Shown here piece after piece: positions 1 to 64,000 of a stretch of 64,000 nucleotides of DNA. The notes under the pieces were generated by a model. The model ran no database searches, was not told the DNA's origin, and saw only the letters and a program-made list of their open reading frames with translations. The stretch is from NCBI GenBank assembly GCA_037576195.1, contig CM075102.1, positions 6,262,001-6,326,000 on the forward strand. The letters are read 5' to 3'. The position numbers and the translations under genes are program-made. This DNA is from Phytoseiulus persimilis (taxonomy: Eukaryota > Arthropoda > Arachnida > Mesostigmata > Phytoseiidae). The stretch's first letter is position 1, and each line of letters starts with the position of its first letter.

Positions 1-917
1 GGAGAGCGGCTATGTTAGAGTATTTCTTCTCTTGCACATTCCAGAAATCTCCTCTTTTCTTCATCCGGAAGCCTAGCCCACTGTTCTGTAATCGAGTTTC
101 TAGGGAAGCGATGTATGGGGGAATAGGATTGGGCTGGCAGGGCAACCTTGTCGAAAGCCTCCTGTGGTGTTAACCCATTCCGATTTCTCTTTCCCGTGTA
201 TCAGTTTGCATCTGGTACCGGAGTAGATGTTCTGGAGTAGTCCTATCCATGTTGGGTTCATCCCTGCTCCTCCAGGGTTTTCCATAGTGTTTCTCTGCAT
301 ACTCGGTCATATGCGGCCGAGCAGTCCAAGAAGCAGCACACCAGTCCGGTTTTGAGTCGTCTGGATATTTCCATGGCACTCGTGAGGATGAAGGTATTGT
401 CTTCCCCTCGGCGGTTCTTTCGGAAACCGGCCTGTGCCTCCCCTATTACGTTTTTCTCTTCCATCCATTCCGAGATCTTCGATCCCAGTATCTTCATGAA
501 TATCCGGTAGAGCACTGGGGAGATTGTGAGTGATCTGTAGGTGAGTAGATTGCCTCTGGTGGAGTTGGACTTCTCTATCATGACGAGTCTACCTTCCTTC
601 CACTCTCTGGGGATTTCTTCTTTGCCAGCTAGGATCTTGTTGAATAGTTGGGTTATGTATTCCCTTCCTACTTCATTTAAATCCTTGAGAATACCACTTG
701 AGGTCCCGTCCGAGCCCATTGCGGATGCTTTTGACATGCTGGCAAGTGCCTTCGAGATGTCTGTCTCTGTGAGCATAATTCCGGTCTCATCATTGTGTCC
801 GCCGGTGGGGTCACGTCATTTACCGTCGTGTCCCCAAAAAGTTTTTTCCCCACATGAGTCGAGTGGTTAACAATGTGGGATCCTTGTACTGCATTTCCGG
901 ATTCGTCCCTCAGTGTT
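1..917 (-). mobile_element. FADD-family non-LTR retrotransposon, partial, interrupted at 917
   Basis: Minus-strand reverse transcriptase segment that runs off the window at base 1. It closely matches the plus-strand copy at 39248-41764 and more distantly the long copy at 30001-35010. Matching sequence stops inside a T-tract at about 917, where the Helentron-like element begins. The next roughly 40 bp of the same element reappear, same strand, at 9738-9778, so one element was split by the insertion. Confidence 0.8.
100..776 (-). pseudogene. reverse transcriptase (N-terminal and finger/palm part), FADD family, broken
   Basis: Readable from 776 down to about 258 and, in a shifted frame, 300 to 100. 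Typical non-LTR RT blocks are visible: ASAMGSDG, the WKEGRLVMIEKSNSTRGNLLTYR-type block, AGFRKNRRGEDN, and the CFLDCSAAYDRV block that normally supplies the first catalytic Asp. The second part holds the RQGCPASPIL block. The frame then ends at a TAG (SLP stop) that is also present in the copy ending at 40450, so both copies descend from an already frameshifted source. The FADD box lies beyond base 1 and is not in this copy. Confidence 0.8.
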
Positions 918-920
918 TTA

Positions 921-933
921 GCGCAGAAATGCG
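921..933 (+). repeat. left (sub)terminal inverted repeat of Helentron-like element
   Basis: GCGCAGAAATGCG, exact reverse complement of 9690-9702. It starts 3-4 bp inside the left boundary. Confidence 0.6.
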
Positions 934-959
934 CTTTTCTTCGGGCGTGTTTACTGGGG

Positions 960-1119
960 TGTAACTGGGAGCGGAACGAAAAAATGGGAACGGAAAAATC
1001 GCAGCGGGAGGCCTTTAGGATTTTTTCCGGAGCTAGGGAAATTTGAATTCAAGTTGAATTTCATGTGGTGAATCTTGGTGTCTTCTCATAGGTCAATGAC
1101 AATGAAGTGATGGTAGGTG
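960..1119. other. unannotated left part of the Helentron-like element
   Basis: Short A/T- and GGA-rich stretch with no convincing coding potential, leading into the first block of 45-bp repeats. Confidence 0.5.
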
Positions 1120-1371
1120 AGGTAATGTCCAGATCGGTCCCGGAATCACCCCTCCAGACTTGGAAAGTAATGGTCAGATCGGTCCCGGAATCACCCCTCC
1201 AGACTTGGGAAGTAATAGTCAGATTGGTCCCGGAATCGCCCCTTAGACCGGGGAAAGTAATGGTGAGATCGGTCCCGGAATCACCCCTCCAGCCTCGGAA
1301 TGTGAAGGTCAGATTGGTCCCGGAATTACCCCCCCAGACTTGGAAAGTAATGGTCAGATTGGTCCCGGATG
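1120..1371 (+). repeat. 45-bp minisatellite, block 1 (about 5.5 units)
   Basis: Units built on the core GGTCCCGGAATCACCCCTCC followed by AGACTTGGAAAGTAATGGTC recur every 45 bp. Because 45 is a multiple of 3 and most units lack stops, a spurious 93-aa reading frame spans the block. Confidence 0.95.
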
Positions 1372-1467
1372 AACATCATGTTCCGTAGTACGGAGTACGG
1401 CAAATGTATTTACGTACCACTCCGTTACGGAAATTCATTTTTCGTACCCCGGACCCGAGGATCCTTA

Positions 1468-1471
1468 ATAC
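1468..1471 (+). repeat. target-site duplication ATAC, left copy
   Basis: ATAC directly precedes the 5' LTR; the same four bases follow the 3' LTR at 7546-7549. A 4-bp duplication is usual for Ty3/Gypsy integrases. Confidence 0.85.
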
Positions 1472-1744
1472 TGTAGGATTGTAAATGATCTCGCCCTATG
1501 TAGCTCCAGCCCTAGGTATCGTTCATTGTTCCCGCCACCACTAGAGAGCGCCCCGGCCATCTCGGAGAAGATGGTGCGAGGGCGGAATTGGAAAGGAGAA
1601 TTGGAACTTGCGGATAGAGAGAGAACAGAGAGACACTTTTTCCGTGAGACGAGATCGAGGCCGGTCGCTTGAGCGTTAACCGGTTGAGATCACGAGAGCA
1701 CGCGAATAAAACCAGAGTGAATTCGTCGACCCAGCATTCTTACA
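1472..1744 (+). repeat. 5' LTR (273 bp)
   Basis: Begins TGTAGG and ends TTACA, giving TGT/ACA termini. It contains AATAAA at 1705-1710, a likely polyadenylation signal near the R/U5 side. I saw no base difference from the 3' LTR. Confidence 0.95.
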
Positions 1745-1747
1745 AAG

Positions 1748-1762
1748 TGGTGGAGTTGCGAG
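1748..1762 (+). other. candidate primer-binding site
   Basis: TGGTGGAGTTGCGAG starts 3 bp after the 5' LTR. TGG is the expected complement of a tRNA CCA end. I could not assign the primer tRNA. Confidence 0.45.
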
Positions 1763-1780
1763 TTCGATCCGCCGGACAGA

Positions 1781-3238
1781 ATGCCGATGTTCAAATCACC
1801 CCCGAAGACATCGCCGAAGAAGCGCACACGCGCGGTTCGCGCACGGTCCAGCGTAGGAATTCAGCCTGATCCCGATCTCGCACGTGAGAATGAAGAAGAT
1901 TCCGCCGAGGCACAGGCAGCCGCGGTCGCCGAACAAGAAAACGTCCTAGCTCAAGAACCAGCAACCCAAGAAGCTCCGGCACCAACTCAGCACGACCACG
2001 TGCAACAAGGGCTAACCACAGGTATGGAAGCAAAGCATGTTCCAGCCGTGAAGCCAAAGGTTGATCCGGCACAGCAAGCGACACCGAGACCTGCCCCAGC
2101 ACCAATTCAGAAGCAAACCCCCAAACTCGTCCCAGCACCAGCTCAAGATTCCGCTCCAGCACCGGCAACGGGAACCGCTCCAGCAACGACATTCGACATC
2201 TCGGGTATGTCGGAAATCGACCTTATGCTCCTGCTAAGAGATCTTCGAACTAAATTAGGGGTAGAGATCAACCCGTGGAAGAACGAGACGCCGGTAGACT
2301 ACCCTAAGTTTGCGGGCACCCCGTCGGAGGATCCTGCAGCGTGGCTCCGCGCCTTCGAAAGGGCGTCGGAGTACAATCACGACACCGAATCCAAAAGGCT
2401 CGCGAGAGCCCCGTTTTCACTTCATGGTCAAGCATTGGATTGGTTCGATCGGAGAAAGCCGCAAGAGGATACATGGCAGCGCTTCAAGGAAGAATTTGAA
2501 GAAAGATTCATTGATCGAGCGGCAAAAAGCCAGAACGCGGCAAGGAAATTGGACTCCCTCGTGAAGGAAAGTGGAACCAAGTACAAACCACACATCGATT
2601 ACGTGATCCAGCTGTGTGGTGAGGTAGATCCAGCTATGTCGGAGGCCCACATTATAGAAAGATGTATACAAACGCTCCCGCCGGAGGATATACGAACGGT
2701 AATAGCAACGGTCAAGCACACAACGATAAACGAACTTCGCAGCCATCTGGGATGGCTGGATCGGACCCTGCCCATCTCGAATGCCACGAAAGATCGGCCC
2801 AGCAGCAGCGCAGGCGAGATAAATCGGATTTCAAAACCACCGATAAGCAGAGAAGGCTCCAGCAACGAAATCAAATTTTTCCGCTCCCGCTCCAGTTCCC
2901 GCGACCGCGAAAACCAACCACGCTCCAGATATGCTCCTGCCACAGAGAGAAGACCTCGATCACCACTCCGGGGAATATCGTTCCAGCAGCAACAAAGAAA
3001 CCGTTCCGCGACACCATATCACCCTGACCCTGCATTGATCCCGCATTCAAGACCACCGCTCCTACAGAATCCGGATGACGACGCCTTCTTTGAAGGGAAT
3101 CGCCGGCTTCCGGATGGCCGCGTCCTGTGCAATTGGTGTAATAATATAGGTCATACGATGAAGTACTGTAGAAATAGGAAGGCTGGGCTGCCAAGAGTGC
3201 TGATGTCGTCACAGGCGGGAAACGCTCTTGGCCGTTGA
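1781..3238 (+). CDS. gag: Gag polyprotein of Ty3/Gypsy element
   Basis: 485 aa from ATG at 1781. Residues about 60-145 are Ala/Pro/Gln-rich with repeated PAPA and PAPI blocks. Residues about 165-330 form a capsid-like region of the retrotransposon gag type (PKFAGTPSEDPAAWLRAF, then WQRFKEEFEERF). Residues about 340-430 are Arg/Ser-rich and basic. A single CCHC zinc knuckle (C-x2-C-x4-H-x4-C, CNWCNNIGHTMKYC) lies near the C-terminus and should bind the element RNA. Gag assembles the cytoplasmic particle. It ends at TGA 3236-3238, overlapping pol, which lies in the -1 frame; a slippery heptamer at 3217 explains how Pol is made. Confidence 0.92.
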   Translation: MPMFKSPPKTSPKKRTRAVRARSSVGIQPDPDLARENEEDSAEAQAAAVAEQENVLAQEPATQEAPAPTQHDHVQQGLTTGMEAKHVPAVKPKVDPAQQATPRPAPAPIQKQTPKLVPAPAQDSAPAPATGTAPATTFDISGMSEIDLMLLLRDLRTKLGVEINPWKNETPVDYPKFAGTPSEDPAAWLRAFERASEYNHDTESKRLARAPFSLHGQALDWFDRRKPQEDTWQRFKEEFEERFIDRAAKSQNAARKLDSLVKESGTKYKPHIDYVIQLCGEVDPAMSEAHIIERCIQTLPPEDIRTVIATVKHTTINELRSHLGWLDRTLPISNATKDRPSSSAGEINRISKPPISREGSSNEIKFFRSRSSSRDRENQPRSRYAPATERRPRSPLRGISFQQQQRNRSATPYHPDPALIPHSRPPLLQNPDDDAFFEGNRRLPDGRVLCNWCNNIGHTMKYCRNRKAGLPRVLMSSQAGNALGR

Positions 3239-3271
3239 TCGATCCGCCCCGGGAAATCAACACAGTCGGCC
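3217..3271 (+). promoter_or_regulatory. -1 programmed ribosomal frameshift signal (gag to pol)
   Basis: GGGAAAC at 3217-3223 fits X XXY YYZ exactly in the gag reading frame (codons GGA AAC). After a 6-nt spacer, GGCCG (3230-3234) can pair with CGGCC (3267-3271) and TTGAT (3235-3239) with ATCAA (3256-3260), with a 6-nt bulge on the 3' side. The spacing is that of known retroviral signals. A -1 slip enters the frame that is open through protease to integrase. Confidence 0.8.
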
Positions 3272-6200
3272 TTCACGGGAACAAGGTGGAAATATTTGTG
3301 AACCAACGTGGCCCGATCCTTGCTCTAGCTGACCTAGGCGCCGACGTGTCTGTCATTAGATCTAGCTTAGCTAAAAGATTAGTTAAATTTGAAATCGATT
3401 CAGCCAACGACTCAGCTCCAGCGTTTGTAAGAGTCGCAGATGGTTCTAGCATCAAATTAGAGGGGTCGTGCACGCTCCGCGTGGGGTTCAATAAAAACGA
3501 AATAAGGTTCCCGTGCGAATTCGCCATCATTGAGTCTCTGAGCAATGAAGTGATTCTAGGGTTTGATTTTTGGCAAGCGCACGGCGCCGTATTCGACCTA
3601 AGCATGGGGAAAGTTCTCCTTCACAGAACGTCCAGTTCAAACGATCAATTCAGTCTAAAGGAAGAACTAGCACTGGCCTCTGTAAGCCTAGGGCCAGAGA
3701 CTCATAAGCGTTTCAGCCCGCGTGGAGAAGTGCACGATGACTCGCAAAGCGATTCAAGAGAGGTAGCGTCGTCGGAATCGATGTCGACACCGGAGAACAC
3801 GGCGAAACTTAGTATCCGGAGTAGCATTACAATACCGCCTAGGGAAGCCAGAATTGTAGACTTAGAAGTATCAAATGTCAGCGGTTCCTGCAACGATCTT
3901 TCCGGCTCCTCGTTCGTTCTTATTCCGGCCCCAGCACTTCAAGAAAAAAAGAATTTGTGGACCCCTGCAGCAGTGGTGACGATCCAGCGCGGCATTTCTT
4001 CCACGATCATCGAGAACCACACGGACTCGCGAGTAACCCTACCCAAAGGAATGACAGCGGCGACAGCGACACCACTGGCAGAAAATCGAAAACAACACTG
4101 CGTCGCCGCAATACAAAGCGTTCAAGAAGATCAAGCTACCATAGATCATGCAATCGAAGATGTCAACGCCGCCATAAATGAGAACCTGCATCCGTTCGAA
4201 AGGAACCAAATCAGGGAGATCGTCGCGTCTTTTCCAAGGCTTTTGCCAAAGAAAGACGATCCTCCCAGACAAACGCATCTGGTCTCGCACAGCATCAATA
4301 CGGGAGATCACGCACCAGTGAGGGGCCGATACTCGAAGAGATACTCGCCGGCCGAGAGGGACTACATAGCTGCGGAGGTCGACAAAATGCAAAAACAAGG
4401 TGTGGTCCAGCCCTCGGCAAGCCCATGGAGCAGCCCAATCGTACTCGTTAAAAAGAAGAACGGTGAAACGAGGTTTTGCGTAGACTACCGCGAGCTCAAC
4501 AAAGTGACCAAGCGCGATGGCTACCCCTTGCCGAGAATCGATGACGCTCTTGATTGCCTTGCAGGCGCAAAGTTCTTCTCCTGTCTGGATCTGAAATCGG
4601 GCTACTTCCAATGCCCGTTGGACGAGAAGGACAGGGAGAAAACAGCCTTCTCCACACCGGACGGACTCTTCGAATTTCGGGTGCTCCCTTTCGGTTTGTC
4701 AAACGGCCCAGCTACATTCGAACGACTGATGGACAGCGTTCTGCGAGGACACAAGTGGAAGAACTGCCTGGTCTACCTGGACGATCTGTGCATTTTCGGC
4801 AAAACGCTGGAGGAACACAACCAACGCCTCAGGGAGATCCTAAGATGCCTCGATCAAGCCAACCTATCGTTGAACATCAAGAAGTGTTCTTTCGGTGCCA
4901 CAGAGATCTCGCTCCTAGGACACCAGATCTCGCAACATGGGATCCTGCCCGATCCAGCAAAGACCGACGCCATCCGATCCTTCCCGAGACCAAACAACGC
5001 AAAGTCGGTGAGAAGCTTTTTGGGCCTCTGCTCATACTACAGGAAATTCATGGAAAACTTCTCAAAGATTGCAGCACCGCTCAACGTTCTTCTCAAAGAC
5101 GGCGAAAAGTTTCAATGGAACCCAGAGCAACAATCAGCATTCGACGAGCTGAGGGGAAAGCTCACACAGCCCCCGTTGCTGGGCCACTTCGACCCGTCGA
5201 GGCCAGCAATACTGAGAACGGATGCTTGTAAACATGGTCTTGGAGCAGTTCTAGCACAAATTGACACAACCGGCGTGGAACGCGTGATCGCTTATGCCAG
5301 CCGCACGCTATCGGGACCGGAGTCCCGATACTCGACGACGGATCAGGAAGGACTAGCTGTCGTATGGGCGATAAAGAAGTTCCGCCCGTACGTACATAGT
5401 CGGCCAGTAACTGTCGTCACAGATCACCACGCGTTGTGCTGGCTAATGACGTCGAAAAACCTGACGGGTCGCCTGGCGAGATGGGCACTGGAGCTCCAAG
5501 AGTACGACATAACGGTAGTATACAAACAAGGAAGGAAACACTTGGATGCGGACTGTCTCTCACGATACCCAGCGACAACGACAAACGGTGACGTGAGCAA
5601 GAATTTATGCGATCCTCAGCCCCAGCATCCCCGATCCACCGATCCAGCAGTGACCCCGCTAACAACGAACCAGCACGTTCCAGAACCCAAGCACCTGCAA
5701 ATAAACTCGATCTCGCTGAAATCTCTGGCTCAAGCACAAGAAAACGATCCATCACTCGACAGAATAAGGGACATAGCCAAGCGATCCAGCACGTTCGAGA
5801 CCATCACGGGGATCCTTTACAAGAGAAACTTTTCGAGAACCGGAGACGAATTATTGCTTGTCCTCCCCAAACCAATGAGAAAAGAAGCCCTGGAAGCAGC
5901 ACACACGTCAAGGGAAGCGGGACACCTAGGCATCGCCAAGACCTACGGGAAACTCGTGCAGAAGTACTATTGGCCGTCCGCATATCGAGACTCGGAGAGC
6001 TTCGTGAAGAGATGTCAGGAGTGCCAACGAAGGAAGAACGATCCAGCGAAGTTCGGACAGCTCCAGCATATGGAGACACCAGACACGCCGTTCCACACCG
6101 TGGGGATTGACCTGGTATCCTTCAACCCAACCACCAGAGGCAACAGAGTGATCGCAACGGCGATCTGTCACCTAACAAAATTTTTAGTCGCCAAAGCTCT

Positions 6201-7473
6201 ACCAGACGGTTCCGCGGAACAGGTGGCCAATTTTCTGGTTGAAAATGTGATCTTGCAGCACGGGGCACCTCGAGTGTTGATCAGCGACCAGGGGAAATCG
6301 TTTTTGTCGGAAACCATCGAACAAGTGAACAAACGGGTCGGTACAAGCCACAGGAAGACAAGTGCATACCATCCGGCGACCAACGGCCTGACGGAACGGT
6401 CCCACCGCACATTGGCGGACGGCCTCAGCAAATTCGTCAACGGGAATAAGTCCGACTGGGATGAAATTCTGCCCTTCATCGTTCACGCCTATAACACAGC
6501 CCCGCAGAAATCAACCAAATTTTCCCCGTTCTTTCTGGTGCACGGCAGGGAAGCAACAACCACCTTCGACGCGTCGCTCCCAGCACCGCCGATCGCAAAA
6601 ACCGTGAGCGCAAACGAGTACGGAGAAAAGCTCCAGCAACGGCTGGACGAAGCCAGGGATCTCGCGAAACAATTGGCAGGCAAAGAAAAGGACGTCAATA
6701 AAACGGCCTACGACAGGGATCGTAGAACGACACCGTTCCAGCCCGGAGATTTGGTTTGGCTCCACGTGCCGCTACGGAGGGTCGGCCAGTCGGACAAACT
6801 ACAAAGCCCCTTCTTCGGACCGTTTAGGATAGGAGAGCAGAAAGGTCCGGAAACATTTCTGATCGTCCCCGAGCCCGGGGCGAAACTACCGGGACCAAGA
6901 ACGAAACCACATGTGGTTCACTCTTCGCGCCTGAAAACAGTTGTAACCGAAGAAAGCCAAACAAACTCGGCTCATCAAGACGAACGGATCAGAGAAACCG
7001 GCAGTACCCCAGAACCAACCCAACAAATTGATCCAGCACGAAGTGACCCTGCACCCATTGATCCAACACCGACCGACCCAGCAGCTATCGATCCGGCACC
7101 TTTCGATTCGACACCCTCCGGTCCAGCACCCATCGATCCAAACCAGAAGAATGATACGGAAGAAACCAGAAGATACCCCACGAGGAATCGCAAACGCCCC
7201 GATTACTTGGCGGAAGCTAGCCAGCTTAGTGTCAGCGAGAACCGGGTCGGTTCTTCATTAGCGGGGGGGTCATGTAGGATTGTAAATGATCTCGCCCTAT
7301 GTAGCTCCAGCCCTAGGTATCGTTCATTGTTCCCGCCACCACTAGAGAGCGCCCCGGCCATCTCGGAGAAGATGGTGCGAGGGCGGAATTGGAAAGGAGA
7401 ATTGGAACTTGCGGATAGAGAGAGAACAGAGAGACACTTTTTCCGTGAGACGAGATCGAGGCCGGTCGCTTGA
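3223..7473 (+). CDS. pol: Pol polyprotein: protease, RT, RNase H, integrase
   Basis: One open frame of about 1,416 codons entered by -1 frameshift; there is no ATG near its start. Domains: aspartic protease with DLGADVSVI at about 3331 (DLG instead of the usual DTG) and ILGFDFW; reverse transcriptase about 4380-4890 with YLDD at 4774-4785; RNase H about 5200-5450 (TDACKHGLG, TDHHAL); integrase with an HHCC zinc module about 5920-6040 and catalytic Asp codons at 6109 and 6286 and Glu at 6394, an exact D,D35E spacing. A GPF-type module follows (about 6810-6830); no chromodomain is seen. The tail has DPAPI-like proline repeats, then about 67 residues encoded by the 3' LTR before the TGA at 7471. 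No internal break. Confidence 0.93.
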   Translation, partial: RSWPLIDPPREINTVGLHGNKVEIFVNQRGPILALADLGADVSVIRSSLAKRLVKFEIDSANDSAPAFVRVADGSSIKLEGSCTLRVGFNKNEIRFPCEFAIIESLSNEVILGFDFWQAHGAVFDLSMGKVLLHRTSSSNDQFSLKEELALASVSLGPETHKRFSPRGEVHDDSQSDSREVASSESMSTPENTAKLSIRSSITIPPREARIVDLEVSNVSGSCNDLSGSSFVLIPAPALQEKKNLWTPAAVVTIQRGISSTIIENHTDSRVTLPKGMTAATATPLAENRKQHCVAAIQSVQEDQATIDHAIEDVNAAINENLHPFERNQIREIVASFPRLLPKKDDPPRQTHLVSHSINTGDHAPVRGRYSKRYSPAERDYIAAEVDKMQKQGVVQPSASPWSSPIVLVKKKNGETRFCVDYRELNKVTKRDGYPLPRIDDALDCLAGAKFFSCLDLKSGYFQCPLDEKDREKTAFSTPDGLFEFRVLPFGLSNGPATFERLMDSVLRGHKWKNCLVYLDDLCIFGKTLEEHNQRLREILRCLDQANLSLNIKKCSFGATEISLLGHQISQHGILPDPAKTDAIRSFPRPNNAKSVRSFLGLCSYYRKFMENFSKIAAPLNVLLKDGEKFQWNPEQQSAFDELRGKLTQPPLLGHFDPSRPAILRTDACKHGLGAVLAQIDTTGVERVIAYASRTLSGPESRYSTTDQEGLAVVWAIKKFRPYVHSRPVTVVTDHHALCWLMTSKNLTGRLARWALELQEYDITVVYKQGRKHLDADCLSRYPATTTNGDVSKNLCDPQPQHPRSTDPAVTPLTTNQHVPEPKHLQINSISLKSLAQAQENDPSLDRIRDIAKRSSTFETITGILYKRNFSRTGDELLLVLPKPMRKEALEAAHTSREAGHLGIAKTYGKLVQKYYWPSAYRDSESFVKRCQECQRRKNDPAKFGQLQHMETPDTPFHTVGIDLVSFNPTTRGNRVIATAICHLTKFLVAKALPDGSAEQVANFLVENVILQHGAPRVLISDQGKSFLSETIEQVNKRVGTSHRKTSAYHPATNGLTERSHRTLADGLSKFVNGNKSDWDEILPFIVHAYNTAPQKSTKFSPFFLVHGREATTTFDASLPAPPIAKTVSANEYGEKLQQRLDEARDLAKQLAGKEKDVNKTAYDRDRRTTPFQPGDLVWLHVPLRRVGQSDKLQSPFFGPFRIGEQKGPETFLIVPEPGAKLPGPRTKPHVVHSSRLKTVVTEESQTNSAHQDERIRETGSTPEPTQQIDPARSDPAPIDPTPTDPAAIDPAPFDSTPSGPAPIDPNQKNDTEETRRYPTRNRKRPDYLAEASQLSVSENRVGSSLAGGSCRIVNDLALCSSSPRYRSLFPPPLESAPAISEKMVRGRNWKGELELADRERTERHFFRETRSRPVA
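7255..7272 (+). other. polypurine tract
   Basis: A run of seven G (7263-7269) followed by TCA lies just before the 3' LTR, the usual site of plus-strand priming. It is embedded in the pol reading frame. Confidence 0.7.
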
Positions 7474-7545
7474 GCGTTAACCGGTTGAGATCACGAGAGC
7501 ACGCGAATAAAACCAGAGTGAATTCGTCGACCCAGCATTCTTACA
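7273..7545 (+). repeat. 3' LTR (273 bp)
   Basis: Same length and, by eye, same sequence as 1472-1744. AATAAA at 7506-7511. The pol stop codon lies inside it. Followed by the ATAC target duplication (7546-7549). Confidence 0.95.
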
Positions 7546-7594
7546 ATACTCATGATCGGCTTCGTCTGTCAGTTTGTCCTCGTTTCTCCTGGAA

Positions 7595-8011
7595 TACATG
7601 GGGGTGATTCCGACACCAATCTGACCTTCACTTTTCGAGTGTGGACGGGTGATTCTGGGACTAATCCGACAATATTCTTCCGAGTCTGGAGGGGTGATTG
7701 CGGGACCACTCTGACAATCTTCTTCCGAGTCTGGAGGAGTGATTCCGGTACCAATCTGAGCATACTTTTCTGAGTCTGGAGGAGTGATTCCGGGACCAAT
7801 CTGAGCATACTTTCCTGAGTCTGGTGGGTTGATTCCAGGACGCATATGACAACATTTAGCTGAGTCTGGAGGAGTGATTCCGGCACCAGCCTGAGCATAC
7901 TTTTCCGAGTCTGAAGGAGTGATTCCGGGACCAATCTGAGCATACTTTTCTGAGTCTGGTGGGTTGATTCCGGGACCAATCTGACAATATTTTGCCGAGT
8001 CTGGAGAGCCG
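7595..8011 (-). repeat. 45-bp minisatellite, block 2, inverted, diverged (about 9 units)
   Basis: On the minus strand the units read as the 45-bp repeat with many substitutions. It lies within the Helentron-like element, in the opposite orientation to blocks 1 and 3. Confidence 0.9.
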
Positions 8012-8586
8012 AAAGCTGGATCAGAGAGCGGTCGATACCTGATTCTCGCTCCGTTCGGTATTGTGACTATACCTCTGTTCTCTGACAATACTGTAACGAA
8101 GGTTTCCGCGGTCTGCCAAAGCTCGCACTAGGTGAGGTCTTGAGATCTGGGTGACGAAGAAGCTACGACTCACGGAGTAAGAAGACGAACTTACTCGGAC
8201 ACAACTGGGAGCCGGGGCTGGATGCTTAGTCCACCTTGGACGCTAGGGCAGCGGAAGAAAGGGACGTTTTGAGGACGGTCACAACTTGTCGGCGAGCAAA
8301 TCTACTCTTCTACTCTCAAGCTTTTTTCATTCGTTTCCCTCCTGCAGGCTCTTCCTCTTCTAGCCGGTCGCGTTCTTGCTTCACATTGGTCCCGGATGCC
8401 TTCGCTCTTTCACTATTGATGTCTACCCCGCACCTGCGCCCTCGGTTGCAATGCCGGTTTCACCGCCAGCGCATAATACACATGTGGCCCCTGTGATCGT
8501 TATATTATCCGGCTACCAGCTCACGAGACACTTTTCTCTGAATCTATCTTCTCATTCGGTTGATTGGTACATGCTGTTATGGTCAG
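8012..8586. other. no gene recognised
   Basis: Unique sequence inside the Helentron-like element. Short frames on the plus strand (86 and 80 aa) have no recognisable motif and overlap each other, so I treat them as chance. Confidence 0.5.
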
Positions 8587-8692
8587 ATGGACTCCGGAAT
8601 TACCTCCTCAGAGTCTAAAAAGTATGGTCAGGTCGATCCTGGACTCACCCCATCAGACTCCGAAGAGTATGTTCAGATTGGTCCCGGAATAT
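8587..8692 (+). repeat. 45-bp minisatellite, block 3a, degenerate (about 2 units)
   Basis: Two strongly diverged units, recognisable from the GGTCCCGGAAT and CTCAGAGTCT cores. Confidence 0.75.
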
Positions 8693-8696
8693 AACC

Positions 8697-8807
8697 GAAT
8701 TCATTTGCCGTACCATTGCCGTACATTCGAATTCATATAAGAGAATTCATTTGCCTTACTATTGCCGTACATTCGAATTCATAAGAGAATTCATTTGCCG
8801 TACTACG
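8697..8807 (+). repeat. short tandem repeat, 44-46 bp period, 2.4 copies
   Basis: Units start with GAATTCATTTGCC at 8697, 8743 and 8787. The CATTTGCCGTAC part also occurs inverted at about 1395-1406 on the far side of the Gypsy insertion. It is a different sequence from the 45-bp minisatellite but has nearly the same period. Confidence 0.8.
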
Positions 8808-8811
8808 TGAA

Positions 8812-8926
8812 ATGATGTCTAGTCCCGGAATCACCTCTCCAGAATTGGGAAGTAATGGTCAGATCGGTCCCGGAATCACCCCTCCAGACTTGAAAAGTAA
8901 AGGTCAGATTGGTCCCGGGATCGCTC
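8812..8926 (+). repeat. 45-bp minisatellite, block 3b (about 2.5 units)
   Basis: Typical GGTCCCGGAATCACCCCTCC units, ending where the endonuclease fragment begins. Confidence 0.9.
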
Positions 8927-9007
8927 CAAGAAATCGATGGTCGGTGATCGACCCCTTGGGGCACGGCAATCCATATACTTCAACGAAGTCGCTCAGGGGG
9001 TCCACGT

Positions 9008-9445
9008 TTGACCCCGTGGTCGACAGGTGGAGTTGCTATTCACGAACGCAGAGCAGCACCTACGCAAGCAACTCCCACAATTATACCAGATCTCATTGAT
9101 GAAGATCCTGGTGAAATTCATGCCTGTAAAATACTCCTACGTAACCAACTAACCGTCCTTGCGACTGTATATATGAATCCGGGAGAATCGTTCGAACTCA
9201 TTGAAGAGTTCCTACTGAAATATGACCATGTTCTGTCCCCTGGTATACAAAACCAGAGAACTTCACTGATTCTATGCGGTGATTCCAATTGGAACCTGAA
9301 AGACCCCCTCAAAAAGGGAAACAATATCGAATTTATGCGAAATCAATTTGAAAATCTTGAACTAATAACCGATCCTGAGATATTGACAACACGTGGCCGA
9401 ACGTGCATCGATATCATATTCTCGGGAGGCACTCCGGAGCACTGA
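9008..9445 (+). pseudogene. endonuclease/exonuclease/phosphatase (EEP) domain, C-terminal half, probably Helentron-encoded
   Basis: 145-aa frame. Readable from GGVAIHE onward: LTVLATVYMNPGESFELIEEFLL, then LILCGDSNWN (the GD-x-N active-site block), then TTRGRTCIDIIFSG (the ID-x-xF block). The N-terminal part with the catalytic Glu and the final SDH block are missing. The wording around these blocks resembles the endonuclease fused behind the helicase in Helentrons more than those of the R1 or FADD elements here (recalled, not searched). It ends 290 bp before the predicted Helentron 3' end. Confidence 0.6.
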
Positions 9446-9689
9446 AGATAAGACCGTCGAAAACAAATTGAGGGGGGCTCTGGGCGGAAGCACTCGAGAA
9501 ATTTTGGACACATGCCACCGCCATTGATGAGAAATCTCAATACTGCTGAAGCATTTTCCCCTCTCGAGGGGTTGGGACATCCCCCCCCCCCTCTCGTTCT
9601 CTTGTAGGTGTTTCAAAACCAATCCACCATGCTTTCCGATTCATTTATCGACGAATTTTGTCTGTATCCCGGCTTGACGCTAGGTTGTT
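9446..9689. other. 3' region of the Helentron-like element, no gene
   Basis: Contains a C-rich run at about 9581-9592 and no convincing frame. Confidence 0.5.
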
Positions 9690-9727
9690 CGCATTTCTGC
9701 GCCCCGGTTCAACCCGTGGATGAACCG
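9690..9727 (+). repeat. right subterminal inverted repeat and 3' hairpin
   Basis: CGCATTTCTGCGC (9690-9702) is the exact inverse of 921-933. CGGTTCA (9705-9711) pairs perfectly with TGAACCG (9721-9727) around a 9-nt loop. Eight bases later the T-tract target resumes. Confidence 0.65.
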
Positions 9728-9737
9728 TTCCTGTTTT

Positions 9738-9778
9738 TTTTCCTTGCGTTGGCTTCTATCGTCACGATTCACGATCCT
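9738..9778 (-). mobile_element. 41-bp fragment of FADD retroelement, continuation of 1-917
   Basis: Reverse complement of 39601-39645 in the FADD copy. It begins at the same A/T-tract where the fragment at 1-917 ends. It joins the minisatellite at a shared CCTCCAGA, a microhomology junction. Confidence 0.75.
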
Positions 9779-10894
9779 CCAGACTTCGGAAGTAAGTGTC
9801 AGATTGGTCTCGGAATCACCCCTCCAGTCTTGTAAAAGTATGGTCAGATTGATCCCGGAATCCCCCTCCAGACTTTGACAGTTATGGGCAGATTGGTCTC
9901 GGAATCACCCCTCCAGACTTGAAAAAGTATGGTCAGATTGGTCCTGGAATCATTCCTCCAGACTTCGGAAGTAAGTGTCAGACTGGTCCCGGAATCACCC
10001 CTCCCGACTTGGACAGTGATGGGCAGATTGGTCTCGGAATCACCCCTCCAGACTTGAAAAAGTATGGTCAGATTGGTCCTGGAATCACCCCTCCAGACTT
10101 CGGAAGTAAGTGTCAGATTGGTCCCGGAATCACCCCTCCAGACTTGAAAAAGTTCCCGCCAGAGAAAAAAAAAATACTTGAAAAAGTATGGTCAGATTGG
10201 CCCTGGAATCATTCCACCAGACTTCGGAAGTAAGTGTCAGATTGGTCCCGGAATCACCCCTCCAGACTTGGAAAATGATGGTCAGATTGGTCTCGGAATC
10301 ACCCCTCCAGACTTTGACAGTGATGGGCAGATTGGTCTCGGAATCACCCCTCCAGACTTGAAAAAGTATGGTCAGATTGGTCCTGGAATCACCCTCCAGA
10401 CTCCGGAAGGAAGTGTCAGATTGGTCCCGGAATCACCCCTCCAGACTTGGAAAATGATGGTCAGATTTGTCTCGGAATCACCCCTCCAGACTTGAAAAAG
10501 TACGGTCAGATTGGTCCTGGAATCAACCCTCCAGATTCGGAGGAGTATGGCCCGATTGGTCCCGGAATCACCCCTCCAGTCTTGTAAAAGTATGGTCAGA
10601 TTGGTCCCGGAATCACCCCTCCAGACTTTGACAGTGATGGGCAGATTGGTCTCGGAATCACCCCTCCAGACTTGAAGAAGTATGGTCAGATTGGTCCTGG
10701 AATCACCCTTCAGACTCCGGAAGTAAGTGTCAGATTGGTCCCGGAATCACCCCTCCAGACTTGGAAAATGATGGTCAGATTGGTCCTGGAATCACCCTTC
10801 AGACTCCGGAAGTAAGTGTCAGATTGGTCCCGGAATCACCCCTCCAGACTTGGAAAATGATGGTCAGATTTGTCTCGGAATCACCCCTACAGAC
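9779..10894 (+). repeat. 45-bp minisatellite, main array part 1 (about 25 units)
   Basis: Head-to-tail 45-bp units with several subtypes (ends CTTGAAAAAGTATGG, CTTTGACAGTGATGGG, CTTCGGAAGTAAGTG). Some units lack one base, which breaks the open frames. Part 1 ends at the R1-clade insertion at 10895. Confidence 0.97.
10154..10175 (+). mobile_element. 22-bp poly(A)-ended micro-insertion with 12-bp target duplication
   Basis: TCCCGCCAGAG followed by an A-run interrupts a satellite unit. It is flanked by direct copies of ACTTGAAAAAGT (10142-10153, 10176-10187). It looks like an extremely 5'-truncated retrotransposition event; GTTCCC ahead of the A-run resembles the 3' end of the R1-clade element at 10895. 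Confidence 0.65.
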
Positions 10895-10983
10895 TTTTTT
10901 TTTCCATGTGGGAACTTTCCCTCATGTTAATTCATTGTCTGGCACCTTAACGATTACATCAGACCGCTCGTATATATGCATCT

Positions 10984-12904
10984 TCACAATTCTCGTCTCT
11001 CCTTCTCCAGACGTTCTTTCTCGTGGAATATTGCTCCCACCCTTCGAGTTATGTCGTCCCAGTCGTCCCTCGTTTCCTGCATTTTTGAAACCAGCGCGGG
11101 GATGTCCCTCACCGGCAGCGTCCCACGCTGCGGCGCGTAGGCAGGGCACACAAGAATTGTGTGTTCGACATCGTCTTTAGCTCCCATATCACAGTATATG
11201 CATCTGTCGTTTTCTTTTAGTCCGAATCTTTCTAGGTACTCCCCGAAAGCACCATGCCCCGTAAGAAGTTGCGTGGTGTGGTAGGTGAGTTCTCCAAACT
11301 CCCTTGTGAGCCACTTCCTCACGTCGGGAATGCATTTCCTCGTCCACTCGCCTTTTGGGGACGCTTGCCAGCGGGCCTGCCACTTACTCAGGGTCTCCTC
11401 CCTAAGATCCTCCTCCGTTTGGCTGCTCGGCTCTTCGATTTCTACGGGTGCAAGTGGGCCTCTTCTGTAAAAGGAGGCCCAGGTACTTAACCGTCTTTTT
11501 GATCTGAATCTGATGCCCTTCAAGGAGCAGGTGTGGTGGACCGGTCCTCCTTTCGCGTAGCATGACCGCCTCTGACTTCGTCGGCTCAAGCGCGAGCTCG
11601 TTCTCCCTCATCCATTTAGAGATGATCTCCAGCGATTGGTTTGCTACCTCTTCAAGCTTTTCAGTCGTTCGCGCCTTCACCCAGAGCGCGAGATCGTCTG
11701 CGTACGCGATCGTTTTCGCTCCATCGGGCAGTTCCAATCGAAGCACATCGTCGTATGCTATGTTCCATAGTGAGGGGCCCAGGACGGATCCTTGTGGCAC
11801 TCCGGCGCTCATTTGATACCTCTCACCATCCCATGTTACCCAGCGGTCTGAGAGATAAGAGTTTATGACTCTCCTCAAGTAAGGGGAAATCCTTCTTCGC
11901 TCTAGACTTCTCAGGATCACCTTCCAGCTCATCGAGTTAAAGGCGTTTCTGACGTCAAGGAGCACGAGCAAGCAGGTGTTCTCGTACCCCTTCGCGTACT
12001 CGGCCGCAGCCTCCTTCATAAGCCACTCCATGGCCATGTCCAAGGTCGACTTCCCGGAGCGGAAACCGAATTGCCTTTCGGAGAGACCCTCATTTTCTTA
12101 GAGTTCCTCTTGGAGTCGTTTGTTCACTACCGATTCCATGCCCTTCGCGATCGTGTTGAGGAGGCAAATTGGTCGGTAGGAGTCCTTCTTTCCTTTTTGG
12201 ATTAGCACAAGTTTCGCTGTCTTCCATGACTGGGGAAGGTACCGGCGGTTAGCATGCTAACGGCCATTTTGGCAACTTGTATAGGCCATATTTTCATGAG
12301 GAGCTTCGTTGCCTCTGGTGGGATGCCATCCGGCCCAGGGGCTTTTCCGGCTTTCATTTTCTCCGCGACTGCTACTATTTCGCAGGCTCTTATCCTCGGT
12401 ATTCTCTCAGGGTACACCTGTGGCGCCGGTCTTTCGAAGTCTTCCCTGTTTGGGAAAAGCTCTCGGATAGCCTTTTCTGCTGACTGCGCGCTGGTGGTGC
12501 TGAAGCCTCGCATGCTCGGGTGAGCAAGTCATGCAGGATGTGTTCGTCCAGTTCAAGGTTTTCGTCTTTCATTTTCCGGCAGCTTCCGTCTATGCTTTCG
12601 ATGAGGTATTCTCTTCTGAGTTTCTCCCCTCGCCATATTCTCTCAGTCGGTCTTTCTACCTTCGTCTGTCCCGTCACTACAAAGAATTCGATATAAAGAT
12701 GATCGCTAGCGGATTCATATGCCTCGTTTACGAGCCATTTCGTTATCCGGTCCGGTCGGTTTGACACTGTCAGGTCGATGAACGACTCGGCAGTAACAGC
12801 GTAAGATCTTTGTGGGCCCGGGAGCATGGCCTTCCTGTAGGTCGGCGTCCTCCCGTCGTTCAGTACGATGAGGTCGAGTTCCGCGATCCACTCCTCCATA
12901 TCTG
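10984..12904 (-). pseudogene. R1-clade ORF2: endonuclease (C-terminal half), reverse transcriptase, C-terminal zinc motif
   Basis: Read from 12904 downward. The endonuclease keeps ESFIDLTVSN and ASDHLYIEF, but its N-terminal half is deleted. RT blocks follow: KAPGPDGIPPEA (about 12330), LLDVRNAFNSMSW (about 11950), AGVPQGSVLGP (about 11800), and AYADDLALWV (about 11710), the catalytic box. An in-frame TAA at 12098-12100 and frame changes near 12500, 12200 and 11500 break it. The C-terminal part has WTRKCIPDVRKWL and CIYCDMGAKDDVEHTILVC, the zinc motif usual at R1-clade C-termini. Not functional as it stands. Confidence 0.85.
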
Positions 12905-15310
12905 TGCCTCTCCTGTTTGAACTTTGATCATCATTGTTTTCTGTGGTTTGTGTTTCTCCCGTTCGTGTCCGATTTCCCCTCTGTCCGACTACCTGCCATC
13001 CTTCGCCGTCCTTCTTTGTGGCGCAGGTGGCTGGCTCGGATTCTGCTCGCTGTACGTTGGTCGTCGCGGGGTTCGTTTGGCTTATCTTGCCAGGCGTGCC
13101 CCTGTTTGTTCTCTGCTGTCTCGCGAGCGCTGTTTTGGCTTTGAGAGCCTCGAGTAGATCCCTGTATTTCGGGCAGTCTCTCGAGTAGCCCGAAAGGCCC
13201 TCCTCTTGACAGTTCACACAGTGATAGTCCTCCCGGTTTGTTTCGCAGTTCCTGCTCGCATGGCCAACAAGACCGCATTCGTAGCATTTCTTCTCCTTTT
13301 CTTCTTCGAGTTCACATGTCGTCGAGCGGTGACCGGCTCTCTGGCACTTGAAGCACCTCGGGACTTCGAGCCACTCCTTGACGTGGCAGAGTCTCCACCC
13401 GATCTGGACGTTCCGCATATTCAGCAGTCGGTCCGCGTCCTCGTGATTCATTTTAACCACCGCGATGCGAGTTCCTCTACCGTTCCTCCCGATCTTCTCT
13501 GACTTAAGTTGCCCTGGCTCTTTGCGTCTTAGGGCTTTATGGAGATCCTTCTCGAGCTCCTTTTCGTCGAGGCCTGGCTCCAGGCCTGTGACGAGCACTG
13601 CGGCTGGCAGTCGTCGGCTCTTGATCGCTGTCTCGTATCTCAGCTCTTCGGTGATGAACGCCTGGAGTCGATGCTGCCCTCCGGAGCTTCTCTCCGCTAT
13701 CTGTAGTTGGACTTCCTAACCTGCTTGGCGGCAGCCTCGAATCTCGACATCCAGTGCTTTAGGGTCCACTTTTTCTTTGAGGTTCTTCAGCACCTCGGCG
13801 AAAGTTTGACCCTCTGCGCTGATGCTCATAGTTGTCTGGTTTGCCTTCTGTAATCGTTTATTCTTGGGTCGTTCTTCTCCGTTTCTCGCCGTCTTCGTCG
13901 AGATCTCCGCCACGCCTCTTGCTTTCAGCCACGTACAGCAAGCTTCAGTGATTTTGCGGACTTTCATAACGTCAGCCTTTGCCGGTATCCTTATAAGAGT
14001 TTTGTCACCATCGTTGATCTGCGTTTTGTTTACTTCTCCTATGGCTTTTTGAAGTACCTCCGCGTAGTCCTCTGCTGTTGCTTCCTTCTTCAAACGACCT
14101 ATTATGTGGATTCCGGTGGTTGTGTGCCCCCCGCTCACAGTAGAACGGGAGATACCACCATGGAGGTGGTGGCGACCTCTCCATCCTCCAGTGTGTCGAT
14201 TCCCCTTACCGCCGGGAAGAATTGGGCTAGCTGGGTTATCACGTTGTCGTCTTTTGGATCCTTGTCCTCCGGACAGTGCAGCAGGATGCGGCACTTCCTG
14301 TTACCGACGATTCCAGTTTTTGTAAGCGAGGTCTTGTTGTAGACGCGTTTCGGCCAGTGTTTCCCCGCTAATACGGAGATGTCTTCCGCGGTTTGAAGTA
14401 GCTCGATAGCCTCCAGGATCTCGTTGGCCGCCTTCAGTTCTTCTCCTTCCTTACGAGCTGCCTGTGTGTTGCTGTCTCCGCCTGTTGCGCTCTCTAGTTT
14501 GGCGATCGTGGCCTCTAGTTCGGCGATCCTTGCATGGGCGTCGTTCAGCTGCTCGGCGGTCCGCGTCAGCAGGTCCGTTTTCTGTTCCAGTTGCTCGTTC
14601 AGGAACTCCAGCTCTTCTAGATATTCGTGCGGCCTTTCGTCACTGCTGATGATTTCCTCTATGATGCACTTGGCGGCGGAAGGAATGTCGGTCTCCAGTC
14701 GGGTGACTCCTCCCTGCAGTTGCTGGGTGAGCTGTTTCATCTCCTTTGCCGTAGTCTTGGTCTCGATTGCTTTCATACGGTCAACCTTGTCCTTGATCTC
14801 AGTCTTGATCTTCTGCCTGATGACGATTGCGAGGTTCTGGAGGAGCTTACCCCTGCTTGCGATTTTGGCTTGCTTCTCCTCTTCGAGTTCCGGCGTATTC
14901 TCTCGATGTCTTTTGAGCGGTCTTGGGGTGCTCGGTTGGGCTCTTTTTCCTGCAGGGACTTGCTCTTCCGCTCCCCTCTTGTTCTCCGCCTCGCGGGGTT
15001 GGTCGGGTCTCGCTGGCTGGAGCTTCGTTACGGAGGTCGCTGCTGTCACTCCCTCCTTCAGAGTGTCGCTGGTCGAGCCCTCAGTGTCATCCATGCACTC
15101 CTGATCGGGGTCCTGGATTACGGTGCTGGTGGCATCCTCCATCGTCGTTCCCTTCTTCTCCGGCGATCTTCCTACTCGCCCTCCCTTCGCGAAGGGGTTG
15201 TCGCCAGGGGTTACCTGGGGTTGGCCGGGACGGCCTGTCGCTGTGGGCAATTCAGCGGTTTGTTCATTCTTGTGACTGTCCATTATAATCTTCTTGTTCT
15301 GTGCCTTCAA
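12905..15310 (-). pseudogene. R1-clade ORF1: Gag-like RNA-binding protein, frameshifted
   Basis: The first frame (15310 to about 14135) is polar, with a long coiled-coil region (EQLEQKTDLLTRTAEQLNDA, then ARIAELEATIAKLES). A shifted frame (about 14290-13716) carries the central domain (GGHTTTGIHIIGRLKKEATA). A third (13598 downward) has three zinc knuckles starting CFKCQRAGH, CYECGLVGH and CVNCQEEG (about 13340-13160). Frame changes lie near 14140 and 13710. Downstream the knuckle frame runs without a stop straight into the endonuclease of ORF2: a deletion removed the ORF1 stop and the first half of the endonuclease. Confidence 0.82.
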
Positions 15311-15839
15311 TCTCCCCTATTGTGACGCGGTCCGGTGTCGCTCCCACCTCCTCTCCGCGTTATGATATTGTGGTCTCAGCAGGTCCCCGTGGGCAGACGG
15401 CTAGGGCAACGCACAGCACGCGTATCGATGATTCCTGCATCTCGCGCCTCAGGGTCCCTCCCGGCCACCAACTGGCACTAAGTTGCTGTTTGCTTTTTTC
15501 AGCGCATGCGGGGCAGCCAGGTTGGATTGGTTGGATCCACCCGGGCCCGTGTACTATACGCCGGCGCCACCTCGCCCAAGTGGTTTCCCAAGCTGTACCC
15601 TCCGTATCGCTGTGAGCCACACATAACGCTTTGGTTTGGAGTTTGCTCCACCTTCCCGTTCCACGGTTCGCTCTCGGGCACGTTTGCCATCGCCGCCCCC
15701 AAGGAGTCAGACGCGATGACGTCCTGGTTTTGGTCCGCGCCGGCTATTTTATTTCACCGGTACCCGCCATATCTGGCGGGCCCTCCCCTATCCGCAACCC
15801 GGGGACGCGCTCAGTTGGGGATCCAGAAACCCCGCTGAG
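15311..15839 (-). other. 5' leader of the R1-clade element
   Basis: About 530 bp upstream of ORF1, GC-rich, without a supported gene. Plus-strand frames of 200-230 aa seen across 14424-15325 are mirror images of ORF1 and are not genes. Confidence 0.6.
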
Positions 15840-18800
15840 ACCCCTCCAGACTTGAAAAAGTATGGTCAGATTGGTCCTGGAATCACCCCTCCAGACTTCG
15901 GAAGTAAGTGTCAGATTGGTCTCGGAATCACCCCTCCAGACTTGAAAAAGTACGGTCAGATTGGTCCCGGAATCACCCCTCTAGACTTCGACAGTGATGG
16001 GCAGATTTGTCTCGGAATAACCCCTCCAGACTTGGAAAAGTATGGTCAGATTGGTCCTGGAATCACCCCTCCAGACTTCGGAAGTAAGTGTCAGATTGGT
16101 CTCGGAATCACCCCTCCAGACTTGAAAAAGTACTTTCAGATTGGTCCTGCAATCAACCCTCCAGACTTGGAAAAGTATGGTCAGATTGGTCCCGGAATCA
16201 CCCCTCTAGACTTGGAAAGTAATGGGCAGATTGGTCCCGGAATCACCCCTCCAATCTTGTAAAAGTATGGTCAGATTGGTCCCGGAATCACCCCTCCAAT
16301 CTTGTAAAAGTATGGTCAGATTGGTCCCGGAATCACCCCTCCAGATTTGAAAAAGTATGGTCAGATTGGTCCTGGAATCACCCTTCAGACTCCGGAAGTG
16401 AGTGTCAGATTGGTCTCGGACTCACCCCTCCAGACTTGAAAAAGTACGGTCAGATTGGTCCCGGAATCACCCCTCCAGTCTTGTAAAAGTATGGTCAGTT
16501 TGGTCCCGGAATCACCCCTCTAGACTCCGACAGTGATGGGCAGATTGGTCTCGGAATCACCCCTCCAGACTTGAAAAAGTATGGTCAGATTGGTCCTGGA
16601 ATCACCCCTCCAGACTTGTAAAAGTATGGTCAGTTTGGTCCCGGAATCACCCCTCTAGACTTCGACAGTGATGGGCAGATTGGTCTCGGAATAACCCCTC
16701 CAGACTTGAAAAAGTAAGGTCAGATTGGTCCTGGAATCACCCTCCAGACTTCGGAAGTAAGTGTCAGATTGGTCTCGGAATCACCCCTCCAGTCTTGTAA
16801 AAGTATGGTCAGATTGGTCCCGGAATCACCCCTCCAGACTTTGACAGTTATGGGCAGATTGGTCCCGGAATCACCCCTCCAGTCTTCGGAAGTGAGTGTC
16901 AGATTGGTCTCGGAATCAGCCCTCCAGACTTCGGAAGTAAGTGTCAGATTGGTCTCGGAATCAGCCCTCCAGACTTGAAAAAGTAAGGTCAGATTGGTCC
17001 TGGAATCACCCTCCAGACTTCGGAAGTAAGTGTCAGATTGGTCTCGGAATCACCCCTCCAGTCTTGTAAAAGTATGGTCAGATTGGTCCCGGAATCACCC
17101 CTCCAATCTTGTAAAAGTATGGTCAGATTGGTCCCGGAATCACCCCTCCAGATTGAAAAAGTATGGTCAGATTGGTCCTGGAATCACCCTTCAGACTCCG
17201 GAAGTGAGTGTCAGATTGGTCTCGGACTCACCCCTCCAGACTTGAAAAAGTACGGTCAGATTGGTCCCGGAATCACCCCTCCACTCTTGTAAAAGTATGG
17301 TCAGTTTGGTCCCGGAATCACCCCTCTAGACTTTGACAGTTATGGGCAGATTGGTTCCGGAATCACCCCTCCAGTCTTGTAAAAGTATGGTCAGATTGGT
17401 CCCGGAATCACCCCTCCAGTCTTGTAAAAGTATGGTCAGATTGGCCCCGGAATCACCCCTCCAGACTTCGACAGTTATGGGCAGATTGGTCTCGGAATCA
17501 CCCCTCCAGTCTTGTAAAAGTATGGTCAGATTGGTCCCGGAATCACCCCTCCAGACTTTGACAGTTATGGGCAGATTGGTCTCGGAATCACCCCTCCAGA
17601 CTTGATGAAGTATGGTCAGATTGGTCCTGGAATCACCCTCCAGACTCCGGAAGTAAGTGTCAGATTGGTCTCGGAATCACCCCTCCAGACTTGAAAAAGT
17701 ATGGTCAGATTGGTCCTGGAATCACCCCTCCAGACTTCGACAGTTATGGGCAGATTGGTCTCGGAATCACCCCTCCAGTCTTGTAAAAGTATGGTCAGAT
17801 TGGTCCCGGAATCACCCCTCCAGACTTTGACAGTTATGGGCAGATTGGTCTCGGAATCACCCCTCCAGACTTGAAAAAGTATGGTCAGATTGGTCCTGGA
17901 ATCATTCCTCCAGACTTGGAAAAGTATGGTCCGATTGGTCCCGGAATCACCCCTCCAGACTTCGACAGTTATGGGCAGATTGGTCTCGGAATCACCCCTC
18001 CAGACTTGAAAAAGTATGGTCAGATTGGTCCTGGAATCACCCCTCCAGACTTGTAAAAGTATGGTCAGTTTGGTCCCGGAATCACCCCTCTAGACTTCGA
18101 CAGTGATGGGCAGATTGGTCTCGGAATAACCCCTCCAGACTTGAAAAAGTAAGGTCAGATTGGTCCTGGAATCACCCTCCAGACTTCGGAAGTAAGTGTC
18201 AGATTGGTCTCGGAATCACCCCTCCAGTCTTGTAAAAGTATGGTCAGATTGGTCCCGGAATCACCCCTCCAGACTTTGACAGTTATGGGCAGATTGGTCC
18301 CGGAATCACCCCTCCAGTCTTCGGAAGTGAGTGTCAGATTGGTCTCGGAATCAGCCCTCCAGACTTCGGAAGTAAGTGTCAGATTGGTCTCGGAATCAGC
18401 CCTCCAGACTTGAAAAAGTAAGGTCAGATTGGTCCTGGAATCACCCTCCAGACTTCGGAAGTAAGTGTCAGATTGGTCTCGGAATCACCCCTCCAGTCTT
18501 GTAAAAGTATGGTCAGATTGGTCCCGGAATCACCCTTCAGACTCCGGAAGTGAGTGTCAGATTGGTCTCGGACTCACCCCTCCAGACTTGAAAAAGTACG
18601 GTCAGATTGGTCCCGGAATCACCCCTCCACTCTTGTAAAAGTATGGTCAGTTTGGTCCCGGAATCACCCCTCTAGACTCCGACAGTGATGGGCAGATTGG
18701 TCTCGGAATCACCCCTCCAGACTTGAAAAAGTATGGTCAGATTGGTCCTGGAATCACCCCTCCAGACTTGTAAAAGTATGGTCAGTTTGGTCCCGGAATC

Positions 18801-21377
18801 ACCCCTCTAGACTTCGACAGTGATGGGCAGATTGGTCTCGGAATAACCCCTCCAGACTTGAAAAAGTAAGGTCAGATTGGTCCTGGAATCACCCTCCAGA
18901 CTTCGGAAGTAAGTGTCAGATTGGTCTCGGAATCACCCCTCCAGTCTTGTAAAAGTATGGTCAGATTGGTCCCGGAATCACCCCTCCAGACTTTGACAGT
19001 TATGGGCAGATTGGTCCCGGAATCACCCCTCCAGTCTTCGGAAGTGAGTGTCAGATTGGTCTCGGAATCAGCCCTCCAGACTTCGGAAGTAAGTGTCAGA
19101 TTGGTCTCGGAATCAGCCCTCCAGACTTGAAAAAGTAAGGTCAGATTGGTCCTGGAATCACCCTCCAGACTTCGGAAGTAAGTGTCAGATTGGTCTCGGA
19201 ATCACCCCTCCAGTCTTGTAAAAGTATGGTCAGATTGGTCCCGGAATCACCCCTCCAGACTTTGACAGTTATGGGCCGATTGGTCCCGGAATCACCCCTC
19301 CAGTCTTGTAAAAGTATGGTCAGATTGGTCCCGGAATCACCCCTCCAGTCTTGTAAAAGTATGGTCAGATTGGTCCCGGAATCACCCCTCCAGACTTCGA
19401 CAGTTATGGGCAGATTGGTCTCGGAATCACCCCTCCAGTCTTGTAAAAGTATGGTCAGATTGGTCCCGGAATCACCCCTCCAGACTTTGACAGTTATGGG
19501 CAGATTGGTCTCGGAATCATCCCTCCAGACTTGAAGAAGTATGGTCAGATTGGTCCTGGAATCACCCTCCAGACTCCGGAAGTAAGTGTCAGATTGGTCT
19601 CGGAATCACCCCTCCAGACTTGAAAAAGTATGGTCAGATTGGTCCTGGAATCACCCCTCCAGACTTGTAAAAGTATGGTCAGTTTGGTCCCGGAATCACC
19701 CCTCTAGACTTCGACAGTAATGGGCAGATTGGTCTCGGAATAACCCCTCCAGACTTGAAAAAGTAAGGTCAGATTGGTCCTGGAATCACCCTCCAGACTT
19801 CGGAAGTAAGTGTCAGATTGGTCTCGGGAATCACCCCTCCAGTCTTGTAAAAGTATGGTCAGATTGGTCCCGGAATCACCCCTCCAGACTTTGACAGTTA
19901 TGGGCAGATTGGTCCCGAATCACCCCTCCAGTCTTGTAAAGTATGGTCAGATTGGTCCTGGAATCACCCCTCCAGACTTCGGAAGTAAGTGTCAGATTGG
20001 TCTCGGAATCAGCCCCTCCAGACTTGAAAAAGTAAGGTCAGATTGGTCCTGGAATCACCCTCCAGACTTCGGAAGTAAGTGTCAGATTGGTCTCGGAATC
20101 ACCCTCCAGTCTTGTGAAAGTATGGTCAGATTGGTCCCGGAATCACCCCTCCAGACTTTGACAGTTATGGGCAGATTGGTTCCGGAATCACCCCTCCAGT
20201 CTTGTAAAAGTATGGTCAGATTGGTCCCGGAATCACCCCTCCAGTCTTGTAAAAGTATGGTCAGATTGGCCCCGGAATCACCCCTCCAGACTTCGACAGT
20301 TATGGGCAGATTGGTCTCGGAATCACCCCTCCAGTCTTGTAAAAGTATGGTCAGATTGGTCCCGGAATCACCCCTCCAGACTTTGACAGTTATGGGCAGA
20401 TTGGTCTCGGAATCACCCCTCCAGACTTGATGAAGTATGGTCAGATTGGTCCTGGAATCACCCTCCAGACTCCGGAAGTAAGTGTCAGATTGGTCTCGGA
20501 ATCACCCCTCCAGACTTGAAAAAGTAAGGTCAGATTGGTCCTGGAATCACCCCTCCAGACTTCGACAGTTATGGGCAGATTGGTCTCGGAATCACCCCTC
20601 CAGTCTTGTAAAAGTATGGTCAGATTGGTCCCGGAATCACCCCTCCAGACTTTGACAGTTATGGGCAGATTGGTCTCGGAATCACCCCTCCAGACTTGAA
20701 AAAGTATGGTCAGATTGGTCCTGGAATCATTCCTCCAGACTTGGAAAAGTATGGTCCGATTGGTCCCGGAATCACCCCTCCAGACTTCGACAGTTATGGG
20801 CAGATTGGTCTCGGAATCACCCCTCCAGACTTGATGAAGTATGGTCAGATTGGTCCTGGAATCACCCTCCAGACTCCGGAAGTAAGTGTCAGATTGGTCT
20901 CGGAATTACCCCTCCAGACTTGAAAAAGTAAGGTCAGATTGGTCCTGGAATCACCCTCCAGACTTCGACAGTTATGGGCAGATTGGTCTCGGAATCACCC
21001 CTCCAGTCTTGTAAAAGTATGGTCAGATTGGTCCCGGAATCACCCCTCCAGACTTTGACAGTTATGGGCAGATTGGTCTCGGAATCACCCCTCCAGACTT
21101 GAAAAAGTATGGTCAGATTGGTCCTGGAATCATTCCTCCAGACTTGGAAAAGTATGGTCAGATTGGTCCTGGAATCATTCCTCCAGACTTGGAAAAGTAT
21201 GGTCAGATTGGTCCCGGAATCACCCCTCCAGACTTTGACAGTTATGGGCAGATTGGTCTCGGAATCACCCCTCCAGACTTGAAAAGTATGGTCAGATTGG
21301 TCCTGGAATCATTCCTCCAGACTTGGAAAAGTATGGTCAGATTGGTCCCGGAATCACCCCTCTAGACTTGGAAAGTA
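15840..21377 (+). repeat. 45-bp minisatellite, main array part 2 (about 123 units) with higher-order repeats
   Basis: Four or more unit subtypes alternate. Higher-order copies are visible: an identical block starts at 16769, 18204 and 18921 (offsets 1,435 and 717 bp). A private variant, TTGGCCCC, recurs at 17441 and 20266 (offset 2,825), the same offset as the blocks starting at 17871 and 20696. This points to repeated unequal exchange of multi-unit blocks. Subtypes with GTCTTGTAAAAG carry an in-frame TAA, so no long translated frame is maintained. Confidence 0.97.
21367..21377 (+). repeat. target-site duplication CTTGGAAAGTA, left copy
   Basis: Exact match to 27227-27237, flanking the plus-strand R1-clade element. 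Confidence 0.9.
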
Positions 21378-21668
21378 GTCAGCGTCGAACCACGGAGGAG
21401 TACGGTCGCTTTCCGCGAGCTCCTGTTTCTGTGCTTTTGCCAGTGATTTGTGGTGTGCCAGGTGATAGGCCTTCTTTCGAGAACGATTTTGGTGCGCTGA
21501 CGACCAAGATCGGGCCATCAGTCTGGGAGACACCGAATTAAAGGTATATTTTGAAGTTTTGAGGCGGACTTCAATCCGGAGACTTCGTCGAGTTAGCCTG
21601 GAAATTGTGCCGATCAAATCGGCTCAATCCGGTTAGATTCAGAAAAGCGTCGCTAGGGAGAAGAATTT

Positions 21669-23735
21669 GTGACCCCTCTGGTCACGTATTTCACGTTAGG
21701 TGCGAGGGAATCAGAAAGCTTGCCTTCCCGCCCAGCCGGAAGCAGGTTACAGGGACCCGTCATCCTGGAGCGGCGCAGGGCTTCCACGCCCGAGCTGTCA
21801 ACGATCCGACTGCGGGAATCGGTTTTCGACGAGAGTCGGCGCCAGATGGAGCAAGAGAGGGATCGCCGGAGGGCGGCAGGAGGCCTGGACGTGCCCAGGG
21901 GGTTCGCCAGGGGGGGGAAGGTGGCACACTCGCCTACTGGGGGGGATAGGTCAGAGGATGTGACGGCGATGGATGTGGGGAGCCGGGGACTCGTTCCGAA
22001 GACGAGGAAGAGGGGCGCCGAGGGCAATTTGAGTCTGGATGAGTCAGATGGACAAAGCAAGAGGGTCGCAGGAGAATCGCAGGGGGATGGTCCGAAGGAG
22101 ACCGAGCAGCTGGAGCATAAGATAGCTCAGATGGGTAAATACATGGAGAAGCTGACCAGGCTGTGTTCGGCCCAGAACACCAAGAAAGAACTCAAGGATC
22201 TCGGGAGGGTAGTGCCGGGTCTCTACCGGAGTCTGGTAACTAGCTTTCACGAAGAGATCTCCAGAATCAGGGGGGAAAGGCTGGTCGTCGAAGATGCTGT
22301 TTGCAGTAGGTGTGGGAGGAGAGAGGCGGGATGCCGGGCAAGAGAGGGGCGGAGTTGACGAAGGAGCTGGAGGACAGGTTCGCAGGTGCTGAGGGCGTTG
22401 AGGATCGACTCGCGCTCCTCGATCTCGAATGGCCTGAGGAAGGCTTCAGATGCGTCAAACTCACGCGGGACGACTCCTGGAGTCAAAGGAGGTTGAAGCT
22501 TATCATTGTCGAAGAGGGTAGGAAGTTCGAGGGTGGAGGCTTGGGCGACCTATTGCAGCAGTTCCTGAGGGTTGGGCAGGTCAGCAGCCTGAAGGCTGGT
22601 AGCGTTGCGGTCCTCAGAAGCTACGAAGCGCTCGAGGTGGTCGGCGAGCAAAGAAATCGGGAGAACAACGGGGCAACTAGGGCGCTCGTTATCGGAATCA
22701 TGGGGAAGGGGGAAACGGTGGGGGTCACGACCTTGAGGATGCTCGAGGGGGCTTTGGAGAAACTCGCGGGGCTGCCGGGCTTCGACGAAGAGCGGGCTGT
22801 GGCATACGTGGACCCGGCGTGTCGAAACCAGAGACTCCGCAGGGCACTGGAAGTAGCATGCTGGGCCACGGGAGCGGCTCTCGGGGAGGACTTCGGGGTC
22901 CTGGAGGTCTGCTCAAAGGGGGCTGTGACTCTGCCCACGGAGGGCGGTATAACAACCACGATCAAGGTCAAGTCAGCGGAAGGAAAAACCTTCGAGGACA
23001 CTCTGCGGGGAGTGAGAGGGCTGTGGAATTCAGGCAGGCTCGGCGTCAAAGTCCGAGGGGTCCCGATGAAGGATGGGGCCGGGAATCTTATTATTAGGCT
23101 CGAAGAGCAGCGGCGGGGAGCGGGGAGAGATTTCGCGAGAGTGCTGAAGGAGAACGCCAACTTGGAGGCTGAAGTAAGGGAGGGAACGGGACTGAGACCG
23201 GTGGCTCTCTGGGGGTACGACCCGCTGGTCTCACCGGAGGAAGCGGAAAAAAACTCTTCGGAGTCTACTGCGGATCCCGGAGAGTGCCAAGGTCACGGTG
23301 GATGAGCCCCGTCTGGTGAGGGCTGAGGTATGGAGGGCCCTGGTTACCTTACCTGCGGACGCTGCGGAAGCCCTTCTGCAACATAGGACGCTGCGGCTTG
23401 GAAGCCGGTGGTGTCGAACCGAGCGGTGGGTCGAGGTCCAGACGTGCTTCAGGTGTCACGTCCCGGGGCATATGGCGAGAGAATGCACGTTGAAGGGAGG
23501 GGACGGGAAAGTATGCTACAGATGTGGTGCAGCTGATCACTTGGCAAAGGACTGCACCGCAGCCCAACCCAGATGTTACGTCTGTAATGCTGAGGGACAC
23601 CGAGCGGACAGCAACTCCTGCCCGGAAAGGGGAACGAAAATGAAGGAGATCATCGGGGCGATGAAACGCGGCAGAAGGAAGAATGTGCCGGCGGCGGACG
23701 GGTGGACCACTGTAGGTCATAGGGAACAAAACTAA
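21669..23735 (+). pseudogene. R1-clade ORF1: Gag-like protein with three zinc knuckles, two frameshifts
   Basis: Three overlapping frames: 21669-22358, 22310-23305, 23298-23735; the overlaps mark two small indels. The first part is Arg/Gly-rich with a short helical segment (EQLEHKIAQMGKYMEKLTRL). The middle part holds the domain with GGITTTIKVKSAEGKTFEDT. The last has three zinc knuckles: CFRCHVPGHMAREC, CYRCGAADHLAKDC and CYVCNAEGHRADSNSC. The product should package the element RNA. An ATG at 21846 is the first clear start; the frame is open further upstream. It ends in TAA at 23733-23735, with the ORF2 ATG directly after. Confidence 0.85.
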
Positions 23736-26700
23736 ATGGGCGGGATAACCATAATCCAAGTTAATCTGAACAGGAGTAGGGACGCCCACAGCATGCTCGA
23801 AAAAGTGGTCCAGGAGATGCGAGTGGATTTGGCGTTGCTCTCGGAAACCAACGAGGCGATTGCCAAGAGCCACGGAGACTGGATCTGTGACGAAGCATGG
23901 GGCACAGCAGGTTGGATGACGGATAATAATGGGTCACTGAAACTGAGGGGGACGGGCGGGGGCAGTGGCTTCATCTGGATGGAGATCGATGGCATCGGGG
24001 TCTTCTACTCATGCTATATATCGCCAAACAGGCCCCTAGATGACTTCAAGAACTTTCTTGGAGAGCTTGGGGAGTGTGTCGCTGGCCATAGAGGAAAGAA
24101 GATTTTCATTACGGGGGACTTCAACGCAAAGGGGGCCGACTGGGGCAACCGTCACACAGATGTGAGAGGGAGGTACTTGGAGGACTGGGTGGCTGGGAAC
24201 GACCTTGTCATAATCAACGACGGGGGAGTTCCGACTTTCTCGGCAGTGAGGGGTGAGTCTTTCATAGATTTAACGATGGCAAACGGGAGGGCTTTGAATG
24301 ACGTAGAGGGATGGAGAGTCCTGGAGTACCAACAGTCGCTTAGCGACCACCGGTATATAATTTTCACGGTGCGGGAGAGAGAACACTCACGGCAGTCGGG
24401 GCCGGAAGGGAGCTGGCAGTTCAGGAAGCTAGATCTTGCCAGGGTGAAGGACTACATCGATAGGCGCTGCAGGAACCTAATCGGGGTCAACTTGAGCGCC
24501 GAGATGCTGGAAAGTATTCTCACCAGAGCATGTAGCAGGGGGGGGCCAAAGCGGAACTACACGGGGATGAATCGACCGATTTACTGGTGGAACGAAGAAG
24601 TGGCCGCTCTGCGCCAACGGTGCATCCGCCTACAGAGGACCGCCAGTAGAACGGCGAGCTGGCTGGGACGTCGGGACCGGGGAGCTGAGGGGAGGGCTAC
24701 ATATTCCAAACAAATGGCCCTGTATAGGAGGGCACGGGGGGAGCTGAGGGCTGGATAAGAAGGAGCAAGGCGAGGGCATGGAGGGAGCTAATCGAGGAGG
24801 TTGGAAAAGACGTATGGGGGAAGCCGTATCGAATAGTCATGGGAAAGTTCGCGAGGAAGGGACCGAAGCTGGCCAGTGAAAAACTGCAGGAAACAATTCG
24901 GGGGCTTTTCCCGGAGCGCCCTGAGCGGGAGGGCGGTATCGACGAGACCGGGAGAATGGGTATGGGAAATCGGGGACGGACTATTCCAGAGGTAACTTCG
25001 GAGGAGATAATTCGGGCAGCTGACGGACTGGCGACGCGTAAAGCGCCGGGGCCGGACGGAGTTCCCGCCGAGGTGGTGAAACTCTTGGCCAGTAGATGGC
25101 CCAAATTGGTCAGGGATTTTTTCAATCAGCTGGTGAGGGAGGGAAGGTTCCCGCTGCCTTGGAAGAGGGCAGGGCTGGTGCTCATACCAAAGGGAGGGGG
25201 AGGAGGGCAGAGGCCGATTTGCCTCCTGAATAGCATGGGGAAATTGTTTGAGAAGGTCATCGTCGGAAGGCTGCAAGTGGAGATCGAGGATCTGGGGGCG
25301 CTATCGGGAAACCAATATGGTTTTAGGAGGGGTCTTTCGACGGTCGAGGCAGTCAGATGGGTTATCAGCCGGGCGATGGAGGAGAGGGTGAAGTGCACAA
25401 AGACTAGGAGCTTCGTCTTGTTGGTGTTGCTCGATGTCAAGAACGCCTTCAACTCGCTGGAGTGGGGAAAATATTGCGGGCCATGAGGGACAGGGGCTTC
25501 TCGGAGTACTTAATCCAGATCGTTTCGTCGTATCTTAGCGAAAGGGGAATCGTATTGGAAGGGGGAGTTTTCAAAATCACGGCGGGGGTTCCACAGGGTT
25601 CAATCTTGGGCCCAACACTGTGGAACCTTGCGTATGACGGGGTTCTGAGGGTTGGCATGCCGAGGGGGGCCGAGTTGTTAGCTTACGCTGACGATCTCGC
25701 ACTCCTTGTCAGGGCCAAGACTGAGGGCGAGGTGGAGAATATTGGGAACCGGGCACTGGGAATAATCCATGAGTGGATGAGGAGCATCAATCTGGAGCTG
25801 GCACCGCACAAAACGGAAGCTCTCTACCTCATAGGGAGGAAGAGGGCGAAGGGGATAAAGCTAAATTTGGGAGGGGTTGCGATCAAGCTCGCTGATAAGG
25901 TGAAATACCTTGGGGTGATGTTGGACAAAGGGCTCACTGGGAGGGAGCACATTGGGTATGTGGCGAAGAGGGCGAGGGAAACATCGAGGAAGCTTGGTAG
26001 GTTGATGCCGAGGATTGGGGGAATAGAGGGAGGGGACAGACGTCTGCTGGCTTCAGTGGCGGAGTCGGCGGCCATGTATGCGGCCCCTGCGTGGGCGCAT
26101 ATGGCATTCGCGTCAAAGGGTAGGCGGCAAGCCATCCGAGCGGCACAGAGGACGCTTGCGATCAGGGTGAGCCGAGCTTACAGAACGGTCTCCACCGATG
26201 CAGCCCTCGTGCTCGCGAGGATGGTCCCATGGGATTTACTGGCGCAAGAAAGGGCGGCGTGTTGGGGGGAGCAGGGACTCGGGAGGGAGGAAGGGAGGGA
26301 GAAGACCATGGAGGCATGGCAGCGTGAATGGGAGGCGGGTCTAATCGGGGAGTCGAAGGGGAAATGGACGAGGCATCTCATAAGGAACTTGAAAAAGTGG
26401 GTGGACTGCGAGCACGGGGAGCTCAACTACGGGACAACCCAGATTCTCACGGGGCATGGTCAGTTTCAGACCTTCATGGTCAAAATAGGGAAGTCAGACT
26501 CTGATGTGTGCACCCTGTGCGCGTCGGGTGAAACCGACGATGTGGAACACACCGTGCTTCACTGCGAGGCCCTGCGCGACATCAGAGGGGACTGGGCTTT
26601 AGGTTTCAGTGGAGGGGGGTTGAGAGAGGTGGTGGAGTACGGGCTCAGGGGGAGGGAAGAATGGGATTATGTTTCGGGGCATTTCGAGAGGATCATGTTG

Positions 26701-26856
26701 GGCAAAACAGCGAGGGAGGAAGGTCGGAGGGCGCGGCTCGTCGCAAATTCCGAAACACGTCGGATGGCTGAAGCGGGAGGAGGGGCCCGCCAGCGGGCTC
26801 TGGACACTGCGAGAGGATCGACGGACTCTCATGGACTGGATGCGGGGGGTATTTAG
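23736..26856 (+). pseudogene. R1-clade ORF2: EEP endonuclease, reverse transcriptase, C-terminal zinc motif; two frameshifts
   Basis: Starts with ATG immediately after the ORF1 TAA and in the same frame. The endonuclease (23736 to about 24370) keeps IIQVNLNRSRDAH, LLSETNEA (catalytic Glu), ITGDFNAKGADWG and SLSDHRYIIF. A one-base shift near 24755 and another near 25465 interrupt it. RT blocks: KAPGPDGVPAEVVKLL (about 25040), VLLDVKNAFNSLEWG (about 25425-25470), AGVPQGSILGPTLWN and YADD (25684-25695). The C-terminus has WTRHLIRNLKKWV and CTLCASGETDDVEHTVLHC (26509-26565). All catalytic blocks survive, so the source element may be active elsewhere. Confidence 0.88.
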
Positions 26857-27189
26857 GTCCGAGCAGCGAAAACTCAGCGCAACACATACAACGATACACG
26901 TTCACCACTGACCACGGCACACACATCGGCACACTTCTCATCATACACAACAGAACACCACCAAGCAAATGGCTCGCGAGGATACGATGTAGGACACGGA
27001 GACAAGAATGTTGACTCCCGTTCCCATTGGTTCGAAGTAATGCTAAACCAATTCCGTCCATGGGAGCGGCCCCCCGTCCGAAAGCGGGGGTTGGGGAGAC
27101 TCCAGGTTTTTAGTGGGTTTGCGACTCCCACAGTACTGTGCTGGGGCTGTGGCACAGTCTGCATCACGCATTTTTCTTCCTGGACCCCA

Positions 27190-27226
<37 letters not shown>

Positions 27227-27228
<2 letters not shown>

Positions 27229-30000
27229 TGGAAAGTAATGGGCAGATTGGTGCCGGAATCACCCCTCCAATCTTGTAAAAGTATGGTCAGATTGGTCCCG
27301 GAACCACCCCTCCAATCTTGTAAAAGTATGGTCAGATTGGTCCCGGAATCACCCCTCCAGATTTGAAAAAGTATGGTCAGATTGGTCCTGGAATCACCCT
27401 TCAGACTCCGGAAGTGAGTGTCAGATTGGTCTCGGACTCACCCCTCCAGACTTGAAAAAGTACGGTCAGATTGGTCCCGGAATCACCCCTCCAGTCTTGT
27501 AAAAGTATGGTCAGTTTGGTCCCGGAATCACCCCTCTAGACTTCGACAGTGATGGGCAGATTGGTCTCGGAATCACCCCTCCAGACTTGAAAAAGTACGG
27601 TCAGATTGGTCCCGGAATCACCCCTCCAGACTTGTAAAAGTATGGTCAGTTTGGTCCCGGAATCACCCCTCTAGACTTCGACAGTGATGGGCAGATTGGT
27701 CTCGGAATAACCCCTCCAGACTTGAAAAAGTAAGGTCAGATTGGTCCTGGAATCACCCTCCAGACTTCGGAAGTAAGTGTCAGATTGGTCTCGGAATCAC
27801 CCCTCCAGTCTTGTAAAAGTATGGTCAGATTGGTCCCGGAATCACCCCTCCAGACTTTGACAGTTATGGGCAGATTGGTCCCGGAATCACCCCTCCAGTC
27901 CTGTAAAAGTATGGTCAGATTGGTCCTGGAATCACCCCTCCAGACTTCGGAAGTAAGTGTCAGATTGGTCTCGGAATCAGCCCTCCAGACTCGAAAAAGT
28001 AAGGTCAGATTGGTCCTGGAATCACCCTCCAGACTTCGGAAGTAAGTGTCAGATTGGTCTCGGAATCACCCCTCCAGTCTTGTAAAAGTATGGTCAGATT
28101 GGTCCCGGAATCACCCCTCCAGACTTTGACAGTTATGGGCAGATTGGTCTCGGAATCACCCCTCCAGTCTTGTAAAAGTATGGTCAGATTGGTCCCGGAA
28201 TCACCCCTCCAGACTTTGACAGTTATGGGCAGATTGGTCTCGGAATCACCCCTCCAGACTTGAAGAAGTATGGTCAGATTGGTCCCGGAATCACCCCTCC
28301 AGTCTTGTAAAAGTATGGTCAGATTGGTCCCGGAATCACCCCTCCAGACTTCGACAGTTATGGGCAGATTGGTCTCGGAATCACCCCTCCAGTCTTGTAA
28401 AAGTATGGTCAGATTGGTCCCGGAATCACCCCTCCAGACTTTGACAGTTATGGGCAGATTGGTCTCGGAATCACCCCTCCAGACTTGAAGAAGTATGGTC
28501 AGATTGGTCCTGGAATCACCCTCCAGACTCCGGAAGTAAGTGTCAGATTGGTCTCGGAATCACCCCTCCAGACTTGAAAAAGTATGGTCAGATTGGTCCT
28601 GGAATCACCCCTCCAGACTTGTAAAAGTATGGTCAGTTTGGTCCCGGAATCACCCCTCTAGACTTCGACAGTGATGGGCAGATTGGTCTCGGAATAACCC
28701 CTCCAGACTTGAAAAAGTAAGGTCAGATTGGTCCTGGAATCACCCTCCAGACTTCGGAAGTAAGTGTCAGATTGGTCTCGGAATCACCCCTCCAGTCTTG
28801 TAAAAGTATGGTCAGATTGGTCCCGGAATCACCCCTCCAGACTTTGACAGTTATGGGCAGATTGGTCCCGGAATCACCCCTCCAGTCTTGTAAAAGTATG
28901 GTCAGATTGGTCCTGGAATCACCCCTCCAGACTTCGGAAGTAAGTGTCAGATTGGTCTCGGAATCAGCCCTACAGACTTGAAAAAGTGAGGTCAGATTGG
29001 TCCTGGAATCACCCTCCAGACTTCGGAAGTAAGTGTCAGATTGGTCTCGGAATCACCCCTCCAGTCTTGTAAAAGTATGGTCAGATTGGTCCCGGAATCA
29101 CCCCTCCAGACTTTGACAGTTATGGGCAGATTGGTCCCGGAATCACCCCTCCAGTCTTGTAAAAGTATGGTCAGATTGGTCCCGGAATCACCCCTCCAGT
29201 CTTGTAAAAGTATGGTCAGATTGGTCCCGGAATCACCCCTCCAGTCTTGTAAAAGTATGGTCAGATTGGTCCCGGAATCACCCCTCCAGACTTCGACAGT
29301 TATGGGCAGATTGGTCTCGGAATCACCCCTCCAGTCTTGTAAAAGTATGGTCAGATTGGTCCCGGAATCACCCCTCCAGACTTTGACAGTTATGGGCAGA
29401 TTGGTCTCGGAATCACCCCTCCAGACTTGAAGAAGTATGGTCAGATTGGTCCTGGAATCACCCTCCAGACTCCGGAAGTAAGTGTCAGATTGGTCTCGGA
29501 ATCACCCCTCCAGACTTGAAAAAGTAAGGTCAGATTGGTCCTGGAATCACCCCTCCAGACTTCGACAGTTATGGGCAGATTGGTCTCGGAATCACCCCTC
29601 CAGTCTTGTAAAAGTATGGTCAGATTGGTCCCGGAATCACCCCTCCAGACTTTGACAGTTATGGGCAGATTGGTCCCGGAATCACCCCTCCAGTCTTGTA
29701 AAAGTATGCTCAGATTGGTCCCGGAATCACCCCTCCGGTCTTGTGAAAGTATGGTCAGATTGGTCCCGGAATCACCCCTCCAGACTTTGACAGTTATGGG
29801 CAGATTGGTCTCGGAATCACCCCTCCAGACTTGAAGAAGTATGGTCAGATTGGTCCTGGAATCATTCCTCCAGACTTCGGAAGTAAGTGTCAGACTGGTC
29901 CCGGAATCACCCCTCCCGACTTGGACAGTGATGGGCAGATTGGTCTCGGAATCACCCCTCCAGACTTGAAAAAGTATGGTCAGATTGGTCCTGGAATCAC
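27227..30000 (+). repeat. 45-bp minisatellite, main array part 3 (about 62 units)
   Basis: Continuation of the array after the R1-clade insertion, with the same subtypes and the same multi-unit blocks (for example starts at 27785 and 28054, and 28772 and 29041, both 269 bp apart, as also seen at 16769/17038 and 18921/19190 in part 2). Confidence 0.97.
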
Positions 30001-30163
30001 TGGGGTCCTGGGGAAAGAAAAGCGTTTTTTCCCGCGAAACTAGTGCGGTTTTCGGTGAAAATCACCAGTGGGAGAGGTGAAGGAGTAGGTGAAGTGCCTC
30101 AGGAAGTGACAACCCAGTGTGTGTTGTGTTTCTTGTTTTTTTTTTACAGTTTCCACATAGCAC

Positions 30164-31582
30164 ATGGCGGGATCAGCCGAGACCGTCGCGACACCACCAG
30201 CCGGTGGCCGCGCGCTATGCATGAAGTGCGTTGCGGAAGCAAACAGAACCTTCATTGTAGGAGACTGCTGCGCCTACGGATCGGTCCACAAGTATGTCAG
30301 CGGACTACGGGACAGGGTCAACGAATTGGAACTGGAATCGACGAGCCACAGCTTAGCAGCACGTGCTCTCGAAACCGCCAAGGAGGTAGGCCAGAAGAAG
30401 GCAGATCAGCTAGAAGAGAAACTCAAGAAGGCAAATGAGCTCAGAAGCCAACTTGAAAAAGATCTCAAAGATGCTAGAGCCACAATAAAGAGGATGGAAG
30501 AAGACGTCGTCATACTGCGCCAGCAGGAGCAGCCTATGATGACGGAACCACCTCCCATGGTGAAAGCAAAACCCTTCCAAAAGTCGATAATCGCCGTTGG
30601 CGATAAGACCCTAGCCCCACTAAGGGACGGCATCCACATGTGGGAAGAGCTAGGGGGGATCGGTGCCTTTGGAATGTGGTCGTCATGCCAAGAAACCATC
30701 ACCGATTGCTGTGACAGTGTAAGGCGATACCTCAACGAGGAAAAGACCGGGCAGGTCCATATCCTCGTCATGTCCGGAGCGACAGACGTCCGAGAAGGCG
30801 TCCCACGAGGACTGAATGGGGAAAATATCGCAAAGGCGATGGCGACAGCACTCGTGATGCTGAAAAGGTCCTCCGACAGAGTCCTTAGTATAGCACTGTG
30901 CTCAATGGTCGAGCACTCCGATTGCCAGAACATCGCGGAAGTGAATAATCTCCTTAAACTCAGCGTCGAGGCGATGAGGGGGGAGTTCAACTTCATAGAT
31001 CTCCGCAACATCTCCAGAGATCGCAGATTCCTTGACGTCGACAGCGGCAAGGATGATCCATACAAAGCGACCTACTCCCAAGCGGGCTACGAGGTCATTA
31101 AAAAGATCCTCCTTGAATGCTCCCTGGCCAAGCTAGACTCAGACGAGGTCACGCGGGCAAAGATCACGGAGAACAAGGAGAGAATGATGGAGATGTTGGC
31201 ACAGAGAGAGAAAGCCAGACAAGACAGAGAAAATCTGCGGAAGGAGAGGGAGAAAGAAAAGCTCCAACAAATCCGAAATGCAGCTGTCAGAGAGGCAGAA
31301 GGAAACAGATCGAGGGATGCTTCCAGAGGCCGACAGCCAGACAAACGCAAATTCGATCATTCCAGGGACGACAAACAGAGACACGTGGAAGAGAGACCGG
31401 GGACGAAAACCCCAAAATCTCGACCAGGTGAAGCAGGTGGAAGCGGCCGACAACCGCCGAAACCCCAGCCGAAAGGAGACGGAGCAGGCAGAGGCGGCAG
31501 ACAACCGCACAGGCCAAATCCGAAAAGAGGAGGACCGAGTGGAAGCTCGGCGTCTCACCCCAAAAACAGGAATCGTCCCTAG
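30164..31582 (+). CDS. FADD-family ORF1: coiled coil plus SGNH-hydrolase-like domain
   Basis: Intact 472-aa frame from ATG 30164. The N-terminus has a Cys-rich patch (CMKCVAEA, GDCCAYGSVH). Residues about 45-120 are strongly helical and charged, a likely coiled coil. Residues about 140-325 resemble the SGNH/esterase-like domain known in ORF1 of CR1-type elements: GDKTLAPL at the position of the GDS block and VMSGATDVREG at the GxND-like position; the catalytic Ser is not evident. The remainder is a basic Lys/Arg/Glu- and Gly/Pro-rich tail, probably RNA-binding. A pyrimidine tract ending in ACAG (about 30137-30149) just upstream looks like a splice acceptor. The esterase-like assignment is an inference from spacing and motifs. 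Confidence 0.7.
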   Translation: MAGSAETVATPPAGGRALCMKCVAEANRTFIVGDCCAYGSVHKYVSGLRDRVNELELESTSHSLAARALETAKEVGQKKADQLEEKLKKANELRSQLEKDLKDARATIKRMEEDVVILRQQEQPMMTEPPPMVKAKPFQKSIIAVGDKTLAPLRDGIHMWEELGGIGAFGMWSSCQETITDCCDSVRRYLNEEKTGQVHILVMSGATDVREGVPRGLNGENIAKAMATALVMLKRSSDRVLSIALCSMVEHSDCQNIAEVNNLLKLSVEAMRGEFNFIDLRNISRDRRFLDVDSGKDDPYKATYSQAGYEVIKKILLECSLAKLDSDEVTRAKITENKERMMEMLAQREKARQDRENLRKEREKEKLQQIRNAAVREAEGNRSRDASRGRQPDKRKFDHSRDDKQRHVEERPGTKTPKSRPGEAGGSGRQPPKPQPKGDGAGRGGRQPHRPNPKRGGPSGSSASHPKNRNRP

Positions 31583-31700
31583 CAGCCCCGAACCCGCCCT
31601 CGGAGAGAAAGAGAGCCAAGAACGGCGAACCATCGAACCGAGCGGCGGGAAAACAGCGGTACATCCTCGAGCACGAACGACCACCAAAGGAAAACATCGG

Positions 31701-34700
31701 ATGAGCCCAACGAGAGTCAAAGCGGGAAGAAAACCCAATGATGTCTCAATAAACATTGCAGTTTTGAATATGAACGGATGTACTCATTCCAAATGGGCCC
31801 AATTAGAAGAGGATATCCTCTGAAGAGAGGGCATTGATTACATTCTAATACAGGAAACCCATCTAGCCAACCTACAAAAGCCACCCACGATCCAAGGATA
31901 CCTATGGGTTGGAAGCAACCGAAAAATTGCAACCAACAGAACTCCTACGGGAGGAGTAGGAATACTAAGCAATGCATACCTTGACCATGAGTGGACGGAG
32001 AAAGGTACGGATTGGGTGGCATTGGCGATAAAGTACAACTCGAAAAGGCTGATCCTCATCAGTGTGTACATCTCACACTCGAAAAAAGAGGAAAACGAAA
32101 AATTGCACACAGAAATCTCGAAACTGATCAGAACAAAATGTGAGCACACAGATTGCATTCTGATCGGGGGAGATATGAACGCGCATCTGGAAAAATTTGA
32201 TGCCAAATCAAATACAAGAGGCAGATTGCTCGAAGACTTCGTAACTGTACACAGGCTGACAATCCTGAATGGCTCAGAAAAATGCGAAGGGAGATATACG
32301 AGGAAATCAGCGGTCTTAGATTATGTGCTGGCAAACCACGCAGCAGCGGACCTAGTCCAACACATGAAAATTGACGACGAAAGACTGATCACCAATATCT
32401 CAGACCACAACCTGATCACGATCCAATGCAAATTGGAAGAGGCCAGGAGACCCACTGCGAAAAAAATCTCAATCATAGATTCCCGAAAAGCAGCAGTGGA
32501 CCAGTGCATTGAGAGGACACGTAACGTACGACGAGCTGAAAAACGAAATCGCGTCAGCATCAGAGCAAGCATGCCGAAAACTGAAAGCACGAGATCGTCC
32601 CATGGTTTTCTCGAGAGAAATCAAAGAGTTGACCCAGCTCCGCAAAGCAGCCAACCAAGCCTACAGAGCGGCCCGCAAAGCCGGAACGGAAGAGGAGGAG
32701 GCGTTGAGAGCGTACCGAACACAGCAGCAGAGAGTCAGAGCGGCGGTAGCGAAGGAGCTACGAGTGGGACAGCGGAAAACCCTCTCATACGTACTTAACG
32801 CACCGAGCCATGAGAAAGGCAGACGCTTCTGGCGAATCGTGAATCGAGACAACAGAGGCGAGAGCAAAAGGATTATACTGAGAGACGAACGTGGAGAGGA
32901 AATTCCCCGGTCCCGAACGGCTAATCACCTTACTCATGTGGGGAAGAGGATACTCATGGCGACTCATCCAAATTTGGAGCCCCCACAGGTAGGAAAGATG
33001 GAACCTACCGAGATAGTGGTCACGGAGGCAGAAGTCTCCAAGGCACTCGCCGGCCTGTCGAAAGCATCCGCTATGGGACTCGACAGAATCCCAAGCGGAA
33101 TTGTGAAGGACCTAGAGGAAATGGGACGAGGATATATCACTCAAGTCTTCAATAAGATCCTGGATGGACAGGAAGAGATCCCGGAGGACTGGAAAGAAGG
33201 AAGACTAGTCATGGTGGAGAAGCCAAACTCCACCCGGGGCAACCTTCTGACATACAGACCTCTAACAATCTCCCCAGTGCTCTACCGACTATTCATGAAA
33301 ATCCTGGCAAATAGGATCTCAGAATGGATGGAAAACGAGAACATATTGGGAGAAATGCAGGCAGGGTTCAGGAAGGGCAGGAGAGGTGAAGATAATATCT
33401 TCATCCTTACGAGTGCGATAGAGCTATCCAGACTCCGGAAAGAGGGACTGGTATGCTGCTTCCTGGACTGCTCAGCTGCTTACGATCGAGTGTGTTGAAA
33501 TACGCTGTGGAAGAAGCTCAGAGAGCTGGGAATGAACCAGGCGTGGATCGAATTGCTCCGAAACCTGTATACAGGAACCAGAAGCAAGCTGGTCCACGGA
33601 GAACACTCATCAGAGTGGGTAGAGACAACAGAAGGTCTCCGACAAGGATGCCCAGGAAGCCCTGTATTATACCTACTATACACCTCATCACTTGAAGAGC
33701 GCCTACAGAACAGTGGCTGCGGCTTCAGAGCGCGAAAAAAAGGAAACTTCTGGAACACGTTGGAGAAGAAATACACCAACATATCCGGACTGCTTTTCGC
33801 CGACGATCTCATCCTGATGGGGGGAAACTTCGCGGAACTAGAAAAGCTATTAGAAATCACGTCCCAGTTCGGAGACGAAACGAAACTAACATTCAACCCA
33901 ACAAAGAGTGAGACCATGATTCTCTCCGAGTGTGGAATTGGCACAGAGAAAATCCTCAAAGTCCAAGGTAGGGACATACCGAAGGCCTCGCACTACAAGT
34001 ACCTGGGAATCAGGGTATCAGACAATGAGAACTACATGAGTGTCCAAGAGGACATCTGGGTAGGAAAATCTCAGAAGGTTCTGAACCGACTGCAAGCAAG
34101 GGCGCTCTGGGGATTCAACAGATTTGAAATCTCCAAGACGCTGTGGAAGGCGGTCGCCGTCCCAGCACTCACATACGCGAACGCAGTGACAGTGATGTCG
34201 AAATCTCTGGAAAATAGAATATCGGTGACCCAGAACGAGGCGGGGAGATTTTCTCTTGGGATCCCCAACAGCAAAGTGGCAAGCGAGTTCGTCACAGGCG
34301 AGCTGGGCTGGTCAACCTTCAGAGCAAGAGAAGCTCAAAGTAAGGTGAGATATTTTAACAGAGTAAAATCCATGCAAGACCACAGATGGCCGAAAGCCAT
34401 ACTGGACATGATGGAACTAACCGGAGTGAAAACAAGGGCAATACACAGAGAACAGTAACTGCGCCGTGAATTTTAATGTGGAGGAATCACCCTAACTTTC
34501 ACGAAGGAGGGCATCCCACTCCAGGGTACTTTCAACAAAGCGATCAGAGAAAAGATCCGCGAGATTGAAACGACTAAATGGAGAGACTCGATGAGTCGGA
34601 AAGTTAGTCTGACCCTATACAGGACCCATGCTGTGGAAAGAGGGATCAAGCAAAATCCCTACGACAACAGCAGAGGATCCGCCTTGCTGGCGCTCAGCAG

Positions 34701-34947
34701 AGCAGGAATGCTAAGAACAAGGAGCATCAGAACATACTCCGAACCGGGACTAGAAACGACCTGCGTGAAATGCGGAATGGTCCCGGAGACTATGCGCCAC
34801 GTAATCTGTGAATGCAACGATGCCTTCTTCGAGGACGAGGAAGTGCTGAGGCGACTGGGACTCGACGAAGACCCCTCACTAGAGACGATGGACCAAACCA
34901 AGGGACTCCTACAGCGGTGGGAAGAAGAAACATACGATATCCGCTGA
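31701..34947 (+). pseudogene. FADD-family ORF2: EEP endonuclease and reverse transcriptase with four in-frame stops
   Basis: The endonuclease (31701 to about 32500) has LNMNGCTH, IQETHLAN (Glu), GGDMNAHLEKFD and ISDHNLI, all key blocks, but a TGA at 31821. A frameshift near 32505 leads to the RT: KASAMGLDRIPSG, WKEGRLVMVEKPNSTRGN, AGFRKGRRGEDN, CFLDCSAAYDRV, then TGA 33496, LRQGCPGSPVL and LLFADDLILMG (about 33790-33820). TAA codons at 34456 and 34474 precede the C-terminal part with CVKCGMVPETMRHVICEC, a CCHC-like motif. The stops replace codons that are sense in the sister copy at 39248-41764, so they are point mutations after insertion. Confidence 0.85.
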
Positions 34948-35010
34948 GTTTACTCGCCACTGAAGTGAAAGTGTCATTATATTATGAGGATAAATAAATA
35001 CCAATACCAA

Positions 35011-35038
35011 TTGGTCCCGGAATCACCTCTCCAGACTG
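35011..35038 (+). repeat. 45-bp minisatellite, last partial unit of main array
   Basis: GGTCCCGGAATCACCTCTCC and the following AGACTGGA, then an abrupt switch to the LADD element at a shared ACTGGA. Confidence 0.85.
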
Positions 35039-37121
35039 GAGCACGTGAGACACGACCAGCGAATCGAAATCGGAGACCCTGACATAACAGAAGGGATCAT
35101 CGTTATGTTCATGTCAAACGGCCTCCGAAAGGCGAAACGGAGGAAACAGACGAAACGATGGTTCACCACAGAGTGCCGACAACCATTCCACAAGGCAAAG
35201 GATCTTTTGAGAAGACTGCATAACGGAGCACAGGAGGCCAAGGAAGAACACCATCGCGCCCGTATAGAATACCATGCGGAAGTCAAGGCGAGCAAGTTGC
35301 GAACCGCTGAAGAAGACGAACGGCAGATAGTATCAAACGCGGAAGAAGGACCATACCGATACATAATAAAACGGAAGAACAGAAGCGTCTGCAATGCAAC
35401 CCCGGAGTCGGTCAGGGAACATATTGAGAGACTTCTATTCGATCCGGAAACAGCACCACCAGGAGCAAATTTCGAATTGCCGTCAAGCTTCGACCAGTGG
35501 TTGATCAACGTCCTGTGGACGCGCCTAGAAGTTCAAGAAGTCGTCAGGTCTCTGCCGAAAGGAAAGAGTGCGGGCCCTGACGGACTATACTACGAACACT
35601 GGAAAGCGACCATCTACATCACAGCAGAGCTGATCGCGCGTCTCTTCAACAATATCATGCAAGGAGGAAGAGTACCGAGTTCGTGGCATCGGGCCCGACT
35701 CACGCTACTGTTCAAAGGCAAGCCAGCGGATTCAAAGAGCAACTTGGATCTCTTCAGGGGGATCGCGAGCGAGACGACCCTCAAGAAAATTTTCTTCAAG
35801 GGAGTGATCAGAAGAATCGAGTACCTGATCGAAGACCACCTGCCCCCGCAGCAGCTCGGTTTCCGACGAGGCCTTGGAACGCAAGACGCGCTCCACGTCG
35901 TGATGTCGGAAATAGAGAGAAATCTCGCCACGAAGGGGCATACGTATGCCATTCTGATAGACCGTCAGAAAGCTTTCGATTTAGCACCAAGACAGAGAAT
36001 GGTAAGCGCTTTCAAGACAGCAGGAGTCAATGGGCTACTTCTCAGAGTCATTGAGGGTTTCTACCACGAAGACTCCCTCGAAGTCAACATCGGAGCAGGA
36101 ATCAGCGTTGACATACAGCAGAACCGCGGAACACCACAAGGCGATCCACTAAGGTGCACGGGGTTCTCACTCCTTCTTGCAGAGCTCCCCGCGAAGGTCA
36201 TTGACGGATGTAGAACAAGGACGATCACAATGTTAGCGGATGACCTTATCATTCTCCATCGAAGCCGGAGCCTACTCCAAGAGATGCTCGACGTAGTGAG
36301 CGAACATCTTGAGGAGGAAGGACTACGACTCAATGCTTCAAAGACAGTGGTGATTAATATTAGACGAGGAGGCCGACCCAGCCGACATGACCGAATTTTG
36401 TGGAAAGGAAACCAATTGGAATTCGTGTCATCAGCAAAATACCTCGGACTTCGCTTGCAGACAACTGGGACATGCTTCACGGAGCATGTCGAAGAGGTTT
36501 GCTGCAAGACGATCGCTACAGTGTACGGAGACACCGGAGACCCCTACAAATCTCATACAATTCTCATAAAAGCCCTACCAAAACTCTCTTACGGGATGGA
36601 CCGCGTATGCAGACATCTTGGAGTGAGAAATTTCCGAGAACTCGAGAGCCGCTACTGCACTTATCTCAAACGAGCCTTTCGAGTCCACAAAATCGCACGA
36701 AATCGCTACTTGTACGTGCTGTCGGACAGTGGTGTGCCCTTTGTGGGGATCATGAGAAGAAGACTCTAAGCAGAAAATACGCCAGCGTTTCTCGAAATCA
36801 TCAAGGATTAGAAGCATAAGGTCGGGGCGGTACGCACGGAGCTTGAAGGGGATCCGATCCCCGAACACCGCGGAATGTGGAGTGCCGCAATGTACCAAAG
36901 AAGGCACCTCTTCGCTAGATACCTCATACACGGGTTCCACAATCAACTGTGTAGAAGAGAGAATTGTCATGCGCTAAGTGATATGAGTTCATGTAAATAC
37001 TGCGGTCAGAGCTGTCCACGATATCATGCTACAGTGTGTGAGATGAGACCCGGACTCGACAAACTGGGAGATGCAGAGCACCATGTGTAACTAACATGCA
37101 ATAAATCTGTTATTATTATAA
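35036..37121 (+). mobile_element. LADD-family non-LTR retrotransposon, 5'-truncated
   Basis: Ends with CTGTTATTATTATAAG, a TTA microsatellite-like tail. The same 3' junction occurs in the inverted copy at about 52183, so the retroelement inserted before the duplication. The 5' end is cut at the arm boundary; the other copy extends about 180 bp further. Confidence 0.85.
35045..37090 (+). pseudogene. LADD-family reverse transcriptase with C-terminal zinc motif, two stops
   Basis: Open for 574 codons to TAA 36767-36769, then TAG about 36814, then open again in the same frame to 37090. RT blocks: GKSAGPDGLYYEHWKA (about 35560), WHRARLTLLFKGKPADS (about 35690), LGFRRGLGTQDALHVV (about 35855), IDRQKAFD (first Asp region, about 35960), NRGTPQGDPLR (about 36122), MLADDLIILH with LADD at 36233-36244. 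The C-terminus has CKYCGQSCPRYHATVC, a zinc-binding motif. The frame starts inside the element, so endonuclease and ORF1 are missing. Both stops are Trp-type codons in the inverted copy, which has a different stop of its own. Confidence 0.82.
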
Positions 37122-38600
37122 GCTCAGAATCAGAGATTTTGGGATTCGAACCCGTAACCGAGATTTTGCGCCCTCACCTTCAGAAAAATAGAGATGCCCT
37201 CGAGAAAGCCTGGAGATTAACATGCATCCGAATTTCCAGATGGTACAGAGCTACGTCTACAGAGGCCTTGATGTTCCTTGCTGGAAAAATTCCTTGGCCT
37301 CTGCTGGCCCTGGAGCGAACTGAAATGTAGGAGCAAGCCACAATCCGCGATGCGCCCAAGACTCTAATGGGATTAGGTAGCTCGTCAAAATATTTGACGA
37401 GGAAGAGTGTCAAGTTTGTCACCTCAATTTCTTATCTCAGTGGCTATCGAGCCTTCCCAGCTACGCCAGTTGACGCCAGGGCCCGAGGAACGTGCACCGG
37501 TTCTGCAAACGTCTCCGAGCACGGTTGCGATTCGGAGATATCGTTGCGAATTCCTCTTCCGATGTCCGAATGATTACTCGACACGTTTGTTGATCCATGC
37601 TATGGAGTAACCAGCAGTACTCCATAACATGGATCAACCGAGGTATAACGCAATCGACGCCTGCCGTTCGAGTGGTTTCGATACCGTAACAGTTTCCAGC
37701 CTGAATCAATCGCAAAAGTGTTTTCCACGTTGAGGAAGAGATGGTAACGGAGCAAACATCCTGAGATGTTATCAGGAAGGTCCTTCCTAGACCTTTACCG
37801 CTCCTCGGACCGCGGAGATTCGTGATCGGATGAGAAATTGCGGTAGCTGCAAGGAAGGAAAGTCGCTGAATCAGTCGTATGCTCATCACAGTTCCAACGA
37901 ATCGTTGTTGCGGAATCTTCCAAGGTCTCCCCGGAGACCGTAGAGTTTCGGCAAGCCCCAGCGCACCGCTCTGGAGCTCAGCGTTCCAGAAACGCTACTA
38001 GAGTATTATTCCGGCCAGAGGATGGAGAGCCGAGACAGCATCTTTGTCCATCCGAAATGAACGAGCCAACGTTGCACGTCGGCATCGTGAAGCGAACATC
38101 ACTGCGGCTTGGTCACAACACACAAGTTGCAACCCGACGGTGAGCACACGGTGCGAGCGACACGCTTGCAAATCTCCAACCAAGTTCGCTCCGCGGAGTC
38201 CGGACAAGCGGCTGCGGCCAGTAGACCAACAACCTGGGTCTTTCCTCAAGGATCCCGAGCGGGTTTGGCAACAATCGTAGATCTGCTTGCGTAGGTCAAT
38301 GTCAGCTTGAACACGTTCGCGAATGGAATAAGCTGTGGATCGCGTGGAGATGGAGTGGAATCGGTTCAGCCTTGAGAACACCTAAGAAGGAGTTCTCTGG
38401 TTCCTCGTTACTGGTTCTGACATCTATCACATCGAGCGACGTCGTGGAAAAGAAAACATGAATCCCCTCTGCCCTGCTCTCTCGAATCATTGCCGACTCC
38501 TGTCGATTCTACTGACACTTCCACTTCCATGTTCAGCTGAAATCTCTCCTCTTCGGGACCAGTAATCAGACATAGTCCGAAACAACAGCCCTATCCTTTA
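37122..38600. other. spacer between LADD element and capping-like 3' region; no gene recognised
   Basis: Inverse copy of about 50700-52182. It contains a 19-bp hairpin (37591-37636). A small minus-strand frame (38302-38490, MIRESRAEGIHVFF...) recurs at 50811-51056 and 63829-64000 with few amino-acid changes. I do not recognise it, and the frames around it are broken. Confidence 0.5.
37591..37636. repeat. 19-bp near-perfect hairpin, conserved in both arms
   Basis: TGATCCATGCTATGGAGTA (37591-37609) and TACTCCATAACATGGATCA (37618-37636) pair with one mismatch around 8 nt. The equivalent pair in the inverted copy is 51694-51712 and 51721-51739. Confidence 0.85.
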
Positions 38601-38628
38601 CAATTATTCACCACTCGTTCTGCACAGT

Positions 38629-38964
38629 ATGACTCCACGTTCTTCCCTCGCGAATCCCTCCTTCGGGGTGCCCTTCACTCCCAAGTCTCCCCTCCGGCGT
38701 ACAATGCCAAAATCTTCCGAACTTCCGTCCTCTCGCACTTCCAGATACGAGAGCCTTGGTTTTTTCCAATGGGTATCAACTATATATCAATTCCACTCTT
38801 CGGGATCGTGCGCAAATGCATTCCATTCTTATGGCTCTTCTCCCATTATCATTCTTCCTTTCCTCCGCACCCACAGTTCCTCTTGTGGATCATCGAGCGT
38901 TTCCTCCGTGAGTTGTTCTCCCAAGAAAAAAACAAATGATATCGAAAATATTTCGGCTACATGA
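38629..38964 (+). CDS. unrecognised 111-aa frame conserved in the duplicate at 63355-63690
   Basis: Ser/Pro-rich frame that lies just past, and antisense to, the capping-like ORF. The copy at 63355-63690 keeps the frame with a handful of substitutions, but the copy near 50480-50690 has lost about 140 bp of it. Both ends are Ser-rich; no domain is recognised. It could be a chance frame preserved by recent duplication. Confidence 0.25.
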   Translation: MTPRSSLANPSFGVPFTPKSPLRRTMPKSSELPSSRTSRYESLGFFQWVSTIYQFHSSGSCANAFHSYGSSPIIILPFLRTHSSSCGSSSVSSVSCSPKKKTNDIENISAT

Positions 38965-38988
38965 ATTTATTAACACTGATGAAGGCAA

Positions 38989-39247
38989 TCAGAATAACTC
39001 TTGGAGGTCAGTGTAGTCGACAGGAGTTCGCTCACTTGAAAATTGCTGTTTTTTGAGAGCTCTACAGTTCCCGGTGCCGCTATCCTCTCTGGATCTTTTG
39101 GAACCGATGCTCTCAGTATTGATAACTGTTGTTGTCGTCTCCGCTCGCCTCTCAGGAGAAGCTTCCTCGACTGCGGACGCCGACTTCTTCCTTGTTACTC
39201 CAACCTTCGAGCGTATGAAGCCTAGAAGGTCGTCTTTGGTCAGTTGG
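38989..39247 (-). pseudogene. capping-enzyme-like ORF, 3' end only (third copy)
   Basis: On the minus strand it encodes the last ~85 residues seen at 50205-50454 and 63081-63330 (TKDDLLGFIRSKVGVTRKK to YTDLQELF). It is cut at about 39247, where FADD sequence begins. The catalytic part is absent. Confidence 0.85.
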
Positions 39248-41764
39248 CCATAGCACAGACAGGGCTGTGGGAGGAGATGCTGAAAGATGACATATCTCAC
39301 GATGTGCTCAAGGGAGAAATCGAAGCCGCGTTGAAACGATCCCGCCGGACTCGTAAGATGCGGGATCTCCCGATGGTATACTCCACGGAAGTTAAATGAG
39401 AGACCAAGCTGAGGAAAGAGGCTAACCGAGCATACCGTGCGGCGAGAAAAGTCGGCGTAGGAGCGGGAGAGGCCTTGGATGCCTACAGAGCACAACAACA
39501 AAGGGTCAGAGGAGCGGTGGAGAGGGAGCTGCGAGACAGAGAAGGAAAAACCCTCTCGTACATCCTACGCACCGAGACATGAGAAGAGCAGACGCTTCTG
39601 GAGGATCGTGAATCGTGACGATAGAAGCCAACGCAAGGAAAAAACACTGAGGGACGAATCCGGAAATGCAGTACCAGGATCCCACATTGTTAACCACTCG
39701 ACTCATGTGGGGAAAAAACTTTTTGGGGACACGAAGGTAAATGACGTGACCCCACCGGCGGACACAATCAATGAGACCGGAATTATGCTCACAGAGACAG
39801 ACATCTCGAAGGCACTTGTCAGCATGTCAGAAGCATCCGCGATGGGCTTGGACGGGACCCCAAGTGGTATTCTCAAGGATTTCAATGAAGTAGGAAGGGG
39901 ATACATAACCCAACTATTCAACAAGATCCTAGCTGGCAAAGAAGAAATCCCCAGAGAGTGGAAGGAAGGTAGACTCGTCATGATAGAGAAGTCCAACTCC
40001 ACCAGAGGCAATCTACTCACCTACAGATCACCCACAATCTCCCCAGTACTCTACCGGATATTCATGAAGATACTGGGATCGAAGATCTCGGAATGGATGG
40101 AAGAGAAAAACCTGATAGGGGGGGCACAGGCCGGTTTCCGAAAGAACCGCCGAGGGGAAGACAATATCTTCATCCTCACGAGTGCCATAGAAATATCCAG
40201 ACGACTCAAAACCGGACTGGTGTGCTGCTTCTTGGACTGCTCGGCCGGTATGCAGAGAAACACTATCGAAAACCCTGGAGGAGCAGGGATGAACCAAACA
40301 TGGATAGAACTACTCCGGAACATCCACTCCGGTACCAGATGCAAACTGATACACGGGAAAGCGAAATCGGAATGGGTTAACACCACAGGAGGCTTTCGAC
40401 AAGGTTGCCCTGCCAGCCCAATCCTATTCCCCCATACATCGCTTCCCTAGAAACTCGACTACAGAACAGTGGGCTAGGCTTCCGGATAAAGAAAAGAGGA
40501 GATTTCTGGAATGTGCAAGAGAAGAAATACTCTAACATAGCCGCTCTCCTCTTTGCCGATGACCTCATCCTAATGGGGCGAGACTTCTCAGAAATGGAGA
40601 GACTATTAGAAATAACCTCACAGTTTGGCGATGACAAGAAACTAACATTCAATCCATCAAAAAGTGCGATTGTGGTATTCTCCAAGGGCGGAACAGCACA
40701 GGAGAGACCCCTCACAATCCAAGGCAAGACAATACCTAGCGACACGCACTATAAATATCTGGGAATAACTGTATCAAACTCTGAGAACTACCTGGATCGA
40801 CAAGAGGACATTTGGATAGAAATATTTCAGAGAGTCCAAAACCAATTGCGAGCGAGAGCTCTATGGGGATTCAATCGATTCGAAATCTCTAAGACTCTAT
40901 GGGAAGCGGTGGCAGTTCCATCGCTCACATACGCAAATGCGGTCACAGTTATGTCCGAAACTCTGCAAAAGAAAATAACAACAGCCCAAGCGGAGGCGGG
41001 GACGGACGCTCTTGGTGTCCCCAACAGTGAGGTGGCAAACGAATTCGTCACCGGAGAACTGGGCTGGTCTTCGTTCGGGGCAAGAGAAGCCCAGAGCAAG
41101 ATAAGATATTTTACCAGAGTGAAATCCATGCCGGATCACAGGTGGCCGAAAACTATACGGGACATGATGGATTTAACCGGAGTTGAAACAAAAGCATATC
41201 GGAGAGTACAGGAGTTGCGGCGTTTTTATAAGTGCGAAGACATCACACTGACTCACACGGAACCAGGTACACCTCTACAGGGGATATTCAACAGAGCGAT
41301 CAAGGAAAGGATACGCGATATTGGAATGGCTAACTGGAAGAGCTCGATGAGATGCGAGAGTAGCCTGATCCGATACCGAACCCACGCGACGGGAACGGGA
41401 TATCGAACTAGCCCATACGACAACAGTCGAGGTTCGGCCCTACTGGCACTGAGCCGAGCAGGTATGCTCAGGACCAGAGAATTCAGACAAAACTCCGATC
41501 CGGGATTAGATACCACATGCGTCAATTGTGGAGTATACCCGGAAACCCTAAGCCACGTCATCTGGGAATGCAACGAAATATACCACGAAGAAGAGGAAAC
41601 ACTAAGTCGACTGGGGCTCGACGAAAGCCCCTCTCCAGAGATGACAAGCCACACCAAGAGGCTCCTACAGCAGTGGGAGAAAGAAACTACAAATATCCGC
41701 TGAGACAACTCGCCACTGAAATGAAAGTGTCATATATATGAGGATAAATAAATACCAATACCAA
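39248..41764 (+). mobile_element. FADD-family non-LTR retrotransposon, 5'-truncated
   Basis: Ends with the family tail AATAAATACCAATACCAA. It starts about 230 bp upstream of the first RT block. No target duplication is visible: the left flank is capping-like sequence and the right flank an R1 relic, so it may mark a rearrangement breakpoint. Confidence 0.85.
39479..41703 (+). pseudogene. FADD-family reverse transcriptase with C-terminal zinc motif, broken
   Basis: First frame 39479-40450: ASAMGLDGTPSG, WKEGRLVMIEKSNSTRGN, AGFRKNRRGEDN, CFLDCSAG, then RQGCPASPIL. An 11-bp deletion at about 40246 removes the AAYDRV block compared with the copy at 1-917. The TAG at 40448 is shared with that copy. 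Second frame 40405-41703: LLFADDLILMGRDFSEM (about 40550), KLTFNPSKSAIVVFS, HYKYLGITVSNSENY, LWGFNRFEISKTLWE, and CVNCGVYPETLSHVIWEC. The second frame is uninterrupted and is the best-preserved RT C-terminal half of this family in the window. Confidence 0.85.
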
Positions 41765-43540
41765 CACCACTCCGTCGGCTTCCGTTGACCATCTGGGCGA
41801 AAAGACTCGGCCATCTTCTTTTTAGCAGCCTGGTCGCTTCAGAAGGAACCCCGTCAGGCCCGGGTGCTTTTTTCGTACCCGTTCATGGTTTGTGACGTCG
41901 GGAATGTCCTGCTTCTCGACCTCTATGTGCTTCCGGCGGAAGTTGCGACCTGTCGGGAAGGGTTGCCTAACCGCCGTTTAAATGGCTTCACTTGTGGGCT
42001 TGAGTATCCGGCTTCCAAGCTGCTCCCTTTCGATCTTACAGGGTGGGCCCGTGCATCTTCCTTGAGCTGATTTACGAGCTCCCTTCAGCTATCTTTTTTG
42101 GAGTCCAGGATACCATTCGCATACCTTTTGCGCGCCTCGCGGTAGACTCTCCCTGAGCCCGCTTCGATGTCAGGATGGTCGCTCTGGCGGCTCCTGTAGC
42201 GGGTGAGGATCCTCCTTGCTTTGTTCGATTCCCTCCACAGGTTCGCTACTGCGTAGTTCCACCAGTATGTGGACCGCCTGTTCCCGACGTGGGAAGAGAT
42301 CAGTGGGAAAGCTCCCTCATAGGCGCAGGTGAGTAATCCTTCAGGCTCTACATTCGTAGATATGTAGCATCTAAGGATGGTGAGATTCTTGTCCGCCAGG
42401 GTCACTGTTGAGATACCCCTGGCGACGTACTTCTCTCTGATCCTCATCCGCTTGATCGTCAGCAATCCACAAGTCATCACGCCTGCCGGTATCCGTCTTG
42501 TCATATCATCTTCTCATCAAATCTCATTCAAATCATATCTTCTTGTTGGCTTCGGATATGATCACAATATCGATGTTATCCTTCTCTACTTTTCTCCTCA
42601 TTGTTTCGTCTGCCGCCCTAGCAAGATGGAGATTTATTTTTAGGATATTGATTATCGAGTTGCGGGTACCTTCCCTCCATTCTTCATGACGTACCAGTCG
42701 TTCGTAGCATCCCCAACCGTATCCGAGGAACCTGCTACTTGGCTGTGTGTTATTGCTGGGGTGACTTCCTGACGTGTTTCACTTTCTGCGAACGCGTCTC
42801 TGGAACTCTCCCGATGAATGTCTTCGGGTGGCCTGTGCTTTTTCCCTCAGTCCATCGTCTGTACTTAGAGCAACTGGATGAGTACATTGAGTGTCCAGCC
42901 CCACCACAAGCTCCGTGGACAATCCCTTCAGCCTTGCAATCTCCGCTCTCATTTCCCTGGTTTCCACAACGATAACACTTCCTCGCTGAAATCTCTGTTG
43001 AGCTGCCTTGATAGGATCGGTGGCCAATATTCTGGAATCTATAGCAGATCGGGACCTCTCGCCATGGTCTGAGGGGACCGAGCTGCCATCCAATGCTGAT
43101 TCGTCCCATCTAAAGGATTCGGTCGGCATCCACCCTCGAGGCTCTGATCAAGGCCGTTCTGAGACCTCTATCATTCTCTCTGAGCCTGTCTAATACGATG
43201 GATCCTGTCTCAATGTTTCCGAGCATTTTCCGAATTTCCTTGTCAATTTCTTCTTCATCCGTAGCAATGTTTAGGTCGCTTATTAGAAGCGTCGCTGTTA
43301 GGAGGGGGGGGGGGGGGGGGTCCTCTGGACGTCCACTCGAGTTCTAGTTCGTCGGTTGGGAATTCCGTGAATCTCTTCTGCCCTTCATTCTTCACCTCCT
43401 CAACTTTTCTCGGAGGTTTCTCAGGACGTCCGCGTAAGTGGATTCTCCTGTCTAGGACAAGTTTGGGGTCTACCACCTCAAATCGAACGTAGCCTGCCCT
43501 GGGCGAACGTCGGAATTGGCAAAATAACACTGCTATATCT
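41765..43540 (-). mobile_element. R1-clade non-LTR relic (ORF1 end to RT start)
   Basis: From high to low coordinates: Pro/Arg-rich ORF1 remains (43530-43255), degenerate zinc knuckles (CYRCGNQGNESGDC, about 42975), an endonuclease-RT linker with STYWWNYAVANLWRESNKARR (about 42270), and the KAPGPDGVPSEA-type block (about 41870). Multiple frame changes; no RT active site remains. A 17-G run (43304-43320) lies in the ORF1 part. Confidence 0.75.
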
Positions 43541-43742
43541 CTTCGATTATTGCGGAAGATCGAACGGAAGGGCTTCCCTCACATGAATGGCGAGATCCTC
43601 CTTCCAAATCCGGGTGGATTTCCCGGATCCCGCTGGCTCAACTCCTGTAGTAATTCACTGAGCGGGATCCGGTGAGTGTGTTCGCAACACTTGGCACTAT
43701 CACTTGAAAATCCGTGACTTTACTGCCAAAGCCCCCATCCTG
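43541..43742. other. no gene; 12-bp perfect inverted repeat
   Basis: CCGGATCCCGCT (43623-43634) pairs exactly with AGCGGGATCCGG (43661-43672) around 26 nt. The remainder shows no coding signal. Confidence 0.7.
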
Positions 43743-43858
43743 CCCCAGTGGCGTAGTCAGGATTTTCCCTTGGGGGTGGCTGATTTTTTCTTCCGTCCGT
43801 CCACATTCCACGCGTTCTGCGTCACTCTGGAGAAACCTTCCATTTATCTCCTCTCGAA

Positions 43859-44110
43859 TCATTCATCGAGAATCTTTGAAATCCACATGCGAAGAGCTTG
43901 TCTGCAGTAACTGTGATTGTGAAGCCTGAAGGATGCTCGTGGGATTAACCCGTTAGCTTGGAGCCGGCGAATGAGGCCCGTTGATCCAATGTTATGTGTG
44001 TCCACATGCGTGGTATTTCGTAACGTCTCCGCAACCTGCGGCCGGATCGGAGCTCCTCGAACGTCCATATTCTCCCAAAGCGCTTGATGAGTGGTGCATC
44101 GATAAACTGG
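43859..44110 (-). pseudogene. possible Tc1-like transposase N-terminal relic
   Basis: The minus-strand frame reads PIRPQVAETLRN, then GSTGLIRRLQANGLIPRASF and CRQALRMWI. This is weakly like the helix-turn-helix region of Tc1 transposases (RRRLxxxGL followed by a short RxxRLxW-like block). No catalytic region is present. The assignment is tentative. Confidence 0.3.
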
Positions 44111-44177
44111 TTCGACGAAGAAACGCGACTGGTCTCCTGCAAGGTTCGATGCGGACTGCTTCTGCGTGTCTTGGGAG

Positions 44178-44395
44178 GTGATTCCAGGATCGATCTGAGC
44201 ATACTTTTCGAAGTCCAAGGCGGTAATTTCAGGGATCGCTCCGACCATACTTCCCGAAGTCTGAGGAGATGATTTCGGGAACACTCTGATCATACTTTCC
44301 TGGGTCTCGGAAGATGACTCCTGGTTCAATCCAACCATACTTTTCTGGGTCGAGGGAGGCGATTCCAAAATCGATCTGACCATACTTTTCGGAAT
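44178..44395 (-). repeat. 45-bp minisatellite, degenerate, inverted (about 5 units)
   Basis: Minus-strand units are recognisable from repeated GGATTCCAGGA/ATACTTT-type cores at about 45-bp spacing; heavily substituted. Confidence 0.75.
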
Positions 44396-44479
44396 CTATA
44401 GAGTTCCACGATTGTATCCGACAGCGTGTTAGTTGTTCCATGAGAATCTTCGAAGCCATCCACCAGAGTCTGATGAGAT

Positions 44480-45716
44480 CCATCCACCCCTCCAAAGTTG
44501 GAAAGTAATGGCCGAATTGGTCTCAGAATCACCCCTCCAAAGTTGGAAAGTAATGGCCAGATTGGTCTCAGAATCACCCCTCCAAAGTTGGAAAGTAATG
44601 GCCAGATTGGTTTCAGAATCACCCCTCCAAAGTTGGAAAGTTATGGCCGGATTGGTCGCGGAATCACCCCTCCAGAGTTGGGAAGCAATGGCCGGATTGG
44701 TCTCGGAATCACCCCTCCAGAGTTGGAAAGTAATGGCCGGATTGGTCTCGGAATCACCCCTCCAGAGTTGGAAAGCAATGGCCGGATTGGTCTCGGAATC
44801 ACCCCTCCAGAGTTGGAAAGTAATGGCCGGATTGGTCTCGGAATCACCCCTCCAGGGTTGGAAAGTAATGGCCAGATTGGTCTCGGAATCACCCCTCCAG
44901 AGTTGGGAAGTAATGGGCTTATTGGTCTTGGAATCACCCCTCCAGAGTTGGAAAGTAATGGCCAGATTGGTCACAGGATCACCCCTTCAGAGTTGAAAAG
45001 TAATGGCCAGGTTCGTCTCGTAATCATCCCTCCAGAGTTGGAAAGTAATGGCCAGATTGGTCTCGGAATCACCCCTCTAAAGTTGGAAAGTAATGGCCAG
45101 ATTGGTCTTGGAGTCACCCCTCCAGAGTTGGAAAGTAATGGCCAGATTGGTCTCGCGATTCCCCCCCCCCCCCCAGAGTTGGAAAGTAATGCTCAGATTG
45201 CTCCCGGAATCACCCCTCCAGGTTCGGGAAGTAATGCTCAGATTGCTCCCGGAATCATCCCTCCAGAGTTGGAAAGTAATGGCCACATTGGTCTCGCAAT
45301 CACCCCTCCAGAGTTGGGAAGTGATGGCCAGATTGGTCTCGGAATCACCCCTCCAGAGTTGGAAAGTAATGGCCAGATTGGTCTCGGAATCACCCCTCCA
45401 GAGTAGGAAAGTAATGGCCAGATTGGTCTCTGAATCACCCCTCCAGAGCTGGAAAGTTATGGCCGGATTGGTCCCGGAATCACCCCTCCAGAGTTGGAAA
45501 GTAATGGTCGGATTGGTCTCGGAAACACCCCTCCAAAGTTGGGAAGTAATGTCCAGATTGGTCTCGCAATCACCCCTCCAGAGTTAGAAACTAAAGGCCA
45601 GATTGGTCTCGTAATCACCCCTCCAGAGTTGGAAACTAATGGCCAGATTGGTCTCGGAATCACCCCTCCAGAGTTGGGAAGTAATGGCCTTATTGGTCTC
45701 TGAATCACTCCTCCAG
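44480..45716 (+). repeat. 45-bp minisatellite, second array, uniform subtype (about 27 units)
   Basis: Regular units with GAGTTGGAAAGTAATGGCCA followed by GATTGGTCTCGGAATCACCC. Stops are rare, so overlapping open frames of up to 302 codons (44498-45406) exist on both strands, each a 15-residue repeat such as ESNGQIGLGITPPEL. A poly(C) run (45162-45174) interrupts it. I consider it non-coding. Confidence 0.97.
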
Positions 45717-46072
45717 GTATTTCTATGATCGATTTTTATGATAAATGTATAGGAGAGGTAGTGGGGAAGGATATCCGATGACGATGGGATGAGGCCCAAG
45801 AGTCTGGCTGGCGTCATCACGGGGCAGTGCACCTTATCGTCAGAATTTGGATGCGGATGACAGTCTGGAGGGGGTCAAAGTTGGGGTAAATCGCGAGGGG
45901 GTAGGGGGAGGGGGGAGGGAGTGGGTGGCCTATGTCCTTCCCGGTGAGTCGCCCTAAATTATGCAATTTGTTCCAAGTCGATCCGAGCAATACCGGAGGA
46001 GCCTATTGGGGACAAACAAACAAACAAACGAACAAACAAACAGACCCTGGATTTTTATATATATAGACATAG
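45717..46072. other. unique spacer with purine-rich stretch and (ACAA)n
   Basis: A G-rich purine stretch at about 45890-45930, an (ACAA/ACGA) microsatellite at 46011-46041, then TTTATATATATAGACATAG directly before the duplicated module. No gene seen. Confidence 0.7.
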
Positions 46073-46074
46073 AC

Positions 46075-46095
46075 TAGCCGGCCTTCGGCCGACTA
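46075..46095 (+). repeat. hairpin at the module start
   Basis: CGGCC-TTC-GGCCG (46079-46091) inside TAG...CTA. The same sequence starts the second copy at 57688. The hairpin directly beside CTAG is reminiscent of a Helitron 3' terminus read on the minus strand, but the distance is shorter than usual. Confidence 0.6.
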
Positions 46096-46261
46096 CGCTG
46101 GCTTACCCGTCCCTTGCTTTGGGAGTCTATTGGTGACAGACACACATTGCCTTACCTGTAGTGTCATCGGGAAACTTTCGGGAGTGGCCACCGATTTTCG
46201 ATAGGATTCTGAGCTGGTATCGAGGCACTTTTCTCTCTCTTCACCGAGTCAGCATCATGGT

Positions 46262-46425
46262 TTTGAGAAGCATGGTCAGATTGGTCTCGTAATAACCCCT
46301 CCAGATTCAGAGAAGCATGGTCAGATCGGTCCCGGAATCAAATCTCCGGGCCCTGAAAAGTATGCCGGATCGACCTCGGAGTCACCCGCATGGGATCCCG
46401 GGAAGTATGGTGGAATCATCACCGA
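46262..46425 (+). repeat. 45-bp minisatellite, degenerate (about 4 units)
   Basis: Units with GGTCAGATTGGTCTCGTAAT and GGTCAGATCGGTCCCGGAAT, then increasingly diverged copies. The same four units occur at 57880-58035. Confidence 0.85.
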
Positions 46426-47690
46426 AGTATGATGAGAACGGGGAGAGACGTCGTACGGCCTCATTCGACATCGCCTGTCACCCCTCGGCAGCCCTCAACA
46501 GCCTCTCTGCCCCCTGGCACTCAGCGACACCTCGCGACACCCCGGGGCACCCCGCGACACACCATCGCGATACCATTTTTTACCGAATACCATTTTGGCC
46601 ATAACTTCCTCAGTTCTTGGAATTTTCTCGGGAATCAAGGAGTGATCGATGAAGGATGCAGAATTCGAATGGAAACAATGAAAATTTGGGGTCAGAAAAT
46701 GGTTTTAAAATTTACACATTTATTTTTTCGAGGTCCCCCAAAAAGTCATCGTGAAAACGTCAGTATTCATCCGATCGAGATCGGTCGCGTTGGACGAGTG
46801 GAAGGGAGCAATTCATTCGCCAGAAAACCGATTACAATGGATCAGCCGTTTCGGAGAAATCCGCCCGTGAGACATTTCATTTAATTGCTATAGGCTGGAA
46901 GGCGAGAGGGTTGCGAAACCTCGATCGACACGAATACGACGAGGCGATCGCTCTGGTTCGTGCGGAATACTGTCGAGCGCAGAATGTTTCGGTGTTTCAC
47001 ACTCTCCAACACAGTCACAATTTTATATCGGAAGAGGGACTCGCACCAATCGCCGGATACCTACCCGACATCCGAATCGGAGGCTCGACAAGTGAGGAGA
47101 GGGGCACTACGTCACGAAATTATCCGGCTTATGTTAGCTGTATCGTCAATATTGCAAGGTCCACTCCAATGATAGCGCGTCCCTGCGGACCTGCGAGCCG
47201 TTTCCGGAGATTCTCAGCGCTCGGGCTACGCAGCACAAATATCCAGGGAAAACTATCAATGAGGGAAAGCTAACATCTGAGCACGCTGGTTCCAGTTTCC
47301 GGGTAAATCTGACCACATTCCATCCTCAACGTATTGCGAGCCGCGCACATCTTGGGAAGTCAGTCCGAACTCACATGTACGAAACGTCTAAGAGAGCGGT
47401 TGCAGAGGTTCCGGAATATTTCCCATGATGCTATCGACTTCGTATTCGCCTCTGTAGAGACTCGAATTCGATTAATTGATTGAGTCGTTGGCAATATGAG
47501 CATGGGACCGATGCAGCGTGACCACCGGTGGTGGGATCTCGTTTAGTTGTCTTGATTTCCCGGAGCCTACTGCGATGCTCGAGCATCACCTCTGCGGGCC
47601 ATGAGTGCACGTTGACCGATGATTCTCTCAAGGCGCTCCCCACCCCGATTCCGGTGCTGGAGAGCATATCATCACTGCGACCCGTGTTTG
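46426..47690. other. module left part; no recognised gene
   Basis: GC-rich CGCGACACC-type short repeats (about 46490-46560), AT-rich sequence shared with 58613-58830, and a 120-aa frame at 46911-47273 (copy 59694-60068) with no motif I recognise. It lies upstream of the Gypsy RT relic and could be remains of the same element. Confidence 0.4.
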
Positions 47691-47699
47691 GGTTGCAGC

Positions 47700-48340
47700 A
47701 GTGCCTGCTTCCTCCGGCTCCGGCCTCCGAAAACTCGCCAGGATTGCAGGCTTATGGCGACCGGTCGGATATTTCAGAGCTCTAAACGCGATAACTGTGC
47801 CAGACAGATATCCAGTCCCTAATCTCGAGAACTTCGCTTTGAACCGCGATGACTGCCGTGTATTTAGCTCCATCGATCTGACTAAAGCGTCTCATCAAAT
47901 CCCTGTGGCAAAAGAGGACATTCACGAGACCGCTATCTGCACACGCTCCGGGCTGTACGAATACCTTCGGACGCCGTTCGGACTCGGGAACGCGGCCCAC
48001 ACGTTTCAACGCCTCATGGACTTGGTCACCCAATGATTAGATTTCGCATTTGTATATCGCGGTGATATCCTCCTAATACCTCGCAACGGCAAAGAACACC
48101 CCATGCATCTCAACCAACTATTCAGCTGCCTGATGTCTTACGGCCTTGGCATCAACATAGCCAAGTGCAGATTCGCTGAAGGATTATCTCCTCTCCCCGA
48201 TCGTGTTGAAGCCATCTGTGAATTTCTGCGCCGTCAAACAGCTGCAGCGATACCTCGATCAACTTCCATCGCCGCTTCACCCAAGACATCGCTCCAATAC
48301 TGATTCTGCTCTAGCGAAAAACTCGAATGGTTCGCAGCTG
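47700..48340 (+). pseudogene. Ty3/Gypsy reverse transcriptase relic, active site lost (copy 1)
   Basis: Blocks in order: RALNAITVPDRYPVPNLENF, CRVFSSIDLTKASHQIPV, YEYLRTPFGLGNAAHTFQRL, stop, FAFVYRGDILLIP and INIAKCRF, then GLSPLPDRVEAICEF. The YxDD box reads YRGD, so catalysis is lost. A 39-bp segment around LGHLVSAEG, kept in the second copy, is missing here. It resembles the Mag-like branch rather than the young Gypsy at 1472. Confidence 0.82.
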
Positions 48341-48379
48341 TATGTTTCCGGGAGGCCTCAAGGGTTCGCAATACTTCAG

Positions 48380-48905
48380 AAATGATTTTACCCTCACGGA
48401 TTGAGCCTGACAAGCTCCTGGGTATGTCAGAAAGAGAACGCTTGACCGATATCGCAATTTCAAAAAAGTTCGAGCAAATATCGAACACCTATATGATAAC
48501 AGTAGAGGCAGTCGACTGCTCGCGAATGCCAGAATGGGATGCCTACAGACTAGGAAATACAGGTCAAGATACACAGACATCGAAGCGACCTGCCAACGGT
48601 GGGGAAGGGAGGACGAAACTATGGAACGTGTGCTTCTTGGATGCGAAGAAATCCCGGATGCCGAGTGTACAATGCAGAAAATACTAGGACTACGCGAAGA
48701 GAGCACACCAAGAATGATATTCGACACCAAGAGATCACTTGAGAAGTGGGAACGGAAGAACGACCCAGACCGTATGCCCGAAGAAAAATAATAACCGCAC
48801 CGTCGACCAGGTGAGTCATCGCCCCGTATTGAGGGTCTTCAGCTATACTTGGAATGAAAATACAGCATGAAGATGATCAATGAACAATCAATCAATCAAT
48901 CCTTC
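48380..48905 (+). pseudogene. non-LTR retrotransposon 3' fragment with C-terminal zinc motif and (CAAT)n tail (copy 1)
   Basis: Reads DRYRNF-like, YDNSRGS, CLQTRKYRSRY and CQRWGREDETMERVLLGC; the second copy has the intact Cys as CQRCGREDETMEHVLLEC. A 3' untranslated part ends in (CAAT)n (about 48883-48899). It is related to, but distinct from, the FADD family. Confidence 0.75.
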
Positions 48906-49410
48906 CGACGCGAAATCGACTCGGGACCACATGAAATATCATGCTATAGATTGAAAAAGTCGGTCCGATCAGCATGAGTGAAGAAGTTCTCCCAAACAAA
49001 GACGATCTCTATTTCTCATCAGCCTCATGGAATCAAACGAAAGAGCTCCGGTACTTTTGCGGCTGCATAAGCCCAGTCAAACCCCGTTGTGGTTGCGAGT
49101 CACAGCAAGAGCTCAACCCTGACCGCACTCCCCTAAGGTCGCGGGTGTGCCCTCAAAACAGATAGGCAACTGCGTCTGTAACCGCGGGGCAGTGAGAGTG
49201 GGGGTTGAAACGCATTCCAACTCAAAAATTTGGGGCTCATCCATTGGTCGAACTAGGTACCGCCCACTTGAAATCAGCAGATAAAACGCTCGTAGTTATT
49301 GGGACTCTTCGCATTCGCCTGCGTGAGCTTACACGTTGGAGCTCGAGTTCGAAATTCGAACAGTTTCTCAATCCTCTTCCAGAGCCATCAAACACACAGA
49401 GAAGATCGCT
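48906..49410. other. leader of the capping-like ORF; no other gene seen
   Basis: Conserved in the second copy (about 61790-62286). An out-of-phase frame (49205-49507) is also conserved but overlaps the capping-like ORF and is probably incidental. Confidence 0.5.
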
Positions 49411-50454
49411 ATGCTCCAAACACAGCAATCCCTCAGCGTCACGGTGGCAAACCGCTTCGAGTCCCCTAACAGCTCGAGGAAGCTCATGGAGCAAGTTCCC
49501 GGTGTAACCTTCATCGAGGACGAAGAGAAGTCGTGCATGGTGCGGAAGGTGGCCGCCCAGCTCTCCGGACATCAGGGTGCCGGCTTCCCAGGAACGAAGC
49601 CGAGAAGTTTGGGAGTGCAAAACCTCCCAACGCTGACCAAGGAGCCATACGGAGTCACTTGGAAATCGGACGGAGTTCGTTTCCTAATGCTCATCGCCCA
49701 GGCCGGTGACATATATCTACTCGACGAGAGGAACAATGCTTTCTCAGTTGCGAATATGAAATTCCCATACCGGAAGGATCCTCGAAAGCACCTCTTCTGC
49801 ACCCTGCTCGACGGGGAAATGGTCTTTGACCGGGAAAACGGCAAGGTCCACCCTCGTTTTCTCGTTCGGGACATCGCTCATTTCCGGGTCGACAAGGTCC
49901 GCCTCATGAGCTTCGACATCAGGAAGTTGTGCATCGAGAAGGAAATCATCGGTGCGCGGAGTCAGGCCATTCTCGTCGGCCAGATCAAGGTAGTCGACGA
50001 GCCTTTCGAGATAGTGAAAAAGGAGACCTTCGGCCTCGATATGACCGAGAAGCTTCTCGCAGAAAAGTTCCGATCACAGGTTACCCACAATATCCGAGGG
50101 ATATTACTCCAGCCCACACGGACAGCCTACACCCCCGGAGTTTGTCCCGGTCTTCTCGAATGGCACAGCTGTCAGTCTACGGACCAATCATCAGGGTCCC
50201 AACTGTCCAAAGACGACCTTCTAGGCTTCATACGCTCGAAGTTTGGAGTAACAAGGAAGAAATCGGCGTCTGCAGTCGGGGAAGCTTCTCCTGAGAGGCG
50301 AGCGGAGCCAACAACAGTTATGAATACTGAGAGCATCGGTTCCAAAAGATCCAGAGAGGATAGCGGCACCGGGAACTGTAGAGCTCTCAAAAAACAGAAA
50401 TTTTCAAGTGAGCGAACTCCTGTCGACTACACTGACCTCCAAGAGTTATTCTGA
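49411..50454 (+). CDS. mRNA guanylyltransferase-like protein, truncated capping enzyme (copy 1)
   Basis: 347 aa from ATG 49411; the same frame is open 25 codons further up from a TTG. It matches the nucleotidyltransferase domain of metazoan capping enzymes: GFPGTKPRSLGVQN, then WKSDG with K85, the position of the Lys that takes GMP (usual motif KxDG), LLDGEMVFDRENGKVHPRFL (motifs III/IIIa, about 132-151), and KLLAEKFRSQVTHN. Motif IV, normally EDGLIFQP-like, reads NIRGILLQP, and the motif V/OB-fold part is replaced after LLEWHS by a Ser/Lys-rich tail with KRSRED and KKQKF. The RNA triphosphatase domain is absent. No introns; AATAAA 18 bp after the stop. Probably a retrocopy or captured gene, catalytically doubtful. 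Confidence 0.75.
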   Translation: MLQTQQSLSVTVANRFESPNSSRKLMEQVPGVTFIEDEEKSCMVRKVAAQLSGHQGAGFPGTKPRSLGVQNLPTLTKEPYGVTWKSDGVRFLMLIAQAGDIYLLDERNNAFSVANMKFPYRKDPRKHLFCTLLDGEMVFDRENGKVHPRFLVRDIAHFRVDKVRLMSFDIRKLCIEKEIIGARSQAILVGQIKVVDEPFEIVKKETFGLDMTEKLLAEKFRSQVTHNIRGILLQPTRTAYTPGVCPGLLEWHSCQSTDQSSGSQLSKDDLLGFIRSKFGVTRKKSASAVGEASPERRAEPTTVMNTESIGSKRSREDSGTGNCRALKKQKFSSERTPVDYTDLQELF

Positions 50455-53400
50455 TTGCCTTCATCAGTGTTAATAAATTCATGTAGCCGAAATATTTTCG
50501 ATATCATTTGCTTTTTTCTTGGGAGAACAACTCACGGAGGAAACGCTCGATGATTCACAAAAGGAACTGTGGGTGCGGAGGAAAGGAAGAATGATAATGG
50601 GAGAAGAGCCATAAGAATGGGAGCGAAGGGCACCCCAAAGGAGAGATTCGCGAGGGAAGAACGTGGAGTCATACTGTGCAGAACGAGTGGTGAATAATTG
50701 TAAAGGATAGGGCTGTTGTTTCGGACTATGTCTGATTACTGGTCCCGAAGAGGAGAGATTTCAGCTGAACACGGAAGTGGAAGTGTCAGTAGAATCGACA
50801 GGAGTCGGCAATGATTCGAGAGAGCAGGGCAGAGGGGATTCATGTTTTCTTTTCCACGACGTCGCTCGATGTGAAAGATGTCAGAACCACTAACGAGGAG
50901 TCAGAGAACTCCTTCTTAGGTGTTCTCAAGGCTGAACCGATTCTACTCCATCTCCACGCGATCCACAGCTTATTCCGCTCGCGAACGTGTTCAGAGCTGA
51001 CGTTGACCTACGCTAGCAGATCTACGATTGTTGCCAAACCCGCTCGGGATCCTTGAGGAAAGACCCAGGTTGTTGGTCTACTGGCCTCAGCCGCTTGTCC
51101 GGACTCCGCGGAGCGAACTTGGTTGGAGATTTGCAAGCGTGTCGCTCGCACCGTGTGCTCACGGTCGGGTTGCAACTTGTGTGTTGTCGGCTGTTAGCAA
51201 ACAGTCGACCGAGCCGCAGTGATGTTCGCTTCACGAAGCCGACGTGCAACGTTGGCTCGTTCATTTCGGATGGACAGAGATGCTGTCTCGGCTCTCCATC
51301 CTCTGGCCGGAATAATACTCTAGTAGCGTTTCTGGAACGCTAGGAACTCTGAGCTCCAGAGCGGTGCGCTGGGGCTTGCCAAAACTCCACGGTCTCCGGG
51401 GAGACCTTGGAAGATTCCGCAACAACGATTTGTTGGAACTGTGATGAGCATACGACTGATTCAGCGACTTTCCTTCCTTGCAGCTACCGTAATTTCTCAT
51501 CCGATCACGAATCTCCGCGGTTCGAGGAGCGGTTACGGTCTATGAAGGACCTTCCTGATAACATCTCAGGATGTTTGCTCTGTTACCATCTCTTCCCCAA
51601 CGTAGAAAACACTTTTGCGATTGATTGAGGCTGGAAACTGTTACGGTATCGAGACCACTCGAACGGCAGGCGTCGATTGCGTTATACCTTGGCTGATCCA
51701 TGTTATGGAGTACTGCTGCTTACTCCATAGCATGGATCAACAAACGTGTCGAGTAATCATTCGGACACCGGAGGAGGAATTCGCAACGATATCTCCGAAT
51801 CCCAACCGTGCTCGGAGACGTTTGCAGAACCGGCTCTGGCGTCAACTGGCATAGCTGGCAAGGTTCGATAGCCACTGAGATAAGGAATTGAGGTGACAAA
51901 CTTAACACTCTTCCTTGTCAAATATTTTGACGAGCTAACTAATCCCATTGGAGTCTGGGGGGCATCGCGGATTGTGGCTTGCTCCTACACTTCAGTTCGC
52001 TCCAGGGCCAGCAGAGGCCAAGGAATGGTTCCAGCAAGGAACATCAAGGCCTCTGTAGATGTAGTTCTGTAGCATCTGGAAACTCGGATGCATGTTAATC
52101 TCTAGGCTTTCTCGAGGGCATCTCTGGCGCAAAATCTCGGGTGCGGGTTCGAATCCCAAAATCTCTGATTCTGAGCTAATAATAATGACAGATTTATTGC
52201 GTGTTAGTTACACATGGTGCTCTGCACCTCCCAGTTTATCGAGTCCGGCTCTCATCTCACACACTATAGCATGATATCGTGGACAGCTCTGACCGCAGTA
52301 TTTACATGAACACATATCACTTAGCGCATGACAATTCTCTCTTCTACACAGTTGATTGTGGAACCCGTGTATGAGGTATCTAGCGAAGAGGTGCCTTCTT
52401 GGGTACATTGCGGCACTCCACATTCCGCGGTGTTCGAGGATCGGATCCCCTTCAAGCTCCGTGCGTATCGCCCCGACCTTATGCTTCCAATCCTTGATGA
52501 TTTCGGGAAACGCTGGCGGGTTTCCTGCCCAGAGTCTTCTTCACATGATCTCCACAAAGGGCACATCACTGTCCGACAGCACGTACAAGTGACGATTTCG
52601 TGCGCTTTTATGGGCTCGAAAGGCTCGTTCGAGATAAGTGTAGCTCTCGAGTTCTCGAAAATCTCTCACTCTGAGATGTCTCCATAGGCGATCCATACCG
52701 TAAGAGAGTTTTGGTAGGGCTTTTATGAGCATTGTATGAGATTTGTAGGGGTCTCCGTACATTGTAGCGATCGTATTGCAGCAAACCTGTTCGACATGCT
52801 CCGTGAAGCATGTCCCAGTTGTCTGCAAGCGAAGTCCGAGGTATTTTGCTGATGACACGAATTCCAATTGGTTTCCTTTCCACAAAATTCGGTCATGTCG
52901 GCTGGGTCGGCTTCCTCGTCTGATATTCATCACCACTGTCTTTGAAGCATTGAGTCGTAGTCCTTCGTCCTCAAGATGTTCGCTCACTACGTCGAGCATC
53001 TCTTGGAGTAGGCTCCGACTTCGATGGAGAATGATAATGTCATCCGCTAACATCGTGATCGTCCTTGTTCTACATTCGTCAATGACCTTCGCGTGGAGCT
53101 CTGCAAGAAGGAGTGAGAACCCCGTGTACCTTAGTGGATCGCCTTGTGGTGTTCCGCGGTTCTGTTGTATGTCAACGCTGATTCCCGCTCCGATGTTGAC
53201 TTCGAGGGAGTCTTCGTGGTAGAAACTCTCAATGACTATGAGGAGTAGCCCATTGACTCCTGCTCGCTTGAAAGCGCTTACCATTATCTGTCTTGGTGCT
53301 AAATCGAAAGCTTTCTGACAGTCTATCAGAATGGCAAACGTATGCCCCTTCGTGGCGAGACTTCTCTCTATTTCCGACATCACGACGTGGAGCGCGTCTT

Positions 53401-54245
53401 GCTTTCCAAGGCCTCGTCGGAAACCGAACTGCTGCGGGGGCAGGTGGTCTTCGATCAAGTACTGGATTCTTCTGATTCCCTTGAAGAAAATTTTCTTGAG
53501 GGTCGTCTCGCTCGCGATCCCCCTGAAGAGATCCAAGTTGCTCTTTGAATCCGCTGGCTTGCCTTTGAACAGTAGCGTGAGTCGGGCCAGATGCCACGAA
53601 CTCGGTACTCTTCCTCCTTGCATGATATTGTTGAAGAGACGCGCGATAAGCTCTGCTGTGATGTGGATGGTCGCTTTCCAGTGTTCGTAGTATAGGCCGT
53701 CAGGGCCCGCACTCTTCCCTTTCGGCAGAGACCTGACGACTTCTTGAACTTCTAGGCGCGTCCACGGGACGTTGATCAACCACTGGTCGAAGCTTGACGG
53801 TAATTCGACATTTGCTTCTGGTGGTGCTGTTTCCGGATCGAATAGAAGTCTCTCAAAATGTTCCCTGACCGACTCCGTGGTTGAATTGCAGACGCTTCTG
53901 TTCTTCCGTTTGATTATGTATCGGTATGGTTCTTCTTCCGCGTTTGATACCATCTACCGTTCGTCTTCTTCAGCGGTTCGCAACTTGCTCGCCTTGACTT
54001 CCGCGTGGTATTCTATCTGGGCGCGACGGTATTCTTCCTTGGCCTCCTGTGCTCTGTTACGCAGTCTCCTCAAAGATCCTTTGACTTGTGGAGTAGTTGT
54101 CGGCACTCTGTGGTGAACCATCGCTTCGTCTGTTTTCTCCGTTTCGCCTTTCGGGGGCCGTATGACATGAACTTAACGATGATTCCTTCTGTTATGTCCG
54201 GGTCTCCGAATTCGATTCGCTGGTCGTGTATCACGTGCTCCAGTT
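50199..54245 (-). repeat. right arm of the large inverted duplication
   Basis: Inverse copy of 35035-39247. About 140 bp near 50621 present in the left arm and in the 63-kb copy are missing. Confidence 0.85.
50455..52182. other. spacer between capping-like ORF and LADD element
   Basis: Corresponds to 37122-38988 inverted. It contains AATAAA at 50472-50477 (likely poly(A) signal of the capping-like ORF), the small frame 50811-51056 (MIRESRAEGIHVFFSTTSLD), and the 19-bp hairpin at 51694-51739. A GGGTTCGAATCCC at about 52145 resembles a tRNA B box, but no tRNA fold was found around it. Confidence 0.6.
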
Positions 54246-54425
54246 CGTTCTCCATCGATTGAGACTGAATTATTCGGGAGTATCGCATCTCTTGCCGGGA
54301 GTGCAGATTCCGCCGTATTCCTCGAGGTTCTACCTCTAAGTGAACTGGGAGATGCTTTCTTACTGGATGATTCCAGACTGAGTATGATTTTACTTTGACG
54401 GCTTGATCTGCCACACTGTCAGACA
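52183..54425 (-). mobile_element. LADD-family non-LTR retrotransposon, inverted copy
   Basis: Same 3' tail and same flanking bases as the copy at 35036-37121, with about 180 bp more at its 5' end. The 5' end abuts the Helitron relic. Confidence 0.85.
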
Positions 54426-54435
54426 TTGCTTGCAT
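52208..54435 (-). pseudogene. LADD-family reverse transcriptase, inverted copy
   Basis: A 470-aa frame (53953-52541) carries all RT blocks including LADD (MLADDIIILH, about 53040), followed by a TGA after FVEIM and then the C-terminal CKYCGQSCPRYHAIVC frame (52423-52208). Upstream, 54435-54070 reads into the endonuclease-RT linker (HDQRIEFGDPDITEG, RKQTKRWFTTECRQ). Its stops differ from those in the plus-strand copy, showing separate decay after duplication. Confidence 0.82.
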
Positions 54436-55470
54436 TGAGAGAGCAATTCAAGCCTCGCGCTGCTGAATTGGTTGATCGTGTTTGTTGTGGGTAGATGCCA
54501 GATCCGGTAAAGAAGCCACGTCTGCATGAGGCTGTGATTGCTTTCATGATTCATCGGAACTGTGGAGCATTCAACCCTGAAGCACCATGTATGAAAGATG
54601 GCCGATGCTCGAAGAAGTTCTTGAAACAATTGAGATCCCTTACAATCCGTACTTTTTGCCGAGTATGAATACACAACTCTCTACGAATACGTTTACGAAG
54701 GCTCGGACCGTGCGTCCATCGAAATCAACTCAACTGAGGACGAATGTGATGAGATACAAAAAAAAACATTTGAAGGCGCGTTACGTTTGTGCTCGAGAAG
54801 CCTCTCATCGCATTCCCAGATTCGAGCTCCAAGATGAGTCTCACACTGTTCTGAGACTCGCCATACACTTGTCCAATAAACAAATCGTCATTTTCCATGA
54901 CGGCGGAGAGCAATCTGCACTTGGTAGTGCAACGAGCAGGTTCACGACGCTTACGGCTTTCTTCAAGCTGAGCTCTACGTGGAACAGACAAACTCCCTGG
55001 AATCTGGAACCAAAGCGGCCTATACTATTACCAAATGCCAAGATATTCCGTTCTCAAGCCAAAAACGGGTTGGACCCGCGGGGAACGACCCATGAGAGGT
55101 ATTATCGGACGAATGTACACAGTTTCCCCTCGAGATACGGAACGGTATGCTCTTCGGATACTTTTGTTGAACGTCGAGAGTCCGAAATCCTTCGAAGATC
55201 TTAGAACGATCAACGGAACATGTGACCCCAAGGTCATGCATGCTGCAAAAACTGCAGGACTTCTCAATGACCACACCTATTTCCGAAGCAGCCTCGAAGG
55301 AGCGTCGTCTTTCCAAAGTCCGAAAGTTTTGCGAGTTTTCTTCGCATGTCTCATCGCATTCTGTGAAGTCTGCAATATTCAAACTCTCTGGAATGACTTT
55401 TCTGACGTATGGCCGAAGTTTCCATTCATCTCGGATTTCGACCGGAGTTCCATTTGCTGTAGCGTGTCAT
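54426..55470 (+). pseudogene. Helitron/Helentron Rep-helicase polyprotein relic
   Basis: Recognisable stretches in different frames: LREQFKPRAAELVDRV; MPDPVKKPRLHEAVIAFMIH followed by CGAFNPEAPCMKDGRCSKKF (about 54495-54625), the Cys-rich segment found between Rep and helicase of animal Helitrons; HLSNKQIVIFHDGGEQSAL (about 54860-54930); and IGRMYTVSPRDTERYALRIL then SFEDLRTINGTCDPK (about 55100-55240). The Rep HUH motif and the helicase Walker motifs are not in the window. Several frameshifts. The likely source family is the autonomous partner of the element at 918-9735, which is an inference. Confidence 0.75.
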
Positions 55471-56237
55471 GAGGAGAGTGCGATTGTTCAAGCTAAATGC
55501 ATGTAATGCCTAAAAAAGCTTATTCCGAGGGATTTCAGCTTAAAATGCATGAATCCTGGCGGTGTGAGCATAGTTTGAGCTAAATTAGGTGATTCGAAAC
55601 CGACGTCACTGTTTTCGGACTCTCATCGTCTTTCTGGGAGCCTATGCCCCCCGCACATGCAATTTCGAGGTTAGAGCCTTTCACGGTAGAATTCATCGAA
55701 TATGGAAGAAAGGCCGATCGATTCGTAGGGGGATCGCAAGCAGCCAAGGAACATGTCCAAAGTCAGCCGCATGCTCCTCTTTGTCCCTCGTTCTAGTGGG
55801 CGCACTCGATCTATCCGCATTCCTAGTGAATTAAATTCAACTTGGGGAACTCGCCATCTTTAGAGCGCTCCCCACAATCCATCCTGGAGCAGCAACTTTC
55901 CGGGCTCGCGAGCCCGCCATAACCTGGTCTGTCTCAAGCCGACGGAAAAAGCGGTCACTTTCCTGACTGATCACTGAATTTTAAACAAGAAAATCATGTA
56001 TGAGAAACAACAGGCTTTCGACTTCATCATCTGGCGAGTTTTGACACATTTGCTGGTCTCTTTAATTTCTCCTCTTGCGATCGATATAGAAGACTCAACG
56101 AAGCGGAAAGTACCACAAATGGGATCACGGGTGGGAATTCGAAAGTCTACAACCGTTATTTCCACATAAAGCCCTCTCGTGAGTCCTTACGCGTTCGAGT
56201 GCTCAGGGAACCCGTGATTCCTGTGCAAGCTAGGCCA
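55471..56237. other. no gene recognised; 16-bp palindrome
   Basis: CGGGCTCGCGAGCCCG (55901-55916) is a perfect palindrome. I could not find terminal inverted repeats for the hAT element here. Confidence 0.5.
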
Positions 56238-57527
56238 ATGCCGCCGATGAAATCGTCGACGAAGACGGAGCTGCTAGGCTTTGTGAAAAATTTTGGAAGT
56301 GAGGTCCTGTCAACTGACGGACAAGTACTGTTGTGTAGAATTTGTGAACGAGAAGTTTCGTCCGACAAGAAATTCGCGGTGTCACAACAAATCAATGGTG
56401 CAAAGCACAAAGCATTATCGGATAAGAAGAAGAATTCGACCTCATCCAGTGTTGTGCAGCCAGTTCCCTTCTTGGAAGCATCGGGCAAACAGTCCCAATT
56501 TAACCTCGAACCTCGGATCTCCATCGATGAAACGACGGACGTTACGGGCCGCTTCGTGGCACACGTCGTGGTAGGAGCAATAGGAAGCCGGAGCTTCCTC
56601 CTACATGCAGAGAGTTTGGAAAAGACGAACAGCTCAACCATATCGCAGGTTTTCATGAACGCCTCAACTCTCCTCTGGCCCGATAGGGTCAAGCACGATA
56701 GAGTGTTGCTCTTCGTTTCCGATGGTGCAGCCTACATGATAAAGGCTGGATCAGCTCTGAAGGTAGTGGTCCCAGAAATGCTGCACGTTACTTGCGCAGC
56801 GCATGCGCTCCATCGGATGGCGGAAGAGATCCGATTCATGTTTCCTCTCGTTGACACTCTCATCTCGAACGGAAAAAATATCTCTCAAAAATCAGCTTCG
56901 CGTGTCACTGTGTTCCGTGAGATGGCGCCGGAGACACCACTTCCACCGCAGCCGTGTTTAACCAGATGGGGAACTTGGGTGAAAGCGGCTGTATATTACG
57001 CGAATCATCTCAGCATTCCCTCGTCGGTCGTTCAATCTCTCGACTGCAGGGACGCTTTAGGCATCCGAGTGACTCAACGCTTAGTCGGGGATGAATCTCT
57101 CCAACGCGATTTGGCGTTTATAGATGCCAACTTAGCAAATATTCCTGATGGAATCCATCGCCTGGACGAGGAGAATGTGCTTCTGACCGATTCCACAGAT
57201 GCTTTCGAAAGAATCCTACGAGACCTTAGTGAAGTCCCGGGTCCGCAGGAAGAAAGACTGCGTCGCAAAAAGCAAGCGGTTCTCAATCGCAATCCTGATT
57301 ACAATCGTTTAAAAGCTATAGCGGACACTCTGCGCGGCACCCGATTCATCCATGATCATGGCGGGCTGCTGACTCCGACTGAACAATCCAGCTTCAAATT
57401 TGCGCCGATAACCTCCACAGAGGTGGAAAGGAGCTTCTCGATGCTGAAGCACCTCCTGAACGACCACCGGCAGCGTTTCACTTTTGAGAATCTCAAAATG
57501 ACCCTTGTGGTACATTGCAATCATTGA
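56238..57527 (+). CDS. hAT-family transposase, internally shortened
   Basis: 429 aa from ATG 56238. An N-terminal BED-like zinc finger (CRICEREVSSDKKF then INGAKHK) should bind DNA. The RNase H-like core follows: SIDETTDVTGRF (first Asp), FVSDGAAYMIK (second Asp), HVTCAAHALHRMAEEIR (hAT Cys/His block). The C-terminal dimerisation block has ITSTEVERSFSMLKHLLNDHR, with the catalytic Glu. The region between the BED finger and the first Asp is only about 75 residues, shorter than in typical 550-650-aa transposases, so an in-frame deletion is likely. The frame is otherwise intact. Confidence 0.82.
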   Translation: MPPMKSSTKTELLGFVKNFGSEVLSTDGQVLLCRICEREVSSDKKFAVSQQINGAKHKALSDKKKNSTSSSVVQPVPFLEASGKQSQFNLEPRISIDETTDVTGRFVAHVVVGAIGSRSFLLHAESLEKTNSSTISQVFMNASTLLWPDRVKHDRVLLFVSDGAAYMIKAGSALKVVVPEMLHVTCAAHALHRMAEEIRFMFPLVDTLISNGKNISQKSASRVTVFREMAPETPLPPQPCLTRWGTWVKAAVYYANHLSIPSSVVQSLDCRDALGIRVTQRLVGDESLQRDLAFIDANLANIPDGIHRLDEENVLLTDSTDAFERILRDLSEVPGPQEERLRRKKQAVLNRNPDYNRLKAIADTLRGTRFIHDHGGLLTPTEQSSFKFAPITSTEVERSFSMLKHLLNDHRQRFTFENLKMTLVVHCNH

Positions 57528-57686
57528 TGATACTCGTTCTGGATCCTGATACGCAATAAATCGTTCGTGCATATTTTTAGTTCGATACCGCATATTTTCC
57601 TCGTTTTCAATGCATGTTTGCATGCATATTTTCCTTTTTTTTCAGCGCTTGAACATTCGCACTCTAGTCATGACATTTATGAGATA
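57528..57686. other. 3' flank of the hAT ORF
   Basis: AT-rich, no gene; ends at the hairpin that starts the second module copy. Confidence 0.5.
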
Positions 57687-57879
57687 CTAGCCGGCCTTCG
57701 GCCGACTACGCTGGCTTACCCGTCCCTTGCTTTGGGAGTCTATTGGTGACAGACACACATTGCCTTACATGTAGTGTCATCGGGAAACTTTCGGGAGTGG
57801 CCACCGATTCTCGATAGGATTCTGAGCTGGTATCGAGGCACTTTTCTCTCTCTTCACCGAGTTAGCATCATGGTTTTGA

Positions 57880-58035
57880 GAAGCATGGTCAGATTGGTCT
57901 CGTAATAACCCCTCCAGATTCAGAGAAGCATGGTCAGATCGGTCCCGGAATCAAATCTCCGGGCCCTGAAAAGTATGCCGGATCGACCTCGGAGTCACCC
58001 GCATGGGATCCCGGAAAGTATGGTGGAATCATCAC
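57880..58035 (+). repeat. 45-bp minisatellite, degenerate (about 4 units), second module copy
   Basis: Same units as 46262-46425. Confidence 0.85.
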
Positions 58036-58289
58036 CGAAGTATGATTAGAACGGAGAGAGACGTCGTTCGGCCTCATTCGACATCGCCTGTCACCCCTCG
58101 GCAGCCCTCAACAGCCTCTCTGCCCCCTGGCACTCAGCGACACCTCGCGACACCCCGGGGCACCCCGCGACACACTCGGCACCCTGGTGTGTCGCGACAC
58201 ACAGTTTGACGACCTCTGCTCCAGAGATTTCGAATCTTTCAAAACCCCATAATTTGAACAACCATTTATTCCTGGTTGTTCAGGTAGTT

Positions 58290-58526
58290 TCAAGAGTCCG
58301 AACGCGTGATGCCCAAGAATTCGTAGTTTCGAGATGCCGGAACATCCTCACCTTGTGTACTCAGTTCCCTCTGGGCCCCAAGGTCATGGGCCGAGTATAC
58401 CACGACCGCGCTTTTCGCGGAATCGAATTTCAGCTCATTGTCGGATCTATTCCATTCATTCTGCGCACCTACTGTGGAGCCATGAGCGATCGAAGGAGAG
58501 CGCACCGAGCTTTCGCAAGCACCCAA
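58290..58526 (-). pseudogene. non-LTR reverse transcriptase fragment
   Basis: The minus-strand frame reads NELKFDSAKSAVVVYSAHD, then STQGEDVPASRNYEFLGITR. This matches the block after the active site in the FADD copies (KLTFNPSKSAIVVFS to HYKYLGITVSNS). It is found only in the second module copy. Confidence 0.65.
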
Positions 58527-58612
58527 TATATCAAATGTTATCAGGCCGGTAGGAGCGGGTTTATATATACAGGGTGGCTTTTTCTAGTCGAGAATTTTCG
58601 AGCCCGATCTTG

Positions 58613-60484
58613 TTTTGGCCATAACTTCCTCAGTTCTTGGAATTTTCTCGGGAATCAAGGAGTGATCGATGAAGGATGCAGAATTCGAATGCAAACAATG
58701 AAAATTTGGGGTCAGGAAATGGTTTTAAAATTTACACATTTATTTTTTCGAGGTCCCCCAAAAAGTCATCGTGAAAACGTCAGTATTCATCCGATCGAGA
58801 TCGGTCGCGTTGGACGAGTGGAAGGGAGCCGGTCATTCGCCAGAAAACCGATCGAAGTAATCTCATTCCCTCGAAAAAGGGCAGGCGATCGTATCCACCC
58901 CTTCTTCAAGGGCCTTCCCGTTGGCTAATTTTATTCTCTTCTGAATAAACACTGATATCGTGTCACAACCGATAATAATCTCACCATTTACTTTGTCTTG
59001 AGGCGAATGTTCCGGTGTTTCCGAGATCACCGTCAAACTACAGCATATTGGAAGCTCAAGATTGCCCAAGAACAATGGAGCAGCCCGTCCGGCGTCGGAT
59101 AGACTTCCTCATAGCAGGACTGAACCTGAGGAGCCGCCGGGAGTATTCTAAAGCTTGACTCGGGTGTGGGTTCCCAAAGCGAGATCGCCAGTGATTTACT
59201 CGAAAAAAGACTCCAGATTGAGACGGAAACAGGAGTCATTAGCATCACTCGGGCATCATGACTCGGACGCAGCCAGTGGGAAGTTCTCCAGGCTCGTCTG
59301 GGGCAGAATTTCGAGGGAAGTGCTTATTCTATGCGCCACCTCATGATGTTCACTCCGCGTGGCAAACGTTGTCTTTGGCCCGAGCTATCGACCGGGAGTA
59401 CCTCCTAAGGATCGATTCGAATTGGTTCATGAATAACTTCCCAGACCAGCTTACGGACAACAGATGCGAAGGAGGAGCAGTTACTAAAGGGTACAGTCTG
59501 ACACAAACTACGATCTGAGGGTCGAGTGATGTCTTCATTCTATTCCAATAATGGAGAGCATCCCTCGCTCGATCCCGCAGGCATCAAAGCGTAAATTTAC
59601 AGTACGTTACAATGGATCAGCCGTTTCGGAGAAATCCGCCCGTGAGACATTTCATTTAATTGCTATAGGCTGGAAGGCTGGAAGGCGAGAGGGTTGCGAA
59701 ACCTCGATCGGCACGAATACGACGAGGCGATCGCTCTGGTTCGTGCGGAATACTGTCGAGCGCAGAATGTTTCGGTGTTTCACACTCTCCAACACAGTCA
59801 CAATTTTATATCGGAAGAGGGACTCGCACCAATCGCCGGATACCTACCCGACATCCGAATCGGAGGCTCGACAAGTGAGGAGAGGGGCACTACGTCACGA
59901 AATTATCCGGCTTATGTTAGCTGTATCGTCAATATTGCAAGGTCCACTCCAATGATAGCGCGTCCCTCGCGCCTCGGCCGCGGACCTGCGAGCCGCTTCC
60001 GGAGATTCTCAGCGCTCGGGCTACGCAGCACAAATATCCAGGGAAAACTATCAATGAGGGAAAGCTAACATCTGAGCACGCTGGTTCCAGTTTCCGGGTA
60101 AATCTGACCACATTCCATCCCCAACGTATTGCGAGCCGCGCACATCTTGGGAAGTCAGTCCGAACTTACATGTACGAAACGTCTAAGACAGCGGTTGCAG
60201 AGGTTCCGGAATATTTCCCATGATGCTATCGACTTCGTATTCGTCTCTGTAGAGACTCGAATTCGATTAGTTGATTGAGTCGTTGGCAATATGAGCATGG
60301 GACCGATGCAGCGTGACCACCGGTGGTGGGATCTCGTTTAGTTGTCTTGACATCCCGGAGCCTACTGCGATGCTCGAGCATCACCTCTGCGGGCCATGAG
60401 TGCACGTTGACCGATGATTCTCTCAAGGCGCTCCCCACCCCGATTCCGGTGCTGGAGAGCATATCAACACTGCGACCCGTGTTT
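58613..60484. other. module left part, second copy; no recognised gene
   Basis: Includes about 750 bp (58853-59605) absent from the first copy, with short frames on both strands and no motif I recognise, and the unrecognised frame 59694-60068 shared with the first copy. Confidence 0.4.
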
Positions 60485-60494
60485 GGGTTGCAGC

Positions 60495-61170
60495 AGTGCC
60501 TGCTTCCTCCGGCTCCGGCCTCCGAAAACTCGCCAGGATTGCAGGCTTATGGCGACCGGTCAGATATTTCAGAGCTCTAAACGCGATAACTGTGCCAGAC
60601 AGATATCCAGTCCCTCATCTCGAGAACTTCGCTTTGAACCGCGATGACTGCCGTGTATTTAGCTCCATCGATCTGACTAAAGCGTCTCATCAAATCCCTG
60701 TGGCAAAAGAGGACATTCACGAGACTGCTATCTGGACACGCTCCGGGCTGTACGAATACCTTCGGACGCCGTTCGGACTCGGGAACGCGGCCCACACGTT
60801 TCAACGCCTCATGGACTTGGTCACCCAATGATTAGATTTCGCATTTGTATATCGCGGTGATATACTTGTAATACCTCGCAACGACCAAGAACACCTCATG
60901 CATCTCAACCAACTATTCAGCTGCCTGATGTCTTACGGCCTCTTCCGGAATTGCCCTTTCGTCAGCGGTCTCTCTTCTTCCATGTCACCAACATAGCCAA
61001 GTGCAGATTCGCTGTCCCTCAATCGAAGTTCCTCGGTCATCTGGTCTCAGCTGAAGGATTATCCCCTCTCCCCGATCGTGTTGAAGCCATCTGTGAATTC
61101 CTGCGCCGCAGCGCCGTCAAACAGCTGCAGCGATACCTCGATCAACTTCCATCGCCGCTCCACCCATGAC
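60495..61170 (+). pseudogene. Ty3/Gypsy reverse transcriptase relic (copy 2)
   Basis: Same blocks as 47700-48340, with the segment FLGHLVSAEGLSPLPDRVEA preserved. The active-site box again reads YRGD and a stop precedes it, so the relic was dead before the duplication. Confidence 0.82.
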
Positions 61171-61264
61171 ATCGCTCCAATACTGATTCTGCTCTAGCGA
61201 AAAACTCGAATGGTTCGCAGCTGTATGTTTCCGGGAGGCCTCAAGGGTTCGCAATACTTCAGAA

Positions 61265-61790
61265 ATGATTTTACCCCCACGGATTGAGCCTGACAAGCTC
61301 CTGGGTATGACGGAAAAGAGAACGCTTGACCGATATCGCAATTTCGAAAAAGTTCGAGCAAATATCGAACACCTATATGATAACAGTAGAGGCAGTCAAC
61401 TGCTCGCGAATGCCAGAACGGGATGTCTACAGACTAGGAAATACAGGTCAAGATACATAGACATCGAAGCGACCTGCCAACGGTGCGGAAGGGAGGACGA
61501 AACTATGGAACATGTGCTTCTTGAATGCGAAGAAATCCCGGATGCTGAGTGAACAATGCAGAAAACACTAGGACTACGCGAAGAGAGCACACCAACAATG
61601 ATATTCGACACCAAGAGATCACTTGAGAAGTGGGAACGGAAAAACGACCCAGACCGTATGCTCGAAAACAAAAAATAATAACCGCACCGTCGACCAGCTG
61701 AGTCATCGCCCCGTATTAAGGGGCTTCAGCTATACTTGGAATGAAAATACTGCATGAAGATGGTCAATGAACAATCAATCAATCAATCCT
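61265..61790 (+). pseudogene. non-LTR retrotransposon 3' fragment with (CAAT)n tail (copy 2)
   Basis: A 95-aa frame retains RTLDRYRNFEKVRANIEHLY, DNSRGSQLLANARTG and the zinc motif CQRCGREDETMEHVLLEC, then a 3' untranslated part ending in (CAAT)n at about 61770-61787. Confidence 0.78.
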
Positions 61791-62286
61791 TCCGACGCGA
61801 AATCGACTCGGGACCACATGAAATATCATGATTGAAAAAGTCGGTCCGATCAGCATGAGTGAAGGAGTTCTCCAAACAAAAACGATCTCTCTTATCAGCC
61901 TCGTAGAATCAAACGAGAGAGCTCCGGTACTTTTGCGGCTGCATAAGCCCAGTCAAACCCCGTTGTGGTTGCGAGTCACAGCAAGAGCTCAACCCTGACC
62001 GCACTCCCCGGAGGTCGCGGGTGTGCCCTCAAAACAGATGGGCAACTGCGTCTGTAACCGCGGGACAGTGAGAGTTGGGGTTGAAACGCATTCCAACTCA
62101 AAAATTTGGGGCTCATCCATTGGTCGAACTAGGTACCGCCCACTTGAAATCAGCAGATAAAACGCTCGTAGTTATTGGGACTCTTCGCATTCGCCTGCGT
62201 GAGCTTACACGTTGGAGCTCGAGTTCGGAATTCGAACAGTTTCTCAATCATCTTCCGGAGCCATCAAACACACAAAGAAGATCGCT

Positions 62287-63330
62287 ATGCTCCAAACACA
62301 GCAATCCCTCAGCGTCACGGTGGCAAACCGCTTCGAGTCCCCTAACAGCTCGAGAAAGCTCATGGAGCAAGTTCCCGGTGTAACCTTCATCGAGGACGAA
62401 GAGGAGTCGTGCATGGTGCGGAAGGTGGCCGCCCAGCTCTCCGGACATCAGGGTGCCGGCTTCCCAGGAACGAAGCCGAGAAGTTTGGGAGTGCAAAACC
62501 TCCCAACGGTGACCAAGGAGCAATACGGAGTCACTTGGAAATCGGACGGAGTTCGTTTCCTAATGCTCATCGCCCAGGCCGGTGAGATATATCTTCTCGA
62601 CGAGAGGAACAATGCTTTCTCCGTTGCGAATATGAAATTCCCATACCGGAAGGATCCTCGAAAGCACCTCTTCTGCACCCTGCTCGACGGGGAAATGGTT
62701 TTTGACCGGGAAAACGGCAAGGTCCACCCTCGTTTTCTCGTTCGGGACATCGCTCATTTCCGAGTCGACAAGGTCGGCCTCATGAGCTTCGACATAAGGA
62801 AGTTGTGCATCGACAAGGAAATCATCGGTGCGCGGAATCAGGCCATTCTCGACGGCCAGATCAAGGTAGTCGACGAGCCTTTCGAGATAGTGAAAAAGGA
62901 GACCTTCGGCCTTGATATGACCGAGAAGCTTCTCGCAGAAAAGTTCCGATCACAGGTTACCCACAATATCCTAGGGATATTACTCCAGCCCACACGGACA
63001 GCCTACACCCCCGGAGTTTGTCCCGGTCTTCTCGAATGGCACAGCTGTCAGTCTACGGACCAATCATCAGGGTCCCAACTGACCAAAGACGACCTTCTAG
63101 GCTTCATACGCTCGAAGGTTGGAGTAACAAGGAAGAAGTCGGCGTCCGCAGTCGAGGAAGCTTGTCCTGAGAGGCGAGCGGAGCCAAAAACAGTTATGAA
63201 TACTGAGAGCATCGGTTCCAAAAGATCCAGAGAGGATAGCGGCACCGGGAACTGTAGAGCTCTCAAAAAACAGAAATTTTCAAGTGAGCGAACTCCTGTT
63301 GACTACACTGGCCTCCAAGAGTTATTCTGA
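62287..63330 (+). CDS. mRNA guanylyltransferase-like protein, truncated capping enzyme (copy 2)
   Basis: 347 aa, uninterrupted, same start and stop positions as copy 1. I count 15 amino-acid differences from copy 1 after the ATG. The KSDG Lys, LLDGEMVF and FLVRDI blocks are unchanged; motif IV reads NILGILLQP here against NIRGILLQP in copy 1, so neither keeps the usual acidic residue. AATAAA at 63348-63353. Amino-acid changes outnumber the silent ones I noticed, which suggests weak or no constraint. The triphosphatase domain and OB-fold are absent. Confidence 0.75.
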   Translation: MLQTQQSLSVTVANRFESPNSSRKLMEQVPGVTFIEDEEESCMVRKVAAQLSGHQGAGFPGTKPRSLGVQNLPTVTKEQYGVTWKSDGVRFLMLIAQAGEIYLLDERNNAFSVANMKFPYRKDPRKHLFCTLLDGEMVFDRENGKVHPRFLVRDIAHFRVDKVGLMSFDIRKLCIDKEIIGARNQAILDGQIKVVDEPFEIVKKETFGLDMTEKLLAEKFRSQVTHNILGILLQPTRTAYTPGVCPGLLEWHSCQSTDQSSGSQLTKDDLLGFIRSKVGVTRKKSASAVEEACPERRAEPKTVMNTESIGSKRSREDSGTGNCRALKKQKFSSERTPVDYTGLQELF

Positions 63331-64000
63331 TTGCCTTCATCAGTGTTAATAAATTCATGTAGCCGAAATAATTTCGATATCATTTGCTTTTTTCTTGGGA
63401 GAACAACTCACGGAGGAAACGCTCGATGATCCACAAAAGGAACTGTGGGTGCGGAGGAAAGGAAGAATGATAATGGGAGAAGAGCCATAAGAATGGAATG
63501 CATTTGCGCACGATCCCGAAGAGTGGAATTGATATATAGTTGATACCCATTGGAGAAAACCAAGGCTCTTGTATCTGGAAGTGCAAGAGGACGGAAGTTC
63601 GGAAGATTTTGGCATTGTACGCCGGAGGGGAGACTTGGGAGCGAAGGGCACCCCAAAGGAGAGATTCGCGAGGGAAGAACGTGGAGTCATACTGTGCAGA
63701 ACGAGTGGTGAATAATTGTAAAGGATAGGGCTGTTGTTTCGGACTATGTCTGATCACTGGTCCCGAAGAGGAGAGATTTCAGCTGAACACGGAAGTGGAA
63801 GTGTCAGTAGAATCGACAGGAGTCGGCAATGATTCGAGAGAGCAGGGCAGAGGGGATTCATGTTTTCTTTTCCACGACGTCGCTCGATGTGATAGATGTC
63901 AGAACCAGTAACGAGGAGCCAGAGAACTCCTTCTTAGGTGTTCTCAAGGCTGAACCGATTCTACTCCATCTCCACGCGATCCACAGCTTATTCCGCTCGC
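63331..64000. other. spacer after capping-like ORF, second copy
   Basis: Matches 50455-51000 and, inverted, 38340-38988. It holds the minus-strand 111-aa frame at 63355-63690 and the start of the MIRESRAEG frame at 63829. The window ends before the LADD element expected about 1 kb further on. Confidence 0.6.

Follow-up and report, generated by a model that had tools for sequence, protein, structure and literature searches.

A probable nicking site for R1-type LINE endonucleases in a 45-bp minisatellite of Phytoseiulus persimilis

Three insertions resembling R1-type LINEs lie in the same minisatellite within a 64,000-nucleotide stretch of the Phytoseiulus persimilis genome (GenBank assembly GCA_037576195.1, contig CM075102.1, positions 6,262,001 to 6,326,000; hereafter the window), which raises the question whether such elements target one site in the repeat. 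Based on the insertion junctions collected from the genome, we consider it probable (roughly 0.88) that the endonucleases of these R1-type LINEs nick the 45-bp minisatellite once per unit, with elements S and B using one strand and elements A and D the other.

Insertions in the window and the surrounding minisatellite

The minisatellite has a unit of 45 bp (GACTTGGAAAGTAATGGTCAGATTGGTCCCGGAATCACCCCTCCA) and is present as several arrays in the window, as identified with TRF (Table 1). The original prediction of three R1-type events in one array was right in its coordinates and junctions, and the target duplications, given there as 11–12 bp, are 12 bp for each event in the window, with one mismatch between the two copies flanking element A. 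The readable junction of the minus-strand event is located where it had been placed (CCAGAC^TTGG), whereas that of the plus-strand events reads CCA^GACTTGG (bottom strand CCAAGTC^TGG), 1 nt away from the proposed CCAAGT^CTGG. The events seemingly represent three R1-like families, one per event, instead of two. Element C, at position 30000 of the window, was considered as a further event at the site and rejected, as its 5' side is found at GGAATCA and not at the site.

Table 1. Features of the three insertions and the minisatellite arrays, in window coordinates.
Feature	Position	Strand	Remarks
Minisatellite array with the stub, adjoins element A	9776..10896	+	TRF
Stub, left target duplication, ACTTGAAAAAGT, 12 bp	10142..10153	+	
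Stub, 22 bp: 3' tip TCCCGCCAGAG and A-tail	10154..10175	+	taken as a severely 5'-truncated family S insertion
Stub, right target duplication, ACTTGAAAAAGT, 12 bp	10176..10187	+	
Element A target duplication, element's 3' side, ACCCCTACAGAC on +	10883..10894	-	
Element A, R1-like LINE	10895..15839 (T-run 10895-10903, body 10904-15839)	-	frames broken
A ORF2 C-terminus, CX2CX9HX4C	10984..11607	-	translation; weak zf-RVT match, E=0.029, below cut-off
A reverse transcriptase fragment	11402..12097	-	PF00078 E=4.6e-29
A CCHC region and C-terminal half of APE-type endonuclease	12390..13715	-	PF14529 E=8e-7 (profile 49-116 of 117)
Element A target duplication, element's 5' side, ACCCCTCCAGAC on +	15840..15851	-	
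Minisatellite array between elements A and B, ~123 units	15840..21377	+	TRF
B left target duplication, ACTTGGAAAGTA, 12 bp	21366..21377	+	
Element B, full-length R1-like LINE, 5' end GTCAGCGTCG	21378..27226 (body 21378-27191 and A-tail of ~35)	+	
B ORF1 C-terminus, CCHC zinc knuckles	23196..23735	+	PF00098 E=1e-14
B APE-type endonuclease domain, ORF2	23736..24758	+	PF14529 E=1.7e-22; TRAS1 1wdu E=6e-14; R1Bm 2ei9 E=2e-12
B reverse transcriptase and CX2CX9HX4C C-terminus	24728..26856	+	PF00078, translation; frame broken near 25.4 kb
B right target duplication, ACTTGGAAAGTA, 12 bp	27226..27237	+	first A may be tail
Minisatellite array past element B	27227..30000	+	TRF

The 22-bp stub apparently derives from a third family of R1-like elements, S: it has the 11 bases of its tip in common with S copies, and its register is the same. 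The final G of the tip is common to four S copies (L111–L113, L116). The apparent duplicate of the stub insertion, L115, carries an exact target duplication of 13 bp (GACTTGAAAAAGT).

The genome around the window comprises 181 Mb in 127 contigs, four of which hold most of the sequence, with a GC content of approximately 50%. A 22-mer of the 45-bp unit yielded 55,343 matches genome-wide when up to 3 mismatches were allowed. These are near-equally divided over the two strands (28,039 and 27,304), so that the orientation of insertions is informative. Calibrated on the window arrays (one 22-mer match per 57 bp), the unit counts correspond to approximately 3.1 Mb of satellite, or 1.7% of the genome, which is a lower estimate as degenerate units score less. 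No satellite was seen in the random genome samples (19 × 1.5 kb, 0 of 608 tiles; 40 places were drawn, of which 19 were obtained). The minisatellite is dispersed through the genome and is without known function.

Register and orientation of the insertions across the genome

The evidence for targeting of the satellite is strongest, and was least expected, in family S. The stub tip followed by A's was found at 48 genome places with at most 1 mismatch (control, 1). Flanks were fetched for the 47 places besides the window stub, and L136 was dropped, as its upstream sequence is not that of the family. In 44 of the 46 remaining copies the 3' untranslated end of S continues past the tip; L114 and L115 consist of the tip alone, like the window stub, and look like duplicates of it. 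With the stub included, the family numbers 47 members, which represent 39 distinct loci once duplicated flanks are merged (40 by script, and 39 once L114/L115 and the window stub were joined on visual inspection).

By flank score, 41 of the 47 members and 33 of the 39 distinct loci are located in satellite, an enrichment with P about 8e-22 for the loci even when the satellite is set at 15% of the genome (P = 1.4e-22 for the 34 of 40 loci before the merge by eye). All 33 satellite loci are in the plus orientation, and 32 of them lie within 2 nt of the register A-tail^GACTTGG, 24 exactly (P about 9e-30 for this concentration). They occur on all four large contigs and differ in tail length and unit variants. 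Six loci fall outside the satellite (L119, L124, L127, L131, L138, and L155); the flank of L127 contains 16 bp of the unit, followed by other DNA, and no likeness to the satellite site was found in the flanks of L119, L124, L138, and L155. Family S is a near-strict minisatellite specialist.

Element A is present in low copy number, with 15 genome matches and 11 matches to its tip. Six copies are located on C1 (54.10–54.135 Mb) with spacings of 7.25, 4.15, 7.25, 4.16, and 8.42 kb, and the window copy and L031 share an identical 80-bp 5' flank; both the cluster and this pair look like later duplications, leaving few independent events. We counted as distinct loci, for matches of more than 230 bp, the window/L031 pair, the C1 cluster, L040 with L042, L041, and L039. 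Left uncounted were L043 and L044 (60–67 bp, non-satellite), L045 (degenerate satellite, off register) and the tip match L164 (2 mismatches, non-satellite). Four of these five distinct loci, a small sample, are in satellite, with L039 outside it, and all four are on the minus strand and at A-tail^GTCTG. The duplications are exact at 12 bp for the C1 cluster and measure 11 bp at L041. Element A is therefore probably a minisatellite specialist as well.

The minus side was also covered by a family-blind scan for A8 tails ahead of the minus-strand unit. This yielded 20 places, 15 of them in satellite as judged by eye, with 9 distinct junctions at offsets 12 (five), 11, 13, 8, and 25; seven of the nine lie within 1 nt of one offset, of 30 possible, and the A12 form of the scan agrees. 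Seven junctions from the scan were read, and comprise family D (L104, L105, L108) and four other 3' ends, each a single copy. Family D was found at 8 genome places (control, 1), four in satellite and four elsewhere, and all four satellite copies are on the minus strand at offset 12 or 13, in register within 1 nt. Based on the satellite copies of D and the junctions of the scan, further minus-side families share the register of A, whereas two others (L109, L110) have other offsets.

For element B, a search with the last 291 bp gave 40 scored places among 178 candidates, and the pattern of its 3' tip was found at 32 genome places. The 27 copies counted have at least 85% identity and a readable 3' end, and were drawn from the 40 scored of 178 candidates: to 27 rows at this identity we added the tip-pattern copies L061, L065, and L066, dropped L013 and L023 (3' end lost), and merged L016 with L017. 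Uncounted were L073 (85% over 74 bp, non-satellite), L024, L026, L030, L064, L068–L071, and ten rows without a locus. The count places 13 copies in satellite and 14 in other DNA; of the ten copies with at least 98% identity (L001–L009, L025), seven are in satellite. All 13 satellite copies are in the plus orientation and 11 lie within 2 nt of A-tail^GACTTGG, the exceptions being L007 and L027, which are in satellite but off register.

The 5' ends of B begin at the same base in 6 of the 7 expected ends fetched, with L082 containing no B sequence. Exact duplications of 13–14 bp flank four other full-length copies, two in satellite (L077/L004, GACCCGGGAGAGTA; L078/L005, GGTTTCGAAAGGTA) and two outside it (L079/L006, L081/L008); the duplication of L076/L001 has one mismatch and that of L080/L007 is unreadable. 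Duplications were identified at six off-satellite copies (L003, L006, L008, L010, L014, and L020), with mismatches at L010 and L020. Of the junctions outside the satellite, 15 were compared (L068 and L073 included, L021 omitted): G is the first base in 13 of them, followed by a second G in 9. These duplications and junction starts point to a general site preference of B, for which the satellite may be the richest source. When the off-satellite sites were compared with the satellite site, their mean score exceeded that of random sites (P about 0.001), driven by 2 of the 6 sites; the likeness is partial only.

As 14 of the 27 B copies and 4 of the 8 D copies are located outside the satellite, these families show a target preference and not strict specificity. 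The original prediction expected one 3'-junction phase within the unit and few copies outside the satellite. This is what we observed for S, in one register and one orientation, and for A, on few events. For B and D the register agrees with it, but the share of copies in satellite (13 of 27 and 4 of 8) does not. To call these elements minisatellite specialists, as was done there, suits S and likely A, but is too strong for B and D, and the symmetry ascribed to the site exists between families, each of which was seen in one orientation only.

Probable affiliation of the families with R1

That A, B, and S belong with R1 is suggested by the similarity of their endonucleases to those of TRAS1 and R1Bm, by their domains, and by duplications of 12–14 bp. 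The S endonuclease matches TRAS1 at E=5e-13 and R1Bm at E=1.5e-4, and the only solved structures matched by the B and S endonucleases at E<=0.01 are TRAS1 or R1 chains (5 sequences). In element A half of the domain was matched and its N-terminal part was not recognised in the domain search; the endonuclease matches that of R1Bm (2ei9) at E=0.0017, among nucleocapsid matches to the CCHC region of A. The reverse transcriptase (RT) domain of A and B is PF00078, and no RNase H match was found after it by domain search in the A and B fragments or in S. The motif CX2CX9HX4C is present at the C-terminus of ORF2 in A and B and also in the S translation, and ORF1 contains CCHC zinc knuckles in B and S. 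Family D, known here from its 3' ends, would presumably fall in the same clade as A, B, and S.

For one S copy, 4.5 kb upstream was read as two overlapping pieces. The part of ORF1 read is open and includes the CCHC knuckles (L165:1-1362), and ORF2 is open across the endonuclease, the RT, and the CCHC-like end (approximately 1,026 codons by coordinates), the two open frames overlapping by 55 bp from stop to stop (L165 1308-1362). With all these parts open in the copy read, S is probably autonomous. Among the best 120 of 2295 matches to S ORF2, the first that names an organism is from Galendromus occidentalis (44%).

RT identity is 55% between S and A, 48% between A and B, and 44% between S and B. 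In a tree of approximately 160 RT residues from 70 sequences, in which the relatives carry no clade names, S and A form a group (support 0.90) with B apart, so that the register shared by S and B does not follow the tree.

Proposed mechanism and alternative explanations

These sequences are best read as the work of APE-type endonucleases that would have become adapted to the minisatellite, and that would cut a single quasi-palindrome with either of two strand specificities. For S and B, a nick in the bottom strand at CCAAGTC^TGG would provide the 3' end from which the poly(A)-tailed RNA is reverse transcribed (target-primed reverse transcription, as in R1), after which a second nick 12–14 nt downstream, presumably in this order, would give rise to the target duplication GACTTGGAAAGT(A). 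For A and D, the nick would fall in the opposite strand of this quasi-palindrome, at CCAGAC^TTGG, resulting in the duplication GTCTGGAGGGGT and the opposite orientation. Because A's of the tail are indistinguishable from A's of the target, the nicks could lie 1–2 nt further; they might then be mirror images of each other, with duplications of 14 bp for S and A, the length of the R1 target duplication (PMC2718515). That the endonuclease would decide the choice of target is taken from a domain swap between SART1 and TRAS1, in which the endonuclease was reported to determine the target (PMC7265360). The dispersed satellite would offer a harmless haven for insertions. We see an even chance that the R1-type families, at least S, A, and B, share the minisatellite with others as a niche split by the strand of the quasi-palindrome, that separate RT branches acquired or retained targeting at one register, and that satellite and inserts can co-amplify.

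The same distribution could arise if insertion were near-random and copies in satellite survived because the region is gene-poor and tolerant. The satellite is plausible as a safe region and half of the B and D copies are found elsewhere, but survival by itself would not explain why the S copies have a single register (32/33) and a single orientation (33/33), and gives no account of the opposite orientations of A and D versus S and B, which makes this the least probable of the explanations considered. Only slightly less improbable is that the satellite copies are a few original insertions multiplied through amplification of the satellite. Amplification is likely for the C1 cluster, the pair of window A and L031, and some S pairs and a triplet; yet 33 distinct S loci remain in satellite once near-identical flanks are merged, on four large contigs and with varied tail lengths and unit variants, and this diversity of flanks speaks against amplification as the general explanation. 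We rejected both retention and amplification as the only cause, on the basis of register, orientation, and the distinctness of the flanks.

A stronger contender, though still an unlikely one, is a weak motif preference (about CA^GR and a few bases), with the satellite supplying tens of thousands of copies of the motif. This fits B and D, including the G and GG starts of the non-satellite B junctions, and Drosophila R1 also inserts outside the 28S gene, at sites sharing 4–9 bp with the 28S target (PMC2718515). For S, however, 33 of 39 loci in satellite suggests a longer recognised sequence, and with a short motif, hits would also be expected elsewhere in the unit and on its opposite strand. Nicking once per unit by adapted endonucleases remains the reading that we prefer.

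Within the R1 clade, Waldo and Mino have microsatellite targets, and in TRAS and SART one telomeric repeat is used by two element types in opposite orientations. TRAS and SART likewise have an APE-type endonuclease that is specific for repeated DNA, the telomeric tandem repeat TTAGG, and TRAS1 is the best solved match to the endonucleases of B and S; their target is the telomere, whereas the families described here target a dispersed 45-bp minisatellite. Waldo and Mino similarly combine tandem-repeat targeting with membership of this clade, but their repeat is very short compared to a 45-bp unit with one site. The families resemble R1 itself in their endonuclease, in an RT without RNase H match, in the C-terminal CCHC-like motif, in duplications of 12–14 bp against 14 bp in R1 (PMC2718515), and in inserting beyond the main target, which for R1 is the 28S rDNA and here is the satellite, as judged from the likeness of flanks to satellite.

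As listed in PMC4640811 and PMC5035012, sequence-specific LINEs target genes for rRNA, tRNA, and snRNA, as well as spliced leader exons, microsatellites, telomere repeats, and transposons; no minisatellite appears there. YURE elements, relatives of Utopia, are also LINEs that prefer a satellite, but they are of a lineage with a restriction-like endonuclease, the preference is weak, and the satellite derives from an RNA gene, U2 (PMC4640811). No LINE family that targets a minisatellite was found in the open-licence PMC literature searched, which is no proof of absence; as far as this search extends, the kind of element is known, and the minisatellite target and its sharing by several families are not described. 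A dispersed minisatellite target, if true, would suggest that endonucleases of this type are able to adapt to commonplace repeats, which may be fast-changing. The near-strict targeting of S versus the loose targeting of B and D on one site would provide a natural comparison for the gain of specificity in APE-type endonucleases.

Sequences associated with elements A and B elsewhere in the genome

The R1-like LINE element A was found together with the 45-bp satellite in six copies (L033–L038) within a cluster on another contig region of the same genome (G000 C1:54.10–54.135 Mb), with spacings that partly repeat (7.25 and 4.15 kb). In this cluster, element A and the satellite appear to have been amplified jointly, as a higher-order unit.

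The sequence that adjoins the first satellite array (window 8930–9775) has a 98% match at C3:15.32 Mb, beside a copy of the R1-like element B (L021), where it abuts the A-tail of that copy. This sequence is possibly another mobile element, landing at A-runs.

Motifs at the 3′ ends

Element B (window 27100–27125) and several other families among the minus-side A-tail places L104–L110 have in common, within their 3′ untranslated regions, a motif close to GGTTTTAGTGGGT. Near the 3′ end, TCCGAAGGGATT is common to the stub family S, L107 and L110.

Other repeats in the window

The further LINE-like element starts within a satellite array, but not at the CCAGACTTGG insertion site.

Additional repeats identified in the window
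Feature	Position	Evidence
Ty3/gypsy-like LTR retrotransposon body	1721–7473	gag, RT, RNase H and integrase matches
Further LINE-like element	30000–36769	endonuclease and RT matches
Long inverted repeats, several arms	35035–39247 with 50199–54244 and 63075–64000	92–98% identity
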